Positions 1-56,272 of a stretch of DNA of 56,272 bases are shown here, piece by piece. Below the pieces are notes generated by a model. It ran no database searches. It worked only from the letters and a program-made list of their open reading frames with translations, and was not told where the DNA came from. The position numbers and the translations under genes are program-made. Source of the stretch: Clostridium sp. AM58-1XD (GTDB taxonomy: Bacteria > Bacillota > Clostridia > Lachnospirales > Lachnospiraceae); the NCBI RefSeq assembly GCF_003464085.1, contig NZ_QSDR01000029.1, forward strand, positions 1 through 56,272, written 5' to 3'. How positions within the stretch are numbered: the stretch's first letter is position 1; each line of letters opens with the position of its first letter.

Positions 1-1
1 A

Positions 2-186
2 TTGTATGCGCAGAGAAAAGAGACCATCGAAAGACTCTTTGGAACAGCTAAGGAGAATCATGGTTTTCGATATACACAGATGTATGGGAAAGCACGGATG
101 GAAATGAGGCCGGGTTGACTTTTGCGTGCATGAATCTGAAGAAGCTGGCCAGAATGCAGCAAAGATATAAGCTGTGTGAGGCATAA
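2..186 (+). pseudogene. IS1182-type transposase, 3' remnant
   Basis: The window opens inside a coding frame reading ETIERLFGTAKENHG followed by RYTQMYGKARMEMRPG, which resembles the C-terminal part of DDE transposases of the IS1182 group. That frame stops at 116-118. The expected continuation (LTFACMNLKKLARM) is in another frame from 115 to the stop at 184-186, so a one-base frameshift lies near 110-115. The 5' part lies outside the window. It is probably a decayed or frameshifted insertion sequence. The family call rests on these C-terminal motifs only. Confidence 0.65.
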
Positions 187-245
187 GAACCCGGTAACGC
201 TTGTTTGTGTGCAAAAAATGATATGAATTATGTAGAAAACAGTGC

Positions 246-313
246 CAGGACGAATGTCCTGACACCGCTTTGTCTACAGTCTGAGTGCTGCATTATGCAG
301 CACTCTCTTTTTT
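246..313 (+). terminator. Hairpins at the IS 3' end with terminator
   Basis: Two hairpins follow the transposase remnant. The first is CAGGAC/GTCCTG at 246-261 with a 4-base loop. The second is a perfect 10-bp stem (GAGTGCTGCA at 283-292, TGCAGCACTC at 296-305) with a 3-base loop, followed by TCTTTTTT at 306-313. The second has the form of an intrinsic terminator and probably marks the right end of the insertion sequence. Confidence 0.7.
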
Positions 314-555
314 GTGGGTGACAGCCTGCTGAACACGGAGAAGCTTTTAGAATCCTGAAGAAATGGGATTATACAGAATACAGATGCGGATCATATCCAC
401 ATGCTGATAATGACAACTTGGAAAAAATTGGTATAGAATGTTATTGCCAGTATATGACTGTGGCAGTTGAGCAGAAAGCAGACCTGAAATGATCCTGAAA
501 CGACGTAAAACGCCTTTGGATGGACATGATTTGGGAGAAACAGGAGAGAAAAGAC
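314..555. other. Gap with no recognisable gene
   Basis: About 240 bases between the insertion-sequence remnant and the recombinase. All frames are short or interrupted. One short stretch (DADHIHMLI) recalls IS200-type transposases but is far too short to call. An AGGAG at 543-547 serves the recombinase start at 556. I see nothing else here. Confidence 0.4.
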
Positions 556-1402
556 ATGGCACTTACATTATTTACAAATGAACAGGTAGAAGATTTCAGA
601 CAGTATTTAATTAATGAGGAGAGGGCGGAATTAACGGTTGAAAAGTACTTACGGGATATCCGGGAGTTCCATATGCATTTGTCCTGCAATACAGAAGTGA
701 CAAAAGAGAAGGTGGTTGCTTATAAAAAGAGTTTATACGAAAAGTATAAAGCAACAAGTGCCAACAGTATGCTTGTAGCATTAAATCAATACTTTGCCTT
801 TTTAAATCGTGCTGATTTAAAGGTTAAGCTCTTTAAAGTCCAGTCAAACTTATTTCGTGAAAGAAATAAAGAGTTGACGGTAAAGGAATATAAAAAATTA
901 GTACAGACGGCAGAAAAACGCAAAAATAAGCGCCTGAGCTATTGATTCAGACGATTTGCAGCACGGGAATCCGAGTGAGTGAACATAAGTATGTTACGGT
1001 GGATTCAATCAGAACCGGAAAAATTCGAATTATAAATAAAGGAAAAGAGAGGGTGGTGCTTCTGACGAAAGATTTGATAAAAGGATTGAAGCTCTATTGT
1101 AAAAGCATGGGCATTACTTCCGGTCCGATATTTATAACCAGAAATGGAAGCCCGGTCAACCGCTCCAATATATGGGCAGAAATGAAGTCGCTCTGCGAAG
1201 CTGCAGGCGTGGAACCGAATAAGGTATTTCCACATAATCTGCGCCATTTATTTGCGTTGACCTATTACCGGGTTGAAAAAGATATTGTACGACTGGCAGA
1301 TATTCTGGGACATGCCAGTATTGAAACAACAAGAATATATACGTTAACCACGCTGAGGACTGTATTCACACACTCTCACGCCTAAATCTGCTTTTGATCT
1401 GA
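556..1402 (+). pseudogene. Tyrosine recombinase (integrase), frameshifted
   Basis: A site-specific recombinase of the phage-integrase family, about 280 residues if the frames are joined. The N-terminal core-binding (SAM-like) domain starts at ATG 556 behind AGGAG and runs to a stop at 943-945. The catalytic domain continues in another frame from about 940 with the family residues in order: the arginine in STGIRVSEH, HNLRH, and LGHASIETTRIY with the tyrosine. A second shift near 1350 moves the true C-terminus (AEDCIHTLSRLN) into a third frame ending at 1402. The gene ends 2 bases before a 21-bp inverted repeat at 1404, so it is the natural candidate to invert the adjacent segment. Either it is dead, or the two single-base shifts are sequencing indels. 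The family call is firm and activity is open. Confidence 0.8.
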
Positions 1403-1403
1403 C

Positions 1404-1636
1404 ACAACATAATCTGTATTATGTGATGTGCTGATCATAAAGATACAGCATTTTATAGTTACTGTTTATCATAGATCAGTATTTAAAATTTTTTTTAATT
1501 ACCTTGATTATCATATTTTTTAATAGTCCGCTCTTTAAATACCATATCTTTTCGTATATTTACGGATCAAATCATACGAGTTATTGTTGAAATTCCCACT
1601 TAAATCATTATTACGACATAATACAGATTATGTTGT
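1404..1636. repeat. Putative invertible switch with 21-bp inverted repeats
   Basis: Positions 1404-1424 and 1616-1636 are perfect 21-bp inverted copies of each other. Each is internally near-palindromic (ACATAAT-CTGT-ATTATGT). They bracket 191 bases of AT-rich DNA that holds no gene. The left copy begins two bases after the tyrosine recombinase and the right copy ends 15 bases before the c-di-GMP riboswitch. This layout matches known phase-variable promoter switches such as the one in front of cwpV in Clostridioides difficile, which also uses repeats of about 21 bp. I infer that inversion connects or disconnects a promoter with the downstream surface operon. No inversion is visible in one assembly. 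Confidence 0.75.
1452..1570 (-). promoter_or_regulatory. Candidate promoters inside the switch, minus strand
   Basis: Two promoter-like pairs lie on the minus strand inside the inverted-repeat segment. One is TTGATC (1565-1570 complement) with an 18-base spacer and TATGGT (1541-1546 complement). The other is CTGATC (1474-1479 complement) with a 16-base spacer and TATAAA (1452-1457 complement). I find no comparable pair on the plus strand of the segment. If either is the operon promoter, the present orientation points away from the operon (OFF). The matches are modest. Confidence 0.35.
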
Positions 1637-1650
1637 AAACAACGGAATAA

Positions 1651-1731
1651 ATTTGGCAAATCTATTAAAAGATAGAGACGCAAAGCTACAGGGGCTTCTC
1701 CTCCAAATGGAGGAATGCCAGCCAGCCGCAT
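1651..1731 (+). ncRNA. Cyclic di-GMP-I (GEMM-I) riboswitch aptamer
   Basis: The segment carries the hallmarks of the GEMM-I aptamer. A GGCAAA opening precedes a short stem TCTAT/ATAGA closed by an A-rich loop (1661-1676). The signature GAGACGCAAAGC follows at 1675-1686, then CAGGGGC. A second stem (TCCTCC 1699-1704, GGAGGA 1709-1714) follows, and the conserved 3' part ATGCCAGCCAG at 1716-1726 closes the basal GGC/GCC helix. It stands 160 bases upstream of the first gene of the SipW/camelysin operon. Members of this class bind c-di-GMP and control biofilm, motility and surface genes. Confidence 0.85.
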
Positions 1732-1777
1732 TTTTTTGCTGGCATTGAGGTTGTGAACGCAGATGCCAGTTTTGTTT
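1714..1777 (+). terminator. Riboswitch expression platform (terminator/antiterminator)
   Basis: Two mutually exclusive pairings are visible. AATGCCAGC (1714-1722), part of the aptamer 3' side, is a perfect 9-base complement of GCTGGCATT (1738-1746). CTGGCAT (1739-1745) can instead pair with ATGCCAG (1763-1769), and that hairpin is followed by TTTTGTTT (1770-1777). Folding of the aptamer with c-di-GMP should sequester 1714-1722 and let the terminator form, giving an OFF switch. The sequence shows the pairings. The polarity is inferred. Confidence 0.6.
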
Positions 1778-1894
1778 GCCCTGTACGCGACATGGGAGAC
1801 GGCTGAGGAAAAATTCCGTAATCAGTGAAAGACACTGAGATATGAAGCTGGTGATGTGCTTCTCCTTACTATTATGAGAAAGCGTGGTACGAAT

Positions 1895-2243
1895 ATGGAA
1901 CAGAGTGCATTGCTGAAACAGATTGCAAAACAGTCTGGATATGAGATCGATATTGTGGAAAGGGTATATTGTGCGTTGATATCAGTTATGAGTGATGCCA
2001 TGGGAAAAGGAGAAAAGGTTGTGTGTATGCCTGAATGGGGCCGCTTTATCCTAAGCTTAGGGATAATACAGGACGAAATGAAAATTCTCCCCGGAGTATG
2101 AAGAAGCCCCACTATTATATTCAGTTTAAGCCGAGCAGCAGCTTGAAGAGGCAATGTTTTCGGCAGAGGATGCGACGAAATTACAAGATTTCGAAACGCA
2201 TGCTATTTTGCAGTATCAGGAGGACAGGAACGATGAATCATAA
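1895..2243 (+). pseudogene. HU-family DNA-binding protein, frameshifted
   Basis: Joined over three frames this encodes about 115 residues resembling HU/IHF proteins. An N-terminal helical part (ALLKQIAKQSGYEIDIVERV, then KGEKVV) leads to the beta-arm region (YPKLRDNTGRN, HYYIQFKPSSSL) and an acidic C-terminus (LEEAMFSAEDATKLQDFE) ending with TAA at 2241-2243. The frame changes near 2045 and near 2140. The last frame overlaps the sipW start by 11 bases, which suggests translational coupling in the intact gene. As first gene behind the riboswitch it may have been an operon regulator or nucleoid protein. It may be a true pseudogene or carry assembly indels. Confidence 0.6.
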
Positions 2244-2874
2244 AAGAAAACGAACGTATCCGTCTGTTGCCGGTATTGTGATGTGCATCCTCTTTATTCC
2301 TATTATCGTAGTAAATACCATATTGATTGTCAGTACATATACAAGGCCGGATGAAATGCCCGGAGTATTTGGAATAAAACCTGCCATCGTGCTTTCAGGA
2401 TCTATGGAACCTGTAATTAAGACAGGGGATTTGATCTTTATTCATAAAACAGATACGGAGAATCTGAAGGAGGGTGACGTGATTTGCTATCTCACGTCAG
2501 GAAAGGCGGTTACTCACCGCATATCCGGTATTACGGCAGGCGAAGATGGGACGCCGCGGTTTATTACAAAGGGCGACGCGAATAATACGGAAGACCGCCT
2601 GCCTGTTACTGCAGGTCAGATTGAAGGAATCTGGAAAGAAGGAAGAATCGCTGGACTCGGCAATATCATTTTGTTTATGCAGTCCTCAAAAGGGATGATT
2701 ATTTTCATTATATGTCCGCTGCTGCTCTTTATTTTGGGGGATATCGTAAGGCGATGGAAGCTGGATCGGGCAGAAAACTCCAGGGTGGCGGAGCTGGAGG
2801 CGGAACTTGCGGAACTGAAAGCGGCCGGCCATGATGAAAAGGCCGAATACTCGCAGGAAGCGAACAACATATGA
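2233..2874 (+). CDS. sipW: SipW-type signal peptidase I (first copy)
   Basis: A 213-residue membrane signal peptidase of the S26B (ER/SipW-like) type. The start at ATG 2233 has AGGAGG at 2218-2223; the open frame extends upstream but that part belongs to the HU gene. An N-terminal membrane segment (about residues 12-34) precedes the catalytic serine in LSGSMEPVIKTGDLI. The second catalytic residue is the histidine in KAVTHRI rather than the lysine of ordinary bacterial enzymes. A C-terminal membrane segment leads into a short charged coiled coil (RVAELEAELAELKAA). SipW enzymes process TasA/camelysin-type fibre proteins outside the membrane. Such a substrate follows directly at 2985. Confidence 0.9.
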   Translation: MNHKRKRTYPSVAGIVMCILFIPIIVVNTILIVSTYTRPDEMPGVFGIKPAIVLSGSMEPVIKTGDLIFIHKTDTENLKEGDVICYLTSGKAVTHRISGITAGEDGTPRFITKGDANNTEDRLPVTAGQIEGIWKEGRIAGLGNIILFMQSSKGMIIFIICPLLLFILGDIVRRWKLDRAENSRVAELEAELAELKAAGHDEKAEYSQEANNI

Positions 2875-2984
2875 AGCTACAGCTTGTTTCCGGGGGGCAC
2901 AGAGCGGAAGAAGCTGACGCAATAAACAGGGAGTAAACCTGGGTAAAGAATTTGAGATTATTAAGAAAGTGAGGGAAATTACAT

Positions 2985-3569
2985 ATGAAAGGAAAATCTT
3001 ATGCAGCCCGTCTTGGGGGCCTGGCGCTGGCGCTGACATTCATAACGACCTGTCTGATGGGCGGAACGCTGGCCAGATACACCACGGAGGTTACGGGAAC
3101 AGGATCTGCTACGGTGGCGAAATGGAGCTTTAAAGCGAACGAACAGACAGCGACTTTTACGGATATTGATCTTGCCAGTACGGCGTATACGAATATAGAT
3201 AAGGCTGGAGGTAATAAAATAGCTCCCGGTACAGATGGAAGTTTTTATATTGAGATTGATGGCTCAGGAAGCGAAGTGGCTATTGATTATACAATCGCTT
3301 TTTCTGAATTATCTAACAAACCGGCGAATTTAAAGTTCTATTCAGATTCTGGATACAGTACTGAAATAGCAGATTTGACAGCATATCAAGACCTGAAGGG
3401 CGAAATTGCCGTAGATGATCTTGCAACACCAGTTAAAAAGATGATTTACTGGAAATGGGATTATGGAACTGCTGTTAAAGACGTCGGACCTGAATCAGGC
3501 AAGGAAAAAATGACATTCACGATTACAGTAACAGGTACACAGAAGGAACCGGCAAGACCGGCAACGTAA
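2985..3569 (+). CDS. Camelysin/TasA-like SipW-dependent surface protein 1
   Basis: A 194-residue exported protein. The start at 2985 has GAGGG about 9 bases upstream. A signal peptide with a hydrophobic core (LALALTFITTCLMGGTLA) is followed by the ARYTTEVTGTGSATVAKW region that typifies SipW-dependent proteins of Clostridia. The rest is predicted beta-rich and threonine/aspartate-rich with no catalytic motif. By family, it should be processed by SipW and assemble into extracellular fibres or coat the wall. It sits 110 bases after sipW, and a long hairpin follows it, which could limit downstream transcription and make this the most abundant product. Confidence 0.8.
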   Translation: MKGKSYAARLGGLALALTFITTCLMGGTLARYTTEVTGTGSATVAKWSFKANEQTATFTDIDLASTAYTNIDKAGGNKIAPGTDGSFYIEIDGSGSEVAIDYTIAFSELSNKPANLKFYSDSGYSTEIADLTAYQDLKGEIAVDDLATPVKKMIYWKWDYGTAVKDVGPESGKEKMTFTITVTGTQKEPARPAT

Positions 3570-3602
3570 CATTATAACTTTCCGCTCCCTGTGCCAGAGC
3601 GG

Positions 3603-3668
3603 CCTGTAGGTTTTCAGCCTACAGGAAAGGGAACCGCAAGAAGAAAAGGTTCTTTTTCCTGCAGGCTG
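3603..3668 (+). promoter_or_regulatory. Long intercistronic hairpin (possible attenuator)
   Basis: Positions 3615-3635 and 3648-3668 form a 21-base stem with one A/C mismatch and two G.U pairs around a 12-base loop. An alternative 8-bp hairpin (CCTGTAGG/CCTACAGG, 3603-3625) overlaps its left arm. A T-run lies inside the right arm after GGTTC, so a partial terminator (GAACC/GGTTC plus TTTTT) can also form. It lies between a probable major fibre subunit and the next gene, where partial termination or mRNA-end protection would set their ratio. Confidence 0.55.
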
Positions 3669-3708
3669 AAAATTCTGTGCGTTATAAAGCAAAAGGAGGA
3701 TATCATCC

Positions 3709-5073
3709 ATGCCACAGAAACGCAGATACATACCTTTCCATAGATCAAAAGAAGACAGAGAAGAAAGACGGAGGAGATTCCGCCTTTTCCTCTTGCTGCT
3801 GTTTGTGCTTGTATTTATTACATCCTGCGTGGCAGGGCTTGTTCTGAACAAACATGCAGAGCGGCAGGTTCCAGAGCAGATCGTCGATTCTATTTTGCTA
3901 ACGCCTGAAAAAGCAGAGAAGGCTGCCAGAACCAGAGTGCATTTTACCGGCCGTGTCATTTATTCCAATGGTTTGCCTGCGGCAGGGAGGATGATAGAAC
4001 TGCACAGCAATCCGATGATCACGGTCACAGACTCAGACGGCCGTTTCCTGTTTCCGAACGTCCCCATTGGAGAACATGAAATTTTGATTCTTGAAGAGGA
4101 TGGTTCGACAGCCGCGCAGCGTAAAATTGCAATATCGCAAAAAGATGTGGAGGATGGTATTACAATTTCCCATCAGGATACGGGAGATTACGATATTACG
4201 GTTGCAGTTGATATCAGGGTGCTGGAAATCGTGGTTGAATTAAGCGACAATCAGCTGACAATTGTAGAGGGAAATCAAACATACGCAAGTGAAGAAGGGT
4301 GGATTTCGACTCCTTTTGGCCGCGTTTCTGTATCAGAAGGAGTGGTAGTAACGCCTGAAGGTAATATCCATCTGCAGGATGGCACCATCGTAATTCCAGG
4401 AAGCGGAAAAGACGGAACCGCAGCAGTAATATTGCCAGATGATACAGTCATTTATCCGGAAAAAGAAATGGTTGCAAAAGATTATACGATTCAGCCGGAC
4501 GGAACGGTAACGTTACCAGACGGTACAAAAATTCAGCCGGACGGAGCTGTTGCAGCCCCGGACGGAAATCTGCATATACCAGGTGAGAGCGGTATCGTCG
4601 CTGACGGAAAAGATATTTATCCAATAGGAGGGACAAAAGAAGAAAGTAACAGGCCGGGTTCGCCGGAAGAGGATGAATCACAGTCTTCTGTAAGCGATAC
4701 CCCTGCGGGTAATAGGGAAGCCGGCGGTACAGCGGCACAGCCTGGCCACAGCGCTTCTGAAGACCATAATAGTTCTGTGCCGCCTGAAGTTACGGATGAT
4801 ACACAATCCCCAAGCTATGGAAATGGGCCGTCGCAGCCGGACGGCAGTATAAAAAACGAGAGTGGAAGCAGCCATGATGGCGGCGGCGCTCACGGAGGCG
4901 GCAGCAGCGGAGGCAATAACAGGCCCGGAACAGAAACGGAGACAGAAACGGAAACGGAGACAGAAACGGAGACAGAAACGGAAACGGAGACAGAAACAGA
5001 GACGGAAACAGAAACGGAGTCGGAGACAGAAACAGAGACAGAAACGGAAAGTGATACAGATAACGGTAACTAA
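3709..5073 (+). CDS. Membrane-anchored repeat protein with Thr-Glu tail
   Basis: A 454-residue reading frame with AAAGGAGG at 3691-3698. A basic cytoplasmic N-terminus (about 1-24) and one membrane segment (about 25-47) put the rest outside. Residues about 75-127 resemble a carboxypeptidase-regulatory/SdrB-type beta domain (HFTGRVIYSNGLPAAGRMIE to PNVPIGEHEILI). Then come short repeats around PDGT (IQPDGTVTLPDG, IQPDGAVAAPDG), a Ser/Gly/Pro-rich linker and a run of about 18 Thr-Glu units. The frame ends DTDNGN, and a frameshift near 5066 probably separates it from its true C-terminal domain at 5070-5519. Role unknown. Its place between SipW genes suggests an anchor or minor fibre component. 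Confidence 0.65.
   Translation: MPQKRRYIPFHRSKEDREERRRRFRLFLLLLFVLVFITSCVAGLVLNKHAERQVPEQIVDSILLTPEKAEKAARTRVHFTGRVIYSNGLPAAGRMIELHSNPMITVTDSDGRFLFPNVPIGEHEILILEEDGSTAAQRKIAISQKDVEDGITISHQDTGDYDITVAVDIRVLEIVVELSDNQLTIVEGNQTYASEEGWISTPFGRVSVSEGVVVTPEGNIHLQDGTIVIPGSGKDGTAAVILPDDTVIYPEKEMVAKDYTIQPDGTVTLPDGTKIQPDGAVAAPDGNLHIPGESGIVADGKDIYPIGGTKEESNRPGSPEEDESQSSVSDTPAGNREAGGTAAQPGHSASEDHNSSVPPEVTDDTQSPSYGNGPSQPDGSIKNESGSSHDGGGAHGGGSSGGNNRPGTETETETETETETETETETETETETETETESETETETETESDTDNGN
4930..5049 (+). repeat. GARACV hexanucleotide microsatellite
   Basis: About 20 tandem near-identical hexamers (mix of ACAGAA, ACGGAG, ACGGAA, ACAGAG) encode the Thr-Glu stalk, broken only by a Ser-Glu. Slippage here would add or remove two residues at a time without changing frame. 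The frameshift to the downstream domain lies just after it. Confidence 0.85.
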
Positions 5074-5519
5074 ACGTTAGCGGACAGATCGGAGACAGCG
5101 ATGAATTTATGTCCTGGACGCAGCATAGCGATATTGATTTGTTTTACAATCGTACGGACGGATTGGGAGATAACATATTGCCTGGAGCCAGTGGTTTTTA
5201 CTGTTTTGAACTGACAAACAGCCGTAAAAAGGACTTGGATGTCACAGTGACTCTTTCGGAAGGAGATATTCACATACCGCTTGTTGTTACGCTGACGCCG
5301 ATATCCTCCGGCGGTAAGAAAATTACGAAAAAGGCAGTAACAAGTACGATGTCGGAAGGAAAGCTTACGGTTCAAAGTAAAATTGGCGCAAACAGTTCTG
5401 CCTTTTATCAGCTGGACTGGAACTGGCCTTTTGAGGGAACGGATGCGCAGTCTACTGCAGCAGGAGAGAAGGGCGGCACATATACGGTCCATGTTCAGAT
5501 TTATGCTGAGGAGAACTGA
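5070..5519 (+). CDS. C-terminal domain of the Thr-Glu repeat protein
   Basis: The frame is open from 5070 with no good start; the first ATG is 5109 and lacks a ribosome site. It reads NVSGQIGDSDEFMSWTQHSD, then DLFYNRTDG and NILPGASGFYCFELTNSRKK, a beta-sandwich-like domain ending YTVHVQIYAEEN. No signal peptide is present. The junction with the DTDNGN end of the preceding frame is a one-base shift near 5066, so this is most simply the C-terminal domain of that protein. It ends 7 bases before the second sipW, and GAGGAG at 5508-5513 within it serves that gene. Confidence 0.6.
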   Translation, partial: LNVSGQIGDSDEFMSWTQHSDIDLFYNRTDGLGDNILPGASGFYCFELTNSRKKDLDVTVTLSEGDIHIPLVVTLTPISSGGKKITKKAVTSTMSEGKLTVQSKIGANSSAFYQLDWNWPFEGTDAQSTAAGEKGGTYTVHVQIYAEEN

Positions 5520-5526
5520 CCTGACT

Positions 5527-6039
5527 ATGAAAATGTTAAAAAGTTTATTGAAATATGTGTTATATGCTGTTGTTTTAGCCGTTTTATTTATTGATATATG
5601 GCGGATGGTATCGCGGTTTTTATTCAATAATGAGCTTCCGTTCCTTTTTGGATACTCCCATGTTACCGTACTTTCGGGAAGTATGGAACCGGCTTTTTCG
5701 ACAGGAGACCTGTTGATTATTCACCGTGAAAATGAATACCGGACAGGAGATGTCATCACCTTTTGGGAAAGCGGGAATCTGGTCACTCATCGTATAATAG
5801 AAAAGAAGCCGGACGGAGATGAAGTCATCACAAAAGGCGATTTTAATAACGTACCGGATAACAGTCCGGTGGGGATCACTCAGATAGCCGGCCGCGTGGT
5901 ATGGGTTATTTCCGGACTTGGGAAATTTATCCTTTTTATACGAACGCCTTTTGGCCTCCTGCTGGTTATGGCAGCCGGGGCTATGGCACTATTTTTACCG
6001 GATTGGATCAGTAATTTAAAAGACCAGGAAGGGCGGTAA
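5527..6039 (+). CDS. SipW-type signal peptidase I (second copy)
   Basis: A 170-residue signal peptidase, again S26B type. The start at ATG 5527 follows GAGGAG at 5508-5513 with a longish spacing; ATG 5533 is an alternative. A membrane segment (about residues 8-24) is followed by the serine in VLSGSMEPAFSTGDLLIIH and the histidine in NLVTHRII. ITKGDFNNVPD and a C-terminal membrane segment complete the fold. A second peptidase in one operon, next to two further camelysin-like genes, suggests substrate specialisation between the two copies. Confidence 0.88.
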   Translation: MKMLKSLLKYVLYAVVLAVLFIDIWRMVSRFLFNNELPFLFGYSHVTVLSGSMEPAFSTGDLLIIHRENEYRTGDVITFWESGNLVTHRIIEKKPDGDEVITKGDFNNVPDNSPVGITQIAGRVVWVISGLGKFILFIRTPFGLLLVMAAGAMALFLPDWISNLKDQEGR

Positions 6040-6102
6040 CGGCTCGAAAGCGGAATATTTTGTTGTCATATGCTATTTTATTGGAAGGAGGAGACGGTCA
6101 AA

Positions 6103-6666
6103 ATGAAAAAACATCTGACAAAAACCAGAATGGCATGTTATATTTTACTGCTCGGCACGTTCTGTCTGCTGCTTCCTGTTACATATGCCCGGTACGCAGC
6201 TCAGGTTAAGGGAGAGGCTGCCGCAAGTATAGCCGCATGGGGATCCGACAGCAGCGATTTTACGATTGACGTTAGCGGACTATATCCCGGTAAAACACAG
6301 GACTATCAGTTCGCCGTAACAAATAAAAAGGGAGACAGGGTCAGCGAGGTTAGCCAGAAGTATTCGATTACGGTAGACACGACAGGTAACCTACCCCTGA
6401 AATTCCAGATAGATGCAGGTTCCGGACTGCCGTCGGGCAGCCTGGTCAATACGGGGGAGCTGGCGGTTACGGCAGGAAAGGCCCGGACAGAGGGAGGATT
6501 TCTGCCCCATTCATCAGAAACTGTCCACAATTACGTATTAAAAGTCTCATGGCCGGAAGGAAATGATAATAACAGTTCAGATTATGCGGATGAGATCGAT
6601 TTGGTCACTGTGACTGTGAATGCGGAACAGGCAGAGCCGGAAGAGCCGGCAAAGCCGGCCGGATAA
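6103..6666 (+). CDS. Camelysin/TasA-like SipW-dependent protein 2
   Basis: An exported protein of about 187 residues. I chose ATG 6103 because AAGGAGGAGA lies 8-15 bases upstream; the frame is open from 6070. The signal peptide (CYILLLGTFCLLLPVTYA) is followed by RYAAQVKGEAAASIAAW, the same post-signal pattern as protein 1. The mature part is beta-rich with a conserved GLYPGKTQDYQFAVTN segment and a Glu/Pro/Ala-rich end (EPEEPAKPAG). It probably forms part of the same fibre or coat. Confidence 0.72.
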   Translation: MKKHLTKTRMACYILLLGTFCLLLPVTYARYAAQVKGEAAASIAAWGSDSSDFTIDVSGLYPGKTQDYQFAVTNKKGDRVSEVSQKYSITVDTTGNLPLKFQIDAGSGLPSGSLVNTGELAVTAGKARTEGGFLPHSSETVHNYVLKVSWPEGNDNNSSDYADEIDLVTVTVNAEQAEPEEPAKPAG

Positions 6667-6684
6667 AATATGGAGGCAGATAAC

Positions 6685-7416
6685 ATGGGAGCAAATAGAA
6701 ACAGACGTAAAAAGACTGTTATTGCAGTCAGTCTTTCAATAATCATTCTGCTTTCTTTCGCAGGTGTGACCGCGGCTCGCTATATGATGGAAAAATATCA
6801 AAGCGGAATTATGGCGGCACAGGAATTTTACTTTACAAGTGATCTTTTAAAGGAAGAAAATGAAAAAGCAGAGTATTATATAGATCCACAGAAAGGAACT
6901 TTTACGGTTAATTTATATAATTATGCCGATTCAATCAGAACAACGCCGGAAAATATAAAGTATCAAATCACTGTGAGCGGCGGAACCGCGGCCACAGACA
7001 GTGGCGCGGGTACGCTGGCAGGAAATGTGCAGAGCAAAGCGAAGATTACAGTTTCGTCTACAGGGGATACCGTAACGGTTACGGCAATATCGGAGGCACC
7101 TTATAACAAAACGCTGACTGCAACTTTTATAAAGGGGCGGGGCAATCAGTATGAGATTAAGGATGAGAAAGACAGTTTGGCGGCCGTGCTGGTTCTGACC
7201 TGTGCTGATTCGGAAAAAGATATAAAAATCACATTGCCGGATGGAGTGATTCCGGATGCGGCAAATGACCAGGCTAAGGCATATAAAGGCAATATATGTA
7301 CCTATCATTCTCAGGGACAGGGCGTATATTCCCTTGTTCTTTTGAAAACAGACTCTTCGATCACGCTTTCAGGAAGCGGTTCATTTGCAGACAGTCTTGA
7401 AATCAGCAGGAATTAG
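6685..7416 (+). CDS. SipW-dependent-type exported protein 3
   Basis: About 243 residues from ATG 6685, chosen because GGAGG at 6672-6676 is 8 bases upstream. A basic N-terminus and hydrophobic core (VIAVSLSIIILLSFAGVTAA) precede RYMMEKYQSGIMAAQEFYFT, a variant of the SipW-dependent pattern. The mature part is Thr/Ser-rich with predicted beta strands and no catalytic motif. It is the third probable substrate of the operon and directly precedes the giant adhesin. It could be a fibre tip or adaptor. Confidence 0.65.
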   Translation: MGANRNRRKKTVIAVSLSIIILLSFAGVTAARYMMEKYQSGIMAAQEFYFTSDLLKEENEKAEYYIDPQKGTFTVNLYNYADSIRTTPENIKYQITVSGGTAATDSGAGTLAGNVQSKAKITVSSTGDTVTVTAISEAPYNKTLTATFIKGRGNQYEIKDEKDSLAAVLVLTCADSEKDIKITLPDGVIPDAANDQAKAYKGNICTYHSQGQGVYSLVLLKTDSSITLSGSGSFADSLEISRN

Positions 7417-7464
7417 AACGATGAAAACGGCGGACCCGCCGTACAGGAAGTCGGGGGAATTGTT

Positions 7465-10335
7465 ATGAATATAAGTGAACGAAAAAAGGCTAACAGGCAT
7501 AAGAACGACAGACGGCGGTGGGCGGCGGCTCTCCTGATTCTTTGCTTAATGATGAGCAGTCTGAATTTCGAATTTATGCTCGCTTATGCGACCGAAGACA
7601 GTGTCCGGACGTTTTATGTGGGAGATGATGTAAAGGCTATAATTGTGGACGGAGTCCTGAAAATTAAGGGCAGCGGCGATACATATGACTTTACGGAAGA
7701 GACGGCTCCGTTCTTGGAGTATGGCGATGAGATCGATTCTCTGGTCATTGAAAACGGAGTTACATATGTCGGTTCCTATCTTTTCTATGGACTTGGAAAC
7801 CTGAGGGGAGAACTGAGGCTTCCGGAAAGTATCGTCGGATTTGGCGATTATGCGTTTTCCGGTAGAGATAAGTACAGTGCGCCCCGATTCTCCATGATTA
7901 TCAATGAATTTATAGAAGGGGAAATCGTGGAAGATGGCTCCAAGGAATCCGGAGATATCGCCGTTTCCACACCGTCCGAAGCTGTGGTAGAAACGATTGA
8001 CTCCGAAGGTGAGTATGATGGCATAGGAAAGCCGGAGGATATCAGCTCTTCCCGGGAGCCGGAGACAGAAAAAAGAACGGAAGAGGCAGCAGAAGAAAAT
8101 CCGGAAACCGAACCAGGGCAAGAGACGGAAGAGGAGGCTATTCAACAGCCGCAGGCAAAAATCGAACGCCATATGGTACCTGTCGTAGGGGAAGCCCCAG
8201 GAGTAGAGCAAGAGGAGAGCGGTTCGGGAAAAGAAACATCAAACAGCGGTTCCGTACATGATACGGCAGGACAGACGGGAAGCAGTTCGGAAAATACCGG
8301 GCAGAATACCGAGCAGAAGGCCGGAGAAAAGACTGAAACAGAAAAAACAGAGGACCAGGCCGGGGCTGAGAAAGGAGAAACAGCAGGCAAGGATGAGGTT
8401 TCCGGAGAAGAGGAGAATAAAGACTCTTTGCCGCCGGCTGATGAAAACAATGAATCGGACGGCACAGGCGGCTTGGACAGCACAGTTATTTCGGATAATA
8501 CGGATCATTCAGACAAAGAAGAAAATACAGAGTCTGCAGAGTCTATGGAAAATGCAGACGGTATAGAAAAAGATGAGAAACCGTCTGCTGCAGGCGGAGT
8601 CCCAGACGGGGCTTTTGACAGCGGTTCCGGTGGAGGAGCAGATGCTTCAAAATCAGAAGAAGACGAGGAGATTCCGGACGATATTGAATATGATGTAGAA
8701 TACATTATCGAGCAGAAAATCGAGAATCCGGAGACACTTTTCTATGAAGGGCAGACCGGCCTTATGATCTGCTCGGAAGACAACGGATCTTTTATTGAGG
8801 CTGGGGAATATGCAGGGTACGAGCTGGCGGACGGCTTTATGACGGTGACTCTGGATGAGATGGTGGATATGGAGCTGCCTGTACGGGACGGCCGGATCTG
8901 TCTTCCGGAATGCCCAAAAGAGCTGGTATATCCGGAGGAGGATGAAGGCATGTTCAGCCGCCGGTTTGCAGGATGGTCGTCAGAACAGGATGGATCCGCT
9001 CCGGTACAGGAGGCAGGAGAATTCATGGATGTAATGGAGGGTGACCAACTGAACCTGTATTCCGTTTGGGAAACTGCTGGAAATTATGAATTCTGTATTG
9101 AAAAGGACCGGGAAGGGGATATCGCAGTCTATACCCTGACTGACAACATTACGGGGGAAGTACCGGAATATTCAGATGGTTACATGTTTTTATATCAGTG
9201 GCAGCTGTCTGAACAGGAAAAACCTCATGATGACAGACCGGCCGGAGAGCTGAATGACCGTCCGGTCAGGACTCCGTCCGAGGTTTATAGCGGGAATTTT
9301 GGAGAGGATGACGGATGGGAGGACATCCAGGGAGCGGATGCTCCGGTATACCGTCGCCATGTAGAGCCGGAGGGCGTTTCCAGACAGGTCCGGTGTGTGA
9401 TAACAGCAGTAAAGGTAACCCGCGCCCGTTCAACCGAAGGGCAGATTACCATGTTGTCAGAACAGGTTACCGCCCTGTCGGAGCTAAAAACGGTTTATGT
9501 TGACCAGCAAATTGGAGATGATGCAAAAGACGGAGCTGGCGCCGATCCTGGCAATCCGGTTCAAACGATGGAAAAAGCGGCGGAGCTTTTAAGCGAAAGC
9601 GGTACGGTCGAAGATAATAAAATTATCCTTTTGAGCGGTTATACAATGAAGACAGCAGCGGAGGGAGAGTTTTTAAAAAACACTCCAAGAAATGTTACAG
9701 TCAGAGGAAATACCGGCTCGGAAACGTTTTCGATAGAAAAAGGAAGTAATGGTGAATTACTGCCGTTTACATTATATGGAGACGTTACCTTTGAGAATAT
9801 GACCCTTGGCTTGCAGCACATATATGGAAACGGGCATAATATTAAATTAGGAACGAATGTCAAGACATCAATACGTCCGTATTTGTATGGGGCGGGTAAT
9901 AATAACATGTCGGATAAAGTCGGAAGCATAGAGGTATTAAGCGGAAGCATCGTCAGAATTAACGGGTATCTAAGATCAAATAGTGATGTCGATGCGGACA
10001 ATAAACTGGCTGCTATAACGGTAGGTGGTACGGCAATTGTGGACACGATTATCGCAGGGAGCGCCAACGGAAAGCTTTCAAACGGTAATGTGGTCATTAA
10101 CGTCAAAGGAGGTCAGGTAGGTTATGTGGTCGGAGGCTGCCAGGGTCATCAGAATACGCCGGCTCCATATTCAGGAACGACAACGATAAATATATCGGGC
10201 GGAAAGGTCACTTCGATATACGGGGCCGGATCGGGCAGAGTCAGCAGTATTCCAACCTTCTGTGGCACGTTGAATATCAATGTTGCCGGAGGAGATGTAG
10301 ATAATATTTATGGCTCCGGTTCGGCGGCTATATAA
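7465..10335 (+). CDS. Giant surface adhesin, N-terminal fragment
   Basis: 956 residues. A basic N-terminus and hydrophobic core with a plausible cleavage after AYA (about residue 42) mark export. Next comes a BspA-type leucine-rich element (NGVTYVGSYLFYGLGNLRGE to LPESIVGFGDYAFSG). A long acidic Glu/Ser/Gly linker with no fixed fold follows (about 140-410), then an InlB-repeat-like stretch around RRFAGWSSEQDG. From about residue 675 (VYVDQQIGDD) a beta-helix begins with turns such as NVKGGQVGYVVGG and NISGGKVTSIYGAGSG. The frame stops at 10333-10335, but the same repeat pattern continues immediately in another frame, so this is the first part of one gene of about 2280 codons. Confidence 0.75.
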   Translation: MNISERKKANRHKNDRRRWAAALLILCLMMSSLNFEFMLAYATEDSVRTFYVGDDVKAIIVDGVLKIKGSGDTYDFTEETAPFLEYGDEIDSLVIENGVTYVGSYLFYGLGNLRGELRLPESIVGFGDYAFSGRDKYSAPRFSMIINEFIEGEIVEDGSKESGDIAVSTPSEAVVETIDSEGEYDGIGKPEDISSSREPETEKRTEEAAEENPETEPGQETEEEAIQQPQAKIERHMVPVVGEAPGVEQEESGSGKETSNSGSVHDTAGQTGSSSENTGQNTEQKAGEKTETEKTEDQAGAEKGETAGKDEVSGEEENKDSLPPADENNESDGTGGLDSTVISDNTDHSDKEENTESAESMENADGIEKDEKPSAAGGVPDGAFDSGSGGGADASKSEEDEEIPDDIEYDVEYIIEQKIENPETLFYEGQTGLMICSEDNGSFIEAGEYAGYELADGFMTVTLDEMVDMELPVRDGRICLPECPKELVYPEEDEGMFSRRFAGWSSEQDGSAPVQEAGEFMDVMEGDQLNLYSVWETAGNYEFCIEKDREGDIAVYTLTDNITGEVPEYSDGYMFLYQWQLSEQEKPHDDRPAGELNDRPVRTPSEVYSGNFGEDDGWEDIQGADAPVYRRHVEPEGVSRQVRCVITAVKVTRARSTEGQITMLSEQVTALSELKTVYVDQQIGDDAKDGAGADPGNPVQTMEKAAELLSESGTVEDNKIILLSGYTMKTAAEGEFLKNTPRNVTVRGNTGSETFSIEKGSNGELLPFTLYGDVTFENMTLGLQHIYGNGHNIKLGTNVKTSIRPYLYGAGNNNMSDKVGSIEVLSGSIVRINGYLRSNSDVDADNKLAAITVGGTAIVDTIIAGSANGKLSNGNVVINVKGGQVGYVVGGCQGHQNTPAPYSGTTTINISGGKVTSIYGAGSGRVSSIPTFCGTLNINVAGGDVDNIYGSGSAAI

Positions 10336-13300
10336 TGGAATGTGCGGACGGAACGCCGTCTCAGGTAAACATAAAGGCTTCAGGCGGTAAAATCGGAAAT
10401 ATATTCGCAGCCGGAAAAGGCGGGGACGGCGCCATGACTTTCACGCTGACTCCTGCGGCAGGAAAGCCCGAAAACATGGGGAGTCTGACCGGAAATGCAG
10501 AGATCAGTATCGGCGGATCGGCCTACGTAACAGGCAGTATTTATGCGAGCGGAGAAGGGTATTCTCCCGATGGGATCACATATGATACAACGAAAAATGC
10601 GTATTCAAAGGGAAATATTTCGATTAATGTTGAGGGCGGAACGATAGATGGGAATGTCTACGGAGGCGGAAAAGGAATTGCCAAGGAAGGATATGAGGAA
10701 TGTGCCCGTGTAGAATCAGGTTCTAAGGTCTTGATCGACCTTTCCGGCGGAACCGTAAAGGGAAACGTCTACGGCGGCGGAGAACGCGCCGAGGTGGAAG
10801 GTTCTACTTCCGTCATGATCTCTGCAGGCTCTGTGAACGACTGCGTTTACGGCGGTGGCGAGAACGCGGGAGTAAAAGGCTCCGCCTCAGTTGTTATAAC
10901 AGGAGGCATGATAGAGCACAAAGTCTATGGAGGCGGTAAAGAAGGATTAGTGCAAAATAAGACCAATGTCAGCATTACGGGAGGTACAGTAAACGGCTCT
11001 GTCTATGGCGGGGCATACGGCAAAGCAGGCGACCGCTTTGTTCTGGGCGGTTCGACAATTAATATGAGCGGCGGATGGGTGAAAGGAAACCTGTACGGAG
11101 GCAGCGAACTGAGTGATGACGGACCGTCCTCAGGAAGTCCTCAGGATTTGATTTTTGTCAATTTAACGGGAGGAACGGTCGGCGGCAGGGTGTTCGGAGG
11201 CGGCTATCAGGGAAAGGTAAACGGTTCTACCCATGTACATATAGGAACTGGGGCGATCGGCAAGTGTAAATATTACAGCGGTCATAAAGGTGAAATGCCC
11301 AGTCTGAATGCAGCAAAACTGTCTATCGGAAATTCTGTATACGCCGGAGGTGATTATGGCGACGGCGCGAGTTATGATACCGTTACAATAACAGGCTTTT
11401 CCCATGTCTACGTTGATGGAACCGGGTATGATTTCGGAAAAAATTCCAGCTTGAGCATGGATATAGCAGGAGGTGTCTTTGGCAGCGGCGCTTCCTGTGA
11501 TGCAGGAGATAAACGTATGGTTACGCTGGATAACTTCGGCGTAAAAAAAGAAGATGATGTGGGAAAAACGATAGGGGCGGGAACGACTCTTACATCGATT
11601 CAGCGGGCGGATCAGGTGCGATTGATCAATTCTCATGTACGGCTTTCGGGACAATCAGACCTGGCAAATGCGAATCAGACGGCGCTGTACTCCTTGAACA
11701 GGATTGGAGATGAGGGGACGAAGCAGGAACTGGGCAAGGTAGGGAACGGTCTGGCATTGGAAAACGGCAGTACACTGGTGCTCGATTCTGCGGTAAATGA
11801 AGTGGCAAATTACAAAAGTGTGGATAAAAATGAAGATGAGGTGGCACCTGAAGATCTTTCAAAATACCCAAACACGATCATTCTTGCTACAGGAACGGTA
11901 TTACAGATTTCTTTGAAAGAAAACTCGAAAGTAACATACGGCGCGGTATCAGGCTATTCTTATATTATGGCAGATGACAAGGCGACCGCCTATGCCTATG
12001 CCCGCATAAAGGAAGGGGAGGGAGCTGGCGACGGCGGTTTTTTCCTACAGGGTGAGTCGAAGGAACTGGACTATACGAATGTGACAGGCCAGGGATTCCG
12101 CTATTGGAAGATCGGGGATGACAAGGCAATTGCAGTCCGAGATACTGTATTGACTGCTCAGAAGCTTACGACCGCACCTTCCGACGGATTTTCACTGGCG
12201 GAAGGCGCAATAACTTTGCTCCCGGCAGAAAAGGATTCTACGTATAGGATCAATAATATTACAATTCCAGATGGAATCACCCTCATAGAAGGGGCAAAAA
12301 GAGGGGACGGCACATGGACTTCGGCTGATACGGGACAGGTAAAGGATACGGAAAAAACGAGAATCAGTGACAGCCCGCTAAATACATTTGGCCTGTATAT
12401 TGAAACGAGCACAGGATTTTCTCCCGGCACCGGGAACGTAATATCAATGAATACGGTAAAACCGGATGATAAAAATACGATCATCGGCAAATCGGCCGAC
12501 AGTCAGAAAGGCATCGTTCCGGAAATTAAGTTTTATCTTACATACGCCAACGATGGGATCACCCAAAGCAGGGATTTAGGCACAGTGAATGCCGAGATAT
12601 TAAGATACGAAGGCAGTACAGTAAAAGAAACAATGCAATTAAATATAGAAATCGTAACAAAAGCGACGGACCTGGAAGCACAAAGCGTGGATCTCTATGC
12701 GACCCAGAGCGGTAGTTATGCGGGAAGACTGAAGATTCCGGCTGGTTCCGGCAGGACGATTAGCCTTACCGGAGTAACGAAGGAATTTGACACGGGAACG
12801 TCTCTTGTACCGTATCACCCTTCCAATCCTTCTGAAAGCCTTACCGGCCATCAGATTTCTGTGACCATGGAACCATCGGAAAAACAGCAGTGGAAGAGCG
12901 AAGGGCTGATGGAAGGCGTTTATGATTTAAGCGAATTTTCTGATGAGAGCAAGATTTTGATTGGATCGACTGACAGCAGATTTGAAGCTTCTATCGATTT
13001 CACCCTGTATAATACTTCCAATTTTGCATCTCAGGAACAAAATGATAAAATCATTTTGAATCTCCAGGATGAGTCAGGAGTGTCGGTACCGATCACGCTG
13101 GAAATTCATTGGAAAAAATCAATCGTATCAGAGATAAAGACAGGAGCAGGGAAATACTATCATACGCCCGCCGGAGGAGGCATAACGGAAGTTTCACAGG
13201 GAAGTTCTGTTACATCCGCTTACTCGCTGGATGGCCAGGCCGCTGCCGGAGAACTGTGGCTGGAACTGCAGAGACAGGACGATAAGACGACGCTGGCAAT

Positions 13301-13559
13301 TCCAAAAGGAACGAAAATAACGATGATTTACGGCAGTAAGTACTATATTTACCGGGTAAAGGCAATGAGGCGAATTATAGAATTCTGCTGTCCGAATTTA
13401 AGGAGATGTGGACAGAGAACGGGCTTACGGGCCAGGTCAGCGGATCATTTACAACGATTGTGGATTTTGATTCTTCAGACGGACTTACGGCAGATATGTA
13501 CAGCCTTCACCTGCGGAATGAAAAGGGAGCCGATTCTCTGGGAGCCGACTTTACTGTAA
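10335..13559 (+). CDS. Giant surface adhesin, middle fragment
   Basis: The continuation after a one-base shift near 10330. It holds at least ten beta-helix turns of the form GGTVxGxVYGGG, for example ISGGTVKGNVYGGGERA-like units and TGGMIEHKVYGGGKEG. Beta-rich non-repeat domains follow from about 11600. The authentic sequence leaves this frame near 13346, where one T appears to be missing; the last 70 residues of the reading frame (from about RVKAMRRIIEF) are therefore spurious. There is no independent ribosome site at 10335. Stacked GG-x-V-YGGG turns are typical of long adhesins that stand out from the cell surface. Confidence 0.7.
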   Translation: MECADGTPSQVNIKASGGKIGNIFAAGKGGDGAMTFTLTPAAGKPENMGSLTGNAEISIGGSAYVTGSIYASGEGYSPDGITYDTTKNAYSKGNISINVEGGTIDGNVYGGGKGIAKEGYEECARVESGSKVLIDLSGGTVKGNVYGGGERAEVEGSTSVMISAGSVNDCVYGGGENAGVKGSASVVITGGMIEHKVYGGGKEGLVQNKTNVSITGGTVNGSVYGGAYGKAGDRFVLGGSTINMSGGWVKGNLYGGSELSDDGPSSGSPQDLIFVNLTGGTVGGRVFGGGYQGKVNGSTHVHIGTGAIGKCKYYSGHKGEMPSLNAAKLSIGNSVYAGGDYGDGASYDTVTITGFSHVYVDGTGYDFGKNSSLSMDIAGGVFGSGASCDAGDKRMVTLDNFGVKKEDDVGKTIGAGTTLTSIQRADQVRLINSHVRLSGQSDLANANQTALYSLNRIGDEGTKQELGKVGNGLALENGSTLVLDSAVNEVANYKSVDKNEDEVAPEDLSKYPNTIILATGTVLQISLKENSKVTYGAVSGYSYIMADDKATAYAYARIKEGEGAGDGGFFLQGESKELDYTNVTGQGFRYWKIGDDKAIAVRDTVLTAQKLTTAPSDGFSLAEGAITLLPAEKDSTYRINNITIPDGITLIEGAKRGDGTWTSADTGQVKDTEKTRISDSPLNTFGLYIETSTGFSPGTGNVISMNTVKPDDKNTIIGKSADSQKGIVPEIKFYLTYANDGITQSRDLGTVNAEILRYEGSTVKETMQLNIEIVTKATDLEAQSVDLYATQSGSYAGRLKIPAGSGRTISLTGVTKEFDTGTSLVPYHPSNPSESLTGHQISVTMEPSEKQQWKSEGLMEGVYDLSEFSDESKILIGSTDSRFEASIDFTLYNTSNFASQEQNDKIILNLQDESGVSVPITLEIHWKKSIVSEIKTGAGKYYHTPAGGGITEVSQGSSVTSAYSLDGQAAAGELWLELQRQDDKTTLAIPKGTKITMIYGSKYYIYRVKAMRRIIEFCCPNLRRCGQRTGLRARSADHLQRLWILILQTDLRQICTAFTCGMKREPILWEPTLL

Positions 13560-14308
13560 ACGGTTCCGCAGCAAGCGTGGCGCTGGGTGGGGGAGACGGC
13601 CTTTCGCGTGGGAAACACCAGTTCCATTTCAATATCAATGCCATGTCGGATACGCGTCTGGCGGACGGAGCAGCAATTGTTCTGTCTCCCGGAACAGGAG
13701 GTGATATCCCTGAAGGAACTGTGTTTACATACGGAGGAATAAAGTATTATCCTGTCAACGGACGCGTTTATATTCCTGTTGAGAATTACAATAGCGGTCA
13801 GATCGTAACGATGGACACTGGTAATACTGCCGGTCTAATGGTAGGAGAGAACAGGATGTCCGTACGGCTGTTTTCAAAGGGGATCAATGCAGGCGGCTCA
13901 GAAATTGATTCGGCGGAGACCGTTTATACTGTAACGGCAAATCCGGCATACAGTCTTAAAGTTCATCTTTCTGAAGGAGGAAGCCGCGTAGTGCCGCCGG
14001 GAGCAGGGATGGTATTTGACGTGGAATACTCCATTGTAAATGGAACAGGAGCCGATAACGTTATCGGGATACAGGTTTATAGAAAGGACGCCGGCATATA
14101 TGATAATCCGGAACCAGACGGAGCATGGCCGGTGAGCGGAAATGGAAAGTTAACTGCCGGAACCGGCAGTCATCGTATTTCAGTATCCGTCCCCGAATCT
14201 GCTGTTCCGGGAACGTACCGGCTTGTATTTGAACTGGGCGGCCAAAAAGTTCCTTATAATATCATTGTCCGGGAATCTGAACATATAAAAGAAAAAGATG
14301 GAGTTTAA
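13349..14308 (+). CDS. Giant surface adhesin, C-terminal fragment
   Basis: The authentic frame resumes at 13349 with LPGKGNEANYRILLSEFKEM. The first ATG is 13406, inside that sequence. About 320 residues of Ig-like or beta-sandwich character follow (GSFTTIVDFDSSDG, YSLKVHLSEGGSRVVPPGAG, PGTYRLVFELGGQKV). The protein ends KEKDGV with no LPxTG motif, no membrane segment and no SLH or cell-wall-binding repeat. If the C-terminus is complete, it is held on the surface non-covalently, perhaps by the fibre proteins of the same operon. Confidence 0.65.
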   Translation, partial: LPGKGNEANYRILLSEFKEMWTENGLTGQVSGSFTTIVDFDSSDGLTADMYSLHLRNEKGADSLGADFTVNGSAASVALGGGDGLSRGKHQFHFNINAMSDTRLADGAAIVLSPGTGGDIPEGTVFTYGGIKYYPVNGRVYIPVENYNSGQIVTMDTGNTAGLMVGENRMSVRLFSKGINAGGSEIDSAETVYTVTANPAYSLKVHLSEGGSRVVPPGAGMVFDVEYSIVNGTGADNVIGIQVYRKDAGIYDNPEPDGAWPVSGNGKLTAGTGSHRISVSVPESAVPGTYRLVFELGGQKVPYNIIVRESEHIKEKDGV

Positions 14309-14352
14309 GAAAAAGAAATAGTTAAAAAAGAAGTAGTTAAAAAAGAAGTATC

Positions 14353-14420
14353 GCCCTCGATACCAGATACGGAACCAGGCTGCGGACCTGGAATGGAATC
14401 TGATATCGAGGGCTTTTGTG
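14353..14420 (+). terminator. Palindromic repeat copy A acting as terminator
   Basis: Copy A of the dispersed repeat family. Arms 14353-14368 and 14398-14413 pair over 16 bases with one mismatch. An inner stem CCAGG/CCTGG caps them and a T-rich run (TTTTGTGTTTT) follows at 14414. It lies 45 bases after the adhesin stop and most likely terminates the surface operon. Confidence 0.75.
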
Positions 14421-14699
14421 TTTTATATGGATCCTTGTCAAGACAGGGACAAATGTCTGACAGCACCGAACATTACAAGCTCATAGAGCGGGGGGCCAGG
14501 TTCGCCGGCGGCCTGCGCGCGGAGCGCGTTGGCTATCGTTTCAGCCTGTTTTAGGGATATTAGGACTGATTTGAGTATTCTTCGGTGAAACGCAATTGAT
14601 TTATCGCCGCATTAATGATAATATTAATACAATAAATGATTTATATAATTGGAACAAGGTTTAATAAAATAAGCATATTGCTGTGAGAGAGAGGAATGG
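14421..14699 (+). promoter_or_regulatory. Intergenic region with promoter for chemosensory operon
   Basis: No gene is visible between the surface operon terminator and the first chemosensory gene. A GC-rich hairpin (CGCGC/GCGCG) lies near 14516-14528. A sigma-A-like promoter candidate is TTGATT (14596-14601), a 17-base spacer and TAATAT (14619-14624), about 75 bases before the first start. I do not see a clear sigma-D (TAAA/GCCGATAA) motility promoter. Confidence 0.45.
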
Positions 14700-15104
14700 A
14701 TGGAAGATCAATATTTATGCTTTGAATCGTTTGCCTTTCTTTTTTTAATACCTCTAAATCACGTGGAGTATATTATGCCAGCCGCTCAGGTGACGAACGG
14801 AGGAATTGATTATGAAAATCGAGTAATAACCGTTCTCGATTTTCAGACTATTTTGAAGGAAAATCCGCCGGAAAAGAAATCCCATGTTATTATCATCCGG
14901 GACGGAAGTGGAGGTTATTTCGGTTTGATGGCAAAAGCCGCATTGGAGGTTATAAAGATTGGGGCCGGGAGGAAACGGAAACTGCCGGAAGAAGTGATCA
15001 GCAGGAAAAACAGTTTTATATCAGAAGCAGTCTATTTAGAAGGTCAGGATCAGTGGGCTTATATTATAGATGGAGATAAGCTGCTTGAAGCAGAGGGAAT
15101 ATAA
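14700..15104 (+). CDS. CheW-like scaffold protein
   Basis: A 134-residue single CheW-like domain with GAGG about 5 bases upstream of ATG 14700. The strand pattern fits the family: an N-terminal FLIPLNHVEYIMP segment, then ENRVITVLDFQTILK and SHVIIIRDGSGGYFGLMAKAALEVIKI. CheW proteins couple receptors to the histidine kinase CheA. The similarity is moderate, and this may be a divergent scaffold feeding the c-di-GMP enzyme that follows 3 bases later. Confidence 0.65.
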   Translation: MEDQYLCFESFAFLFLIPLNHVEYIMPAAQVTNGGIDYENRVITVLDFQTILKENPPEKKSHVIIIRDGSGGYFGLMAKAALEVIKIGAGRKRKLPEEVISRKNSFISEAVYLEGQDQWAYIIDGDKLLEAEGI

Positions 15105-15106
15105 AT

Positions 15107-17452
15107 ATGTATAATATTGATTACAGCAGGAAGAGAGATCCGATGACCGGACTGTGGTCGGAGGAGTGGGTCAGCAAAAAAATAGAAGATTATCTGAATT
15201 CGGAAGAAGAGAGCGGAAGCGCCGCATTCTGTCTGATGGAGGCGCCCTTACCGGATCAGGGATACGAAATCAAAGATGGGAATTCCATGCTGAAGAAGTT
15301 TGCGTTTGTACTTCAGCAGACGATGAGAAAATCAGATTTTGCAGCAAGGGTCGGAGAACATCATTTTATAATTTTCATCATGGGCTGCAAGGGGCGCAGG
15401 GATGCGCTTGAAAGGCTGCTGTTTTTCAGGAAGAACATGAAAGAGGAAGGAATCGGGAACAGCTGTATATTTCAGGCGGGGATTGTTCTGTGCAGCAGCT
15501 TATGCCATCCGAAGTGTTCTTATGAGGAACTGCTTAATAAAGCAAAGGGAGCGCTGCAGCGCTCCCGAGGGGAAGAAGGCGGATTCTATGCAGTTCCCTG
15601 GGATACAACGTTTAACAGGGATGAAACTGGATGGGAGTTGGAACCTGCAGGCGAATACAGGATTTCGAGAAAAGACGCCGATATGGATTTTGTTGGCGAG
15701 ATAATGGAAGGCTTTCAGCACGCTGAATCCTTCCAAAATGAGATAGAGAGGGATCTGGAACGCCTTGGTTCCTATTACGGTGTCGACGAGGCATATATCG
15801 TAGAAAGAACAGCTGGGGAAAGAGGATATGAGATTACTTACGAATGGAAGAAAAACAAAGGCCGTGTTGAAAATAATAATCTAAAGAGAGTTCCTGGTAT
15901 TATCGGGGAGAGATATGGCAGGCAGTTTGACAGCCGGGGCATGATTATATGTACTTGTATGGAAGCTCTGGAGGAGCTGGATCCTGTCATGGCAGAACGG
16001 CAGAAGCTCAGAGGGACGAGATCGATGATGCAGAACGCAGTTCTGGAATCAGGCACCTATATCGGTTATATCGGAATTGCGGACGGAAGCAGGGAACGGC
16101 TGTGGACGGACGGAGAAATCATGACATTTTCCATGGTCAGCATGATTATTTCATCCTATCTGCTCCAGCTGCGGGCGAAGCGTTCATTGGAGATTATAAC
16201 GGATTACGACCTGCTTACGGCTGCATGGAATTATAATCGTTTTTTGGTTCTGGGGAGTGAAAAGCTGGTTAGCGACGGCGTACCTAAGGCAGTTGTTACG
16301 GTAGACATTAAAAATTTCAAGATGATTAATTCCCAGTATGGTTATGAAAAGGGGAATGAAGTCCTTGTAGAGATCAGCAACCTCCTGAATTTCTTTACGG
16401 CAGGCAGCGAATGTTACGCCAGAATCGAGGCGGACAAATTCGTTCTTCTGTTGGAATACCAGATGCTGGACGGGCTTCAGCAGCGCTTAAAACAGCTGAT
16501 CCGCCGTGTGGAACAGATTCCGGAACAAAAGCTGGGGGTATCCGTTACATGCATGGTAGGCGTATGCCTGGTGGAACAGGGGGACAGTGATTTATCAGTC
16601 CTTGTAGACCATGCGAATATGGCAAGAAAATCATTGAAGGACTATCACAAAAGCGTATACAGTTTTTACAACAAAGAGGCGGAGCAGAAGCTGATCAAGG
16701 AAAGAGAACTGACGGCCCGTATGAAGGGAGCGGTGGAAAAAGAGGAATTTGTAGTTTATTACCAGCCGAAATTCAGCCTGAAGGCCAGGAAGATCATTGG
16801 AATGGAGGCTCTCGTCCGATGGAAAACAGGGGTGAATAGCCTGGTGCCACCGGATGAATTTATTCCTCTCTTTGAAAAAAACGGGTTTATTACGGAATTG
16901 GACCGGTATGTTTTTGAACGTGTATGCAGGCTCCAGAGAAGATGGATGGATGAGGGGCGGACCGTGCTGCCTGTAAGCGTCAATGTTTCCAGAATCCATA
17001 TCAAGGAAGCTGATTTTCTCACAAAGCTGACGGATATCTGCGGAAAATATGAAATTCCGGCGAAAAATCTGGAACTGGAAATTACAGAGAGCGCGTTCCT
17101 GCATAATCAGGAGATTGTAATGGCCGTGGCCAGGCAGATTAAAGATGCAGGCTTTCTTCTTTCCATGGATGATTTCGGAACGGGATACTCATCACTCAGC
17201 CTGCTGAAAGATCTTCCGGTGGATATTATTAAACTGGATAAGGAATTTTTTCAGAAAAAACTAAATAAGAGGGAGCGAATTATAATCGCAAATGTCATTC
17301 GAATGGCAAAGCAGCTGGATATACAGGTGATTTCAGAGGGAATTGAAACAAAGGAGAATGAACAGTTTCTGAAGGAAATCGGCTGCAATCTGGCGCAGGG
17401 ATATCTGTACGGCAGGCCGCAGCCGATCGAGGAACTTGAAACGAAGCTATAG
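15107..17452 (+). CDS. GAF/pseudo-GGDEF/EAL c-di-GMP phosphodiesterase
   Basis: A soluble 781-residue multidomain protein. An N-terminal GGDEF-like fold (RDPMTGLW near residue 10) has VGEHH at 82-86 in place of GGDEF and should not make c-di-GMP. A GAF-like region follows (about 200-370). A second degenerate GGDEF domain has RIEADKF at 439-445. The C-terminal EAL domain looks active: EALVRW at 567, SVNVS, ELEITES, DDFGTGYSS at 688, KLDKEF, SEGIET and QGYLYGRP. The predicted reaction is hydrolysis of c-di-GMP to pGpG. Lying inside the chemosensory operon, it is a likely output or feedback component rather than a housekeeping enzyme. Confidence 0.88.
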   Translation: MYNIDYSRKRDPMTGLWSEEWVSKKIEDYLNSEEESGSAAFCLMEAPLPDQGYEIKDGNSMLKKFAFVLQQTMRKSDFAARVGEHHFIIFIMGCKGRRDALERLLFFRKNMKEEGIGNSCIFQAGIVLCSSLCHPKCSYEELLNKAKGALQRSRGEEGGFYAVPWDTTFNRDETGWELEPAGEYRISRKDADMDFVGEIMEGFQHAESFQNEIERDLERLGSYYGVDEAYIVERTAGERGYEITYEWKKNKGRVENNNLKRVPGIIGERYGRQFDSRGMIICTCMEALEELDPVMAERQKLRGTRSMMQNAVLESGTYIGYIGIADGSRERLWTDGEIMTFSMVSMIISSYLLQLRAKRSLEIITDYDLLTAAWNYNRFLVLGSEKLVSDGVPKAVVTVDIKNFKMINSQYGYEKGNEVLVEISNLLNFFTAGSECYARIEADKFVLLLEYQMLDGLQQRLKQLIRRVEQIPEQKLGVSVTCMVGVCLVEQGDSDLSVLVDHANMARKSLKDYHKSVYSFYNKEAEQKLIKERELTARMKGAVEKEEFVVYYQPKFSLKARKIIGMEALVRWKTGVNSLVPPDEFIPLFEKNGFITELDRYVFERVCRLQRRWMDEGRTVLPVSVNVSRIHIKEADFLTKLTDICGKYEIPAKNLELEITESAFLHNQEIVMAVARQIKDAGFLLSMDDFGTGYSSLSLLKDLPVDIIKLDKEFFQKKLNKRERIIIANVIRMAKQLDIQVISEGIETKENEQFLKEIGCNLAQGYLYGRPQPIEELETKL

Positions 17453-17490
17453 GAGACGGGAGAAGAATTGGAAGGAAGAGGTGAGGGGAT

Positions 17491-17772
17491 TTGGGGACAG
17501 ATGAAAATGGGCGCGTACTTCATTTAAAAAGCAGGGAAGAGTCATTCGAAATCAAATGGGATAATTCGTGCCGGTTTATTATGAAGCCGAATGTGATTAA
17601 AGTACCTGGCGTTCCTGCAAAGGCAGCAGGAATGATGGAGCTGGACGGAGAACTGATCAGCCTTTTCTATCCTGGAGAACTGTCGAATTCCTGTGCATGT
17701 GCAGTGATAATCAGAAAGAGGGGCGGCGGATTCGTCGGTTTGCTCGCTGATGAAATCGATGGAGGCACTTAA
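17491..17772 (+). CDS. Short CheW-like protein
   Basis: 93 residues from TTG 17491 (GAGGGG lies only 2 bases upstream, so the start is uncertain; a stop at 17482 rules out anything longer). FIMKPNVIKVPGVPAKAAGM and MELDGELISLFYPGELS, then VIIRKRGGGFVGLLADEIDG, follow the CheW strand pattern. It ends soon after the motif where full CheW proteins continue for about 40 more residues. It may be a trimmed scaffold. cheR begins 2 bases later, its ribosome site GGAGG (17761-17765) lying inside this gene. Confidence 0.55.
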   Translation: MGTDENGRVLHLKSREESFEIKWDNSCRFIMKPNVIKVPGVPAKAAGMMELDGELISLFYPGELSNSCACAVIIRKRGGGFVGLLADEIDGGT

Positions 17773-17773
17773 T

Positions 17774-18590
17774 GTGATCAAATTTGACGAAGAAGAATTT
17801 TCGGAGTTTGTACAGTACATAAACGAAAAATACGGAATTGATCTGTCGAAGAAAAAAAATACTGGTTGAATGCCGTCTGAATGGCAATATAAGAAAACAG
17901 AATATTACTTCTTTAAGGGAATTTCTTTATATGATGAAAGGGGACAGATCGGGCCGTCTGGAAAACGAAGTGCTCAATAAACTGACGACAAATTATACGT
18001 ATTTTGTAAGAGAAAGCAAGCATTTCGAATATCTGGAACGTGAAATTCTCCCGTCATATCAGGCGGATCGGATGGAACGGCTTTCAATCTGGTGCGGAGG
18101 ATGCTCCAGCGGAGAGGAATGTTATACGCTGTCCATGCTCCTGCACAGCTATGTGAGAAAGGGAGGGAGTCTGCCGGAGTTTCAGATACTGGGAACGGAT
18201 ATATCGGAAAATTCCTTAAAAAAGGCCAGGGAAGCCAGGTACTCCATCAATGAACTGAAACGGATACCGGATGAGTGGCAGAGGGAATATTTGGATGTGG
18301 ATTATAAAAATGAATGGTTTGAAGTACGGTCTGCGATCAGGAAAGAAGTTGCTTTCTGCAGGATGAATCTGATGAAGCCGTTTGCAGGCCAGAGGCAGTA
18401 TGATATCATTTTCTGCCGAAATGTTATGATTTATTTTGACGAGGGATCCAGGAAGAAGCTGCTGAAACGTCTTTACGGATGTCTGAAGCCTGGAGGTTAC
18501 TTATTTTTAGGCCATGCGGAGCTGCTGTACAGAGACAACGATCTGTTTCAGTACGTATGCCCTGCTGTTTATCAAAAAACAGGAAAATAA
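17774..18590 (+). pseudogene. cheR: Chemoreceptor methyltransferase CheR, frameshifted in A-tract
   Basis: CheR adds methyl groups from S-adenosylmethionine to receptor glutamates. GTG 17774 with GGAGG 8 bases upstream starts IKFDEEEFSEFVQYINEKYG, the N-terminal CheR helix region. The frame breaks in a run of eight A at about 17853, and the rest (KILVECRLNG onward) is in the next frame to 18590. With seven A the protein is continuous. The methyltransferase domain is complete: NYTYFVRES, IWCGGCSSGEECYTLSMLL (SAM site), LGTDISENSL, FCRNVMIYFD and FLGHAEL. A homopolymer indel in an otherwise intact gene suggests a sequencing error, but a real frameshift cannot be excluded. Confidence 0.85.
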
Positions 18591-18592
18591 TA

Positions 18593-19602
18593 ATGAATAA
18601 TATCAAAGTGATGCTGATGGCAGATACGCCTGCAGCAGGACGGAAAATTCTGGATGTATTAAGAATCGAACCTGGTATCAGCGTATTCGTTAACCAGGAC
18701 AGCCAGAGTGAAAAAAAGATGTGGATGAACCAGGACACGGCAGTGCTGACCTTTGGGACTTCCGCTTATCTGGAACAAAAGCTTCCGCTTATCCATTCTC
18801 TTATAAAAGAGGGACTTCCGGTTATCTGTATCGCCAGAACGGAAGATGGGCTGGAAAAACTGAGAAGGCTGAAGGGATGTACCGTCATAAAATGCAGAGC
18901 TTCACATGGTGGCCACGATCAATCGCTGTTTGAGAAAGAATTGCTGGTAAAGGTAAAGAGCTGCTATGGAAGCGGTTCTGAACGGAGAAGGGGACTGGAA
19001 GGACTGCCCAGCAGGCACATGGTGGGAATCGGAGCTTCAACGGGAGGACCGAAGGCACTTCTCACTGTTCTTCAGGATCTGCCGCCCGATACATGCGGGA
19101 TTGTGGTTGTACAGCATTTAAGCAGAGGTTTTGCGGCAAATTTTGCTCATTATATGGATCAGAACTGCCGAATACATGCCAGACAGGCCGCTTCTGAGGA
19201 AGTGATACGGGACGGCAATATCTATGTGGCATCCGAAGGGTGTCAGATGAGAGTGAAAAAACAGGGAGATCAGTTCCTTTTGCATACACGCCGGAGAGAC
19301 GGGAAGTATGATTTCTGCCCGTCAGTGGACTGCCTGTTCGAATCCATGGCAGAAGCGGCAGGAAGCCGTGCTATGGGAATTATATTGACCGGCATGGGAG
19401 CGGACGGAGCCATGGGGATTCTGAAAATGAAAGAGGCCGGAGCCTATACGGTAGGTCAGGACCAGGCGACAAGCGCTATTTACAGTATGCTCATGAGGCA
19501 CTGATTATGGGAGGCATTCAGAAGCAGCTGTCTGTCAAGACCATAGCCGATGAGATCCAAAGGTTCGACAGGTGGATGAAGATACATGGAGGAGGTTCTT
19601 GA
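18593..19602 (+). CDS. cheB: CheB methylesterase with degenerate receiver, late frameshift
   Basis: CheB removes methyl groups from receptor glutamates or deamidates glutamines. ATG 18593 follows cheR by 2 bases. The catalytic domain has the triad Ser149 (GIGASTGGPKAL), His175 (VVVQHLSRGF) and Asp271 (LTGMGADGAMG). The N-terminal 120 residues keep receiver length, but the phospho-acceptor position reads VLTFGTSAY with no aspartate, so phosphorylation by CheA is unlikely. The plain frame stops at 19504 after MLMRH. The family C-terminus (HEALIMGGIQKQLSV) continues in the next frame to TGA 19600-19602, just before cheY, so one base is probably missing near 19490. Confidence 0.85.
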
Positions 19603-19603
19603 A

Positions 19604-19969
19604 GTGGGATATTTGATAATGGTGGCGGATGATGCCCTGTTTATGAGAAATATTATTAAAAAAGCGCTGGCCGAGGGCGGGTATAACCGTATCGTCGAAG
19701 CAGCCAATGGACTGGAAGTGGTGGAGTGCTATAGAGAACACCGGCCGGATCTGGTATTTTTAGATATTACAATGCCCGGCCGTGGCGGACTGGACATCCT
19801 GGTGGACCTGCTGGCTGAAGATGAAAATGCCAAGATTATCATGTGCTCAGCCATGGGACAGGAAAGCGTTATACTTCAGGCGGTACAAAAAGGCGCTCTG
19901 GACTTTATTACAAAGCCCTTCCGGGCTGCCGATCTGATAAAGATGGTAGAAACGTATTTGAAACAATAA
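19604..19969 (+). CDS. cheY: CheY-like response regulator 1
   Basis: A single receiver domain of about 121 residues. I chose GTG 19604 because GGAGGAGG at 19588-19595 is 8 bases upstream; the ATG at 19586 would swallow that site. Receiver residues are present: the ADDALFMRN acidic pair, the phospho-acceptor in LVFLDITMPGRGG, CSAMGQ, and the lysine in ITKPF. CheA should phosphorylate it. With no flagellar genes nearby its target may be a switch elsewhere, or it may act as a phosphate sink. First member of the first cheY-cheC-cheD module. Confidence 0.88.
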   Translation: MGYLIMVADDALFMRNIIKKALAEGGYNRIVEAANGLEVVECYREHRPDLVFLDITMPGRGGLDILVDLLAEDENAKIIMCSAMGQESVILQAVQKGALDFITKPFRAADLIKMVETYLKQ

Positions 19970-19973
19970 TTAT

Positions 19974-20609
19974 ATGACAGAAAGCGGGGATGGCAAAGTG
20001 GAAATACAGACGAAGGATATACTGCGAGAGATATCGAATATCGGCATAGGAAGCTGTATGACATCGCTGTCACATATTATAGGCAAGGAAGTCCACTATT
20101 CTGTTTCCTGTGTCAGTGAACTGGAAAATTACGGGGATATGATGGAATGGTTTAAACGGGCAGACGAACATGTGGCCGGGGTGAGCGTTCCGTTTAACGG
20201 AGATATCGCAGGTTCGATTCTTCTGATTTATCAGCCTTCCATGGCAGATACGATTCTGACGGAGATATTCGGCAGCATTCCCAAATGGGGGAGCATGAAC
20301 AATGAGATGCTGGATATGATCCAGGAAACTGCAAATATTATGGCGTCGTCCTATTTATCATCGTTGTCGGCGTATACATCGTGGCATATTCAGGCCGGAT
20401 GCTCCGCTGCATCTACCGATATGGTGGGAGCGATGATAGGGGAAATCGCCGGTATGGCCGTCAAGGCAGACAATCATGTGCTCTGCATTGGAAGCAGGTT
20501 TGGGACAGAGCCGGACAGTCAGGAAAACTGTATGATGATGATGCTTTACGAACATTCAATACCAGGATTTCTGGAGGCGCTGGAGGAGAAAAAATGTGTC
20601 AGATTGTGA
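19974..20609 (+). CDS. cheC: CheC-type CheY-phosphatase 1
   Basis: About 211 residues from ATG 19974; GTG 19998 behind GGGGAT is an alternative start. CheC/CheX proteins dephosphorylate CheY. Two active-site E..N motifs are visible: ILREISNIGIGSCMTSLS and MIQETANIMASSYLSSLS. The middle part (GVSVPFNGDIAGSILLIYQP) fits the family fold. CheC also binds and controls CheD, and a CheD-like gene overlaps its 3' end by 16 bases. Confidence 0.82.
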   Translation: MTESGDGKVEIQTKDILREISNIGIGSCMTSLSHIIGKEVHYSVSCVSELENYGDMMEWFKRADEHVAGVSVPFNGDIAGSILLIYQPSMADTILTEIFGSIPKWGSMNNEMLDMIQETANIMASSYLSSLSAYTSWHIQAGCSAASTDMVGAMIGEIAGMAVKADNHVLCIGSRFGTEPDSQENCMMMMLYEHSIPGFLEALEEKKCVRL

Positions 20610-21043
20610 TCAAACCAAATGAAATAGAGATATCTGCTGAAGAAGCAGTGCTGACAGCTCTGGCATTGGGATCCAGTATAGCAGTATGCATTTACGATGA
20701 TAAAAACAGAATCGGCGGTATGGCATATGCGATTCTCCCGGAAATGAAAGACGGGGCAGAAAAAAGAGGCGGCCTGCGGTTTGTGAATGAGGCGGTTGAA
20801 GTGCTGTATGAAAAAATGCTGGAGCATGGAGCACAGGCAGGTCATATGTGGGGAAAGCTGGCCGGCGGAGCAAGGATATTCTGTTTTGCACCGGAAGAAC
20901 ATGAAGCCGATATCGGGAAGATGAACGTGGAACAGGCCAGAATAAAACTTCAGATGCTGGGAATCCCCATACTTGCAGAAGATACGGGAGAAAATTACGG
21001 AAGAACCGTTTATTTCCATGTGCGCGACGGAAGCTTGAGATAG
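20594..21043 (+). CDS. CheD-like protein lacking the catalytic Cys/His
   Basis: About 149 residues from ATG 20594, inside the end of cheC. The CheD fold is clear (VLTALALGSSIAVCIYDD, then NRIGGMAYAILPE, KLAGGARIF, LAEDTGENYGRTVYFHV). Active CheD deamidases have LGSC and GMAH. Here the cysteine is Ser28 and the histidine is Tyr45, while the paralogue at 23763 keeps both. It is therefore probably not a deamidase. It could still bind CheC and act as a regulator. The loss of both residues together argues against sequencing error. Confidence 0.8.
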   Translation: MCQIVIKPNEIEISAEEAVLTALALGSSIAVCIYDDKNRIGGMAYAILPEMKDGAEKRGGLRFVNEAVEVLYEKMLEHGAQAGHMWGKLAGGARIFCFAPEEHEADIGKMNVEQARIKLQMLGIPILAEDTGENYGRTVYFHVRDGSLR

Positions 21044-21091
21044 AAACAGCAGGAAAATTCAGATATGTGATATGAGGAAAAGGAGAAAGAC

Positions 21092-22765
21092 ATGAAAAGT
21101 CAAAGATTGAAAAATATGAATGTGGGAGGAAAGCTGTTTCTTTCTTACGGAATTATTATCCTGTTATATGCCTTTACCATACTGACGGCCGTGCTCAGTA
21201 TCAACAAGGTTTCCTATACGCTGGATAATTTTTATAATATGCCGTTTGTGAATTTGAGCGCTGTGCTTCGGGCACGTACGGGAATTCAGGGAGTCGGAAG
21301 AAATGCCCTTTATATGGCTATGAGCAATACGGAAGATAAAGAAACGTATCTGTCGGCCATTGAGGAATACCATTCGATGGTAGATGATTCCATGGTTATA
21401 TTAAAAGAAAAGCATCCTAGCAGAGAACTGGTGGGAGAGCTGGAACAGTACGTGGGACAAATGGAGCCGGTCTGGGACGAGATAACTATAACGCTGATGC
21501 AGGGCCAAGACGAACGGGTAATGGAATTGTTTCAGACGGAATATGAGGTAAATGCGAAAAAAGCAGGAGAGTGCCTGAAAAAAATGGGAGAGGTGGCTCA
21601 GGTACAGGCAGATAAACATCTGAAAAACGGCCATAAGACAAAGCAAAATATGATCATCGTGATTATGTTTCTGGCAGCGATTATCATGGCAATTTCTACA
21701 TTTATGTGGGCAGTGATTACGAAGGGGATCACTAAGCCTGTGGAAGAAATACAAAAGGTTGCAAAGGGCATGGCAGAAGGTAGTCTGGATCTCCACATCA
21801 ATTATGAATCAAAGGATGAGTTGGGCAGCCTGGCAGAGAGCGTCAGGGAAACGATCCGGAATATGAAGATGTATATTACCGAGATTGAAAACGCGCTCCA
21901 GGCAATTGGAAAAGGGCAGCTCAATTATAAAACAAAGACGGACTACAAGGGAGATTTCATCGCGATCGGCAATGCGGTAAACCAGATTACGGAAATGCTC
22001 AACTTTGCCATTACTCAGATCAGCAACAGCGCGGAGCAGGTGGCAGGAGGAGCGGAACAGGTGGCAAACGGAGCTCAGATACTTTCTCAGGGAGCGGTGG
22101 AACAGGCAAGCTCCATGCAGGAACTGGCAGCCAATATCAATGAAATTTCCGACAGCGTGAGAAACAATGCGGAGGACGCTGTCAATGCAAGCAGGCGGGC
22201 AGGAGAAGTCAGTACCCTTGTGACAGAAGGAAGCAGCCAGATGGACAATATGACCAGGGCGATCATGGAGATCAGAGATAATTCCAGAGAAATTACAGGA
22301 ATTGTCAAGGAAATTGAAGACATTGCATTCCAGACGAATATCCTGGCGCTGAATGCCTCCGTAGAAGCGGCAAGAGCGGGAGACGCAGGAAGAGGCTTCT
22401 CTGTCGTTGCCGATGAAGTGCGGCATCTGGCGATTAAGGTATCGGAGGCGGCTAAAATGATGGCGAATCTGGCCGAGCAGACGACTGAAAAGGTAGAAGG
22501 AGGCACACAGGCGGTGGAAAAGGCGACGGTATCGCTGAGAGAAATACGGACAGGCGCCGAAGAGGTGACCGAGATGGTAGACAGAATCTCGGACGCTTCC
22601 GTAAGCCAGGCCGATTTTATCATCCAGATCAGGCAGTCGATTGAGATGATATCCGATATTGTTCAGGGGAATTCCGCAACGTCAGAAGAGAGCGCCGCGG
22701 CAAGTGAAGAACTTGCAGCACAGGCACAGCTTTTGAAAAAACTGGTAGAGGAGTTTGAACTTTAA
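21092..22765 (+). CDS. Methyl-accepting chemotaxis protein
   Basis: A 557-residue transmembrane receptor; ATG 21092 follows AAGGAG. Membrane segment 1 (about residues 13-36), a four-helix-bundle-type extracytoplasmic domain (about 37-185), and membrane segment 2 (about 188-212) are followed by HAMP ([17 protein letters not shown]) and an unusually long HAMP-like helical region. The cytoplasmic signalling hairpin contains [18 protein letters not shown] and [12 protein letters not shown]. Its end ([19 protein letters not shown]) lacks the CheR/CheB-tethering pentapeptide. It is the only receptor in the operon and lies between the two cheY-cheC-cheD modules. The ligand is unknown. Confidence 0.92.
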
Positions 22766-23133
22766 TGAGTAGAAAACATAGTGTTTTAATCGTAGACGAT
22801 GCATTATTTATGCGGAAAATGCTGGATCGGATCATTTCAGGGGCGGGCGATTATGAGATATATGAAGCGAGCCGCGGCAGAGAGGCAGTTGCGCTGTATA
22901 CAGAACACAGGCAGGATATCGTTTTTCTCGATATCTCCATGCCGGAAATGAACGGCATCGAAGTGCTGAAGGAACTGAAAGAAATCAATGAAGAGGCATA
23001 TGTGGTCATGTGTTCGGCGATCGGACAGGAATCCATGATTATGGAGGCGATGAATCATGGAGCGGCAGAGTTTATCGTGAAGCCGTTTCTGCCGCAGCAT
23101 ATCATCAAGGCTCTTGAGAAATCAGGGCAGTAA
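22765..23133 (+). CDS. cheY: CheY-like response regulator 2
   Basis: A single receiver domain of 122 residues whose start overlaps the receptor stop by one base. The acidic pair (IVDDALFMRK), phospho-acceptor (IVFLDISMPEMNG), CSAIGQES and VKPF are present. It is clearly paralogous to the receiver at 19604, sharing the DDALFMR and CSAxGQES segments. It opens the second cheY-cheC-cheD module. Confidence 0.9.
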   Translation: MSRKHSVLIVDDALFMRKMLDRIISGAGDYEIYEASRGREAVALYTEHRQDIVFLDISMPEMNGIEVLKELKEINEEAYVVMCSAIGQESMIMEAMNHGAAEFIVKPFLPQHIIKALEKSGQ

Positions 23134-23149
23134 TGCCGGAGGGAAAATA

Positions 23150-23773
23150 ATGAATAGATATTCTGATCTGAGTGAAAATGCTCATGATATTTTGAGGGAA
23201 ATCAGCAATATCGGAACGGGCAACGCCGTGACTTCCCTGGCTTCCATGATCGGCAGGCAGATCGATATAGAACTTCCTGAGATACAGATCATGGGATATA
23301 ACGATGTGCCCGGTCTTCTTGGGGATATCGAAACGGTGCAGGTGGGAATTCTCCTTGACGTATCCGGAGATTTGAAAGGCATGTTCATGTTCCTTCTGGA
23401 CGAAAGCTTCACGAAGGAAATGATCAAACTGCTTCTCGGCAAAGAACTGTATAAACTGGCCGAACTGGATGAACTGGACCGTTCTGCAATATGCGAAATC
23501 GGCAATATCATGTGCTGCTCCTACATGAATGCCATATCAATGATGACTGGAATGACGATGAACGTATCGGTGCCGGATATGTGCTGTGATATGGTGGGGG
23601 CAATCCTCAGCGTGCCGATGATCCATTTTGCCAATTTAAGCGATGAGATTCTGTTTATTGAAAATCAATATGGCCTCGGCAATATGTCGCTGGTCAGCCA
23701 TATTCTGTTTTTGCCGGAGATCGAATCGCTGAAAAAAATTTTCGATGCGTTTGGTGAGCCATATGAAAACTGA
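23150..23773 (+). CDS. cheC: CheC-type CheY-phosphatase 2
   Basis: About 207 residues from ATG 23150, chosen because GGAGG lies about 7 bases upstream (the frame is open from 23114). Both phosphatase motifs are canonical: ILREISNIGTGNAVTSLA and ICEIGNIMCCSYMNAIS. It overlaps cheD by 11 bases, so the pair is probably translated together, which fits the known CheC-CheD complex. It is closer to the family norm than the first copy. Confidence 0.88.
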   Translation: MNRYSDLSENAHDILREISNIGTGNAVTSLASMIGRQIDIELPEIQIMGYNDVPGLLGDIETVQVGILLDVSGDLKGMFMFLLDESFTKEMIKLLLGKELYKLAELDELDRSAICEIGNIMCCSYMNAISMMTGMTMNVSVPDMCCDMVGAILSVPMIHFANLSDEILFIENQYGLGNMSLVSHILFLPEIESLKKIFDAFGEPYEN

Positions 23774-24245
23774 ATTTGTTCAGGTTGGAATCGGAGAAGG
23801 GAAAGTAGTCAGGAGACCTGTGGGTCTTGTGTCCTACGCGCTTGGCTCCTGTGTTGGAATCTGTCTGTATGATAGAATGAATGGAGTAGCCGGTATGGCT
23901 CATATCATGCTTCCGAGCAGAAAGGTTACTATGGATCCGATAAACCCTTATAAATTTGCCGACAGCGGGATTCAATATCTTGCAAAAGATATGCTGAGAG
24001 CAGGAGCCTGCAGGCCGAATCTTTTCGCCAAGATCGCAGGGGGAGCCCAGATGTTCCCGGCTAATGGAAATGCGGAAACGATTGGTGAAAGGAATATCAA
24101 GGCAGTGAAAGAGGTCCTGAACGAGATGGGAATACGGATTGTGGCAGAGGACACCGGTAAGGATTACGGACGAACGATACGGTTTTATTCCGTATCCGGT
24201 GAACTGGAAATAAAATCTGTGAAGCACGGAATGAATGTAATATGA
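23763..24245 (+). CDS. cheD: Chemoreceptor glutamine deamidase CheD
   Basis: 160 residues from ATG 23763. It carries the catalytic Cys30 (YALGSCVGICLYD) and His47 (GMAHIMLP), plus KIAGGAQMF and EDTGKDYGRTIRF. CheD deamidates receptor glutamines and, with CheC, participates in adaptation. This copy looks active, unlike the paralogue at 20594. Confidence 0.9.
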   Translation: MKTEFVQVGIGEGKVVRRPVGLVSYALGSCVGICLYDRMNGVAGMAHIMLPSRKVTMDPINPYKFADSGIQYLAKDMLRAGACRPNLFAKIAGGAQMFPANGNAETIGERNIKAVKEVLNEMGIRIVAEDTGKDYGRTIRFYSVSGELEIKSVKHGMNVI

Positions 24246-24328
24246 GGAGAAATGGCAGCAGGCATATACATAATTACAGGGATGCCCTTTATCTGCTGGC
24301 AGGTTAAGGGATGGAGGGAGAGTTTGAA

Positions 24329-25258
24329 ATGGCAGACGGACAAACGGTTTTAGTTGTGGATGACAGTTTACTGATATGCCGTCAGATTGAAATAGCGTTA
24401 AAGACAGCGGATATCAGTTTATATCAGTCACATACAGGAGCAGAAGCCCTGAAAATGATAGAGAATATAAAGCCGGATCTGATTCTGCTGGATGTGGTTC
24501 TGCCTGACATGGAAGGGTATGAGCTGATGGAACGAATGAAAGATAAGGATCATGTGGCAGTTGTTTTTATTACATCGAAAGACAGGGAGGAAGACGTCGT
24601 CCGCGGCTTCGCTCTCGGGGCATGCGATTATATTAAAAAGCCGTTTCAGACGGAGGAAATGAAGTCCAGAGTGCTGGCGCACCTGGAAACGAAAAAAAAG
24701 CGGGATGAACTGGAACGGTTGAACGAGACGTTTCGTGCCGATATGGAGAAACTGAGTTCAATGGTTTACAGAGAAGAGCTGACAGGATTGTACAACCGGC
24801 GGTATGTAATCGAGACGATGGCCGGGAAACTGAAGAACTCAGACCGTCAGAATTTTCTGGTTATGGTGGATATCGATGATTTCAAGAAAGTAAATGACAA
24901 CTACGGCCATGATGCGGGGGATACGGCGCTCATCTGTATTGCCAGTCTTATGAACGAGATTTGCCATTCTCACGTGGTGACGAGATGGGGAGGGGAGGAG
25001 TTCCTGATTATCCTCACGGACATAGACGTGAACACGGCATGGGATCTCTGTGAGGAGATGCGCAGGGAAGTGGAGGATTTCCAGTTCGTTCACGGGGATA
25101 CGTCTTTTTTCTGTACCATTACGCTGGGTATAGCAGAGTACGATCGGAAAGCAGATTTTAAAAGTAATATCCGTTATGCGGATAAAGCGCTGTATATGGG
25201 AAAGAGCGCGGGCAAGAACAGGACTGTACGTTACGAACCGGGATCGGAGTGTGAATAG
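24329..25258 (+). CDS. Response regulator diguanylate cyclase (REC-GGDEF)
   Basis: 309 residues from ATG 24329 behind GGAGGGAG; ATG 24311 lies before that site and is less likely. The receiver (1-120) has VVDDS, Asp55 in LILLDVVLPD, and KKPF. A short coiled linker leads to an active-looking GGDEF domain (ELTGLYNRRY, VDIDDFKKVND, RWGGEEF at 219-225). An RxxD inhibitory site is not seen five residues upstream. The layout matches PleD/WspR-type cyclases. CheA, 3 bases downstream, is the obvious phosphodonor, making c-di-GMP synthesis a direct output of the pathway. Confidence 0.9.
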   Translation: MADGQTVLVVDDSLLICRQIEIALKTADISLYQSHTGAEALKMIENIKPDLILLDVVLPDMEGYELMERMKDKDHVAVVFITSKDREEDVVRGFALGACDYIKKPFQTEEMKSRVLAHLETKKKRDELERLNETFRADMEKLSSMVYREELTGLYNRRYVIETMAGKLKNSDRQNFLVMVDIDDFKKVNDNYGHDAGDTALICIASLMNEICHSHVVTRWGGEEFLIILTDIDVNTAWDLCEEMRREVEDFQFVHGDTSFFCTITLGIAEYDRKADFKSNIRYADKALYMGKSAGKNRTVRYEPGSECE

Positions 25259-25261
25259 GCG

Positions 25262-27184
25262 ATGGGATACTTTGATAAGGATATGGAGGATATGCTGGAT
25301 ATCTATCTTCTGGAAACAGGCCAGCTGATGGAACAGGCAGAAGGAATCCTGATCCATGCGGAAAAATCAGGCCAGTTTTCCCCGGAAGATATTAATGAAA
25401 TTTTCCGAATTATGCATACGACGAAAAGCTCCTCGGCCATGATGGGGCTGTCAGAACTGTCCAGCCTGACGCACAAAGTAGAAGATTTATTTTCCGAATT
25501 CAGGGAAGATCCGGGCAGAATCAAATGCTGTGTACAGGAGGCCTTCGAACTATTGTTTGAGGTGACAGATTTGATCCGCAGTGAGCTGCGTCTGATGGGA
25601 GAAGACCATTATATTCCCAGAACGACGGAAAGGCAGAGGTATAAGATCGATGCCCTGCTTTCCATGATAAAAGGGCAGAAAAGCTGCACGGTCAGGCTGA
25701 AATTTGAACAGAACTGCAAAATGGAAAATATCAGGGCATTTATGGCTGCAAGACAGGTGAAAAACATGTGCTCTGAATTGTCCATGTATCCGGATGATGT
25801 AGAGAAAAATTCAGATACGATCGAATATATCAGGAAGAACGGATTTTTCATCAGTTTTGTGTCCGCCGAACCGGAACGCGTTCTGGAGAGGCTTCGCGGA
25901 GCGATCTTTGTGGAACAGTGTGACATGGTGGATGGTCTGCCGGAATTGGGGACGTCTCAGGAAAAAGCGGAAGAAACAGAACGGCCTGTGCAGCTTCTGG
26001 AAGAATCATACATCAATGTGCGGGTGGAAAAGCTGGATCAGCTCCAGAACCTGACAGGAGAGCTGCTGGTTGCCGTATCGGACCTGATGGACGGAGAGAG
26101 CAGGCAGAAAAATACTCTGGAGGACGATGTAACGCATCGGGCGGGCCGGATTCTGAAAGAACTGGGCGAACTGACAATTTCCATGCGTATGGTGCCGCTA
26201 AAGGGAGTCATTTCCCAGATCAACAGGCTCGTCCGGGACATGTGCAAAAAGGAAAAGAAGGAAGTCACGTTTTCCGTTATGGGCCAGGATGTGGAAGTGG
26301 ATAAAAAGATTATGGACGGAATTCTGGAACCTCTGTCCCATCTGATCCGGAATGCGGTCGATCACGGAATCGAACTCCCCGAGGAAAGAGAGCGGGCCGG
26401 AAAGCCCAGGGCGGGTAAGATCGAACTGAAGATTGAAAATACTGGAGGGGAAATTCTCATACATCTCGTTGACGACGGAAGCGGTATGGATATCGATAAA
26501 ATACGCGACAAGGCCAGGAGCAGGAATCTGTTTATAAAGCCGGAAGAAGAGTATACGAGAGAAGAACTCCTGGAGCTCTGCATGCTTCCGGGATTTTCTA
26601 CAAGGGATACGGCCAGCGAATACTCAGGGCGCGGCGTAGGGCTGGATGTAGTCTGTCAGATGGTGGAACGGTTCGGCGGCCATGTGGATTTAAAGAGTGA
26701 ACAGGGAAACGGCACTGCGGTGCATCTGCATCTGCCGCTTACGCTTACCATTATTAACTGTATTCTGCTGCAGTCCGGAGGCTTCCGGTTTGCAGTGCCG
26801 TCTTATCAGGTTCTCCAGTTCGCCCCTTACAGCAGGATAACACAGAAGTTTTACCGTCAGGGGGACAGAGAATACTGGCTTAATGAAGGGCGGGCCGTAC
26901 AGGTTCTGTCCTTAACCAGGTTTTATCAGCCATCGAATCAGCAGAAGGAGGAAGGCGGGATCATGATTCATGTCAGAAGCGCAACGAAGGAAGCGTGTCT
27001 GGTAGCGGAACAGGTCCTGGAACAAAAGAGCCTGGTGGAAAAAGCGCTTCCTAAAATCTTCGGCCCGCATTTTAAATATTATACAGGTATCTCCGGCTGC
27101 AGTACGCCGGGTGACGGAAGTATCTGCATGATGCTGGATATCGAGGACCTGATCAGGAGTGCAGAGAGAGGGGGAAGGTTATGA
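25262..27184 (+). CDS. cheA: Chemosensory histidine kinase CheA
   Basis: 640 residues. The P1 phosphotransfer domain has His52 (IMHTTKSSSAMMG, with Ser where Gly is usual). A CheY-binding P2-like domain (about 140-215), the dimerisation helix (VEKLDQLQNLTGELLVA), and a complete ATPase domain follow: LIRNAVDHGIE, VDDGSGMD, and GFSTRDTASEYSGRGVGLDV. A CheW-like P5 domain ends the protein (SGGFRFAVPSYQVLQF). It overlaps cheW by 4 bases. It should feed phosphate to the two CheY proteins and the REC-GGDEF cyclase. Confidence 0.95.
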   Translation: MGYFDKDMEDMLDIYLLETGQLMEQAEGILIHAEKSGQFSPEDINEIFRIMHTTKSSSAMMGLSELSSLTHKVEDLFSEFREDPGRIKCCVQEAFELLFEVTDLIRSELRLMGEDHYIPRTTERQRYKIDALLSMIKGQKSCTVRLKFEQNCKMENIRAFMAARQVKNMCSELSMYPDDVEKNSDTIEYIRKNGFFISFVSAEPERVLERLRGAIFVEQCDMVDGLPELGTSQEKAEETERPVQLLEESYINVRVEKLDQLQNLTGELLVAVSDLMDGESRQKNTLEDDVTHRAGRILKELGELTISMRMVPLKGVISQINRLVRDMCKKEKKEVTFSVMGQDVEVDKKIMDGILEPLSHLIRNAVDHGIELPEERERAGKPRAGKIELKIENTGGEILIHLVDDGSGMDIDKIRDKARSRNLFIKPEEEYTREELLELCMLPGFSTRDTASEYSGRGVGLDVVCQMVERFGGHVDLKSEQGNGTAVHLHLPLTLTIINCILLQSGGFRFAVPSYQVLQFAPYSRITQKFYRQGDREYWLNEGRAVQVLSLTRFYQPSNQQKEEGGIMIHVRSATKEACLVAEQVLEQKSLVEKALPKIFGPHFKYYTGISGCSTPGDGSICMMLDIEDLIRSAERGGRL

Positions 27185-27636
27185 TCAAAGAGAACCCACA
27201 GGAAAAGACGGTTCTTTGTGTGCAGACAGGGGATTCCTGCTATGGTTTTGAACTTTCTGCGGTTACCAGAGTGATGCGGTCTCCTGCAATATCACCGCTG
27301 CCCTGGCTTCCGGAACATTATGAGGGGGTATGCATCTTATCAGGAGCAGTCCTTCCTGTTGCAGCATTAGACAGCCTGCAGGGGAAAAGGGAGGCGGAGA
27401 GGCCGGAGAAACAGGCGATTCTGGTTGTTCACAGTTCAGAATATGAATGTGGAATCCTGGTGGGGGAATCTCCGTTTCTCATTCGCGCAGCAGAATGTGA
27501 TAAACTGGAATGCACGGCGGCCTCGGTCACAGAAGGCGGACTCGTACTGAAGGAACAGTACCGCATGCCGTCGGAACGTATCGTAGAAATTGTAAACGTA
27601 GAAGAGACACTGAAAAATTTAGTGGTGTGCGAATAA
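27181..27636 (+). CDS. cheW: CheW coupling protein
   Basis: 151 residues, ATG overlapping the cheA stop. Canonical CheW order: CVQTGDSCYGFELSAVTRVM, SPLPWLPEHYEGVCILSGAVLPVAAL (written here as two parts, SPLPWLPEHY and EGVCILSGAVLP), and ECGILVGESPFLIRAAECD. It links the receptor to CheA. It is the most canonical of the three CheW-like genes and the last gene before a terminator. Confidence 0.88.
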   Translation: MIKENPQEKTVLCVQTGDSCYGFELSAVTRVMRSPAISPLPWLPEHYEGVCILSGAVLPVAALDSLQGKREAERPEKQAILVVHSSEYECGILVGESPFLIRAAECDKLECTAASVTEGGLVLKEQYRMPSERIVEIVNVEETLKNLVVCE

Positions 27637-27661
27637 GCATGCGAAAGAAACAGGTTGAAAG

Positions 27662-27707
27662 GGTGCTGAAAAAGAAGAAATTCGCTTTCGCAGTGCCTTT
27701 TTCTTTT
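27662..27707 (+). terminator. Terminator of the chemosensory operon
   Basis: GGTGCTG (27662-27668) pairs with CAGTGCC (27691-27697) using two G.U pairs, followed by TTTTTCTTTT (27698-27707). It lies 25 bases after cheW. Confidence 0.6.
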
Positions 27708-27796
27708 ATAAAAACTTTGTAATATTGCCATAAATTTACTCCTTTCAAAACGTATATATAACAGAAGGGAAATTCTACGCAGGGAGGTTGCAGCCG

Positions 27797-28336
27797 TTGA
27801 GTATGACTGACAATGAGTTTGATAAGAATATCGGACTGATCCGGCAGGGGAACCAGGAAGGCCTGAAGGCTATTTATGAAGCATATCTGCCGGCGGTCTA
27901 TTCTTCCGTTCTGGCCGTGCTTCACAATGAGCAGAGCGCTCAGGACGTGACGGCGGACTTCTTTATCAGGCTGTGGGAAATAGCTGGTCAGTACAGGCAG
28001 GGAGGAAAGCATAAAGCCTGGATGATGACGGTAGCTCATAATATGGCGGTGGACCACCTCAGAAAATACCGGCATGAAGAGCTGGTGGAGCAGGTTTCAG
28101 ACCTGCCTGAGAGCAGAACTGCCGCCATATCGGAAGAAGACCGTGTCTGCAGCGAATTGACCTTAAAACAGGCATTAGAGACGCTGGAGGAGGAAGAGAG
28201 GCAGATCGTCAACTTGAAAATTATGGGAGAACTGACTTTAAAGGAAATCTCCCAGATCATGAAAAAACCACTTGGAACCGTCGCATGGAAATACCGGGTT
28301 GCTTTAAATAAGTTAAAGAGGTGCCGATATGAGTAA
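27797..28336 (+). CDS. ECF-type RNA polymerase sigma factor
   Basis: About 179 residues. TTG 27797 is 9 bases after GGGAGG (27782-27787); ATG 27803 is the alternative. Region 2 (AIYEAYLPAVYSSVLAVL, AQDVTADFFIRLWE, HKAWMMTVAHNMAVDHLRK) and region 4 (TLEEEERQIVNLKIMGELT, LKEISQIMKKPLGTVAWKY) are complete. It overlaps the next gene by 8 bases, the usual sigma/anti-sigma arrangement. The regulon and inducing signal are unknown. Confidence 0.9.
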   Translation: MSMTDNEFDKNIGLIRQGNQEGLKAIYEAYLPAVYSSVLAVLHNEQSAQDVTADFFIRLWEIAGQYRQGGKHKAWMMTVAHNMAVDHLRKYRHEELVEQVSDLPESRTAAISEEDRVCSELTLKQALETLEEEERQIVNLKIMGELTLKEISQIMKKPLGTVAWKYRVALNKLKRCRYE

Positions 28337-29381
28337 GAACGATAAACTTAAAAAAGCATACAGGGATTTACAGCTGCAGGAAGCGCCTGATCTATGGGAA
28401 CGGATTGAGGGCGGCCTTAAGACGGAAGAAACCAGGCATGAGAATCAGCGGGCCGCCGTTTTTGCCAATGGAAGGAAACGGCAGCGGATGTATCAGATTG
28501 GAGCTGGTCTGGCCGCAGCATGCTGTCTTTTGTTTGTAGCAGGCAGTCTTTTTACAGGAAGAGAAGGGGCAGCCGATATGGCCGCAGCCGGGACGACGGC
28601 CTGGTCTGCAGCGGAAGCAGGTACGGAAGCTGCGGCGGAGACAGCAGCAGAGGCACATAAAGAAGCTGTTCCGGCCGATACAGCAGAGAAAATGCCGAAA
28701 GAAGCCGGCGTGCCATATGAAACAGCTGCAATGCCGGAATATGAGGATCACGCAGAAATCAGTGATTTGACGGGACTTCCGGGGATTATCCGGTATGAGA
28801 GTCTGGCGCTGGCAGGGACGGTTGTTCCTGTTCCGGATTCTGAAGCAGTATACGAACCGGCTGACAGCTATTACTTTACGGAAGACAGCCTCAGAGAAGC
28901 CAGCCTGCTGAGCCAGGCGGAGGTGACTGAGATTTCCTATGAGAAGGATTCGGCAGGACGGATTCAAAACGTGGTTTATGAAATGAACGTTGACAGGGTA
29001 TTGTATTCAGAAGACTATGTGAGCGAGGGACAGAGCATCCGGGTGAAAAGCCCTTTGGTAGGAAGCACAGCGGAGAACAGTATGCTTTATGAACTGAAGG
29101 AGGGCGGAACATATATACTTCCGCTGAAAGCAGAAGGCACAGAGTGGTGGCTGGCGTTCCCGTACGCACCTCAGATCGAGGTGACGGAGGACACCAGATA
29201 CCTGTTCCACAATGGCTGGAAGAGCCTGGTTGATGACAGGACTTCTGTCGTCGTGATGACGGCAAAAAAACAGGGAGACTGTTATTATGACCGCATGGTA
29301 CTGAGAGACGATTCTGAATTTCTTTCCAATCTGGCTGAGCTTACGGAGGCGAAGCGGAAGGAAGGAGAAAAGAGATTATGA
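28329..29381 (+). CDS. Probable membrane anti-sigma factor
   Basis: 350 residues. An N-terminal cytoplasmic part of about 55 residues, one membrane segment (about 57-76), an Ala/Glu-rich linker and a large extracytoplasmic domain (from about 135; SEVYEPADSYYFTEDSLREA-type sequence through GGTYILPLKAEGTEWWLAF). No zinc-binding HxxxCxxC motif is seen in the N-terminus. Position and topology suggest it holds the sigma factor until an outside signal is sensed. The function is inferred from context. Confidence 0.6.
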   Translation: MSKNDKLKKAYRDLQLQEAPDLWERIEGGLKTEETRHENQRAAVFANGRKRQRMYQIGAGLAAACCLLFVAGSLFTGREGAADMAAAGTTAWSAAEAGTEAAAETAAEAHKEAVPADTAEKMPKEAGVPYETAAMPEYEDHAEISDLTGLPGIIRYESLALAGTVVPVPDSEAVYEPADSYYFTEDSLREASLLSQAEVTEISYEKDSAGRIQNVVYEMNVDRVLYSEDYVSEGQSIRVKSPLVGSTAENSMLYELKEGGTYILPLKAEGTEWWLAFPYAPQIEVTEDTRYLFHNGWKSLVDDRTSVVVMTAKKQGDCYYDRMVLRDDSEFLSNLAELTEAKRKEGEKRL

Positions 29382-31072
29382 AAAAGAAACAGGTTATAGC
29401 AATTGGATTATCAGGAATAATAGCGGCTTCATCCATGACGGGGTGCGGTTCAGGATCAAAATCATCTGCTACCGCCGGGGCGGCGGACAGACCACAGGCG
29501 GCGGCAACACAAGCGTACAGTCCGCAGGAAACTTATATGACGGAAGCGGGTGCGGTAAACGGAGAGTCTGCCTATACCGGTATGGAAGCTGACGGCGGTA
29601 TGGCTTATGACCGCATGGCAGACAGGTACCAGAATGCCTACGGCGGGGAATACATGAATTCGGAAGAGTATCACGGCGTGGCAGAAAGCGGATTCAAGAA
29701 GGTGGAGGAACATCCCCTTTCCACTTTTTCTGTAGATGTGGATACGGCTTCCTACAGCAATATCAGGAGAATGATTACCAGGGGGGAAGAAATTCCTCAG
29801 GATGCGGTTCGTATAGAAGAAATGATTAACTATTTTAAATACGACTACAAAAAGCCGGAAGGAGATATACCATTTGCGGTGACGTCCGAGCTGTCGGACT
29901 GTCCATGGAATCCGGAACATCAGCTAATGCTGATCGGAATGCAGGCGAAAGAAATTGATTTTGACAACAGGCCGATGTCCAATCTCGTATTTCTGCTCGA
30001 CGTGTCCGGTTCCATGTACGATGAAGACAAACTTCCTCTGGTACAGAAGTCATTTTCCATGTTGACCGATGAACTGACGGAAAACGACAGGGTGTCGATC
30101 GTTACATATGCAGGCTATGAACAGGTGGTTCTGGAAGGCGCAAGAGGAGACGAAAAGGTTAAGATCAGAGAAGCTCTTGAGGGGCTGAATGCAGGCGGTT
30201 CCACGGCAGGAGAAGCCGGTATTAACATGGCGTATGAGATGGCGGAAAAATATTTTATCCCAGGGGGAAACAACCGTATGATTCTGGCTACGGACGGCGA
30301 TCTGAACGTAGGCGTCAGCAGTGAAGAGGGACTTACGAAGCTGATCGAGGAAAAAAGGAAAGGCGGAGTCCACCTGTCCGTACTCGGATTCGGTACGGGA
30401 AACATAAAAGATAACAAGATGGAAGCGCTGGCTGACAACGGCGACGGCAATTATGCATATATAGACAATCTTATGGAAGCAAAAAAGGTACTCGTAGAGG
30501 AGATGGGAGGCACGCTGCTCACCGTAGCTAAGGATGTGAAGATTCAGACGGAATTCAATCCGTCCCAGATTGCAGGATACCGGCTGATCGGATATGAAAA
30601 CAGAGCCCTTGCGGATGAGGATTTTGACGATGATTCGGTAGATGCCGGAGAAATCGGCGCAGGTCACCGCGTAACGGCGCTGTATGAGATCATAAGAGCC
30701 GGAACAAAAGTGCCTGGAGAAGTTCTGAAATACCAGAGCGGGGAAAAGGAGCAGAAAGAAACAGAAGAACAGACAGGCGGCGCTTTTGAAAATGAACTGA
30801 TGACGGTGAACATCAGGTACAAAGCGCCCAATGGAAAGGAAAGCAGGCTGATATCCGTACCGGTAAAAGACGAGACCTATCAAAAGGAGATGACGGATAA
30901 TCTGAAGTTCGCCGGAGCAGTGGCGGAATTCGGCATGCTGTTGAAAGACAGTTCTTATAAAGGAAATTCTTCATATGAGAATGTAATTGATCTTGTATCA
31001 GGAGTATCTCAAAAGGGCATGGATGATTACAAAGATGAATTTAAAAAGTTAGTTCTGCAGGTTATGGACTGA
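29378..31072 (+). CDS. VWA-domain lipoprotein (YfbK type)
   Basis: 564 residues. The lipobox Cys23 (SSMTGCGSG) predicts a membrane lipoprotein. A YfbK-type N-terminal domain (HPLSTFSVDVDTASYSNIRR, EMINYFKYDY) precedes a von Willebrand A domain with an intact metal site beginning at Asp208 (DVSGSM) and ATDGDLNVG. A DUF3520-like C-terminal region follows. The start overlaps the anti-sigma gene by 4 bases. VWA domains bind protein partners, so this could be a ligand, client or sensor for the sigma system. Its biochemical role is not known. Confidence 0.85.
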   Translation: MKKKQVIAIGLSGIIAASSMTGCGSGSKSSATAGAADRPQAAATQAYSPQETYMTEAGAVNGESAYTGMEADGGMAYDRMADRYQNAYGGEYMNSEEYHGVAESGFKKVEEHPLSTFSVDVDTASYSNIRRMITRGEEIPQDAVRIEEMINYFKYDYKKPEGDIPFAVTSELSDCPWNPEHQLMLIGMQAKEIDFDNRPMSNLVFLLDVSGSMYDEDKLPLVQKSFSMLTDELTENDRVSIVTYAGYEQVVLEGARGDEKVKIREALEGLNAGGSTAGEAGINMAYEMAEKYFIPGGNNRMILATDGDLNVGVSSEEGLTKLIEEKRKGGVHLSVLGFGTGNIKDNKMEALADNGDGNYAYIDNLMEAKKVLVEEMGGTLLTVAKDVKIQTEFNPSQIAGYRLIGYENRALADEDFDDDSVDAGEIGAGHRVTALYEIIRAGTKVPGEVLKYQSGEKEQKETEEQTGGAFENELMTVNIRYKAPNGKESRLISVPVKDETYQKEMTDNLKFAGAVAEFGMLLKDSSYKGNSSYENVIDLVSGVSQKGMDDYKDEFKKLVLQVMD

Positions 31073-31300
31073 TTCATGCAGCACCCTCTGCATTTGTATA
31101 AAATATCTGGAAGACGCCCTGTTGACCGGTATAAAAAAACTTTTGAAGCCGTATGGGATGCCGGGGCTGCGTTTGGGCCGCCGGCCGATGGGCATACTGA
31201 TATGATCGAGAGAGCCAGACGGATCGGAATACGCTATGTTCTGCCTGCAAGACGATACGGTGCGGAAAGAAAAAAATGTTGAGAACAGCATAAGAGACTA

Positions 31301-31338
31301 TTGATTTAAACTTTCGTTTGTTGTACTATATATTGTGT
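31301..31338 (+). promoter_or_regulatory. nrdJ promoter with overlapping NrdR box
   Basis: TTGATT (31301-31306), a 17-base spacer and TACTAT (31324-31329) form a sigma-A promoter. The 16 bases 31323-31338 match the NrdR operator consensus (ACACTATATATAGTGT) at 13 positions and cover the -10 element. NrdR represses ribonucleotide reductase genes through such boxes when dATP is plentiful. A clear second box in the usual tandem position was not found. Confidence 0.65.
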
Positions 31339-31498
31339 TCTGGCATTACTGATATAACAAAATATGCTAAATATACATAAGCCGAGTTCCCGGCATAAGA
31401 CTGCGGGGGCTGGCCCCGCAGGCGGTCGGAAAAGTCAGGCAGGCATAGTCCCGGCCTGCAGGCCGGGCGGGAAACTATGATTTCAGGAGGAATACTTT
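31339..31498 (+). ncRNA. GC-rich structured leader of nrdJ, class unknown
   Basis: Successive stems are visible: GCCG/CGGC (31381-31394), TGCGGGG/CCCCGCA (31402-31420), CATAGT/ACTATG (31444-31479), and inside the last a CCCGGCC/GGCCGGG hairpin (31450-31467). AGGAGG follows at 31485-31490. No terminator is present, so any control would be translational. A cobalamin riboswitch would make sense for a B12-dependent enzyme, and AAGTCAGGCAGG at 31431 faintly recalls the B12 box, but the rest of that consensus is missing. Confidence 0.35.
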
Positions 31499-33841
31499 AT
31501 GAATGTACGTAAACGCAGTGGAAAGATCGTGCCCTTTGAGGCGAAATTTATTTTCCGTGCCATCATGCTGGCTTCAGCCGCAGCCGGGCAGCCGGATTCC
31601 GAGATTGTACAGAAGACAGCTGATATCGTAACCGCAAAGCTGGAAGCAGCAGGAAAAGATATTGTGGATATCGAAAAGATCCAGGATACGGTAGAAGAGA
31701 CGCTGTTTGACCAGAAGCTGTATCAGACGGCCAGGTCCTATATTATGTACCGTATTGAGAAGGAAAAGGAGAGAACGAACGGCACATGGGAGGAAGGGCT
31801 TTTGTCCAGAGAGTTTTTAAGCCCTTACAAACACTCGCCGAATCCTATGGAACAGCTGGGGTCCTTTGTCTATACGAGAACATATTCCCGATACCTGCGC
31901 AAATTCGGACGGCGGGAATTCTGGTGGGAAACGGTACGGCGTGCGGTAGAATACAACTGTTCGCTGGCGCCTACGAGCCGGGAGGAGGCAGAAAAACTGT
32001 ATGACAATATCTATCATCTGAGGCAGTTTTTATCAGGCCGTACGCTGTGGGTAGGCAATACGCCTGTAGCGACAGCTTATCCGATTGCCAATTACAACTG
32101 TGCGTTTGAAGTCATTGATGACTTTAAGGCATTTCATGATCTGTTCTATCTGCTGATGGTGGGAAGCGGAGTGGGAGTGCGCGTGCTGGGAGAGGACGCG
32201 GCACGTCTGCCCCAGATCCGAACGGATATGGAAATACTTCATAAAGCGTATGAGGCGCGGCCGATGTCAGAGCGCCTGGAGTATACCGACATTACATTTA
32301 CCCACGATACGGCTACGGTATCCATCGGGGATTCGAAAGAAGGATGGGCTCAGGCACTGGACCATTACTTTGATATTCTTACAAACAGAGAGTATTCCAA
32401 GATTCAGAAGATTATTGTCATTTATGATTCTATCCGGCCAAGGGGAGAGCGTCTGAAGAACTTCGGAGGAACAGCCAGCGGCTATGAATCCATGATGGCA
32501 ATGCTGGCTAAAATTCATAAAGTCGTCAGGGCTGCAGGGGCGCGTGACAAAGCAGTCCGCACACAGCTGAAACCGATTGACCTTTTGGATATCGCCAATA
32601 TTATCGGCGAAAATGTCGTATCAGGGGGAGTGCGCCGGACTTCGGAAATCGGTCTGATCGATGCAGATGACGAACTGTGCGTCGGGGCAAAGAGCAGCCT
32701 GTACCGTCAGATAAACGGACGGTGGGAACTGGATCAATCGATATCCCATCGCCAGATGAGCAATAATTCCATATATTACAGAAGCAGACCTACACGCGAG
32801 AAGCTTCACTGGCACCTTCAGCAGATGCGCTATTCAGGAGAACCAGGCTGGGTCAATGAAGAGGCAGGGAGGAAAAGACGGCCGAATTTTAACGGCTGCA
32901 ATCCGTGCGGAGAGATTCTGCTGGACAGCCATGGCCTGTGCAATCTGACCACGGTAAATGTGATGGGATTTGTTCAGGATGGAAAGCTGGATGTAAAGGA
33001 ACTTCTGAAGGCTCAGAAACTGTCAGCCAAGGCAGGCTACAGGATGACATGTCAGGAACTGGAAATGCACAGATGGAATGAAGTGCAGAAGAGGGACAGA
33101 CTGCTGGGATGTTCACTTACCGGATGGCAGGATATGGTAAACGCTACGGGGATGAGCCGCGGCGAGCAGGCAGACCTTCTGGAAAAACTGCGTGCGGCTG
33201 CTCATGAAGCGGCTGAATCCACAGCGGACCGTTTGGGTGGAAAGAAACCGCTTCTCATAACAACGGTTAAACCGGAGGGAAGTCTTTCCCTGCTTCCGAC
33301 TGTATCCAGCGGTGTGCATTATTCCCATGCGCCGTTCTATATCAGACGCGTGCGCATTACGGCGACAGATCCACTCTGCAGGGTATGTGAAGACCTGGGA
33401 TATCCGGTGCTTCCGGAGGTGGGACAGAATCCGGATGACCCGACTACAAAAGTAGTTGAGTTTCCTGTGAAGGCTCCGGCCGGCCGTGTGAAAGCGGACG
33501 TTTCCGCGATTGAACAGTTGGAGAATTACAAGATGTTTATGCAGCATTATGTAGACCACAACTGCTCCATAACCGTCCATGTCCGCGATCATGAGTGGGA
33601 GGAAGTAGAACAATGGGTATGGGATAACTGGGATGACGTGGTTGCGCTTTCTTTCCTGAGCTATGATGACAGTTTTTACGAACTGCTGCCTTATGAAGCC
33701 ATAACAGAGGAAGAATATGAACAGCGCAAGTCCTGGATGAGGCCGTTTAACCCGTCTCTTCTGTCCAAATACGAGCATGAAGAAACAGAACTGGATATCG
33801 GGGATTCTGAATGTACAGGCGGGGTGTGTCCGGTACGATAA
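31499..33841 (+). CDS. nrdJ: Adenosylcobalamin-dependent ribonucleotide reductase
   Basis: 780 residues; ATG 31499 is 8 bases after AGGAGG. It makes deoxyribonucleotides using coenzyme B12 and works with or without oxygen. The N-terminus is an ATP-cone (VRKRSGKIVPFEAKFIFRAI), an allosteric domain. The core has GSGVGVRVLGED, VVSGGVRRTSEIGLID, the active-site NPCGEILLD and LCNLTTVNVM. KPEGSLSLLPTVSSGVHYSH forms the substrate-phosphate region. The C-terminal tail ECTGGVCPV carries the redox cysteine pair. It appears to be a single-gene unit. Confidence 0.92.
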   Translation: MNVRKRSGKIVPFEAKFIFRAIMLASAAAGQPDSEIVQKTADIVTAKLEAAGKDIVDIEKIQDTVEETLFDQKLYQTARSYIMYRIEKEKERTNGTWEEGLLSREFLSPYKHSPNPMEQLGSFVYTRTYSRYLRKFGRREFWWETVRRAVEYNCSLAPTSREEAEKLYDNIYHLRQFLSGRTLWVGNTPVATAYPIANYNCAFEVIDDFKAFHDLFYLLMVGSGVGVRVLGEDAARLPQIRTDMEILHKAYEARPMSERLEYTDITFTHDTATVSIGDSKEGWAQALDHYFDILTNREYSKIQKIIVIYDSIRPRGERLKNFGGTASGYESMMAMLAKIHKVVRAAGARDKAVRTQLKPIDLLDIANIIGENVVSGGVRRTSEIGLIDADDELCVGAKSSLYRQINGRWELDQSISHRQMSNNSIYYRSRPTREKLHWHLQQMRYSGEPGWVNEEAGRKRRPNFNGCNPCGEILLDSHGLCNLTTVNVMGFVQDGKLDVKELLKAQKLSAKAGYRMTCQELEMHRWNEVQKRDRLLGCSLTGWQDMVNATGMSRGEQADLLEKLRAAAHEAAESTADRLGGKKPLLITTVKPEGSLSLLPTVSSGVHYSHAPFYIRRVRITATDPLCRVCEDLGYPVLPEVGQNPDDPTTKVVEFPVKAPAGRVKADVSAIEQLENYKMFMQHYVDHNCSITVHVRDHEWEEVEQWVWDNWDDVVALSFLSYDDSFYELLPYEAITEEEYEQRKSWMRPFNPSLLSKYEHEETELDIGDSECTGGVCPVR

Positions 33842-33884
33842 CCATTAGATAAAGAAACTATCAGATAAAGAAAAGAATGGAAGG

Positions 33885-34005
33885 CGAGGATGTTGCAAAA
33901 AGGAATAGAGCATTGCCGCTGATATCAGATGCAGTGACTTGGCCACTGCCTGGAACGAAATCTGGTATCGGCAGCAATGCGGATTCGACTTTTGCAACAC
34001 CCTCG
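33885..34005. repeat. Palindromic repeat copy B
   Basis: Copy B, in opposite orientation to A, D and E. Outer arms 33885-33900 and 33990-34005 pair over 16 bases with one mismatch and include GTTGCAAAA/TTTTGCAAC. Core arms 33911-33930 and 33960-33979 pair over 20 bases with three non-Watson-Crick positions. An apical stem GCAGTG/CACTGC caps the structure. It fills the gap between the convergent nrdJ and murI genes, which suggests a two-way terminator. Confidence 0.8.
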
Positions 34006-34012
34006 TTTGTTC

Positions 34013-34804
34013 TTAAAGCCGATATACCTTCTCCAGCTGTTCCATATAAAAACGGATTCTTTCCAGCTGGTTTTCTCCGGCAGGGACGCCGGAAAAATAA
34101 TACTCTGCCGATGGCGGAGCCGGCAGACTAAGAGCTGGTCCGGAGGCTGAGGGCAGACTCCGGACCAGCTGGCGGACAGTTCCTTCATTTCCGTCGATAA
34201 AATGAACGGGATTGGGGAAAAGGCGGAGGAGCCGTTCTTTAAAATAATTAAAATGGGTGCAGCCTAATACAAAGGAAGAGTACTCTTCCAGGCGGTATCC
34301 ACGAAATGCTTCTTTCAGATAATCATCAACTGCAGATGAAGTAAAGTCTCCGCGCTCGGCAAAACGGACGAGTCCCGGAAGGGGAATCAGATCCACATGG
34401 TGCTCCTGGTCCACCTGATCTAAAAGGGTGTGCAATTTATTTCCGGCAATCGTGACAGGAGTTGCGGCCGCTATAATCCGTTTCTCTGGAATGCTGCAGG
34501 TTTCCACGGCCTTTTTTACGGCCGGTTCCATACCTATGATGGGAACCGGGAACGAACTGCGAAATTCCCTGGTCGAAACGCTGGTGGCCGTGTTGCAAGC
34601 GATGACAATGGCATCCACATCCTTGCGGATCAGAAAATGAATGATTTCCTTTACGTATCCTCTGATCTGATCCGCACTTTTTTCCCCGTAGGGGACGTGC
34701 ATTTCATCCGAATAATATATGAACTGACCATCAGGAATGACCTTCTGTGCATGATGAAGAACGGACAGCCCGCCGATTCCTGAATCAAAAATTCCTATTT
34801 TCAT
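34013..34804 (-). CDS. murI: Glutamate racemase
   Basis: About 263 residues. The start is the CAT at 34802-34804, with GAGG about 9 bases upstream on the minus strand; the open frame extends further but lacks a better site. It converts L- to D-glutamate for peptidoglycan. The catalytic cysteines are in VIACNTATSVS and FVLGCTHFNYF. The N-terminal IGIFDSGIGGLSVL and YYSDEMHVPYGEK are family signatures. It is transcribed alone, toward nrdJ. Confidence 0.93.
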   Translation of the reverse strand: MKIGIFDSGIGGLSVLHHAQKVIPDGQFIYYSDEMHVPYGEKSADQIRGYVKEIIHFLIRKDVDAIVIACNTATSVSTREFRSSFPVPIIGMEPAVKKAVETCSIPEKRIIAAATPVTIAGNKLHTLLDQVDQEHHVDLIPLPGLVRFAERGDFTSSAVDDYLKEAFRGYRLEEYSSFVLGCTHFNYFKERLLRLFPNPVHFIDGNEGTVRQLVRSLPSASGPALSLPAPPSAEYYFSGVPAGENQLERIRFYMEQLEKVYRL

Positions 34805-35125
34805 CTGTATTTCCTCACATATAGCATAAATTAGGCAAAACCGCACCGGGTTATATGACTTACATCATGTTCGTAGTTACCTTACCAAGTGGTCTTGTTA
34901 TACCATATCTGCGCTGCAGATATGATCGCCCTGCGGTCATTATACCACAAAACAGGAAATTGGGAACGGCGGCAATCGATTTGTTTATCACAGGAGGACG
35001 AAATATTGTTGACGGAAGGAAGACGGGGGAGTAGGATAAAAAGAGAATGGCAGAGACGGCAGCAAGTGAGTAAGCCAGAATAGGCGGATGAGCCTGCTGC
35101 AGGATAAAACAGGAGGGATTGTGCA
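34805..35125. other. Divergent intergenic region between murI and panE-like gene
   Basis: No gene is convincing here. A perfect 9-bp hairpin (CATATCTGC 34904-34912, GCAGATATG 34916-34924) is followed by a second stem (ATGATCGC/GCGGTCAT, 34922-34940). TTATACCA occurs on both sides (34899-34906 and 34939-34948 region), and ACCAAGTGGT lies just upstream, so a regulator-binding cluster is possible. AGGAGGG at 35111-35117 serves the next gene. Confidence 0.35.
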
Positions 35126-36049
35126 GTGAAGAAACTGAATCATGTTACAATAGTCGGAATGGGAGCGCTGGGGATTTTGTTCGGAGAATATTTTGCAAGA
35201 ACCATGGGCAGCGAAGCAGTTACATTTCTGGCAGATGAGGAGCGGATTGCCAGGTACGGAAAGGAAATGATAAGCTGTAACGGAAAGGAATGCCGGTTCC
35301 AGCTGAAGACTCCGGATGCGGCGGCACAGGCGGAGCTCCTGGTTTTTGCTGTGAAGGCGACCGCGCTGCCAGCTGCAGTGCATATGGCTGAGAAATGTGT
35401 TGGCGGGGATACCGTAATCCTGTCTCTTCTGAACGGGATTTCCAGTGAAGAATACATAGAAAAAGAACTGGGAAAGGGTACGGTTCTTTCCTGTGTCGCA
35501 CAGGGAATGGATGCGGTGAAGAACGGAGGAAGGCTGACCTATTCCCACATGGGAAAACTGTGTATCGGCATTTCGAAATCAGAGGAGGAAAAGAGGCCGC
35601 AGCTTGAACGGGTCAGAGAACTGTTTGACCGGATTGAGCTTCCCTATACGCTGGAAGAAGATATCATACACCGGATGTGGAGCAAGTGGATGCTGAACGT
35701 GGGAGTGAACCAGACGGTAATGGTAGAGGAAGGAACTTACAGAACGGTTCAGGAGCCTGGGAAAGCCAGAGATCTGATGAAGGCGGCTATGCGGGAAGTG
35801 ATTATGATTGCAGAGAAAGAGGGCGTATCCGTGACGGAAAAAGATCTGGATGAATACACGGCTCTTGTAGACAGCCTTTCCCCTGATGGAATGCCTTCCA
35901 TGCGCCAGGACGGAATGGCCGGCCGGTTGACCGAAGTGGAGCTGTTTGCAGGCACGGTGCTGAAAAAAGCGGAGCAATACGGACTGGAAGCGCCTGTAAA
36001 CCGGGAGCTTTACGACAGGGTAAAGTATTTGGAGTCACAGTATAAATAA
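35126..36049 (+). CDS. Ketopantoate reductase-family oxidoreductase
   Basis: 307 residues from GTG 35126, 8 bases after AGGAGGG. An N-terminal NAD(P)-binding Rossmann fold (VTIVGMGALGILFGEYFA) and the ApbA/PanE C-terminal helical domain (MWSKWMLNVGVNQTVMV, TEVELFAGTVLKKAEQYG) are clear. The family reduces 2-dehydropantoate to pantoate with NADPH for coenzyme A. Many clostridial genomes carry several paralogues of uncertain substrate, and no other pantothenate gene is nearby, so PanE itself is only a likely assignment. Confidence 0.8.
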   Translation: MKKLNHVTIVGMGALGILFGEYFARTMGSEAVTFLADEERIARYGKEMISCNGKECRFQLKTPDAAAQAELLVFAVKATALPAAVHMAEKCVGGDTVILSLLNGISSEEYIEKELGKGTVLSCVAQGMDAVKNGGRLTYSHMGKLCIGISKSEEEKRPQLERVRELFDRIELPYTLEEDIIHRMWSKWMLNVGVNQTVMVEEGTYRTVQEPGKARDLMKAAMREVIMIAEKEGVSVTEKDLDEYTALVDSLSPDGMPSMRQDGMAGRLTEVELFAGTVLKKAEQYGLEAPVNRELYDRVKYLESQYK

Positions 36050-36104
36050 AAGAAATATCATTGATCCATTTGATGAATTTGTAAATAGGACACAAAAAGA
36101 AAAC

Positions 36105-36176
36105 GAACAGCCTCTGATATCAGATGCAGTTCTCCGGCTGCTGCCGTGGGACCAATTCTGGTATCAGAGGCTGTTC
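36105..36176. repeat. Palindromic repeat copy C
   Basis: Copy C, with arms 36105-36124 and 36157-36176 almost fully complementary over 20 bases (one mismatch). The centre is diverged from the other copies but keeps the GATACCAGA/TCTGATATC core when read on the minus strand. It separates two convergent genes and ends one base before the MerR gene stop at 36177. A-rich sequence on its left and T-rich on its right fit termination in both directions. Confidence 0.8.
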
Positions 36177-36992
36177 CTATTTTATTCTTACGGATGCTTT
36201 GACGATATAGTCGTCATAACACTTGGCGGTCAGTTCGTCCTGGAGGAGATCTTCATACCAGATATCATCCAGCACAAGACTGTTTTCACGGGCGAACCGG
36301 CTAATCATTTCATAAGGCCTCTTTAGGCTGCCGTCATATCCCTGATAATACACCTGGACGTAAGATCCGCCTGCTTTTTTAGACGGCTTTAAGGCAGACA
36401 CCTTTCTGTCCATCCTGCTGTAGATTTGAAAATAATGATCGTATCTGCCTTCTTCCAGATCGGAAAGATGGCAGCAGGCTCCGACCGTATTCAGAGTGAC
36501 ATGATGGCGTTCCATCAGCTTTACATGAGCCGCTATTTCTTCTGCAATTGTCTTTTCTGCCGTATCCCTGACATTGGAAATCATCAGGTATTCATCGGGA
36601 ATGCGGACGATAAAAGGGGAATCCAATGTGGCATTCATGGCTTCTTCGATATTTTTCTGTTCCATCTGGATAAATTTTTTCAGACTTTTCAGCCGCTCGA
36701 TTTCCCGGTCGATCTCGCCTTCCTTATCTCTTGTCAGAGCCAGAAACTTATCTGGGGAGCGGGAGGCCATATAATTTCTGATTTCGCTTAAAGGCATGGA
36801 GAGCTTCTGAAGAGCCCGGATCACCTCGAACGTATCCATCTGCCATAAGAAATAGTAGCGATATCCGTTGTCTTCCGTGTGCGCGGGACAAAAGAGTTTG
36901 ATGTCGTCATAGTGAAAAAGCGTGTGCTTACTGACACCCAGTATCTTGGCGAATTCTCCTGTTGTAAAGTATAGTTCCGACTGCTTTTCCAT
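36177..36992 (-). CDS. MerR-family transcriptional regulator
   Basis: 271 residues with GAGGAGA upstream of the start on the minus strand. The N-terminal winged helix (FTTGEFAKILGVSKHTLFHY, DDIKLFCPAHTEDNGYRYY) is followed by a coiled coil (REIERLKSLKKFIQMEQKNI) and a GyrI-like effector-binding domain. Such BmrR/TipA-type proteins sense small molecules and twist promoters that have long spacers. A promoter of that kind lies in the divergent gap (37008-37038), ahead of a MATE pump, so drug or metabolite efflux control is likely. Confidence 0.9.
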   Translation of the reverse strand: MEKQSELYFTTGEFAKILGVSKHTLFHYDDIKLFCPAHTEDNGYRYYFLWQMDTFEVIRALQKLSMPLSEIRNYMASRSPDKFLALTRDKEGEIDREIERLKSLKKFIQMEQKNIEEAMNATLDSPFIVRIPDEYLMISNVRDTAEKTIAEEIAAHVKLMERHHVTLNTVGACCHLSDLEEGRYDHYFQIYSRMDRKVSALKPSKKAGGSYVQVYYQGYDGSLKRPYEMISRFARENSLVLDDIWYEDLLQDELTAKCYDDYIVKASVRIK

Positions 36993-37007
36993 TTATAAAA
37001 TCTCCTC

Positions 37008-37038
37008 TTGACTATCGTGTTACCCTATACCATATAAT
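37008..37038 (+). promoter_or_regulatory. MerR-type promoter with 19-base spacer
   Basis: TTGACT (37008-37013) and a perfect TATAAT (37033-37038) are separated by 19 bases instead of 17. This is the hallmark of promoters activated by MerR-family DNA distortion. It drives the MATE gene at 37082. The dyad ACTAT...ATAGT encloses it. Confidence 0.85.
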
Positions 37039-37081
37039 AGTGCCTGCGGCTGAAATTTGCAAGAAAAACAGGAGAATTAGT

Positions 37082-38410
37082 ATGAGTTATTCACTATCAA
37101 AAAAATTTACATTCGGCTCTCTGCTGGTGTTTGCACTTCCAACGACCATCATGATGATGGTCATGTCCCTCTATACGATTATAGACGGCGTGTTCGTATC
37201 GCGCTTTGTCAGTACAAATGCACTTTCTGCCATAAATATCGTCTATCCGGCCATAAATATCGTGCTGGGGATTTCCGTTATGCTGGCTACGGGAAGCAAC
37301 GCCATCGTAGCAAGAAAGATGGGAGAAGGCCGGCCCGAGAGTGCCAGAAAAACGTTTACGGCCATTGTGCTGCTAAATCTTTTAATCGGAGCGGCCATTG
37401 GGATCGTGGGTAATATTTTTGCAGTTCCTCTGGCCCGCATGCTTGGAGCCAGTGATCTCATCCTGGCAGACTGCGTAACATATCTGAGATGGCAGATCGG
37501 CTTTTCGCCGGCTCTTATGCTTCAGCTGTTGTTTCAGTCATATTTTATTACGGAAGGCCGGCCGGGTACAGGGCTGTTTCTTACGATCCTGGCAGGCGTC
37601 GCCAATGCCGTACTGGATTATGTTTTTATCATTCCGCTGCAGATGGGAATTGCTGGGGCTGCGATTGCGACGGTCGTAGGCTATATGATACCGGCTACTG
37701 CCGGTCTGATTTATTTTGCGGTGTCCAGGAAAAGCCTGTGGTTTGTCAAGCCCAAGCTGCCGGCGGCAGAACTGGCTGATTCCTGTATCAACGGTTCGTC
37801 AGAAATGGTTACGAATCTTTCATCGGGCATCATCACGTTTTTATTTAACCAGCTTCTGATCCGATATGCAGGAGAGGACGGCGTGGCGGCGATTACGATT
37901 ATCCAGTACGCCCAGTTCCTTCTGAATGCTCTTTTTATGGGATTTTCCCAGGGGGTATCCCCTGTGATCAGCTATAATCACGGAAGCGGAAACCATGGGC
38001 AGCTGAAACAGATATTTAAGACATCTGTCATTTTTACATGCATCACGTCGGTATGCATTTTCGCCTTTGCCCAGCTGGCAGGCGACCTGGTGGTTACGGT
38101 TTTTGCACGGCCGGAGACGTCCGTCTATGAGCTGGCCAGCCGAGGACTCGCCATTTTTTCCGTCTGCTTTCTCTTCTCCGGAATTAATACGTTTTCATCA
38201 GCCCTCTTTACGGCCCTGTCCGATGGGAAGATTTCAGCGATTATCTCTTTTATGAGAACCTTTGGAATGATCGTTACCAGCCTTCTGATCCTGCCGTCGC
38301 TCTTTGGAATCAATGGCGTCTGGATGGCTGTGCCGGCGGCAGAGCTCTTTGGAATGATCATGTGTCTGCATTATATAAGAAAGTACAGGGGGGTGTATCA
38401 TTTCCAGTAA
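37082..38410 (+). CDS. MATE-family efflux transporter
   Basis: About 442 residues from ATG 37082 with AGGAGAA about 6 bases upstream. Twelve predicted membrane segments in two homologous halves; the typical opening LVFALPTTIMMMVMSLYTII and DGVFVSRFVSTNALSAINIV are present. It probably exports cationic drugs or metabolites using an ion gradient. The divergent MerR regulator and its long-spacer promoter indicate induction by an effector. The substrate is unknown. Confidence 0.9.
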   Translation: MSYSLSKKFTFGSLLVFALPTTIMMMVMSLYTIIDGVFVSRFVSTNALSAINIVYPAINIVLGISVMLATGSNAIVARKMGEGRPESARKTFTAIVLLNLLIGAAIGIVGNIFAVPLARMLGASDLILADCVTYLRWQIGFSPALMLQLLFQSYFITEGRPGTGLFLTILAGVANAVLDYVFIIPLQMGIAGAAIATVVGYMIPATAGLIYFAVSRKSLWFVKPKLPAAELADSCINGSSEMVTNLSSGIITFLFNQLLIRYAGEDGVAAITIIQYAQFLLNALFMGFSQGVSPVISYNHGSGNHGQLKQIFKTSVIFTCITSVCIFAFAQLAGDLVVTVFARPETSVYELASRGLAIFSVCFLFSGINTFSSALFTALSDGKISAIISFMRTFGMIVTSLLILPSLFGINGVWMAVPAAELFGMIMCLHYIRKYRGVYHFQ

Positions 38411-38437
38411 AAGGTGTATATTTGCCTCAGTTATTGG

Positions 38438-38466
38438 TGTACAAAGCCGTACAGAATTGATATAAT
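38438..38466 (+). promoter_or_regulatory. Promoter of the PAS-GGDEF gene
   Basis: TGTACA (38438-38443), a 17-base spacer and TATAAT (38461-38466) form a sigma-A promoter, 44 bases ahead of the start at 38510. Confidence 0.6.
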
Positions 38467-38509
38467 GAACCTATTATAAAAGCGGTTTGTCCGGCAAAGG
38501 AGTAGCATC

Positions 38510-40264
38510 ATGGGGCGTTTTGATAAAGCACCAGACATAGCAGAAGATATGCTGAGAGCTTATTTCTGTACACGTGACTGGGAAGGAGCTGCAGGTTATT
38601 TCTGCAGCCGCACAGATATGATCAGGATGAGCGGAAATGTATCTTTTTATGATCAAAAAAGCATGAAAGAGATCTTTCGTATCGGAATAGAGGATATGCC
38701 TCCCTGTTCCATTACTGATATGGATCTCCGTCTTACCCGCGAATGGGAGGACAGCTGCCTTGTAACGGGCAGCTGCTGCGTGGTAATGGATGAACCGGGA
38801 ACCCGGTTTTTCCAGTGCATTCTCCGCATAACACTATTCTTTGTTCTGGACTCGGAGGGGAATTTAAAAATTTTCCACCAGCATGTATCCGTACCAAGCG
38901 ATCCTCTCGGGGAAGAGGAGAGGAAGGGCCGGATCGAATATGAGCAGATGAAGGATGACTTGGAGGAAAAGACGGCGCAGATCGAGATGATCGCCAGAAC
39001 GGCAGCCGGAGGATTGAAAGGCAGCCTGGACGATCCATATTATACGTATTTCTACGTGAATCATGAGCTGTGCCAGATGCTGGGATACACCTACGAAGAA
39101 TTTATGGAGATGAGCGGAGGAACTGCAGTAGGCGCCGTTTATCCTCCGGATCTGCCGAAAGCGCTGAATGAGTGCAGAATCTGCTTTGAAAAGGGGCCGG
39201 AATACAGAGCGGAGTACAGGATCAGAAAAAAGGACGGCAGCCTTTTATGGGTGCTGGATACGGGGCGGAAGGTGACGAACGCCAGGGGACAGACGATCAT
39301 CAACAGTATTATTACGGATATTTCCGATATGAAAGAAGCGTATAACCAGCTGAAAATCGAGCAGGAGCGGTATGAGATCGTAGCCGAGCTGTCGGATGAA
39401 ACGATCTTTGAATATGATATCCGTGAAGATTCCCTTCAGATGTTTTACCCATCCAGTACGCCGGGAAAACGCCATACCGACCGGTTTGACCAATTTGGGA
39501 AAACCTGGGAAATCCTATTCAGGATTCACCCGGACGATGCGGAAGAGGTCCGAAACAGAGGAATGGCAGCACTGCAGCAGTCAGGCGCAGAGAAATTCGA
39601 TACGGTGGAATACAGGATTCTGCTGGAACAGGGAGGGTTCATCTGGAAGCGGGCAGTATTCAGAGGCGTTCACGATACGGAAGGAAAGATCGCAAAAATC
39701 GTCGGAAAGGTCAAGGATATCAATGAGGAAAAGAGAATTCTGTTTCAGTCTCAGAGAGACGTACTGACCGGAGCATACAACAGGATGTATCTGGAGCTGT
39801 CAATCCGGGAATACCTGAAGAGGAAAATGGACGGCGTAGTCGGCGTCTGTATTCTGGTGGATATCGATTATTTTAAAATAATCAATGATTATCATGGCCA
39901 TCTGACAGGAGACCAGGTGCTTATGGATCTGGTGGGCATGATGTATGCGACGTGCCGCTGTACGGATATCATATCCAGAATCGGCGGGGATGAATTTGTT
40001 ATTTTTATGAAGGATATCTTTGATCTCGATATTGTAAAGGAAAAGCTGGACTGGCTCTTATGTGAAATGAAAAAATACGGGGCAGAGAAAAGAATTTCCG
40101 TTCCGCTGACTTTCAGCGCGGGGATTGTTACTGCCAAAAAGAAGAGGGATACCTTTTCCAGTCTCTACCGGAAAGCGGATATTGCGCTGTATCATGCGAA
40201 GGCGGAGGGAAGAGAGCGGTATATTCTGTATCAAAAGGGAATGGAGTATCCGCAAAAGCCATAA
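38510..40264 (+). CDS. SnoaL/PAS/PAS-GGDEF diguanylate cyclase
   Basis: 584 soluble residues, AAGGAG upstream. The first 140 residues resemble an NTF2/SnoaL-like fold (RAYFCTRDWEGAAGYFCSRT). Two PAS domains follow (about 165-280 and 285-405; YRIRKKDGSLLWVLD and YRILLEQGGFIWKRAVFRG). The GGDEF domain is intact (DVLTGAYNRMYLE, VDIDYFKIINDYHGHLTGD, RIGGDEF) with an RCTD motif five residues upstream, the usual product-inhibition site. Predicted to make c-di-GMP in response to a small-molecule or redox cue sensed by the PAS domains. It has its own promoter and is outside the chemosensory operon. Confidence 0.87.
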   Translation: MGRFDKAPDIAEDMLRAYFCTRDWEGAAGYFCSRTDMIRMSGNVSFYDQKSMKEIFRIGIEDMPPCSITDMDLRLTREWEDSCLVTGSCCVVMDEPGTRFFQCILRITLFFVLDSEGNLKIFHQHVSVPSDPLGEEERKGRIEYEQMKDDLEEKTAQIEMIARTAAGGLKGSLDDPYYTYFYVNHELCQMLGYTYEEFMEMSGGTAVGAVYPPDLPKALNECRICFEKGPEYRAEYRIRKKDGSLLWVLDTGRKVTNARGQTIINSIITDISDMKEAYNQLKIEQERYEIVAELSDETIFEYDIREDSLQMFYPSSTPGKRHTDRFDQFGKTWEILFRIHPDDAEEVRNRGMAALQQSGAEKFDTVEYRILLEQGGFIWKRAVFRGVHDTEGKIAKIVGKVKDINEEKRILFQSQRDVLTGAYNRMYLELSIREYLKRKMDGVVGVCILVDIDYFKIINDYHGHLTGDQVLMDLVGMMYATCRCTDIISRIGGDEFVIFMKDIFDLDIVKEKLDWLLCEMKKYGAEKRISVPLTFSAGIVTAKKKRDTFSSLYRKADIALYHAKAEGRERYILYQKGMEYPQKP

Positions 40265-40300
40265 TGCGGCCGGCTGAAAAGTGATTATGAGACAAAAAAA

Positions 40301-40443
40301 GAGGGGCAGAGAGAGGATGCTGCAAAACGTTGAATTAGCTGTGCCACTGATACCAGATTCCGTTCCAGGCAGTGGTCAAGTCACTACATCTGGTATCAGT
40401 GGCAATGCTTTATTCCCTTTTGCAACCCCCTCTCTGCCCCTCT
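40301..40443. repeat. Palindromic repeat copy D
   Basis: The best-preserved copy. Core arms 40342-40358 and 40388-40404 are perfectly complementary over 17 bases. An outer helix is formed by 40301-40327 and 40418-40443, including GAGGGGCAGAGAG with CTCTCTGCCCCTC and GCAAAA/TTTTGC. The 49-base core is identical to the reverse complement of copy B at 45 positions. It separates the convergent cyclase and ferredoxin genes. Confidence 0.85.
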
Positions 40444-40473
40444 TCTGCATCGTGGAAGGATGAGTTTTGGCGT

Positions 40474-41235
40474 TTATATGTAAAATTCATTCGGCCTGCG
40501 GATCTCCTTCAGCGGTCCCAGCTTTTGGGCCAGGTTCTCTCTGACCGACGAGGGAATCGCCCGGGCATGTTCAGGACAGACCGATATACAGCGCATGCAG
40601 AGAATACATTTTAAAGCATCCGTTTGCTGCGGATGATCCATATCGATTGCGCCTGTAGGGCATTTCTGCGCGCAAAGGCCGCATTTCAGACAATGATCGG
40701 AAACGACCGGCGTTACAGGCATAGGAGTCCATGTCTTATAGGGCCTGTCCCCAGGGACCTTCAGCCTGGAAGATGAAGAAGAAGCATATTTATTCAGCAC
40801 CTTTGCGGCAAAATCGGTGACTTCCTTTTCATCAGCTGCATCTGGTCTGCCTGCAGCCACCTCGTTGATAATGGAATGCTGTGCGATCAGGGCGGCAGAA
40901 GCGATTACAGAGAATCCCTGTTCGGCCATGCAGTCATTCAGTTCCAGAAGTGCATCTTCATACGCTCTGTTGCCATATACGGCTAAAGTGACTGCAGCGG
41001 CGCCGTTCCCGTGGATATCTTTTAATTTATCGGTCATATAAGAAGGCAGGCGCCCTCCATAGACGGGGCCTGAAACGACGACAAGGTCCCCTTCTGTAAA
41101 TGAAATTTCCTGTCTGCATGGGCACGATAGATCGATTTCTGCGATCTCTTCTCCTAAAGCGGCAGCCAGTGTAACGGCTTCTCTTCTGCTGGTGCCGGTC
41201 GGGCTGAAATAGATGGCTGTTATTTTATGAATCAT
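40474..41235 (-). CDS. EFR1-family flavodoxin-ferredoxin protein
   Basis: 253 residues. An N-terminal flavodoxin-like fold (ITAIYFSPTGTSRR, VVVSGPVYGGRLPSYM, AVYGNRAYEDALLEL) is joined to two [4Fe-4S] clusters (CLKCGLCAQKCPTGAI, then CILCMRCISVCPEHA). It is a soluble electron carrier or flavin-linked reductase of unknown partner, common in gut Clostridia. GGGGGA precedes the start on the minus strand. Confidence 0.9.
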   Translation of the reverse strand: MIHKITAIYFSPTGTSRREAVTLAAALGEEIAEIDLSCPCRQEISFTEGDLVVVSGPVYGGRLPSYMTDKLKDIHGNGAAAVTLAVYGNRAYEDALLELNDCMAEQGFSVIASAALIAQHSIINEVAAGRPDAADEKEVTDFAAKVLNKYASSSSSRLKVPGDRPYKTWTPMPVTPVVSDHCLKCGLCAQKCPTGAIDMDHPQQTDALKCILCMRCISVCPEHARAIPSSVRENLAQKLGPLKEIRRPNEFYI

Positions 41236-41279
41236 AATAATCCCCCTTTTTCCATATGTGTATCAATGTGCATAAGGCA

Positions 41280-41308
41280 AGTATATGTTTCTTTTGCTAT
41301 AATGTCAA
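41280..41308 (-). promoter_or_regulatory. Promoter of the EFR1 ferredoxin gene
   Basis: On the minus strand, TTGACA (41303-41308 complement), a 17-base spacer and TATACT (41280-41285 complement), about 45 bases ahead of the start. Confidence 0.75.
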
Positions 41309-41401
41309 CGGCAGCAGAAATGGATTCGGAAATAAACAGGAAAAATAACAACTGCACAGGCGGCGCCCAGACAGTTCCTGAATCTGGCAGAACCGCCGGG
41401 C

Positions 41402-41430
41402 GTGACTTTTTTGACAGGATATGCTATGAT
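41402..41430 (+). promoter_or_regulatory. Promoter of the zinc-ribbon membrane gene
   Basis: GTGACT (41402-41407), a 17-base spacer and TATGAT (41425-41430), about 75 bases ahead of the start at 41506. The rest of the divergent gap shows no gene. Confidence 0.5.
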
Positions 41431-41505
41431 GGGACAAAATAATCGGTGGACGGCACCGATATTCTGAAAGAGGAACCAATATGGAAAAGAGAAAGGGATG
41501 AAGTC

Positions 41506-42480
41506 ATGATCTGTCCGAAGTGTGGTTATGAGACGTCAGGCAATTTCTGTAGCAACTGTGGATTCCGTTTACAGCAGAACAGAAGTGTTACGACAGAGAA
41601 GATACGGCAAGTCACGGATGAGAGAGAGGATCAGCCGGAGGAAGAAATCATTTGCGATGCCGCCGTGCCGGAAGAAAACGGCCGGATGGAATATGAGATC
41701 AGTGAGCGGATGGATGAGCCCTATTCCCGCCTGCGTCAAAGAAGGGACGACGCAAAAGAACGTCCCGTAAAAAGGTCCAGGGCGAAAAAGACGGTTAAGA
41801 AAAAGACCGTGAAAAAGAAAGCGGATAAAAGGGAGAAAAAGCCTGCGGAGAGGAAAAAAGATAGGAGAAGGGAAAAGGGAGAAGCTGAAGCAACAAGCCG
41901 CAGGGCAGTCGGCCGCCGCCGGAGCATGGACAGAGAGAATGGAGCTGAATACGCCGCAGGGCGCCGTACGGCCGCCGATGCGGTATATCGAGGAGCCGCG
42001 CGGCTGGCGGTCGTAAGTTCCCGTACGATGCAGCTGATTTCCGGACTGTTGATGGCTTTTATGGTATGCGCTCTGGCAGATGCATACTGGAGTAACAGGA
42101 AAGGGCTTGGAAGCATTACCACAATTGCAGAAGAACATAATTATGCGCTGGCCCTCTATCTGGCCATAGCCGGCGTCTCGCTTTTTATGGGGGCTGTCTG
42201 GTTTTTGTGGACGCTCACGAGGAAGGCTGCCGGAGGAGACGTCCGATTGAAGCGATATGACACGGGCCGGGGATTGATTCCATTCCTGATCTGGGGAGCG
42301 GCAGTATTCCTGGCAGGACCTGCGCTGCATTTCATTCCGGAAGGACTGGAGGGGCTGAACGGGATCGAGGCAGGGGGAAGAGCGGCCCTGGAAGCGGTAA
42401 ATTCCTGCAGAAATCTGCTCCTCACCTGCAGCCTGTCCGGCGCTGTACTCTCCCTGATACGGAAGATCTTAAGTGTTTAG
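41506..42480 (+). CDS. Zinc-ribbon, lysine-rich membrane protein
   Basis: About 324 residues from ATG 41506; the frame is open from 41446, but the zinc ribbon is typically N-terminal. MICPKCGYETSGNFCSNCGF is a double CxxC zinc ribbon. A charged disordered region follows with a very basic Lys/Arg tract (about 85-130; KRSRAKKTVKKKTVKKKADK). Three membrane segments occupy the C-terminal half (about 180-200, 218-240, 260-280). No known enzyme motif. The basic tract may bind nucleic acid or acidic lipid. Function unknown. Confidence 0.7.
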   Translation: MICPKCGYETSGNFCSNCGFRLQQNRSVTTEKIRQVTDEREDQPEEEIICDAAVPEENGRMEYEISERMDEPYSRLRQRRDDAKERPVKRSRAKKTVKKKTVKKKADKREKKPAERKKDRRREKGEAEATSRRAVGRRRSMDRENGAEYAAGRRTAADAVYRGAARLAVVSSRTMQLISGLLMAFMVCALADAYWSNRKGLGSITTIAEEHNYALALYLAIAGVSLFMGAVWFLWTLTRKAAGGDVRLKRYDTGRGLIPFLIWGAAVFLAGPALHFIPEGLEGLNGIEAGGRAALEAVNSCRNLLLTCSLSGAVLSLIRKILSV

Positions 42481-42523
42481 ACGGAGGACGTCTTAAAAAT
42501 ACGTTAAGCTTTCAGCAGCATAG

Positions 42524-42552
42524 TTGACAGAACGGCAGCCTTCGCATATATT
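42524..42552 (+). promoter_or_regulatory. Strong promoter 310 bases ahead of the CNNM gene
   Basis: TTGACA (42524-42529), a 17-base spacer and TATATT (42547-42552): perfect -35, near-perfect -10. Transcription would start near 42559, leaving a leader of about 300 bases without a credible reading frame. Confidence 0.75.
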
Positions 42553-42558
42553 ATGTAC

Positions 42559-42764
42559 CATAAGGCAGCGGCTGCCTGCAGCAGCCACATCAGACAGCCG
42601 GGAAAGGGAAAGATAACACGTGGACGACGCCGAAAGTGACGCTGACCAAACATCACAGACAACACCATTACAGACAAAACAGATTCGTTTATCTGATTTG
42701 AATAAGCTCCGCAATACATAGGCATGACCTGCGTTCTTTTACAGAAGGCGGGTTATGTCTTTTT
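42559..42764 (+). ncRNA. Leader or small RNA with terminator, unknown class
   Basis: Between the promoter and the CNNM start lies a structured tract: a perfect hairpin AGGCAG/CTGCCT (42563-42577), CAGAT/ATCTG near 42690-42706, and an intrinsic terminator. The terminator stem is CATGACCTGC (42723-42732) with GCGGGTTATG (42748-42757), two G.U pairs, followed by TCTTTTT. Promoter, structured RNA and terminator ahead of a divalent-cation transporter is the layout of a riboswitch or an independent small RNA. I could not match it to the M-box, yybP-ykoY, NiCo or 6S patterns by eye. Confidence 0.45.
42723..42764 (+). terminator. Terminator in the CNNM leader
   Basis: A 10-bp stem (42723-42732 with 42748-42757, two wobble pairs), a 15-base loop, then TCTTTTTC. 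It lies 100 bases before the CNNM start, so full-length mRNA requires readthrough. A later stem GGAACG/CGTTCC (42774-42806) sits next to it. Confidence 0.65.
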
Positions 42765-42862
42765 CATTTCTTTGGAACGCGCGCCAGATGAAATGAAAAA
42801 CGTTCCGGGAGGAACATTCAGCGGCTTAGAATATATTATATTTCATTTTAGAAAGGAACTAT

Positions 42863-44095
42863 ATGGAGAGCGAAAGTATTTCACTGATTATTATTGTAGT
42901 ATGTATCATCATGTCCGCCTATTTCTCTGCAACAGAGACGGCATTTTCTTCTTTGAACCGGATCAGGATCAAGAATATGGCGGAAAAAGGAGACAGGAGG
43001 GCGGCCCTCGTCCTCTCCCTGTCTGAGAATTACGACGGGCTGCTGTCCACTATCCTCATAGGAAATAATATTGTAAACATTGCCAGCGCATCCCTGGCTA
43101 CCCTGATCTTTGTAAGGCTTCTGGGAGACGAGGCCGGGGCCAGCGTTTCCACCGTTGTCACCACTATCGTCGTCCTGATTTTCGGAGAGGTATCACCGAA
43201 GAGTATAGCGAAAGAGATGCCGGAACGGTTTGCCATGTTTTCGGCTCCGATTCTCAATGTGCTGATTTTTCTTCTCACCCCGGCCAACTTTCTTTTCCGG
43301 CAGTGGAAAAAACTTCTGTCTACGGTCATTAAAACATCCGAAAAATCAGGGATTACAGAGGAAGAACTGCTTACCATCATCGAAGAAGCCAAACAGGACG
43401 GAGAAATCGATGAACAGGAAGGCGCGCTGATTAAGAATGCCATCGAGTTTACGGAGATGGAAGCGATGGACATTGCCACCCCGCGTATCGATGTGACTGG
43501 GGTTCCCATCGATATGCCAAAAACAGAGATAGCAGCCGTTTTTTCAGATACCGGATACTCCAGGCTTCCGGTCTACAGAGAAAGCCTGGACGATATTGCA
43601 GGCATTATCTATCAGAAGGATTTTTATAATAAAATCTACCACAGAAACGAGGAAATCGAATCAATTATCAGGCCGGCATTATTTGTAACGAAAAATAAAA
43701 AAATTGGGCCGCTTTTAAAAGAGCTGCAGCTGAATAAGATGCATATTGCCGTCATTATCGACGAATTCGGCGGCATGGCCGGAATTGTCACTCTGGAGGA
43801 TATACTGGAAGAGCTGGTGGGCGAAATATGGGATGAACACGATGAGGTGATTCATGAGATCGAACAGGTGTCAGAGAAAGAATTTATCGTTCTTGGCAGT
43901 ACGAACATTGAAAAACTATTTGGAATACTGAACAAGGAAGAAGAATTTGATTCAACGACGGTCAGCGGATGGATAATGGAGCTGGCAGGAAGAATTCCGA
44001 AGGAGGGAGACAGTTTCCGATATCAGGACCTGGAAGCAGAGGTATTAAAAATGAAAGAGAGGCGTGTTGAAAAAGTTAAGATTGTTTTATTGTGA
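42863..44095 (+). CDS. CNNM/CorC-family (HlyC-type) transporter
   Basis: 410 residues; AAAGGA precedes ATG 42863. A DUF21 membrane domain with about four segments (SLIIIVVCIIMSAYFSATET, STILIGNNIVNIASASLATL, IFGEVSPKSIAKE) is followed by an acidic helical linker, a CBS pair (TPRIDVTGVPIDM, HIAVIIDEFGGMAGIVTLED) and a CorC/HlyC C-terminal domain. CNNM-type proteins move or sense magnesium and related cations; older names are hemolysin C or TlyC. The long leader with terminator suggests metal or metabolite control. Confidence 0.9.
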   Translation: MESESISLIIIVVCIIMSAYFSATETAFSSLNRIRIKNMAEKGDRRAALVLSLSENYDGLLSTILIGNNIVNIASASLATLIFVRLLGDEAGASVSTVVTTIVVLIFGEVSPKSIAKEMPERFAMFSAPILNVLIFLLTPANFLFRQWKKLLSTVIKTSEKSGITEEELLTIIEEAKQDGEIDEQEGALIKNAIEFTEMEAMDIATPRIDVTGVPIDMPKTEIAAVFSDTGYSRLPVYRESLDDIAGIIYQKDFYNKIYHRNEEIESIIRPALFVTKNKKIGPLLKELQLNKMHIAVIIDEFGGMAGIVTLEDILEELVGEIWDEHDEVIHEIEQVSEKEFIVLGSTNIEKLFGILNKEEEFDSTTVSGWIMELAGRIPKEGDSFRYQDLEAEVLKMKERRVEKVKIVLL

Positions 44096-44225
44096 CGAAT
44101 ACGATATACTTAATGTCGTAGACAGTAACATACAACGAAACAATTAGAATCATTTCACATGATATTGTGATAGAATAACTACTCATACAGCAGAACTGCG
44201 GTATGGGAAACGGGGAGAAAGAGAT

Positions 44226-46295
44226 ATGACACAGCAGACAATGCTTCTGGTCGATGATACAGAACTGAATCTTGCCATACTGGAAGGCATCTTTGAGGAG
44301 AATTTTAAGATTCTGAAGGCGCGGAATGGAAAAGAAGCGCTTAAGCTCCTGAAGGAGAATGCAATTGACATCGTCGTTCTGGATGTAATCATGCCCGTCA
44401 TGGACGGATTTGAAACGCTGGAGCGGATTAAGGAAGATGAGGCTCTATCTGATATCCCTGTTGTGATGTCCACTTCGGAAGCCGGAGAGAATGAAGCAAG
44501 GGCCCTTTCTCTCGGAGCGGACGATTTTATTATGAAGCCATACAACCCTGTAGTCGTATACAAAAGGGTGGAAAATATTATTGTAAAGCATGTACTGGAG
44601 CAGCAGAAGCTGCGCGACGCCCTGATCGAGTCTAAGGAAGACTTCCAGTCGCTGGCTGATTCCGTTCCCGGAGGAATCAGCGTATGGAAAGTCACGGATA
44701 AGGTAATGGTCCATTATTTCAACGACGGATTATGTGAACTCATCGGCTGTACGAGAGATGAGTTCACACGTCTGTATGCCGAAGACCTGTCCCGGATCGT
44801 GTACCATGACGATTATGAGATGGTCATGGAGGCTCTTCAGGGAAAGGCGGAACTGGGGCACAGAGTGAACATGATGCATCGGATTGTCTGCCAAAACGGT
44901 GATATCAGGTGGGTAAAGCTGACGGCAGTTCTGTACAAGATGGAAGAGGAAGCGCCGATTTACCGCGCTGTGGATATCGATGTTACGGAAAGTAGGGAGA
45001 ATGAGCTTCTGGTGGAACAGAAGAATATTGAACTGCGCCATACGCTGGAACACGATTCGCTTACGGATATTTATAACCGGTATGGATTCTGCAGCCGCAC
45101 GGCCCAGTTCCTGAACGAACATCAGGGAGGCTCCTATGTGCTGATGCAGGTGGATATCGAACGGTTTAAAATCATCAATGAACTGTACGGAACAAAGATG
45201 GGGGACAGGATTCTGTGCCTCCTTGCGGAAAGCCTGAAAGAGTGTCTGGAAGACCAGGCAGTTTACGGACGCCTGGAGGCGGACCACTTTGTGATCTGCC
45301 TTAAGAATGACCAGGAATATCTGGCATATGTCCGCAGTTTTCTGCAGAAAAAGATGGAAAAGTTAAGTATCCGTCATCAGATCAGCCTTTATTTCGGGAT
45401 TTATCCGATTACCGACGCGTCCATGTCCGTAGATCTGATGTGTGACAGGGCAAATCTGTCTCTGGAGAGCGTGAAGGGAAAATACAATCAGAATTATGCT
45501 GTTTTTGATGAAAAACTTCACGAAAAGGTCCTTCTGGAACAGGAGCTGACGAACGAAATGGATTGGGCGCTGAAGACGGGACAGTTTAATGTGTATATTC
45601 AGCCGATATTCAGTATTGAGACGGGACAGATTGTAAGCGGGGAGGCTCTGGTCCGCTGGATTCATCCGCACAAGGGAATGATATCGCCCGGTGATTTTAT
45701 TCCGTTTTTTGAAAAGAACGGATTTATTGTAAAGCTGGATGCGTACATAAGAGAAGCGGTTGTCAAAATACTGGACCGGATCCCCATTTCTGTCAATATT
45801 TCCAGACTGGAGTTCTACGACCCTGACTTTGTGTCCAATTTAATCGCGCTGGTGGAGAAATACCAGGTGGATCCCGGTCTTTTAAGGCTGGAAATAACGG
45901 AAAGCGCCTATACGGACAACCCGCAGCAGCTTCTTGAAGAAATTGAAGTCCTGAGAAAATATGGATTCAAGATTCTGATGGATGACTTTGGAAGCGGTTA
46001 TTCGTCGCTGAATATGCTCAAAGAAGCGCCGGTTGATATTATGAAACTGGATATGACTTTTTTAAGAGGCGGAGACTGCTACGGAAGGGAAAAACGGATT
46101 CTGGAATCCATCATTCATATGGCGAAGGACATCGGCCTGGAGACGGTTGCTGAGGGAATCGAGACAGGAGAACAGGCAGGATTCCTGAAGAACATATCCT
46201 GTGAGTACGGCCAGGGATATTATTTTGCGCGTCCTATGCCGGCAAAAGATTTTCTGGAAATGACCGGAACAAAAAAGGACATCGCAAAAGCCTGA
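44226..46295 (+). CDS. REC-PAS-pseudoGGDEF-EAL c-di-GMP phosphodiesterase
   Basis: 689 residues behind GGGGAG. The receiver has LLVDDTELN, phospho-acceptor Asp53 (VVLDVIMPVMDG) and MKPY. A PAS domain (about 140-265) and a GGDEF domain with RLEADHF in place of the catalytic motif follow. The EAL domain is intact: EALVRW at 473, SVNIS, RLEITES, DDFGSGYSS at 586, KLDMTF, AEGIET and QGYYFARP. It should hydrolyse c-di-GMP under control of phosphorylation by an unlinked kinase. It is its own transcription unit with a terminator after it. Confidence 0.9.
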   Translation: MTQQTMLLVDDTELNLAILEGIFEENFKILKARNGKEALKLLKENAIDIVVLDVIMPVMDGFETLERIKEDEALSDIPVVMSTSEAGENEARALSLGADDFIMKPYNPVVVYKRVENIIVKHVLEQQKLRDALIESKEDFQSLADSVPGGISVWKVTDKVMVHYFNDGLCELIGCTRDEFTRLYAEDLSRIVYHDDYEMVMEALQGKAELGHRVNMMHRIVCQNGDIRWVKLTAVLYKMEEEAPIYRAVDIDVTESRENELLVEQKNIELRHTLEHDSLTDIYNRYGFCSRTAQFLNEHQGGSYVLMQVDIERFKIINELYGTKMGDRILCLLAESLKECLEDQAVYGRLEADHFVICLKNDQEYLAYVRSFLQKKMEKLSIRHQISLYFGIYPITDASMSVDLMCDRANLSLESVKGKYNQNYAVFDEKLHEKVLLEQELTNEMDWALKTGQFNVYIQPIFSIETGQIVSGEALVRWIHPHKGMISPGDFIPFFEKNGFIVKLDAYIREAVVKILDRIPISVNISRLEFYDPDFVSNLIALVEKYQVDPGLLRLEITESAYTDNPQQLLEEIEVLRKYGFKILMDDFGSGYSSLNMLKEAPVDIMKLDMTFLRGGDCYGREKRILESIIHMAKDIGLETVAEGIETGEQAGFLKNISCEYGQGYYFARPMPAKDFLEMTGTKKDIAKA

Positions 46296-46332
46296 TCAGG
46301 AAGCTGGAAAAGCGGTTTCCTGTATATCAATA

Positions 46333-46379
46333 AAAAAGAACCTTTATCCGCATGAAATGAGACGGAAAAGGTTCTTTTT
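46333..46379. terminator. Bidirectional terminator between convergent genes
   Basis: AAAAAGAACCTTT-TCCG (46333-46350) pairs with CGGA-AAGGTTCTTTTT (46363-46379), giving a strong stem with A-run and T-run on its two sides. It ends both the EAL gene and the flavin reductase gene. Confidence 0.9.
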
Positions 46380-46404
46380 ATGCCCGAGAGAGAAAGCGGC
46401 GGAA

Positions 46405-46911
46405 TTAATCGGCAGCGAATACCTTCAGGATTTCTGCAATATACATGACGTGATAATCTTTGTTCGGGTACCATTTTGCGTCATTTTCCATGGCGATGAA
46501 ATTCTCCGGAGGCATGTCATCCTTATAGAGCTTTCTGCATACGAATATCAGATTGGCTTCCTCGAAAGCGACTGTGCCTTCCAGATAACAGGGAGTAAGC
46601 CCGGCTTTTTCCACTTTGCTGCAGTCTCTTCCGGAACATGTGCCGCAGATATTAAGAGCATTCCTGTAATCAGGGCCGAAAAATGAGAGAGTAAAGGTGT
46701 CGTTGGAATCTATAAATTCCTTTGTATACCGCTGAGGGCGTATGTAGCATGTGGCGGTATTCTTGCCCCAGAGCACGCCGGCACCGCCCCAGCTGGCAGT
46801 CATCGTATTGAAATTTTCCTTATCTCCGGCGGTGATTAACATCCAGTCGGAACCGATCCTGGTGAATGGATTAAACTGTAGTTCTTCTGCTTGGACTTCT
46901 TTAAAGCTCAT
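46405..46911 (-). CDS. Flavin reductase-family protein
   Basis: About 168 residues; the start at 46911 has GGAAGG about 8 bases upstream on the minus strand. FNPFTRIGSDWMLITAGD and NTMTASWGGAGVLWGKNTA match the FMN-binding flavin reductase-like split-barrel fold found in gut anaerobes. It probably binds FMN and reduces a flavin or other small substrate with NAD(P)H. The exact substrate is unknown. Confidence 0.82.
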   Translation of the reverse strand: MSFKEVQAEELQFNPFTRIGSDWMLITAGDKENFNTMTASWGGAGVLWGKNTATCYIRPQRYTKEFIDSNDTFTLSFFGPDYRNALNICGTCSGRDCSKVEKAGLTPCYLEGTVAFEEANLIFVCRKLYKDDMPPENFIAMENDAKWYPNKDYHVMYIAEILKVFAAD

Positions 46912-46980
46912 AGTATACCTTCCTTTCATGGTGAAATATGATGATACAACTATTACCATAAACGAAGAAAGAAATCAAGA

Positions 46981-47105
46981 GCGCTTTTCCTGCGCGTCAC
47001 TAATATTTATTACGCTCGCTCCATAAAATGTACGGGAATCGGCTTGACCTTGTGGTCAAGCCGCAGCAAATAGTGCCGCGCTTTTCCTGCGCGTCACTAT
47101 TTTTT
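46981..47105 (+). repeat. Direct repeats and hairpins, second ending in terminator
   Basis: A 22-base segment starting GCGCTTTTCCTGCGCG occurs at 46981-47002 and again at 47078-47099. Each is a small GCGC/GCGC hairpin. Between them lies a perfect 10-bp stem, CGGCTTGACC/GGTCAAGCCG (47040-47063). The second copy is extended by AATAGTG/CACTATT (47069-47101) and followed by T's to 47105, so it acts as a terminator. The two copies may come from duplication of a terminator cassette. Confidence 0.7.
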
Positions 47106-47107
47106 GT

Positions 47108-47136
47108 TTGCAGTGGGCGTCGATTTCCTATATAAT
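47108..47136 (+). promoter_or_regulatory. Promoter of the GH3 gene
   Basis: TTGCAG (47108-47113), a 17-base spacer and TATAAT (47131-47136), 44 bases ahead of the start at 47180. Confidence 0.65.
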
Positions 47137-47179
47137 TTAAGTTAGCGTTGATTATAACATCATTGGTTTGGAGGGAAAA

Positions 47180-48526
47180 TTGAAACAGGAAAAAGAGATT
47201 ATGCAGGAAGCAAGAGGGCGTTCACGGAGAAAGAGGAAGAAGAGGCAGAAAAAGGGATGGGCGGCTGTCGCTGCAGCTGCGGCGCTGATCCTTCTGACGG
47301 GAGCGGCAGTATGGGCTTTGGGGGAAAACAGGGCGGACAGTGCAGAAAGCTATCCTCTGCCCTCGGAAGTTGTAAAGGAGACGTTTCCGGGCGACGCGAA
47401 ACAGCAGGATGAAGGGGAACAGGAGAAAGCGGCGGAATCCGGGCTTTCGGGAGAAGCAGCCGCAGGCAGTGCGAACGATGGAAAAAATGCAGATCTGGAT
47501 TCGATGAGCCTGGAAGAAAAAGCGGCCCAGATTTTTATGATTACTCCGGAAGCGCTCACAGGGTATACACAGGTTACCCAGGCAGGAGAAGCTTCGAGAA
47601 CGGCCCTGGAAAAATATCCGGTGGGCGGCCTGATCTACTTTTCCAGCAACCTGGAAAGTCCTGAACAGCTGAAGGAGATGACGGGAAAAATACAGGAGTA
47701 TTCAAGGGAAATCACAGGACTGCCGCTTTTTCTCGCAATCGATGAAGAGGGCGGAAAGGTGGCCAGGATTGCCAATCATGAAGGATTTTCGGTCAGGGTA
47801 TTTGACAGCATGGCCAGGATCGGGGAATCAGGCGATGAAAATGCCGCTCTGGAGGTTGGAAGGACGATAGGGGGCTACCTGTCGGATTACGGATTTAACA
47901 TGGACTTCGCACCGAATGCGGATGTTTTGACAAATCCGAACAACCAGGTGATCGGAAGCCGTTCCTTCGGGGCGGATCCTGCTGTCGTTACAGCCATGGC
48001 TAAAAAGGTGGCTCAGGGACTGAGAGAACAGGGAGTGATTCCCGTCTATAAACATTTTCCGGGCCACGGGGCCACACAGGGAGATACTCATGATGGATTT
48101 GCATATACGGACAAAACTCTTGACGAACTGAAATCGGCGGAACTGGTTCCTTTTCAGGACGCAGCATCTCAGAATGCGGAATGTATAATGGCAGCCCATA
48201 TTGCGGCTCCATCCGTCACAGGGGATGAAACACCGTCCTCGCTTTCAGAAAAAATGATTACAGGGGTTCTGAGGGACGAGCTGGAATTTAAGGGGCTTGT
48301 CATTACGGATGCGCTGAACATGGGTGCGATCAAAAATTCCTGTTCGTCCGGAGAAGCGGCTGTCAAAGCAGTGCAGGCCGGAGCGGATATTCTGCTTATG
48401 CCCGATGACTTTGAAGAAGCGTATGGGGCTGTAATTCAGGCTGTAAAGGATGGGACAATTAAGGAAGAGCGGCTGAACCGGTCGGTACAGAGAATACTGG
48501 ACGTAAAGAGGGGCATGACGGGATGA
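47180..48526 (+). CDS. GH3 beta-N-acetylhexosaminidase (NagZ-like)
   Basis: About 448 residues. TTG 47180 follows GGAGGG (47170-47175) closely; TTG 47168 and ATG 47201 are alternatives. A basic N-terminus and one membrane segment (about 29-47 from this start), then an acidic linker, place the enzyme outside the membrane. The catalytic domain has FLAIDEEGGKVAR, KHFPGHGATQGDTHDG (His/Asp acid-base dyad of the NagZ subgroup) and the nucleophile Asp in ITDALNMGAI. It probably releases N-acetylglucosamine from peptidoglycan fragments or chitin-like sugars. Confidence 0.87.
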   Translation: MKQEKEIMQEARGRSRRKRKKRQKKGWAAVAAAAALILLTGAAVWALGENRADSAESYPLPSEVVKETFPGDAKQQDEGEQEKAAESGLSGEAAAGSANDGKNADLDSMSLEEKAAQIFMITPEALTGYTQVTQAGEASRTALEKYPVGGLIYFSSNLESPEQLKEMTGKIQEYSREITGLPLFLAIDEEGGKVARIANHEGFSVRVFDSMARIGESGDENAALEVGRTIGGYLSDYGFNMDFAPNADVLTNPNNQVIGSRSFGADPAVVTAMAKKVAQGLREQGVIPVYKHFPGHGATQGDTHDGFAYTDKTLDELKSAELVPFQDAASQNAECIMAAHIAAPSVTGDETPSSLSEKMITGVLRDELEFKGLVITDALNMGAIKNSCSSGEAAVKAVQAGADILLMPDDFEEAYGAVIQAVKDGTIKEERLNRSVQRILDVKRGMTG

Positions 48527-48602
48527 AAAAGGGAACGGGCCTGCCCTGTTAGAATAGAGGGAAAAATACGCAGAAAACAGCCTCGAGCAGAAAAGCGGTT
48601 CT

Positions 48603-48985
48603 GGCAGCCTGAAAACGGCTGCTTATTTACTTTCCAGGATAGACCTTGTTCTTATAAAGTGTTAAAATGTTTGACTCCTGGAAAGTAAAAAGAGCTCCGC
48701 TGTGGACTGCGTGCCCCGCTTTATCGGATACCGTGCTCGGCGCGAAGGTTCGTTTTAGCGAACATCAACTTCCAGTTATTCTCTGTAAGGAAGATGTAAG
48801 GAAGTTTAAGTATTTTATAAAACAAAGAAAAAGGGAACTGTGTTATGATAAAGCCATCAGAAGAGACGTGAAAAGCCTTCAGCTGTAGAGGCACACTTCG
48901 CGCTGAGGAAGTATGTCCGCTGTATGGGCCGCATTCCGGCGTGCGAGTCAGGTCCGCCGGACTCTTTGCTATGGAGGAATATGAG
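48603..48985 (+). other. Intergenic region with inverted repeats
   Basis: No convincing gene lies between the GH3 and ABC genes. GCAGCC/GGCTGC (48604-48622) followed by TTATTT may end the GH3 transcript. A perfect 14-bp inverted repeat (48626-48639 and 48676-48689, TTTACTTTCCAGGA and its complement) encloses 36 bases. A promoter-like pair TTTCCA (48632-48637), 16-base spacer and TATAAA overlaps its left arm. GTTCG/CGAAC (48748-48763) is a third small hairpin. Confidence 0.45.
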
Positions 48986-49696
48986 TTGGCAGAAATAAAG
49001 AAGATGATACAGGTGAATAACCTTTACAAAATATACAGAGTCGGTACGACGAAGGTCTACGCTTTAAATGGAGTGGATTTTACGCTGAATAAGGGGGAAT
49101 TCTGTGCGATTGTCGGGCCTTCAGGCTCTGGTAAGTCCACGCTTCTCAACATGCTGGCCGGTCTGGAAAAGCCCAGCAAGGGAGAGATCATTATCGCAGG
49201 GACGCATATTGAAAAGATGACGGAGCGGCAGCTGGTTACATTTCGAAGGGAGCATGTGGGCTTTATTTTTCAGTCCTATAATCTCCTTCAGACCATGAAT
49301 GCGGTGGAAAACGTGGCACTGCCCCTCTCCTTCCGCGGCGTGCCGAAAAAGGAGAGAGAAGGAAAGGCGAAGAAATTTCTGAAGCTTGTAGGACTGGAAA
49401 AACAGATGAACCATATGGCAAATGAGATGTCGGGAGGGCAGCAGCAGCGAGTGGGGATCGCGCGGGCACTCGTGGTAAATCCGCAGATTATTTTTGCCGA
49501 CGAGCCGACTGGCAATCTGGATTCCAAAACGACGATGGAAGTGTTGAAGCTGATGAGGCGGATTGTGAGGGAGCAGCAGCAGACGTTGATCATGGTCACC
49601 CATGACAATCATCTGGCTTCCTTTGCGGATAAGCAGATTCATATTGTAGACGGGAAGATTACAGGAATCGAAGAGCAGCAGCACGAGGAGGAATAA
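48986..49696 (+). CDS. ABC transporter ATP-binding protein (MacB/LolD type)
   Basis: About 236 residues from TTG 48986, chosen because GGAGG (48973-48977) is 8 bases upstream; ATG 48971 and 48941 are longer alternatives. It has Walker A ([16 protein letters not shown]), Q-loop ([12 protein letters not shown]), signature ([15 protein letters not shown]), Walker B ([13 protein letters not shown]) and the H-loop (VTHDNH). It powers the FtsX/MacB-type permease at 51543. The exported-protein gene between them forms a three-gene unit. Confidence 0.93.
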
Positions 49697-49702
49697 GGAG
49701 AG

Positions 49703-51556
49703 ATGGACAGAATGAAGAGTGGAAAGAAAATATTGGCCTTCTGTCTGGCGGCCTGCCTGACGGTGTCAGGTCTTCTGGCGGGAACGGCTTTTCCGTCGCA
49801 GGCGGAATATGTCGATATGTCGGATAACCGGTTTGTACATACGGATAAGGCACCTTCCGGAAAAACGGGGAAGACGATCAATATTCCTCTGACGATTACA
49901 AATGATGGGGGCGAGTTCGATGAGGATGAGAATATCTATGTATCCTTTTCACCGAACAATTACTTTCATGACGATCCGGACGAGATCATGAATGACGACA
50001 GGTCCAAAGAATTTCCGTTCGAAATGGATCAGAACATGTTCAATACAAAGAAGAAGGTAGGAAAGCTGAAAGAAAACAGGTCTAAAACCGTTTCCCTTTC
50101 AGCCAGAGTGCGCCGCGATTTGTCCGATGGTTATTATGCAGTTACCATCCGCGTGGAAGGGGAAGTGAGCGGGTTCCGGGAAGAGCAGGTTAACATCTGG
50201 ATTAAAAAGAGCTCCGACACGTCGGACGACGATGAGGATGAAAACGGAACGATCGATATTGTACTGGGCGAAAACCAGAGTACTCCGGACGGCACCTATC
50301 CAAACGTTATGAACTTTTCCATCAATATGAGAAATGCCTGCAAGACGGATCTCTACGACGTGACCGCGATTCTGGAGCTAAGTGAAGATAAGGAAAAGTA
50401 TCCATTTGAGATCAATGATGCCAATTACGACAGGCGTTTTGACAAGCTGGCAGCAGGGGAAACGGTTCAGCTGACTTACAGCATGGCGATCCGGGACGAC
50501 GTCTATACGGGATACTATCCCATAAAGACGACGATTTACTATCGGGACAGTTCCAACGGAATGGGAGATCTGGAAAAACTGGAAAGGAGCTTTTTTGTAA
50601 GAGTTCATAATAAGGAAAAGGAGGATGACCTGGGGGAATTCGACAAGAACGACAGAAAGATGGCCAGGCTCGTCGTGGACAGCTACGAGACAATTCCGTC
50701 TGAAGTATATGCGGGCCAGGAATTTGAGCTGATTTTGAGAATGAAGAATGCGTCTTCAGAAATTCCGGCGACTAATATTCTCTTTACCATGGAATCAGAG
50801 AAGGTATCGGAGAGCGCAGTATTTACCATGGAATCCGGTTCATCATCCATGACGGTGAGCCGGATGAATCCGGGAGAGATCAAAGAGCTGAGGATGAAGA
50901 TGATTCCGGGAGCAGGCGTGGATCAGAGATCCTATTCCCTGGCGATTAACGAAACATACGACAGTCCGGAATTTAAAAATGCGGAAGAGAAGGTTTCTGT
51001 GGATATTCCTGTAAAACAGGAGCCGAGGATGAACGTAGGCACTTTTGAAATCATGCCGGACAGCATTACGGTGGGAAGCGAAAGTAATGTAATGTTTCCA
51101 ATCAACAATACAGGCAAGGTGACGCTTTATAATGTGATGGTCCGCTTTGAAGCAGATTCCATTAACCCGGCAGAAAGCTATGTGGGTAATATCAAGTCCG
51201 GTGAGACAGGAAATGTCGATGCCATGCTGACCGCTGTTGCTCCGACTTCAGACGACGGAACGGTCCATATTGAAATCACATATGAAGATGTAAACGGTGT
51301 GCCCACCGTTGTGGAGAAGACGCTGCTCTTGACCGTGATGGAGGAAGAACCGATGGATATGGGGGATTTTGACATGGGTGATATGGATGGAATGGAGGGA
51401 GAACCGACATTTTTCCAGAAGAATAAGATGGTTATTCTTGCAACGGCAGCGGTAGCCGTTGCCGGAGTGGCGGCGCTGGTCATCCATATGAGAAAGAAAA
51501 AGAAAAAGAGGCTGCTGGAAGAAGAGGAAGGGGAGACAGAGGATGAGAATTCTTGA
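49703..51556 (+). CDS. Exported CARDB/S-layer-like partner of ABC system
   Basis: 617 residues. AAGGAG is only 2 bases before ATG 49703, so ATG 49712 may be used. A signal peptide (ILAFCLAACLTVSGLLAGTA) is followed by several Ig-like, COG1361-type beta domains (GKTINIPLTITNDGGEFDED, VYAGQEFELILRMKNASSEI, SESNVMFPINNTGKVTLYNV). A Met/Asp-rich linker, one membrane segment (about 578-596) and a basic cytoplasmic tail follow. It overlaps the permease gene by 14 bases. It could be the extracytoplasmic adaptor of this MacB-like exporter, doing in a Gram-positive cell what MacA does in Gram-negatives. Inferred from context. Confidence 0.72.
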   Translation: MDRMKSGKKILAFCLAACLTVSGLLAGTAFPSQAEYVDMSDNRFVHTDKAPSGKTGKTINIPLTITNDGGEFDEDENIYVSFSPNNYFHDDPDEIMNDDRSKEFPFEMDQNMFNTKKKVGKLKENRSKTVSLSARVRRDLSDGYYAVTIRVEGEVSGFREEQVNIWIKKSSDTSDDDEDENGTIDIVLGENQSTPDGTYPNVMNFSINMRNACKTDLYDVTAILELSEDKEKYPFEINDANYDRRFDKLAAGETVQLTYSMAIRDDVYTGYYPIKTTIYYRDSSNGMGDLEKLERSFFVRVHNKEKEDDLGEFDKNDRKMARLVVDSYETIPSEVYAGQEFELILRMKNASSEIPATNILFTMESEKVSESAVFTMESGSSSMTVSRMNPGEIKELRMKMIPGAGVDQRSYSLAINETYDSPEFKNAEEKVSVDIPVKQEPRMNVGTFEIMPDSITVGSESNVMFPINNTGKVTLYNVMVRFEADSINPAESYVGNIKSGETGNVDAMLTAVAPTSDDGTVHIEITYEDVNGVPTVVEKTLLLTVMEEEPMDMGDFDMGDMDGMEGEPTFFQKNKMVILATAAVAVAGVAALVIHMRKKKKKRLLEEEEGETEDENS

Positions 51557-52894
51557 CCTTCTGGCTATGAGCATAAACAGTCTGAGGCGGCGGAAGCTGA
51601 GAACAGCTCTTACCGTTCTGGGAGTTATCATCGGTACGGCGTCCATCGTTGTTATGGTATCTCTTGGAATTGGTTTGAAGGAACTGCAGATGGAGCTTGT
51701 TTCCTCATACGGCAATATGACGGCAATCGATGTTTTCTGCGATATCTATTCTCAGGAGAACAGTTCCAAGGAGCCGAATTATATGAAGGATGATACAATA
51801 GAGCTCATAAAACGGCTGCCTCATGTGAAATCAGTGACGCCGATGCTGAATACGTACATCCTGATGATACAGGGAAAATATACGGCCAGCGTCAGCCTGA
51901 CCGGCGTCAGCCGTGAATACCTGGAGGACATTCCCATTGGAGAAGGAAAGCTTCCTGATGAAAACAGCCGCGAGATGGAACTGGTGGCGGGCAACTGGAT
52001 TCCGCAGAATTTTACGGACGGCAGAGACCGGGGATTTTACAGAGGCATGGAGGAGAACTCTCCGGATGTGGATCTGGTAGGAAAACCAGTTTTCGTTATA
52101 TTCGATACGGATTCCTATTATCAGTCTCAGAATCCGTCAGAAGATAACCAGGTAAAGCCTCCGAAAAAATATCTGATACCTGTATCAGGGATTGTGGACG
52201 GCGGCGAGGATAATTCCTGGAATGAGTACTGCTACAATGTGTATACCGATGTGGACCAGCTGAAGGCATTTTTAAAGAGGACATTTAAGAAAAAGCCGAT
52301 TCCGGGACAGCCTACGACAAAAAAGGGGAAGCCTTACAGCTATTTTATCTATGAAAATGCAAAGGTGTTTGTAGATGAATCAGATAATGTAAAAGAAGTC
52401 CAGCAGGCAATCACGGATATGGCTTTCAGGCCACGAGCAACACAGACTGGATGGAACAGACAAAACAGCAGTCCAACATGATCCAGATGGTCTTAGGAGG
52501 CATCGGAGCGGTATCCCTTTTTGTCGCGGCAATCGGTATTGCCAATACGATGATGATGTCCATTTATGAGAGGACCAGAGAGATCGGCGTTATGAAGGTG
52601 CTTGGCTGTGATATGGGAGATATCCGCAACATGTTCCTGCTGGAATCCGGCTTCATCGGTTTTATGGGAGGAGCTGCGGGCCTGGTGCTCAGCTACCTGA
52701 TTTCCTTTCTCGTAAACCGTTTTGCAGGAATCAGCGAGATGATGACGGGTATTGAAGGAGACATATCCAGGATTCCGCTGTGGCTTTCCATGTCAGCCGT
52801 TGGTTTTGCAGTGGGCGTCGGCATGATTGCAGGATTCTTCCCGGCTATGAGAGCCATGAAACTAAGTCCCCTGGCGGCGATCAGAAATGAATAA
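51543..52894 (+). pseudogene. ABC permease (FtsX/MacB type), frameshifted
   Basis: Joined length about 450 residues. The first frame (51543-52481) has the N-terminal membrane segment (LRTALTVLGVIIGTASIVVM) and the large extracytoplasmic domain. It loses register near 52427, where ATGGCTTTCAGG would be continuous as ATGGGCTTTCAGG. The true sequence (QTKQQSNMIQMVLGGIGAVS) continues in the other frame, with FtsX membrane segments and the ERTREIGVMKVLGC motif, to 52894. It pairs with the ATPase at 48986. A single lost G in an otherwise clean gene suggests an assembly indel, but true inactivation is possible. Confidence 0.85.
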
Positions 52895-52914
52895 AAAGAG
52901 AGGATTGCAGTTAT

Positions 52915-52998
52915 AAAAGCAGGCATGCCCTCGATACCAGATTCCGTTCCAAGGCGGCTAAGCCGCTGCAGCTGGTGTCGACGGCATGCTTTTCTATT
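52915..52998 (+). repeat. Palindromic repeat copy E, probable terminator
   Basis: Copy E: arms 52923-52940 and 52972-52989 pair over 18 bases. Two positions differ from full complementarity, and some stem bases are changed on both sides relative to copy A. An apical stem GCGGC/GCCGC is present and TTTTCTATT follows. It lies 28 bases after the permease stop. Confidence 0.8.
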
Positions 52999-53145
52999 GC
53001 AGCAGTTTTCTTTGCGGCTCGCTGGCTGGAAAGGCAGTTTTTTTATCTGTTTGCAGATTTCTGTTTCAGCTTGACAGATATTGACATAATATGGTATTAT
53101 ATCAATAACAGTAATTATTATTAATATAATACAGGAGGGGAATTC

Positions 53146-55194
53146 ATGAACCATTTACCTATGGGTGTCCGTGTACCGATTGACGGTGATAATCCGTCTA
53201 TTATGAGACATGAGGATCTATGTATCAAATGCGGCCAGTGTAAGGAAATCTGCACAAACTATATTGGCGTTCACGGAACGTATACGCTGGAGGCAACGGG
53301 AGGACGGGCTGTCTGTATCAACTGCGGCCAGTGTGCTAACGTCTGTCCCGTTTCCAGCATTACGGAGAAGTATGAGTATCCGGACGTGAAAAAGGCAGTG
53401 GACGACCCGGATAAGATCGTGATTTTCAGTACGTCACCATCCGTCAGAATCGCTTTGGGAGAAGAATTCGGCATGGAAGACGGGAGTTTCGTGGAAGGGA
53501 AAATGGTTGCTTTGCTGAGAATGCTAGGAGCCGATTACGTGCTGGATACAAATTTTGCGGCTGATCTGACGATCGTTGAGGAAGCGAGTGAGCTTTTGGA
53601 ACGGGTGACGAAGGGGACGAGGCCACTTCCACAATTTACCAGCTGCTGTCCGTCCTGGGTAAAGTATGTGGAAACGTATTATCCGGAGATTACGGAGCAT
53701 ATTTCCACAGCCAAGAGTCCGATCGGAATGCAGGGCCCTACGATCAAGACGTATTTTGCAAAGAAGATGGGGATCGATCCGACAAAGATCGTGAATGTAG
53801 CGGTCACGCCATGTACGGCCAAGAAATTCGAGATCCGCAGGGAGGAGATGAAGGCGGCCGGAGAGTACCTCGGAATCGAGGGAATGCGTGATATGGATTA
53901 CGTGATCACCACGAGAGAGCTGGCTGCATGGGCGAAGGAAGAAGAAGCGGATTTTGCTGTGCTTGAAGATTCTCCTTTTGACAGGCTGATGGGAGAAGCA
54001 TCCGGTGCAGGCGTCATATTCGGCAATACAGGCGGCGTGATGGAAGCAGCCCTTCGTACGGCGTATGAATACGTGACAGGGGAGAAAGCGCCGGCCGACT
54101 TCTTTAAACTGGAACCGGTCCGCGGAATGGAAGCGGTGAAAGAGGCCGTGGTCAAAATTGGTGATCTGGAAGTGAAGGCAGCCGTTATTTACGGTACAAA
54201 AGCAGCGGGAGAAATGGTGAAAAAGGTAAAAGCCAAGGAAGGCGGATATCATTTTATCGAAGTAATGACATGTCCGGGAGGCTGCATCGGAGGCGGCGGA
54301 CAGCCGAAGGGAACCTTGGAAAAGGGCGATGAACTCAGAAAAAAGAGAATCGCAGGCCTCTATGACAGGGATCAGTCCATGAGCCTTCGTACAAGCCATG
54401 ACAATGAGGAGATTAAGACGCTGTACCAGGAGTTTTATAAGAAACCGTTAAGCGAACTGGCAGAAAAAATGCTGCATACATCATATACAGACAGAAGCGA
54501 AGATTTAGGAGGAAAAGAAATGGCAAATACAGTAAAATACCGTTGTACCGTGTGTGGATACATTCATGAAGGAGAACTTCCGGAAGGATTTAAATGTCCG
54601 GTGTGCCGTCAGCCGGCCAGTGTGTTTGAAAGGATCGAAGAGAAGTCAGAGAACGGGAACAGCCGTTTTGTGGGAACGAAGACAGAAAAGAACCTGATGG
54701 AAGCGTTTGCAGGAGAGAGTCAGGCAAGAAATAAATATACATATTTTTCTGCAATTGCCCAGAGAGAGGGATATGATCAGATTGCGGAGCTCTTCTTGAA
54801 GACAGCCAGGAATGAACAGGAACATGCAAGGCTGTGGTATGATGCGCTCGGCCACCTGGGAAGCACGGCACAGAACCTTCTGGCAGCTGCTGAAGGAGAG
54901 AATTACGAATGGACCGATATGTATGACCGTTTTGCAAAGGATGCCGACGAAGAAGGGTATTCGGATCTGGCGGAGCTGTTCCGTAAAGTGGGAGAGATTG
55001 AAAAAGCCCATGAAGAGCGTTACCGCGCACTTTTAAAGAATGTGAAAGTGCAGAAGGTCTTTGAAAAGAGCGAAGAAGCCATGTGGGAATGCAGAATCTG
55101 CGGCCATCTCGTTATGGGAAAGAAGGCTCCGGAAGTTTGCCCGGTATGCAAATATGCGCAGAGCTATTTTGAAGTGAGAAAAGAAAACTATTAA
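53146..55194 (+). CDS. [FeFe] hydrogenase fused to rubredoxin-rubrerythrin
   Basis: 682 residues with GGAGGGG upstream. Residues 1-458 are a monomeric [FeFe] hydrogenase: two [4Fe-4S] clusters ([23 protein letters not shown]) and H-cluster motifs [17 protein letters not shown] and [12 protein letters not shown]. Residues 459-682 form a rubredoxin ([21 protein letters not shown]), a diiron ferritin-like domain ([30 protein letters not shown]) and a second rubredoxin-like site ([14 protein letters not shown]). An internal AGGAGG (54507-54512) with ATG 54520 in frame could start a separate rubrerythrin. If real, the fusion would link hydrogen oxidation to peroxide reduction. Loss of one T in the TTT at 54504-54506 would create a stop and restore two genes. 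Confidence 0.85.
54507..54522 (+). promoter_or_regulatory. Internal ribosome site and start for rubrerythrin
   Basis: AGGAGG (54507-54512), 7 bases, then ATG (54520-54522) in the same frame as the hydrogenase. The protein from here begins [14 protein letters not shown], a natural rubredoxin N-terminus. It strongly suggests that the rubrerythrin part is, or was, translated on its own. Confidence 0.8.
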
Positions 55195-55196
55195 AA

Positions 55197-55218
55197 AGAA
55201 TCTCGTTGGCGAGATTCT
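55197..55218 (+). terminator. Hairpin after hydrogenase gene
   Basis: AGAATCTCG and CGAGATTCT form a perfect 9-bp stem with a 4-base loop, immediately after the stop. No T-run follows, so it may protect the mRNA end or attenuate transcription rather than terminate it. A small CCGCC/GGCGG stem follows at 55219-55231. Confidence 0.5.
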
Positions 55219-55251
55219 CCGCCTGCGGCGGGTACTCGATGAGGTGCTGAG

Positions 55252-56160
55252 ATGAAAATAGACCGATTGATTGGAATTCTTTCCATTCTCCTGCAGAATG
55301 ACAAGGTTACGGCCCCTGTTCTGGCAGAAAAATTCGAAGTGTCCAGACGGACGATCAACAGAGATATAGAGGATATCTGCAAGGCTGGAATCCCTCTTGT
55401 CACAGAACAGGGAAGAAACGGCGGCATATCCATTATGGATGGATACCGGATGGACCGGACCCTGCTGACATCTGCCGATATGAAGGATATCCTGGCTGGC
55501 TTAAAAAGTCTGGACAGCGTGTCCGGGACGCGAAGATACCAGCAGCTGATGGACAAGCTATCTGCAGGCAGTTCGTCTATGCTGGCGGCCGGCGGCCATA
55601 TTCTGATCGATCTGTCGTCCTGGCACAAAAACAAGCTTTCTGCGGCAATTGAACAAATACAGGCAGCCATTAAAAATAAGGAAAAGATCCGTTTTCTCTA
55701 CTATTCTCCAAAGGGTGAGAGCAAAAGGGAAATCGAACCTTATTTCCTGATTTTTAAATGGTCCTCCTGGTATGTATGGGGCTATTGCACCGAACGGACC
55801 GATTATCGTATGTTCAAGCTGAACCGAATGGTGGACTTAAGCGGAACAGGCGAGAGCTTCTGCCCAAGGGAGATTCCGCCCTTTCAGATTGATGGCGGGG
55901 AGATCTATCCGCCGAATATTCAGGTTTCTGTTATACTGGACAGCGATTTAAAATGGTGCCTGATTGATGGATGCGGAAACGGAAGCTTTACGGAACTGGA
56001 AGACGGGAGGCTGCTTCTAAACGGAGGATTTACGGATAAAGAGAGCCTTTTCGGATGGATTCTGGGTTTTGGCGGCCGTGCCGAACTGATGGAACCGGAA
56101 GACCTCAGGGAAGAACTGAGGCAGGTGATCAAATCTATGATGGACAGGTATGAAAGATGA
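55252..56160 (+). CDS. WYL-domain transcriptional regulator (YafY type)
   Basis: 302 residues; GAGGTG precedes ATG 55252. An N-terminal helix-turn-helix (VTAPVLAEKFEVSRRTINRD, IEDICKAGIPLVTEQGRNGG) is followed by a WYL domain (IRFLYYSPKGESKREIEPYF, SSWYVWGYCTER, RMFKLNRM) and its C-terminal extension. WYL proteins respond to nucleotides or other small ligands. It probably controls the gene starting at 56220 or itself. Confidence 0.9.
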   Translation: MKIDRLIGILSILLQNDKVTAPVLAEKFEVSRRTINRDIEDICKAGIPLVTEQGRNGGISIMDGYRMDRTLLTSADMKDILAGLKSLDSVSGTRRYQQLMDKLSAGSSSMLAAGGHILIDLSSWHKNKLSAAIEQIQAAIKNKEKIRFLYYSPKGESKREIEPYFLIFKWSSWYVWGYCTERTDYRMFKLNRMVDLSGTGESFCPREIPPFQIDGGEIYPPNIQVSVILDSDLKWCLIDGCGNGSFTELEDGRLLLNGGFTDKESLFGWILGFGGRAELMEPEDLREELRQVIKSMMDRYER

Positions 56161-56219
56161 CAAACTGATGTCATGTTATATGTGATATGATTGCCTTAAA
56201 AAGAAAAGGGGGTAATCAA

Positions 56220-56272
56220 ATGAAACATATGGAATACGAAATCGTAGATCTTGAAGAAAGAGAGGCAGCCGG
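56220..56272 (+). CDS. Start of a possible GyrI-like domain protein (partial)
   Basis: ATG 56220 follows AAAGGGGG by about 7 bases. Only 17 residues are in the window (MKHMEYEIVDLEEREAA). The opening resembles GyrI-like effector-binding proteins that often follow YafY-type regulators in Clostridia. The window ends inside the gene, so the identity is a guess. Confidence 0.45.
   Translation, partial: MKHMEYEIVDLEEREAA

Follow-up and report, generated by a model that had tools for sequence, protein, structure and literature searches.

A SipW-type operon of Clostridium sp. AM58-1XD behind a predicted promoter-inversion module and a class I c-di-GMP riboswitch

In C. difficile, the recombinase RecV serves several switches and is encoded elsewhere. 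In the sipW-tasA matrix operon of Bacillus, small proteins that are presumably secreted come after a SipW-type signal peptidase, and control is by other regulators. C. difficile flgB and cmrRST have been described as combining phase variation with c-di-GMP riboswitch control, and the text of PMC8844915 places the riboswitch upstream of the invertible element there. As given in the same text, the cmrRST control region contained the cmr switch and a class II c-di-GMP riboswitch of the ON type, located upstream of the invertible DNA and with its own promoter. The flgB leader contained the flagellar switch and the class I OFF riboswitch Cd1, and c-di-GMP can override the phase, according to the texts of PMC8844915 and PMC6366702. 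Among the riboswitches covered in the text of PMC6366702, those of C. difficile were all OFF switches and Bc2 of B. thuringiensis was an ON switch. A 2025 survey defined an inverton group of Clostridia, group 139, with invertase group 35, for which its text gives read-level flipping and both orientations (PMC11892184). A large proportion of the invertons in group 139 (32 of 33) were in Clostridia, next to a tyrosine recombinase, and one example had 26-bp repeats 205 bp apart; the terms riboswitch, c-di-GMP and signal peptidase do not occur in the main text of that survey.

The window analysed here is the whole 56,272-bp stretch of contig NZ_QSDR01000029.1 of Clostridium sp. AM58-1XD. A tyrosine recombinase gene, two inverted repeats, a c-di-GMP-I riboswitch aptamer and an operon for a SipW-type signal peptidase and presumed fibre proteins were found in succession on its + strand. 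Judged by its anatomy, the window locus is a real member of a widespread, predicted promoter-inversion family in an unusual series arrangement, and group 139 and this family probably belong to the same clan. The first-pass annotation had suggested that such two-layer control may be undescribed. This was correct for the order of the parts only, since phase variation with a c-di-GMP riboswitch is known already and what is new here is the riboswitch downstream of the invertible DNA. The upstream position of the riboswitch seen at C. difficile flg and cmr was not found in the window, where the aptamer lies 8 bp downstream of the right repeat. As far as the text of PMC8844915 describes it, cmrRST has a class II, ON riboswitch in parallel control, whereas the window has a class I riboswitch, predicted OFF, downstream of the switch and in series control. 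The flgB leader resembles the window in joining a class I OFF riboswitch (predicted in the window) to site-specific inversion, but its riboswitch comes before the invertible DNA, whose effect is on mRNA read-through (Rho) and does not involve a flipped promoter, in the texts of PMC8844915 and PMC6366702. The C. difficile pdcB switch is similar in being an invertible promoter linked to c-di-GMP; it controls a phosphodiesterase, and no leader riboswitch is mentioned in the available text of PMC9286219. The analogy with cwpV drawn in the first-pass annotation was imprecise because cwpV acts by an orientation-dependent terminator, as described in the text of PMC8844915.

The locus is likely to be a self-contained promoter-inversion module, comprising recombinase, site, segment and inverted site, followed in series by a class I c-di-GMP riboswitch as the control of a SipW-dependent surface-fibre operon. 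Crossover by the adjacent recombinase would take place within the 4-bp centres of two ACATAAT-N4-ATTATGT sites and flip the segment between them. In the ON orientation, a sigma-A promoter lying within the segment, a few tens of bp from a repeat, would fire through the right site into the riboswitch, while in the OFF orientation the same promoter would fire back toward the recombinase. In ON cells at low c-di-GMP an antiterminator would form and the operon would be read, whereas at high c-di-GMP the aptamer would be stabilised, the terminator freed and transcription stopped. The position of the riboswitch downstream of the switch implies series logic on one transcript, predicted as ON orientation AND NOT high c-di-GMP. 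Comparison with related loci left the general mechanism well supported, and the state and function of the window copy not so.

The recombinase (556..1402, + strand) showed a SAM-like N-domain and a catalytic domain (PF02899 and PF00589), and its frame was broken near 940 and near 1353. Homology to intact relatives (L003, L004 and L006) in tblastn fell into two frames, covering 556-939 and 939-1352, and translation by eye showed that the end runs in a third frame to a TGA at 1400-1402, one base ahead of the repeat. The earlier placement of the recombinase end 2 bases before the repeat was thus nearly correct, provided that two frame breaks are bridged. The catalytic part was 55-72% identical to homologues adjoining 9 of the 10 paired-site sipW loci described below. 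Fourteen genomes each contained 1 to 10 copies of the recombinase (E 1e-30 or better). A repeat pair of at least 15 bp was found near the gene in 42 of 46 fetched recombinase loci, some of which are the same place twice and among which the arms differ in more distant copies. No repeat pair of at least 15 bp was found near the recombinase of L107; masked bases concealed any such pair in L097, L115 and L119 in this count, and the L115 pair was seen in the centre-free site search.

The predicted left recombination site (1404..1424, + strand) has the core ACATAAT-CTGT-ATTATGT at 1407-1424, and the predicted right site (1616..1636, - strand) is its inverted copy, with the centre ACAG complementary to the CTGT of the left site. 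The two repeats are 21 bp long, 100% complementary and 191 bp apart, so that their coordinates and complementarity bore out the perfect inverted repeats first annotated. No further near-copies (up to 3 mismatches) were found in the window, and 0 were found in 100 shuffles. An inverton's inverted repeats flanking a short segment, here the 191-bp segment expected to invert (1425..1615), were present in the window. Across loci the outer arms were nearly constant and the central 4 bases variable. When the centre was unconstrained and no more than 1 mismatch was allowed in the arms, the centres matched exactly in inverted orientation in 40 of 41 pairs of neighbouring sites, although the 41 pairs include close paralogues and are not all independent. 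The only mismatch was a direct pair spanning a masked stretch of L096. There were 29 distinct centres, and centres matched between loci in 20 of 1640 comparisons. Inverted centres matched in this way are what the crossover sites of a tyrosine recombinase require. The related loci strongly support the view that the repeats behave like recombinase sites, and the adjacent homologue and the matched centres in fixed arms assign the sites to this recombinase at the level of sequence only. The matched-centre rule could serve as a simple sequence test to find self-contained switches across gut Clostridia. Three sites, not two, were present in L028 (identical to L089), L092, L095, L124 and L126, and two of the three in L028 were in direct orientation, so that deletion as well as inversion would be possible there. 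In genome G004 (L004, L095, L102, L108 and L164-L166), 7 of 9 recombinase copies were inspected and carried 7 different central tetranucleotides, as if each switch were privately addressed by its own centre.

A simple sigma-A score was applied 10-60 bp from either repeat, with 300 shuffles per segment and a threshold of p <= 0.05, to 43 of 44 picked segments; L039 was dropped since its segment exceeds 500 bp, and duplicates of counted segments were dropped. A promoter was called in 34 of the 43 segments (27 toward the recombinase, 6 away and 1 both), with none in 9, where about 2 calls per side are expected by chance. The six away-pointing segments were L006, L098, L099 and L113 at p <= 0.01 and L085 and L124, which were marginal. 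The bias toward the recombinase (27 of 33) gave a binomial value of 0.0003, for copies that are non-independent and were counted irrespective of the genes downstream of the paralogues. With sipW behind the segment, 9 pointed toward the recombinase, 2 away and the window neither (binomial 0.065). The window segment was among the 9 misses and contained no promoter above shuffles 10-60 bp from either repeat (p 0.26 and 0.46); the promoter inside the segment, expected of this type of inverton, was thus seen in relatives and not in the window. The suggestion that promoters point away from the operon and that the assembly had caught the OFF state could not be upheld on these values. The window copy is the weakest case of its family, having no recognisable promoter and a broken recombinase frame.

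Both orientations appear to occur among related genomes and among paralogues, as distinct from cells of one strain. In three loci of the E. sinensis family (L006, L128 and L127), the promoter TTGCAA-17-CATAAT lies 33-39 bp from the core site and the outside flank is 78-81% identical. This promoter faced the riboswitch in L006 and L128 (ON) and away from it in L127 (OFF). The comparison of orientation in related genomes proposed with the first-pass annotation was therefore answered in front of a riboswitch and sipW, at species level and in species other than that of the window. Two paralogue sets showed the same, as the segments of L099 and L103 aligned only when inverted (63 against 17), and so did L120 or L123 with L125 (57-58 against 20). 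The inner alignment of L006 and L112 was no better than shuffles (29 vs a shuffle maximum of 30), and inversion there rests on the promoter element. From these orientations and the matched centres we infer that segments of this family invert. The invertible-promoter reading of the window was accordingly borne out in the behaviour of the sites, the promoters of the relatives and their two orientations, but not in a promoter of the window's own segment.

In a cwpV-like attenuation, transcription from an invariant promoter at the left junction would cross the segment and meet a terminator in one of the two orientations. In line with this are a weak + strand match, TTGATC-17-TATTAT, that straddles the left repeat (5 promoter-like sites vs 3.4 expected) and a weak terminator-like hairpin of -8.5 on the assembled + strand vs -1.6 on the other. 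Terminator-like hairpins were, however, about equally frequent on the two strands of 43 segments (18 and 15), and promoters near one repeat dominate in the relatives; attenuation of this kind was considered improbable. A still smaller chance was given to the repeats being operator sites or a remnant integration site in front of an operon with its own fixed promoter. The weak window match TTCCCA-18-CATAAT, which takes the right repeat as its -10, fits such a promoter, as do three sipW operons (L001, L002 and L009) with a riboswitch and without a repeat pair, which share an upstream TGGCATTGCCA element. Against it stand the matched centres of 40 of 41 pairs, the distance of only 8 bp from the right repeat to the aptamer in the window and the presence of both orientations among homologues.

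The promoter-inversion reading continues into the leader, where the c-di-GMP-I riboswitch aptamer (1645..1733, + strand) matched RF01051 at 60.4 bits against a cut-off of 35 (E 2.1e-9). This confirmed the riboswitch that had been annotated after the second repeat, and the gap was 8 bp, not 15. A predicted antiterminator (1714..1746, + strand) is formed by the 3' strand of the aptamer (1714-1722), a 9-nt perfect complement of 1738-1746. It overlaps a predicted intrinsic terminator (1738..1778, + strand) with arms at 1738-1745 and 1763-1769, a T-rich tail and a hairpin of -13.9 kcal/mol. An OFF switch is expected where such a pairing is in competition with the aptamer, and the window riboswitch looks like the OFF type, with uneven support across tests. 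The 9-nt complement reached p 0.012 against shuffles, while in a looser duplex-energy test 32 of 200 shuffles were as good for the window, which is not significant, and fewer than 10 of 200 were as good only in L003 (6 of 200). The ligand-free fold of the window leader already prefers the terminator by 2.5 kcal/mol.

Among nine leaders, a 7-9 nt complement to the aptamer was found in 8, with p 0.016-0.14 outside the window; the values were weak in L003 (0.14), L127 (0.12), L128 (0.066) and L006 (0.058). No significant complement was found in L011 (p 0.94), which fits neither pairing mode. Downstream in 6 of the 9 loci (L001, L002, L006, L009, L127 and L128) is a stretch of 7-8 nt that can pair with the invariant aptamer core GCAAAGCT, while the window and L003 would use the 3' strand of the aptamer for the alternative pairing instead of this core. 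A scan detected a hairpin with a T tail in 8 of the 9 leaders; it found none in the leader of L006, and the hairpins of L127, L002 and L011 were poor or oddly placed.

The first gene after the leader codes for an HU-like DNA-binding protein with a broken frame (1856..2160, + strand; PF00216, E 1.8e-5). It is followed by a SipW-type signal peptidase I (2233..2874, + strand), which scored 99.3 bits with TIGR02228 (cut-off 51.85) and thereby confirmed the SipW assignment, and 105 bits with NF046067 (cut-off 190), the Bacillus SipW equivalog; falling below the latter cut-off, it is not Bacillus SipW itself. Downstream on the + strand lie a presumed SipW-dependent surface or fibre protein (2985..3569), for which homologues follow sipW in relatives and the structure model is a low-confidence beta-sandwich, and a presumed membrane or surface protein (3709..5073) with homologues in relatives and a CarboxypepD_reg-like domain at 27.2 bits, below the Pfam cut-off of 32.3. 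A second SipW-type signal peptidase (5527..6039; TIGR02228, 86 bits), two more presumed SipW-dependent proteins with homologues in relatives (6070-6666 and 6670-7416) and a large surface protein (7465..14308) complete the operon. The large surface protein is split over 3 ORFs in the window and is one ORF of 1810-1826 aa in L002, L006 and L008, the loci that include its end. No relevant Pfam or NCBIfam family was matched by the presumed fibre proteins at 2985, 6070 and 6670, and the camelysin label was not supported; the layout resembles that of Bacillus sipW-tasA, but no TasA or camelysin family was matched. The fibre role of the operon is presumed from the SipW context and the low-confidence beta-sandwich model.

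The window contained four GGDEF proteins, two of them with EAL (15107-17452, 24311-25258, 38510-40264 and 44226-46295). The first of these genes is directly 3' of the fibre operon, and c-di-GMP enzymes thus neighbour the riboswitch. A chemotaxis cluster (17838-27636) contained CheR, CheB, CheC/CheD twice, MCP, CheA and CheW and was followed by a sigma factor gene (27788-28336). A B12-dependent ribonucleotide reductase (31499-33841) was full length, with a best match of 83% and nearest named relatives in Blautia sp. at 81%, which makes the contig Lachnospiraceae-like. A fragment at the contig edge (1-240) resembled a transposase C-terminus by eye.

A possibility of lower but appreciable weight is that an ancestral module, functional in relatives, has decayed or become locked in the window, the operon here being silent or fixed. 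Decay would agree with a segment in which no promoter exceeds shuffles, with the frame breaks in the recombinase (2), the HU-like gene and the large surface protein (10333 and about 13400), and with the finding that, among the best 120 of 7633 matches, no intact recombinase exceeds 67% identity. However, CheB, which lies outside the operon, is broken too (19380-19700), a point in favour of assembly indels, and the overall pattern, with breaks in CheB, the HU-like gene and the surface-protein gene and a full-length ribonucleotide reductase, is explained by assembly indels no less well than by decay. Both repeats are still perfect, and the aptamer, the terminator and the two SipW genes are undamaged. 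The recombinase of L005 also contained a stop.

A scan of genome contigs by SipW alignment gave 513 confirmed relatives, the best 80 of which were kept. An ACATAAT-N4-ATTATGT pair was found upstream of sipW in at least 10 of the 80 (L003, L004, L005, L006, L021, L028, L033, L037, L039 and L041), which is a lower bound because only this core was sought across all 80. A recombinase homologue adjoined the site pair in 9 of the 10, and none was found beside the pair of L037. L055, with the recombinase on the other side, and L034 and L035, with one site at a contig edge, were left out of this count. A c-di-GMP-I aptamer was found within about 0.7 kb upstream of sipW in 7 of the 80 (L001, L002, L003, L006, L009, L011 and L025), with a covariance model built in this analysis. 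Site pair, riboswitch and sipW occurred together in five loci, namely the window, L003 (C. citroniae), L006 (E. sinensis), L127 and L128. The last two are from the E. sinensis family, in which 3 of 138 genomes had a close recombinase. None of the 397 genomes sampled from the G004 family matched a strict site-riboswitch pattern, which is blind to spacing of the L003 type. The arrangement thus recurs in the window, C. citroniae and Eggerthella-family genomes, of which the first two belong to the Lachnospiraceae and the last to the Eggerthellaceae. The front end appears to be modular, as some operons have the riboswitch alone and others the switch alone. The palindrome-like TGGCATTGCCA was also found upstream of sipW in L007 and L010, which had no scored aptamer, and several of L001, L002, L007, L009 and L010 additionally carried a GAAGTATTCT element; the two elements possibly form a regulated fixed promoter that replaces the invertible one.

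The RF01051 matches of the E. sinensis family loci L006, L128 and L127 scored 47, 45.1 and 58.1 bits. In the genomes of L003, L006, L127 and L128, the aptamer was the sole RF01051 match among the best 150 first-look candidates per genome, while elsewhere there were 4 matches in the genome of L001 and 2 in that of L002. GGDEF matches numbered 49 (L003), 36 (L006), 43 (L128) and 43 (L127) per genome. A more elaborate version of the inversion module, a two-tier memory gate, is conceivable but was regarded as doubtful. Private site pairs would be defined by the 4-nt centre, and the OFF-orientation promoter would transcribe antisense into the 3' end of the recombinase, damping it and holding the OFF state, which would explain the 27:6 promoter bias. 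The ON orientation would feed a c-di-GMP-I OFF riboswitch, and the sole riboswitch found in each of the four stacked relatives' genomes would make one fibre operon the class I target amid some 40 GGDEF domains, in a module shared by Lachnospiraceae and Eggerthellaceae.

With random switching and second-messenger sensing in series, c-di-GMP could veto the fibres and could never switch them on in OFF cells. Neither the parallel control of cmrRST nor the reversed order of flgB is of this kind, and the predicted sign, with c-di-GMP lowering a surface-fibre operon, opposes the usual rule that it raises adhesion. Among the SipW and recombinase matches, the pairs P0028/P0130, P0010/P0131, P0092/P0209 and P0095/P0228 had the same longest-contig sizes (162113, 7809, 2575 and 4462, respectively), hinting at more linked SipW-recombinase pairs in metagenomes.
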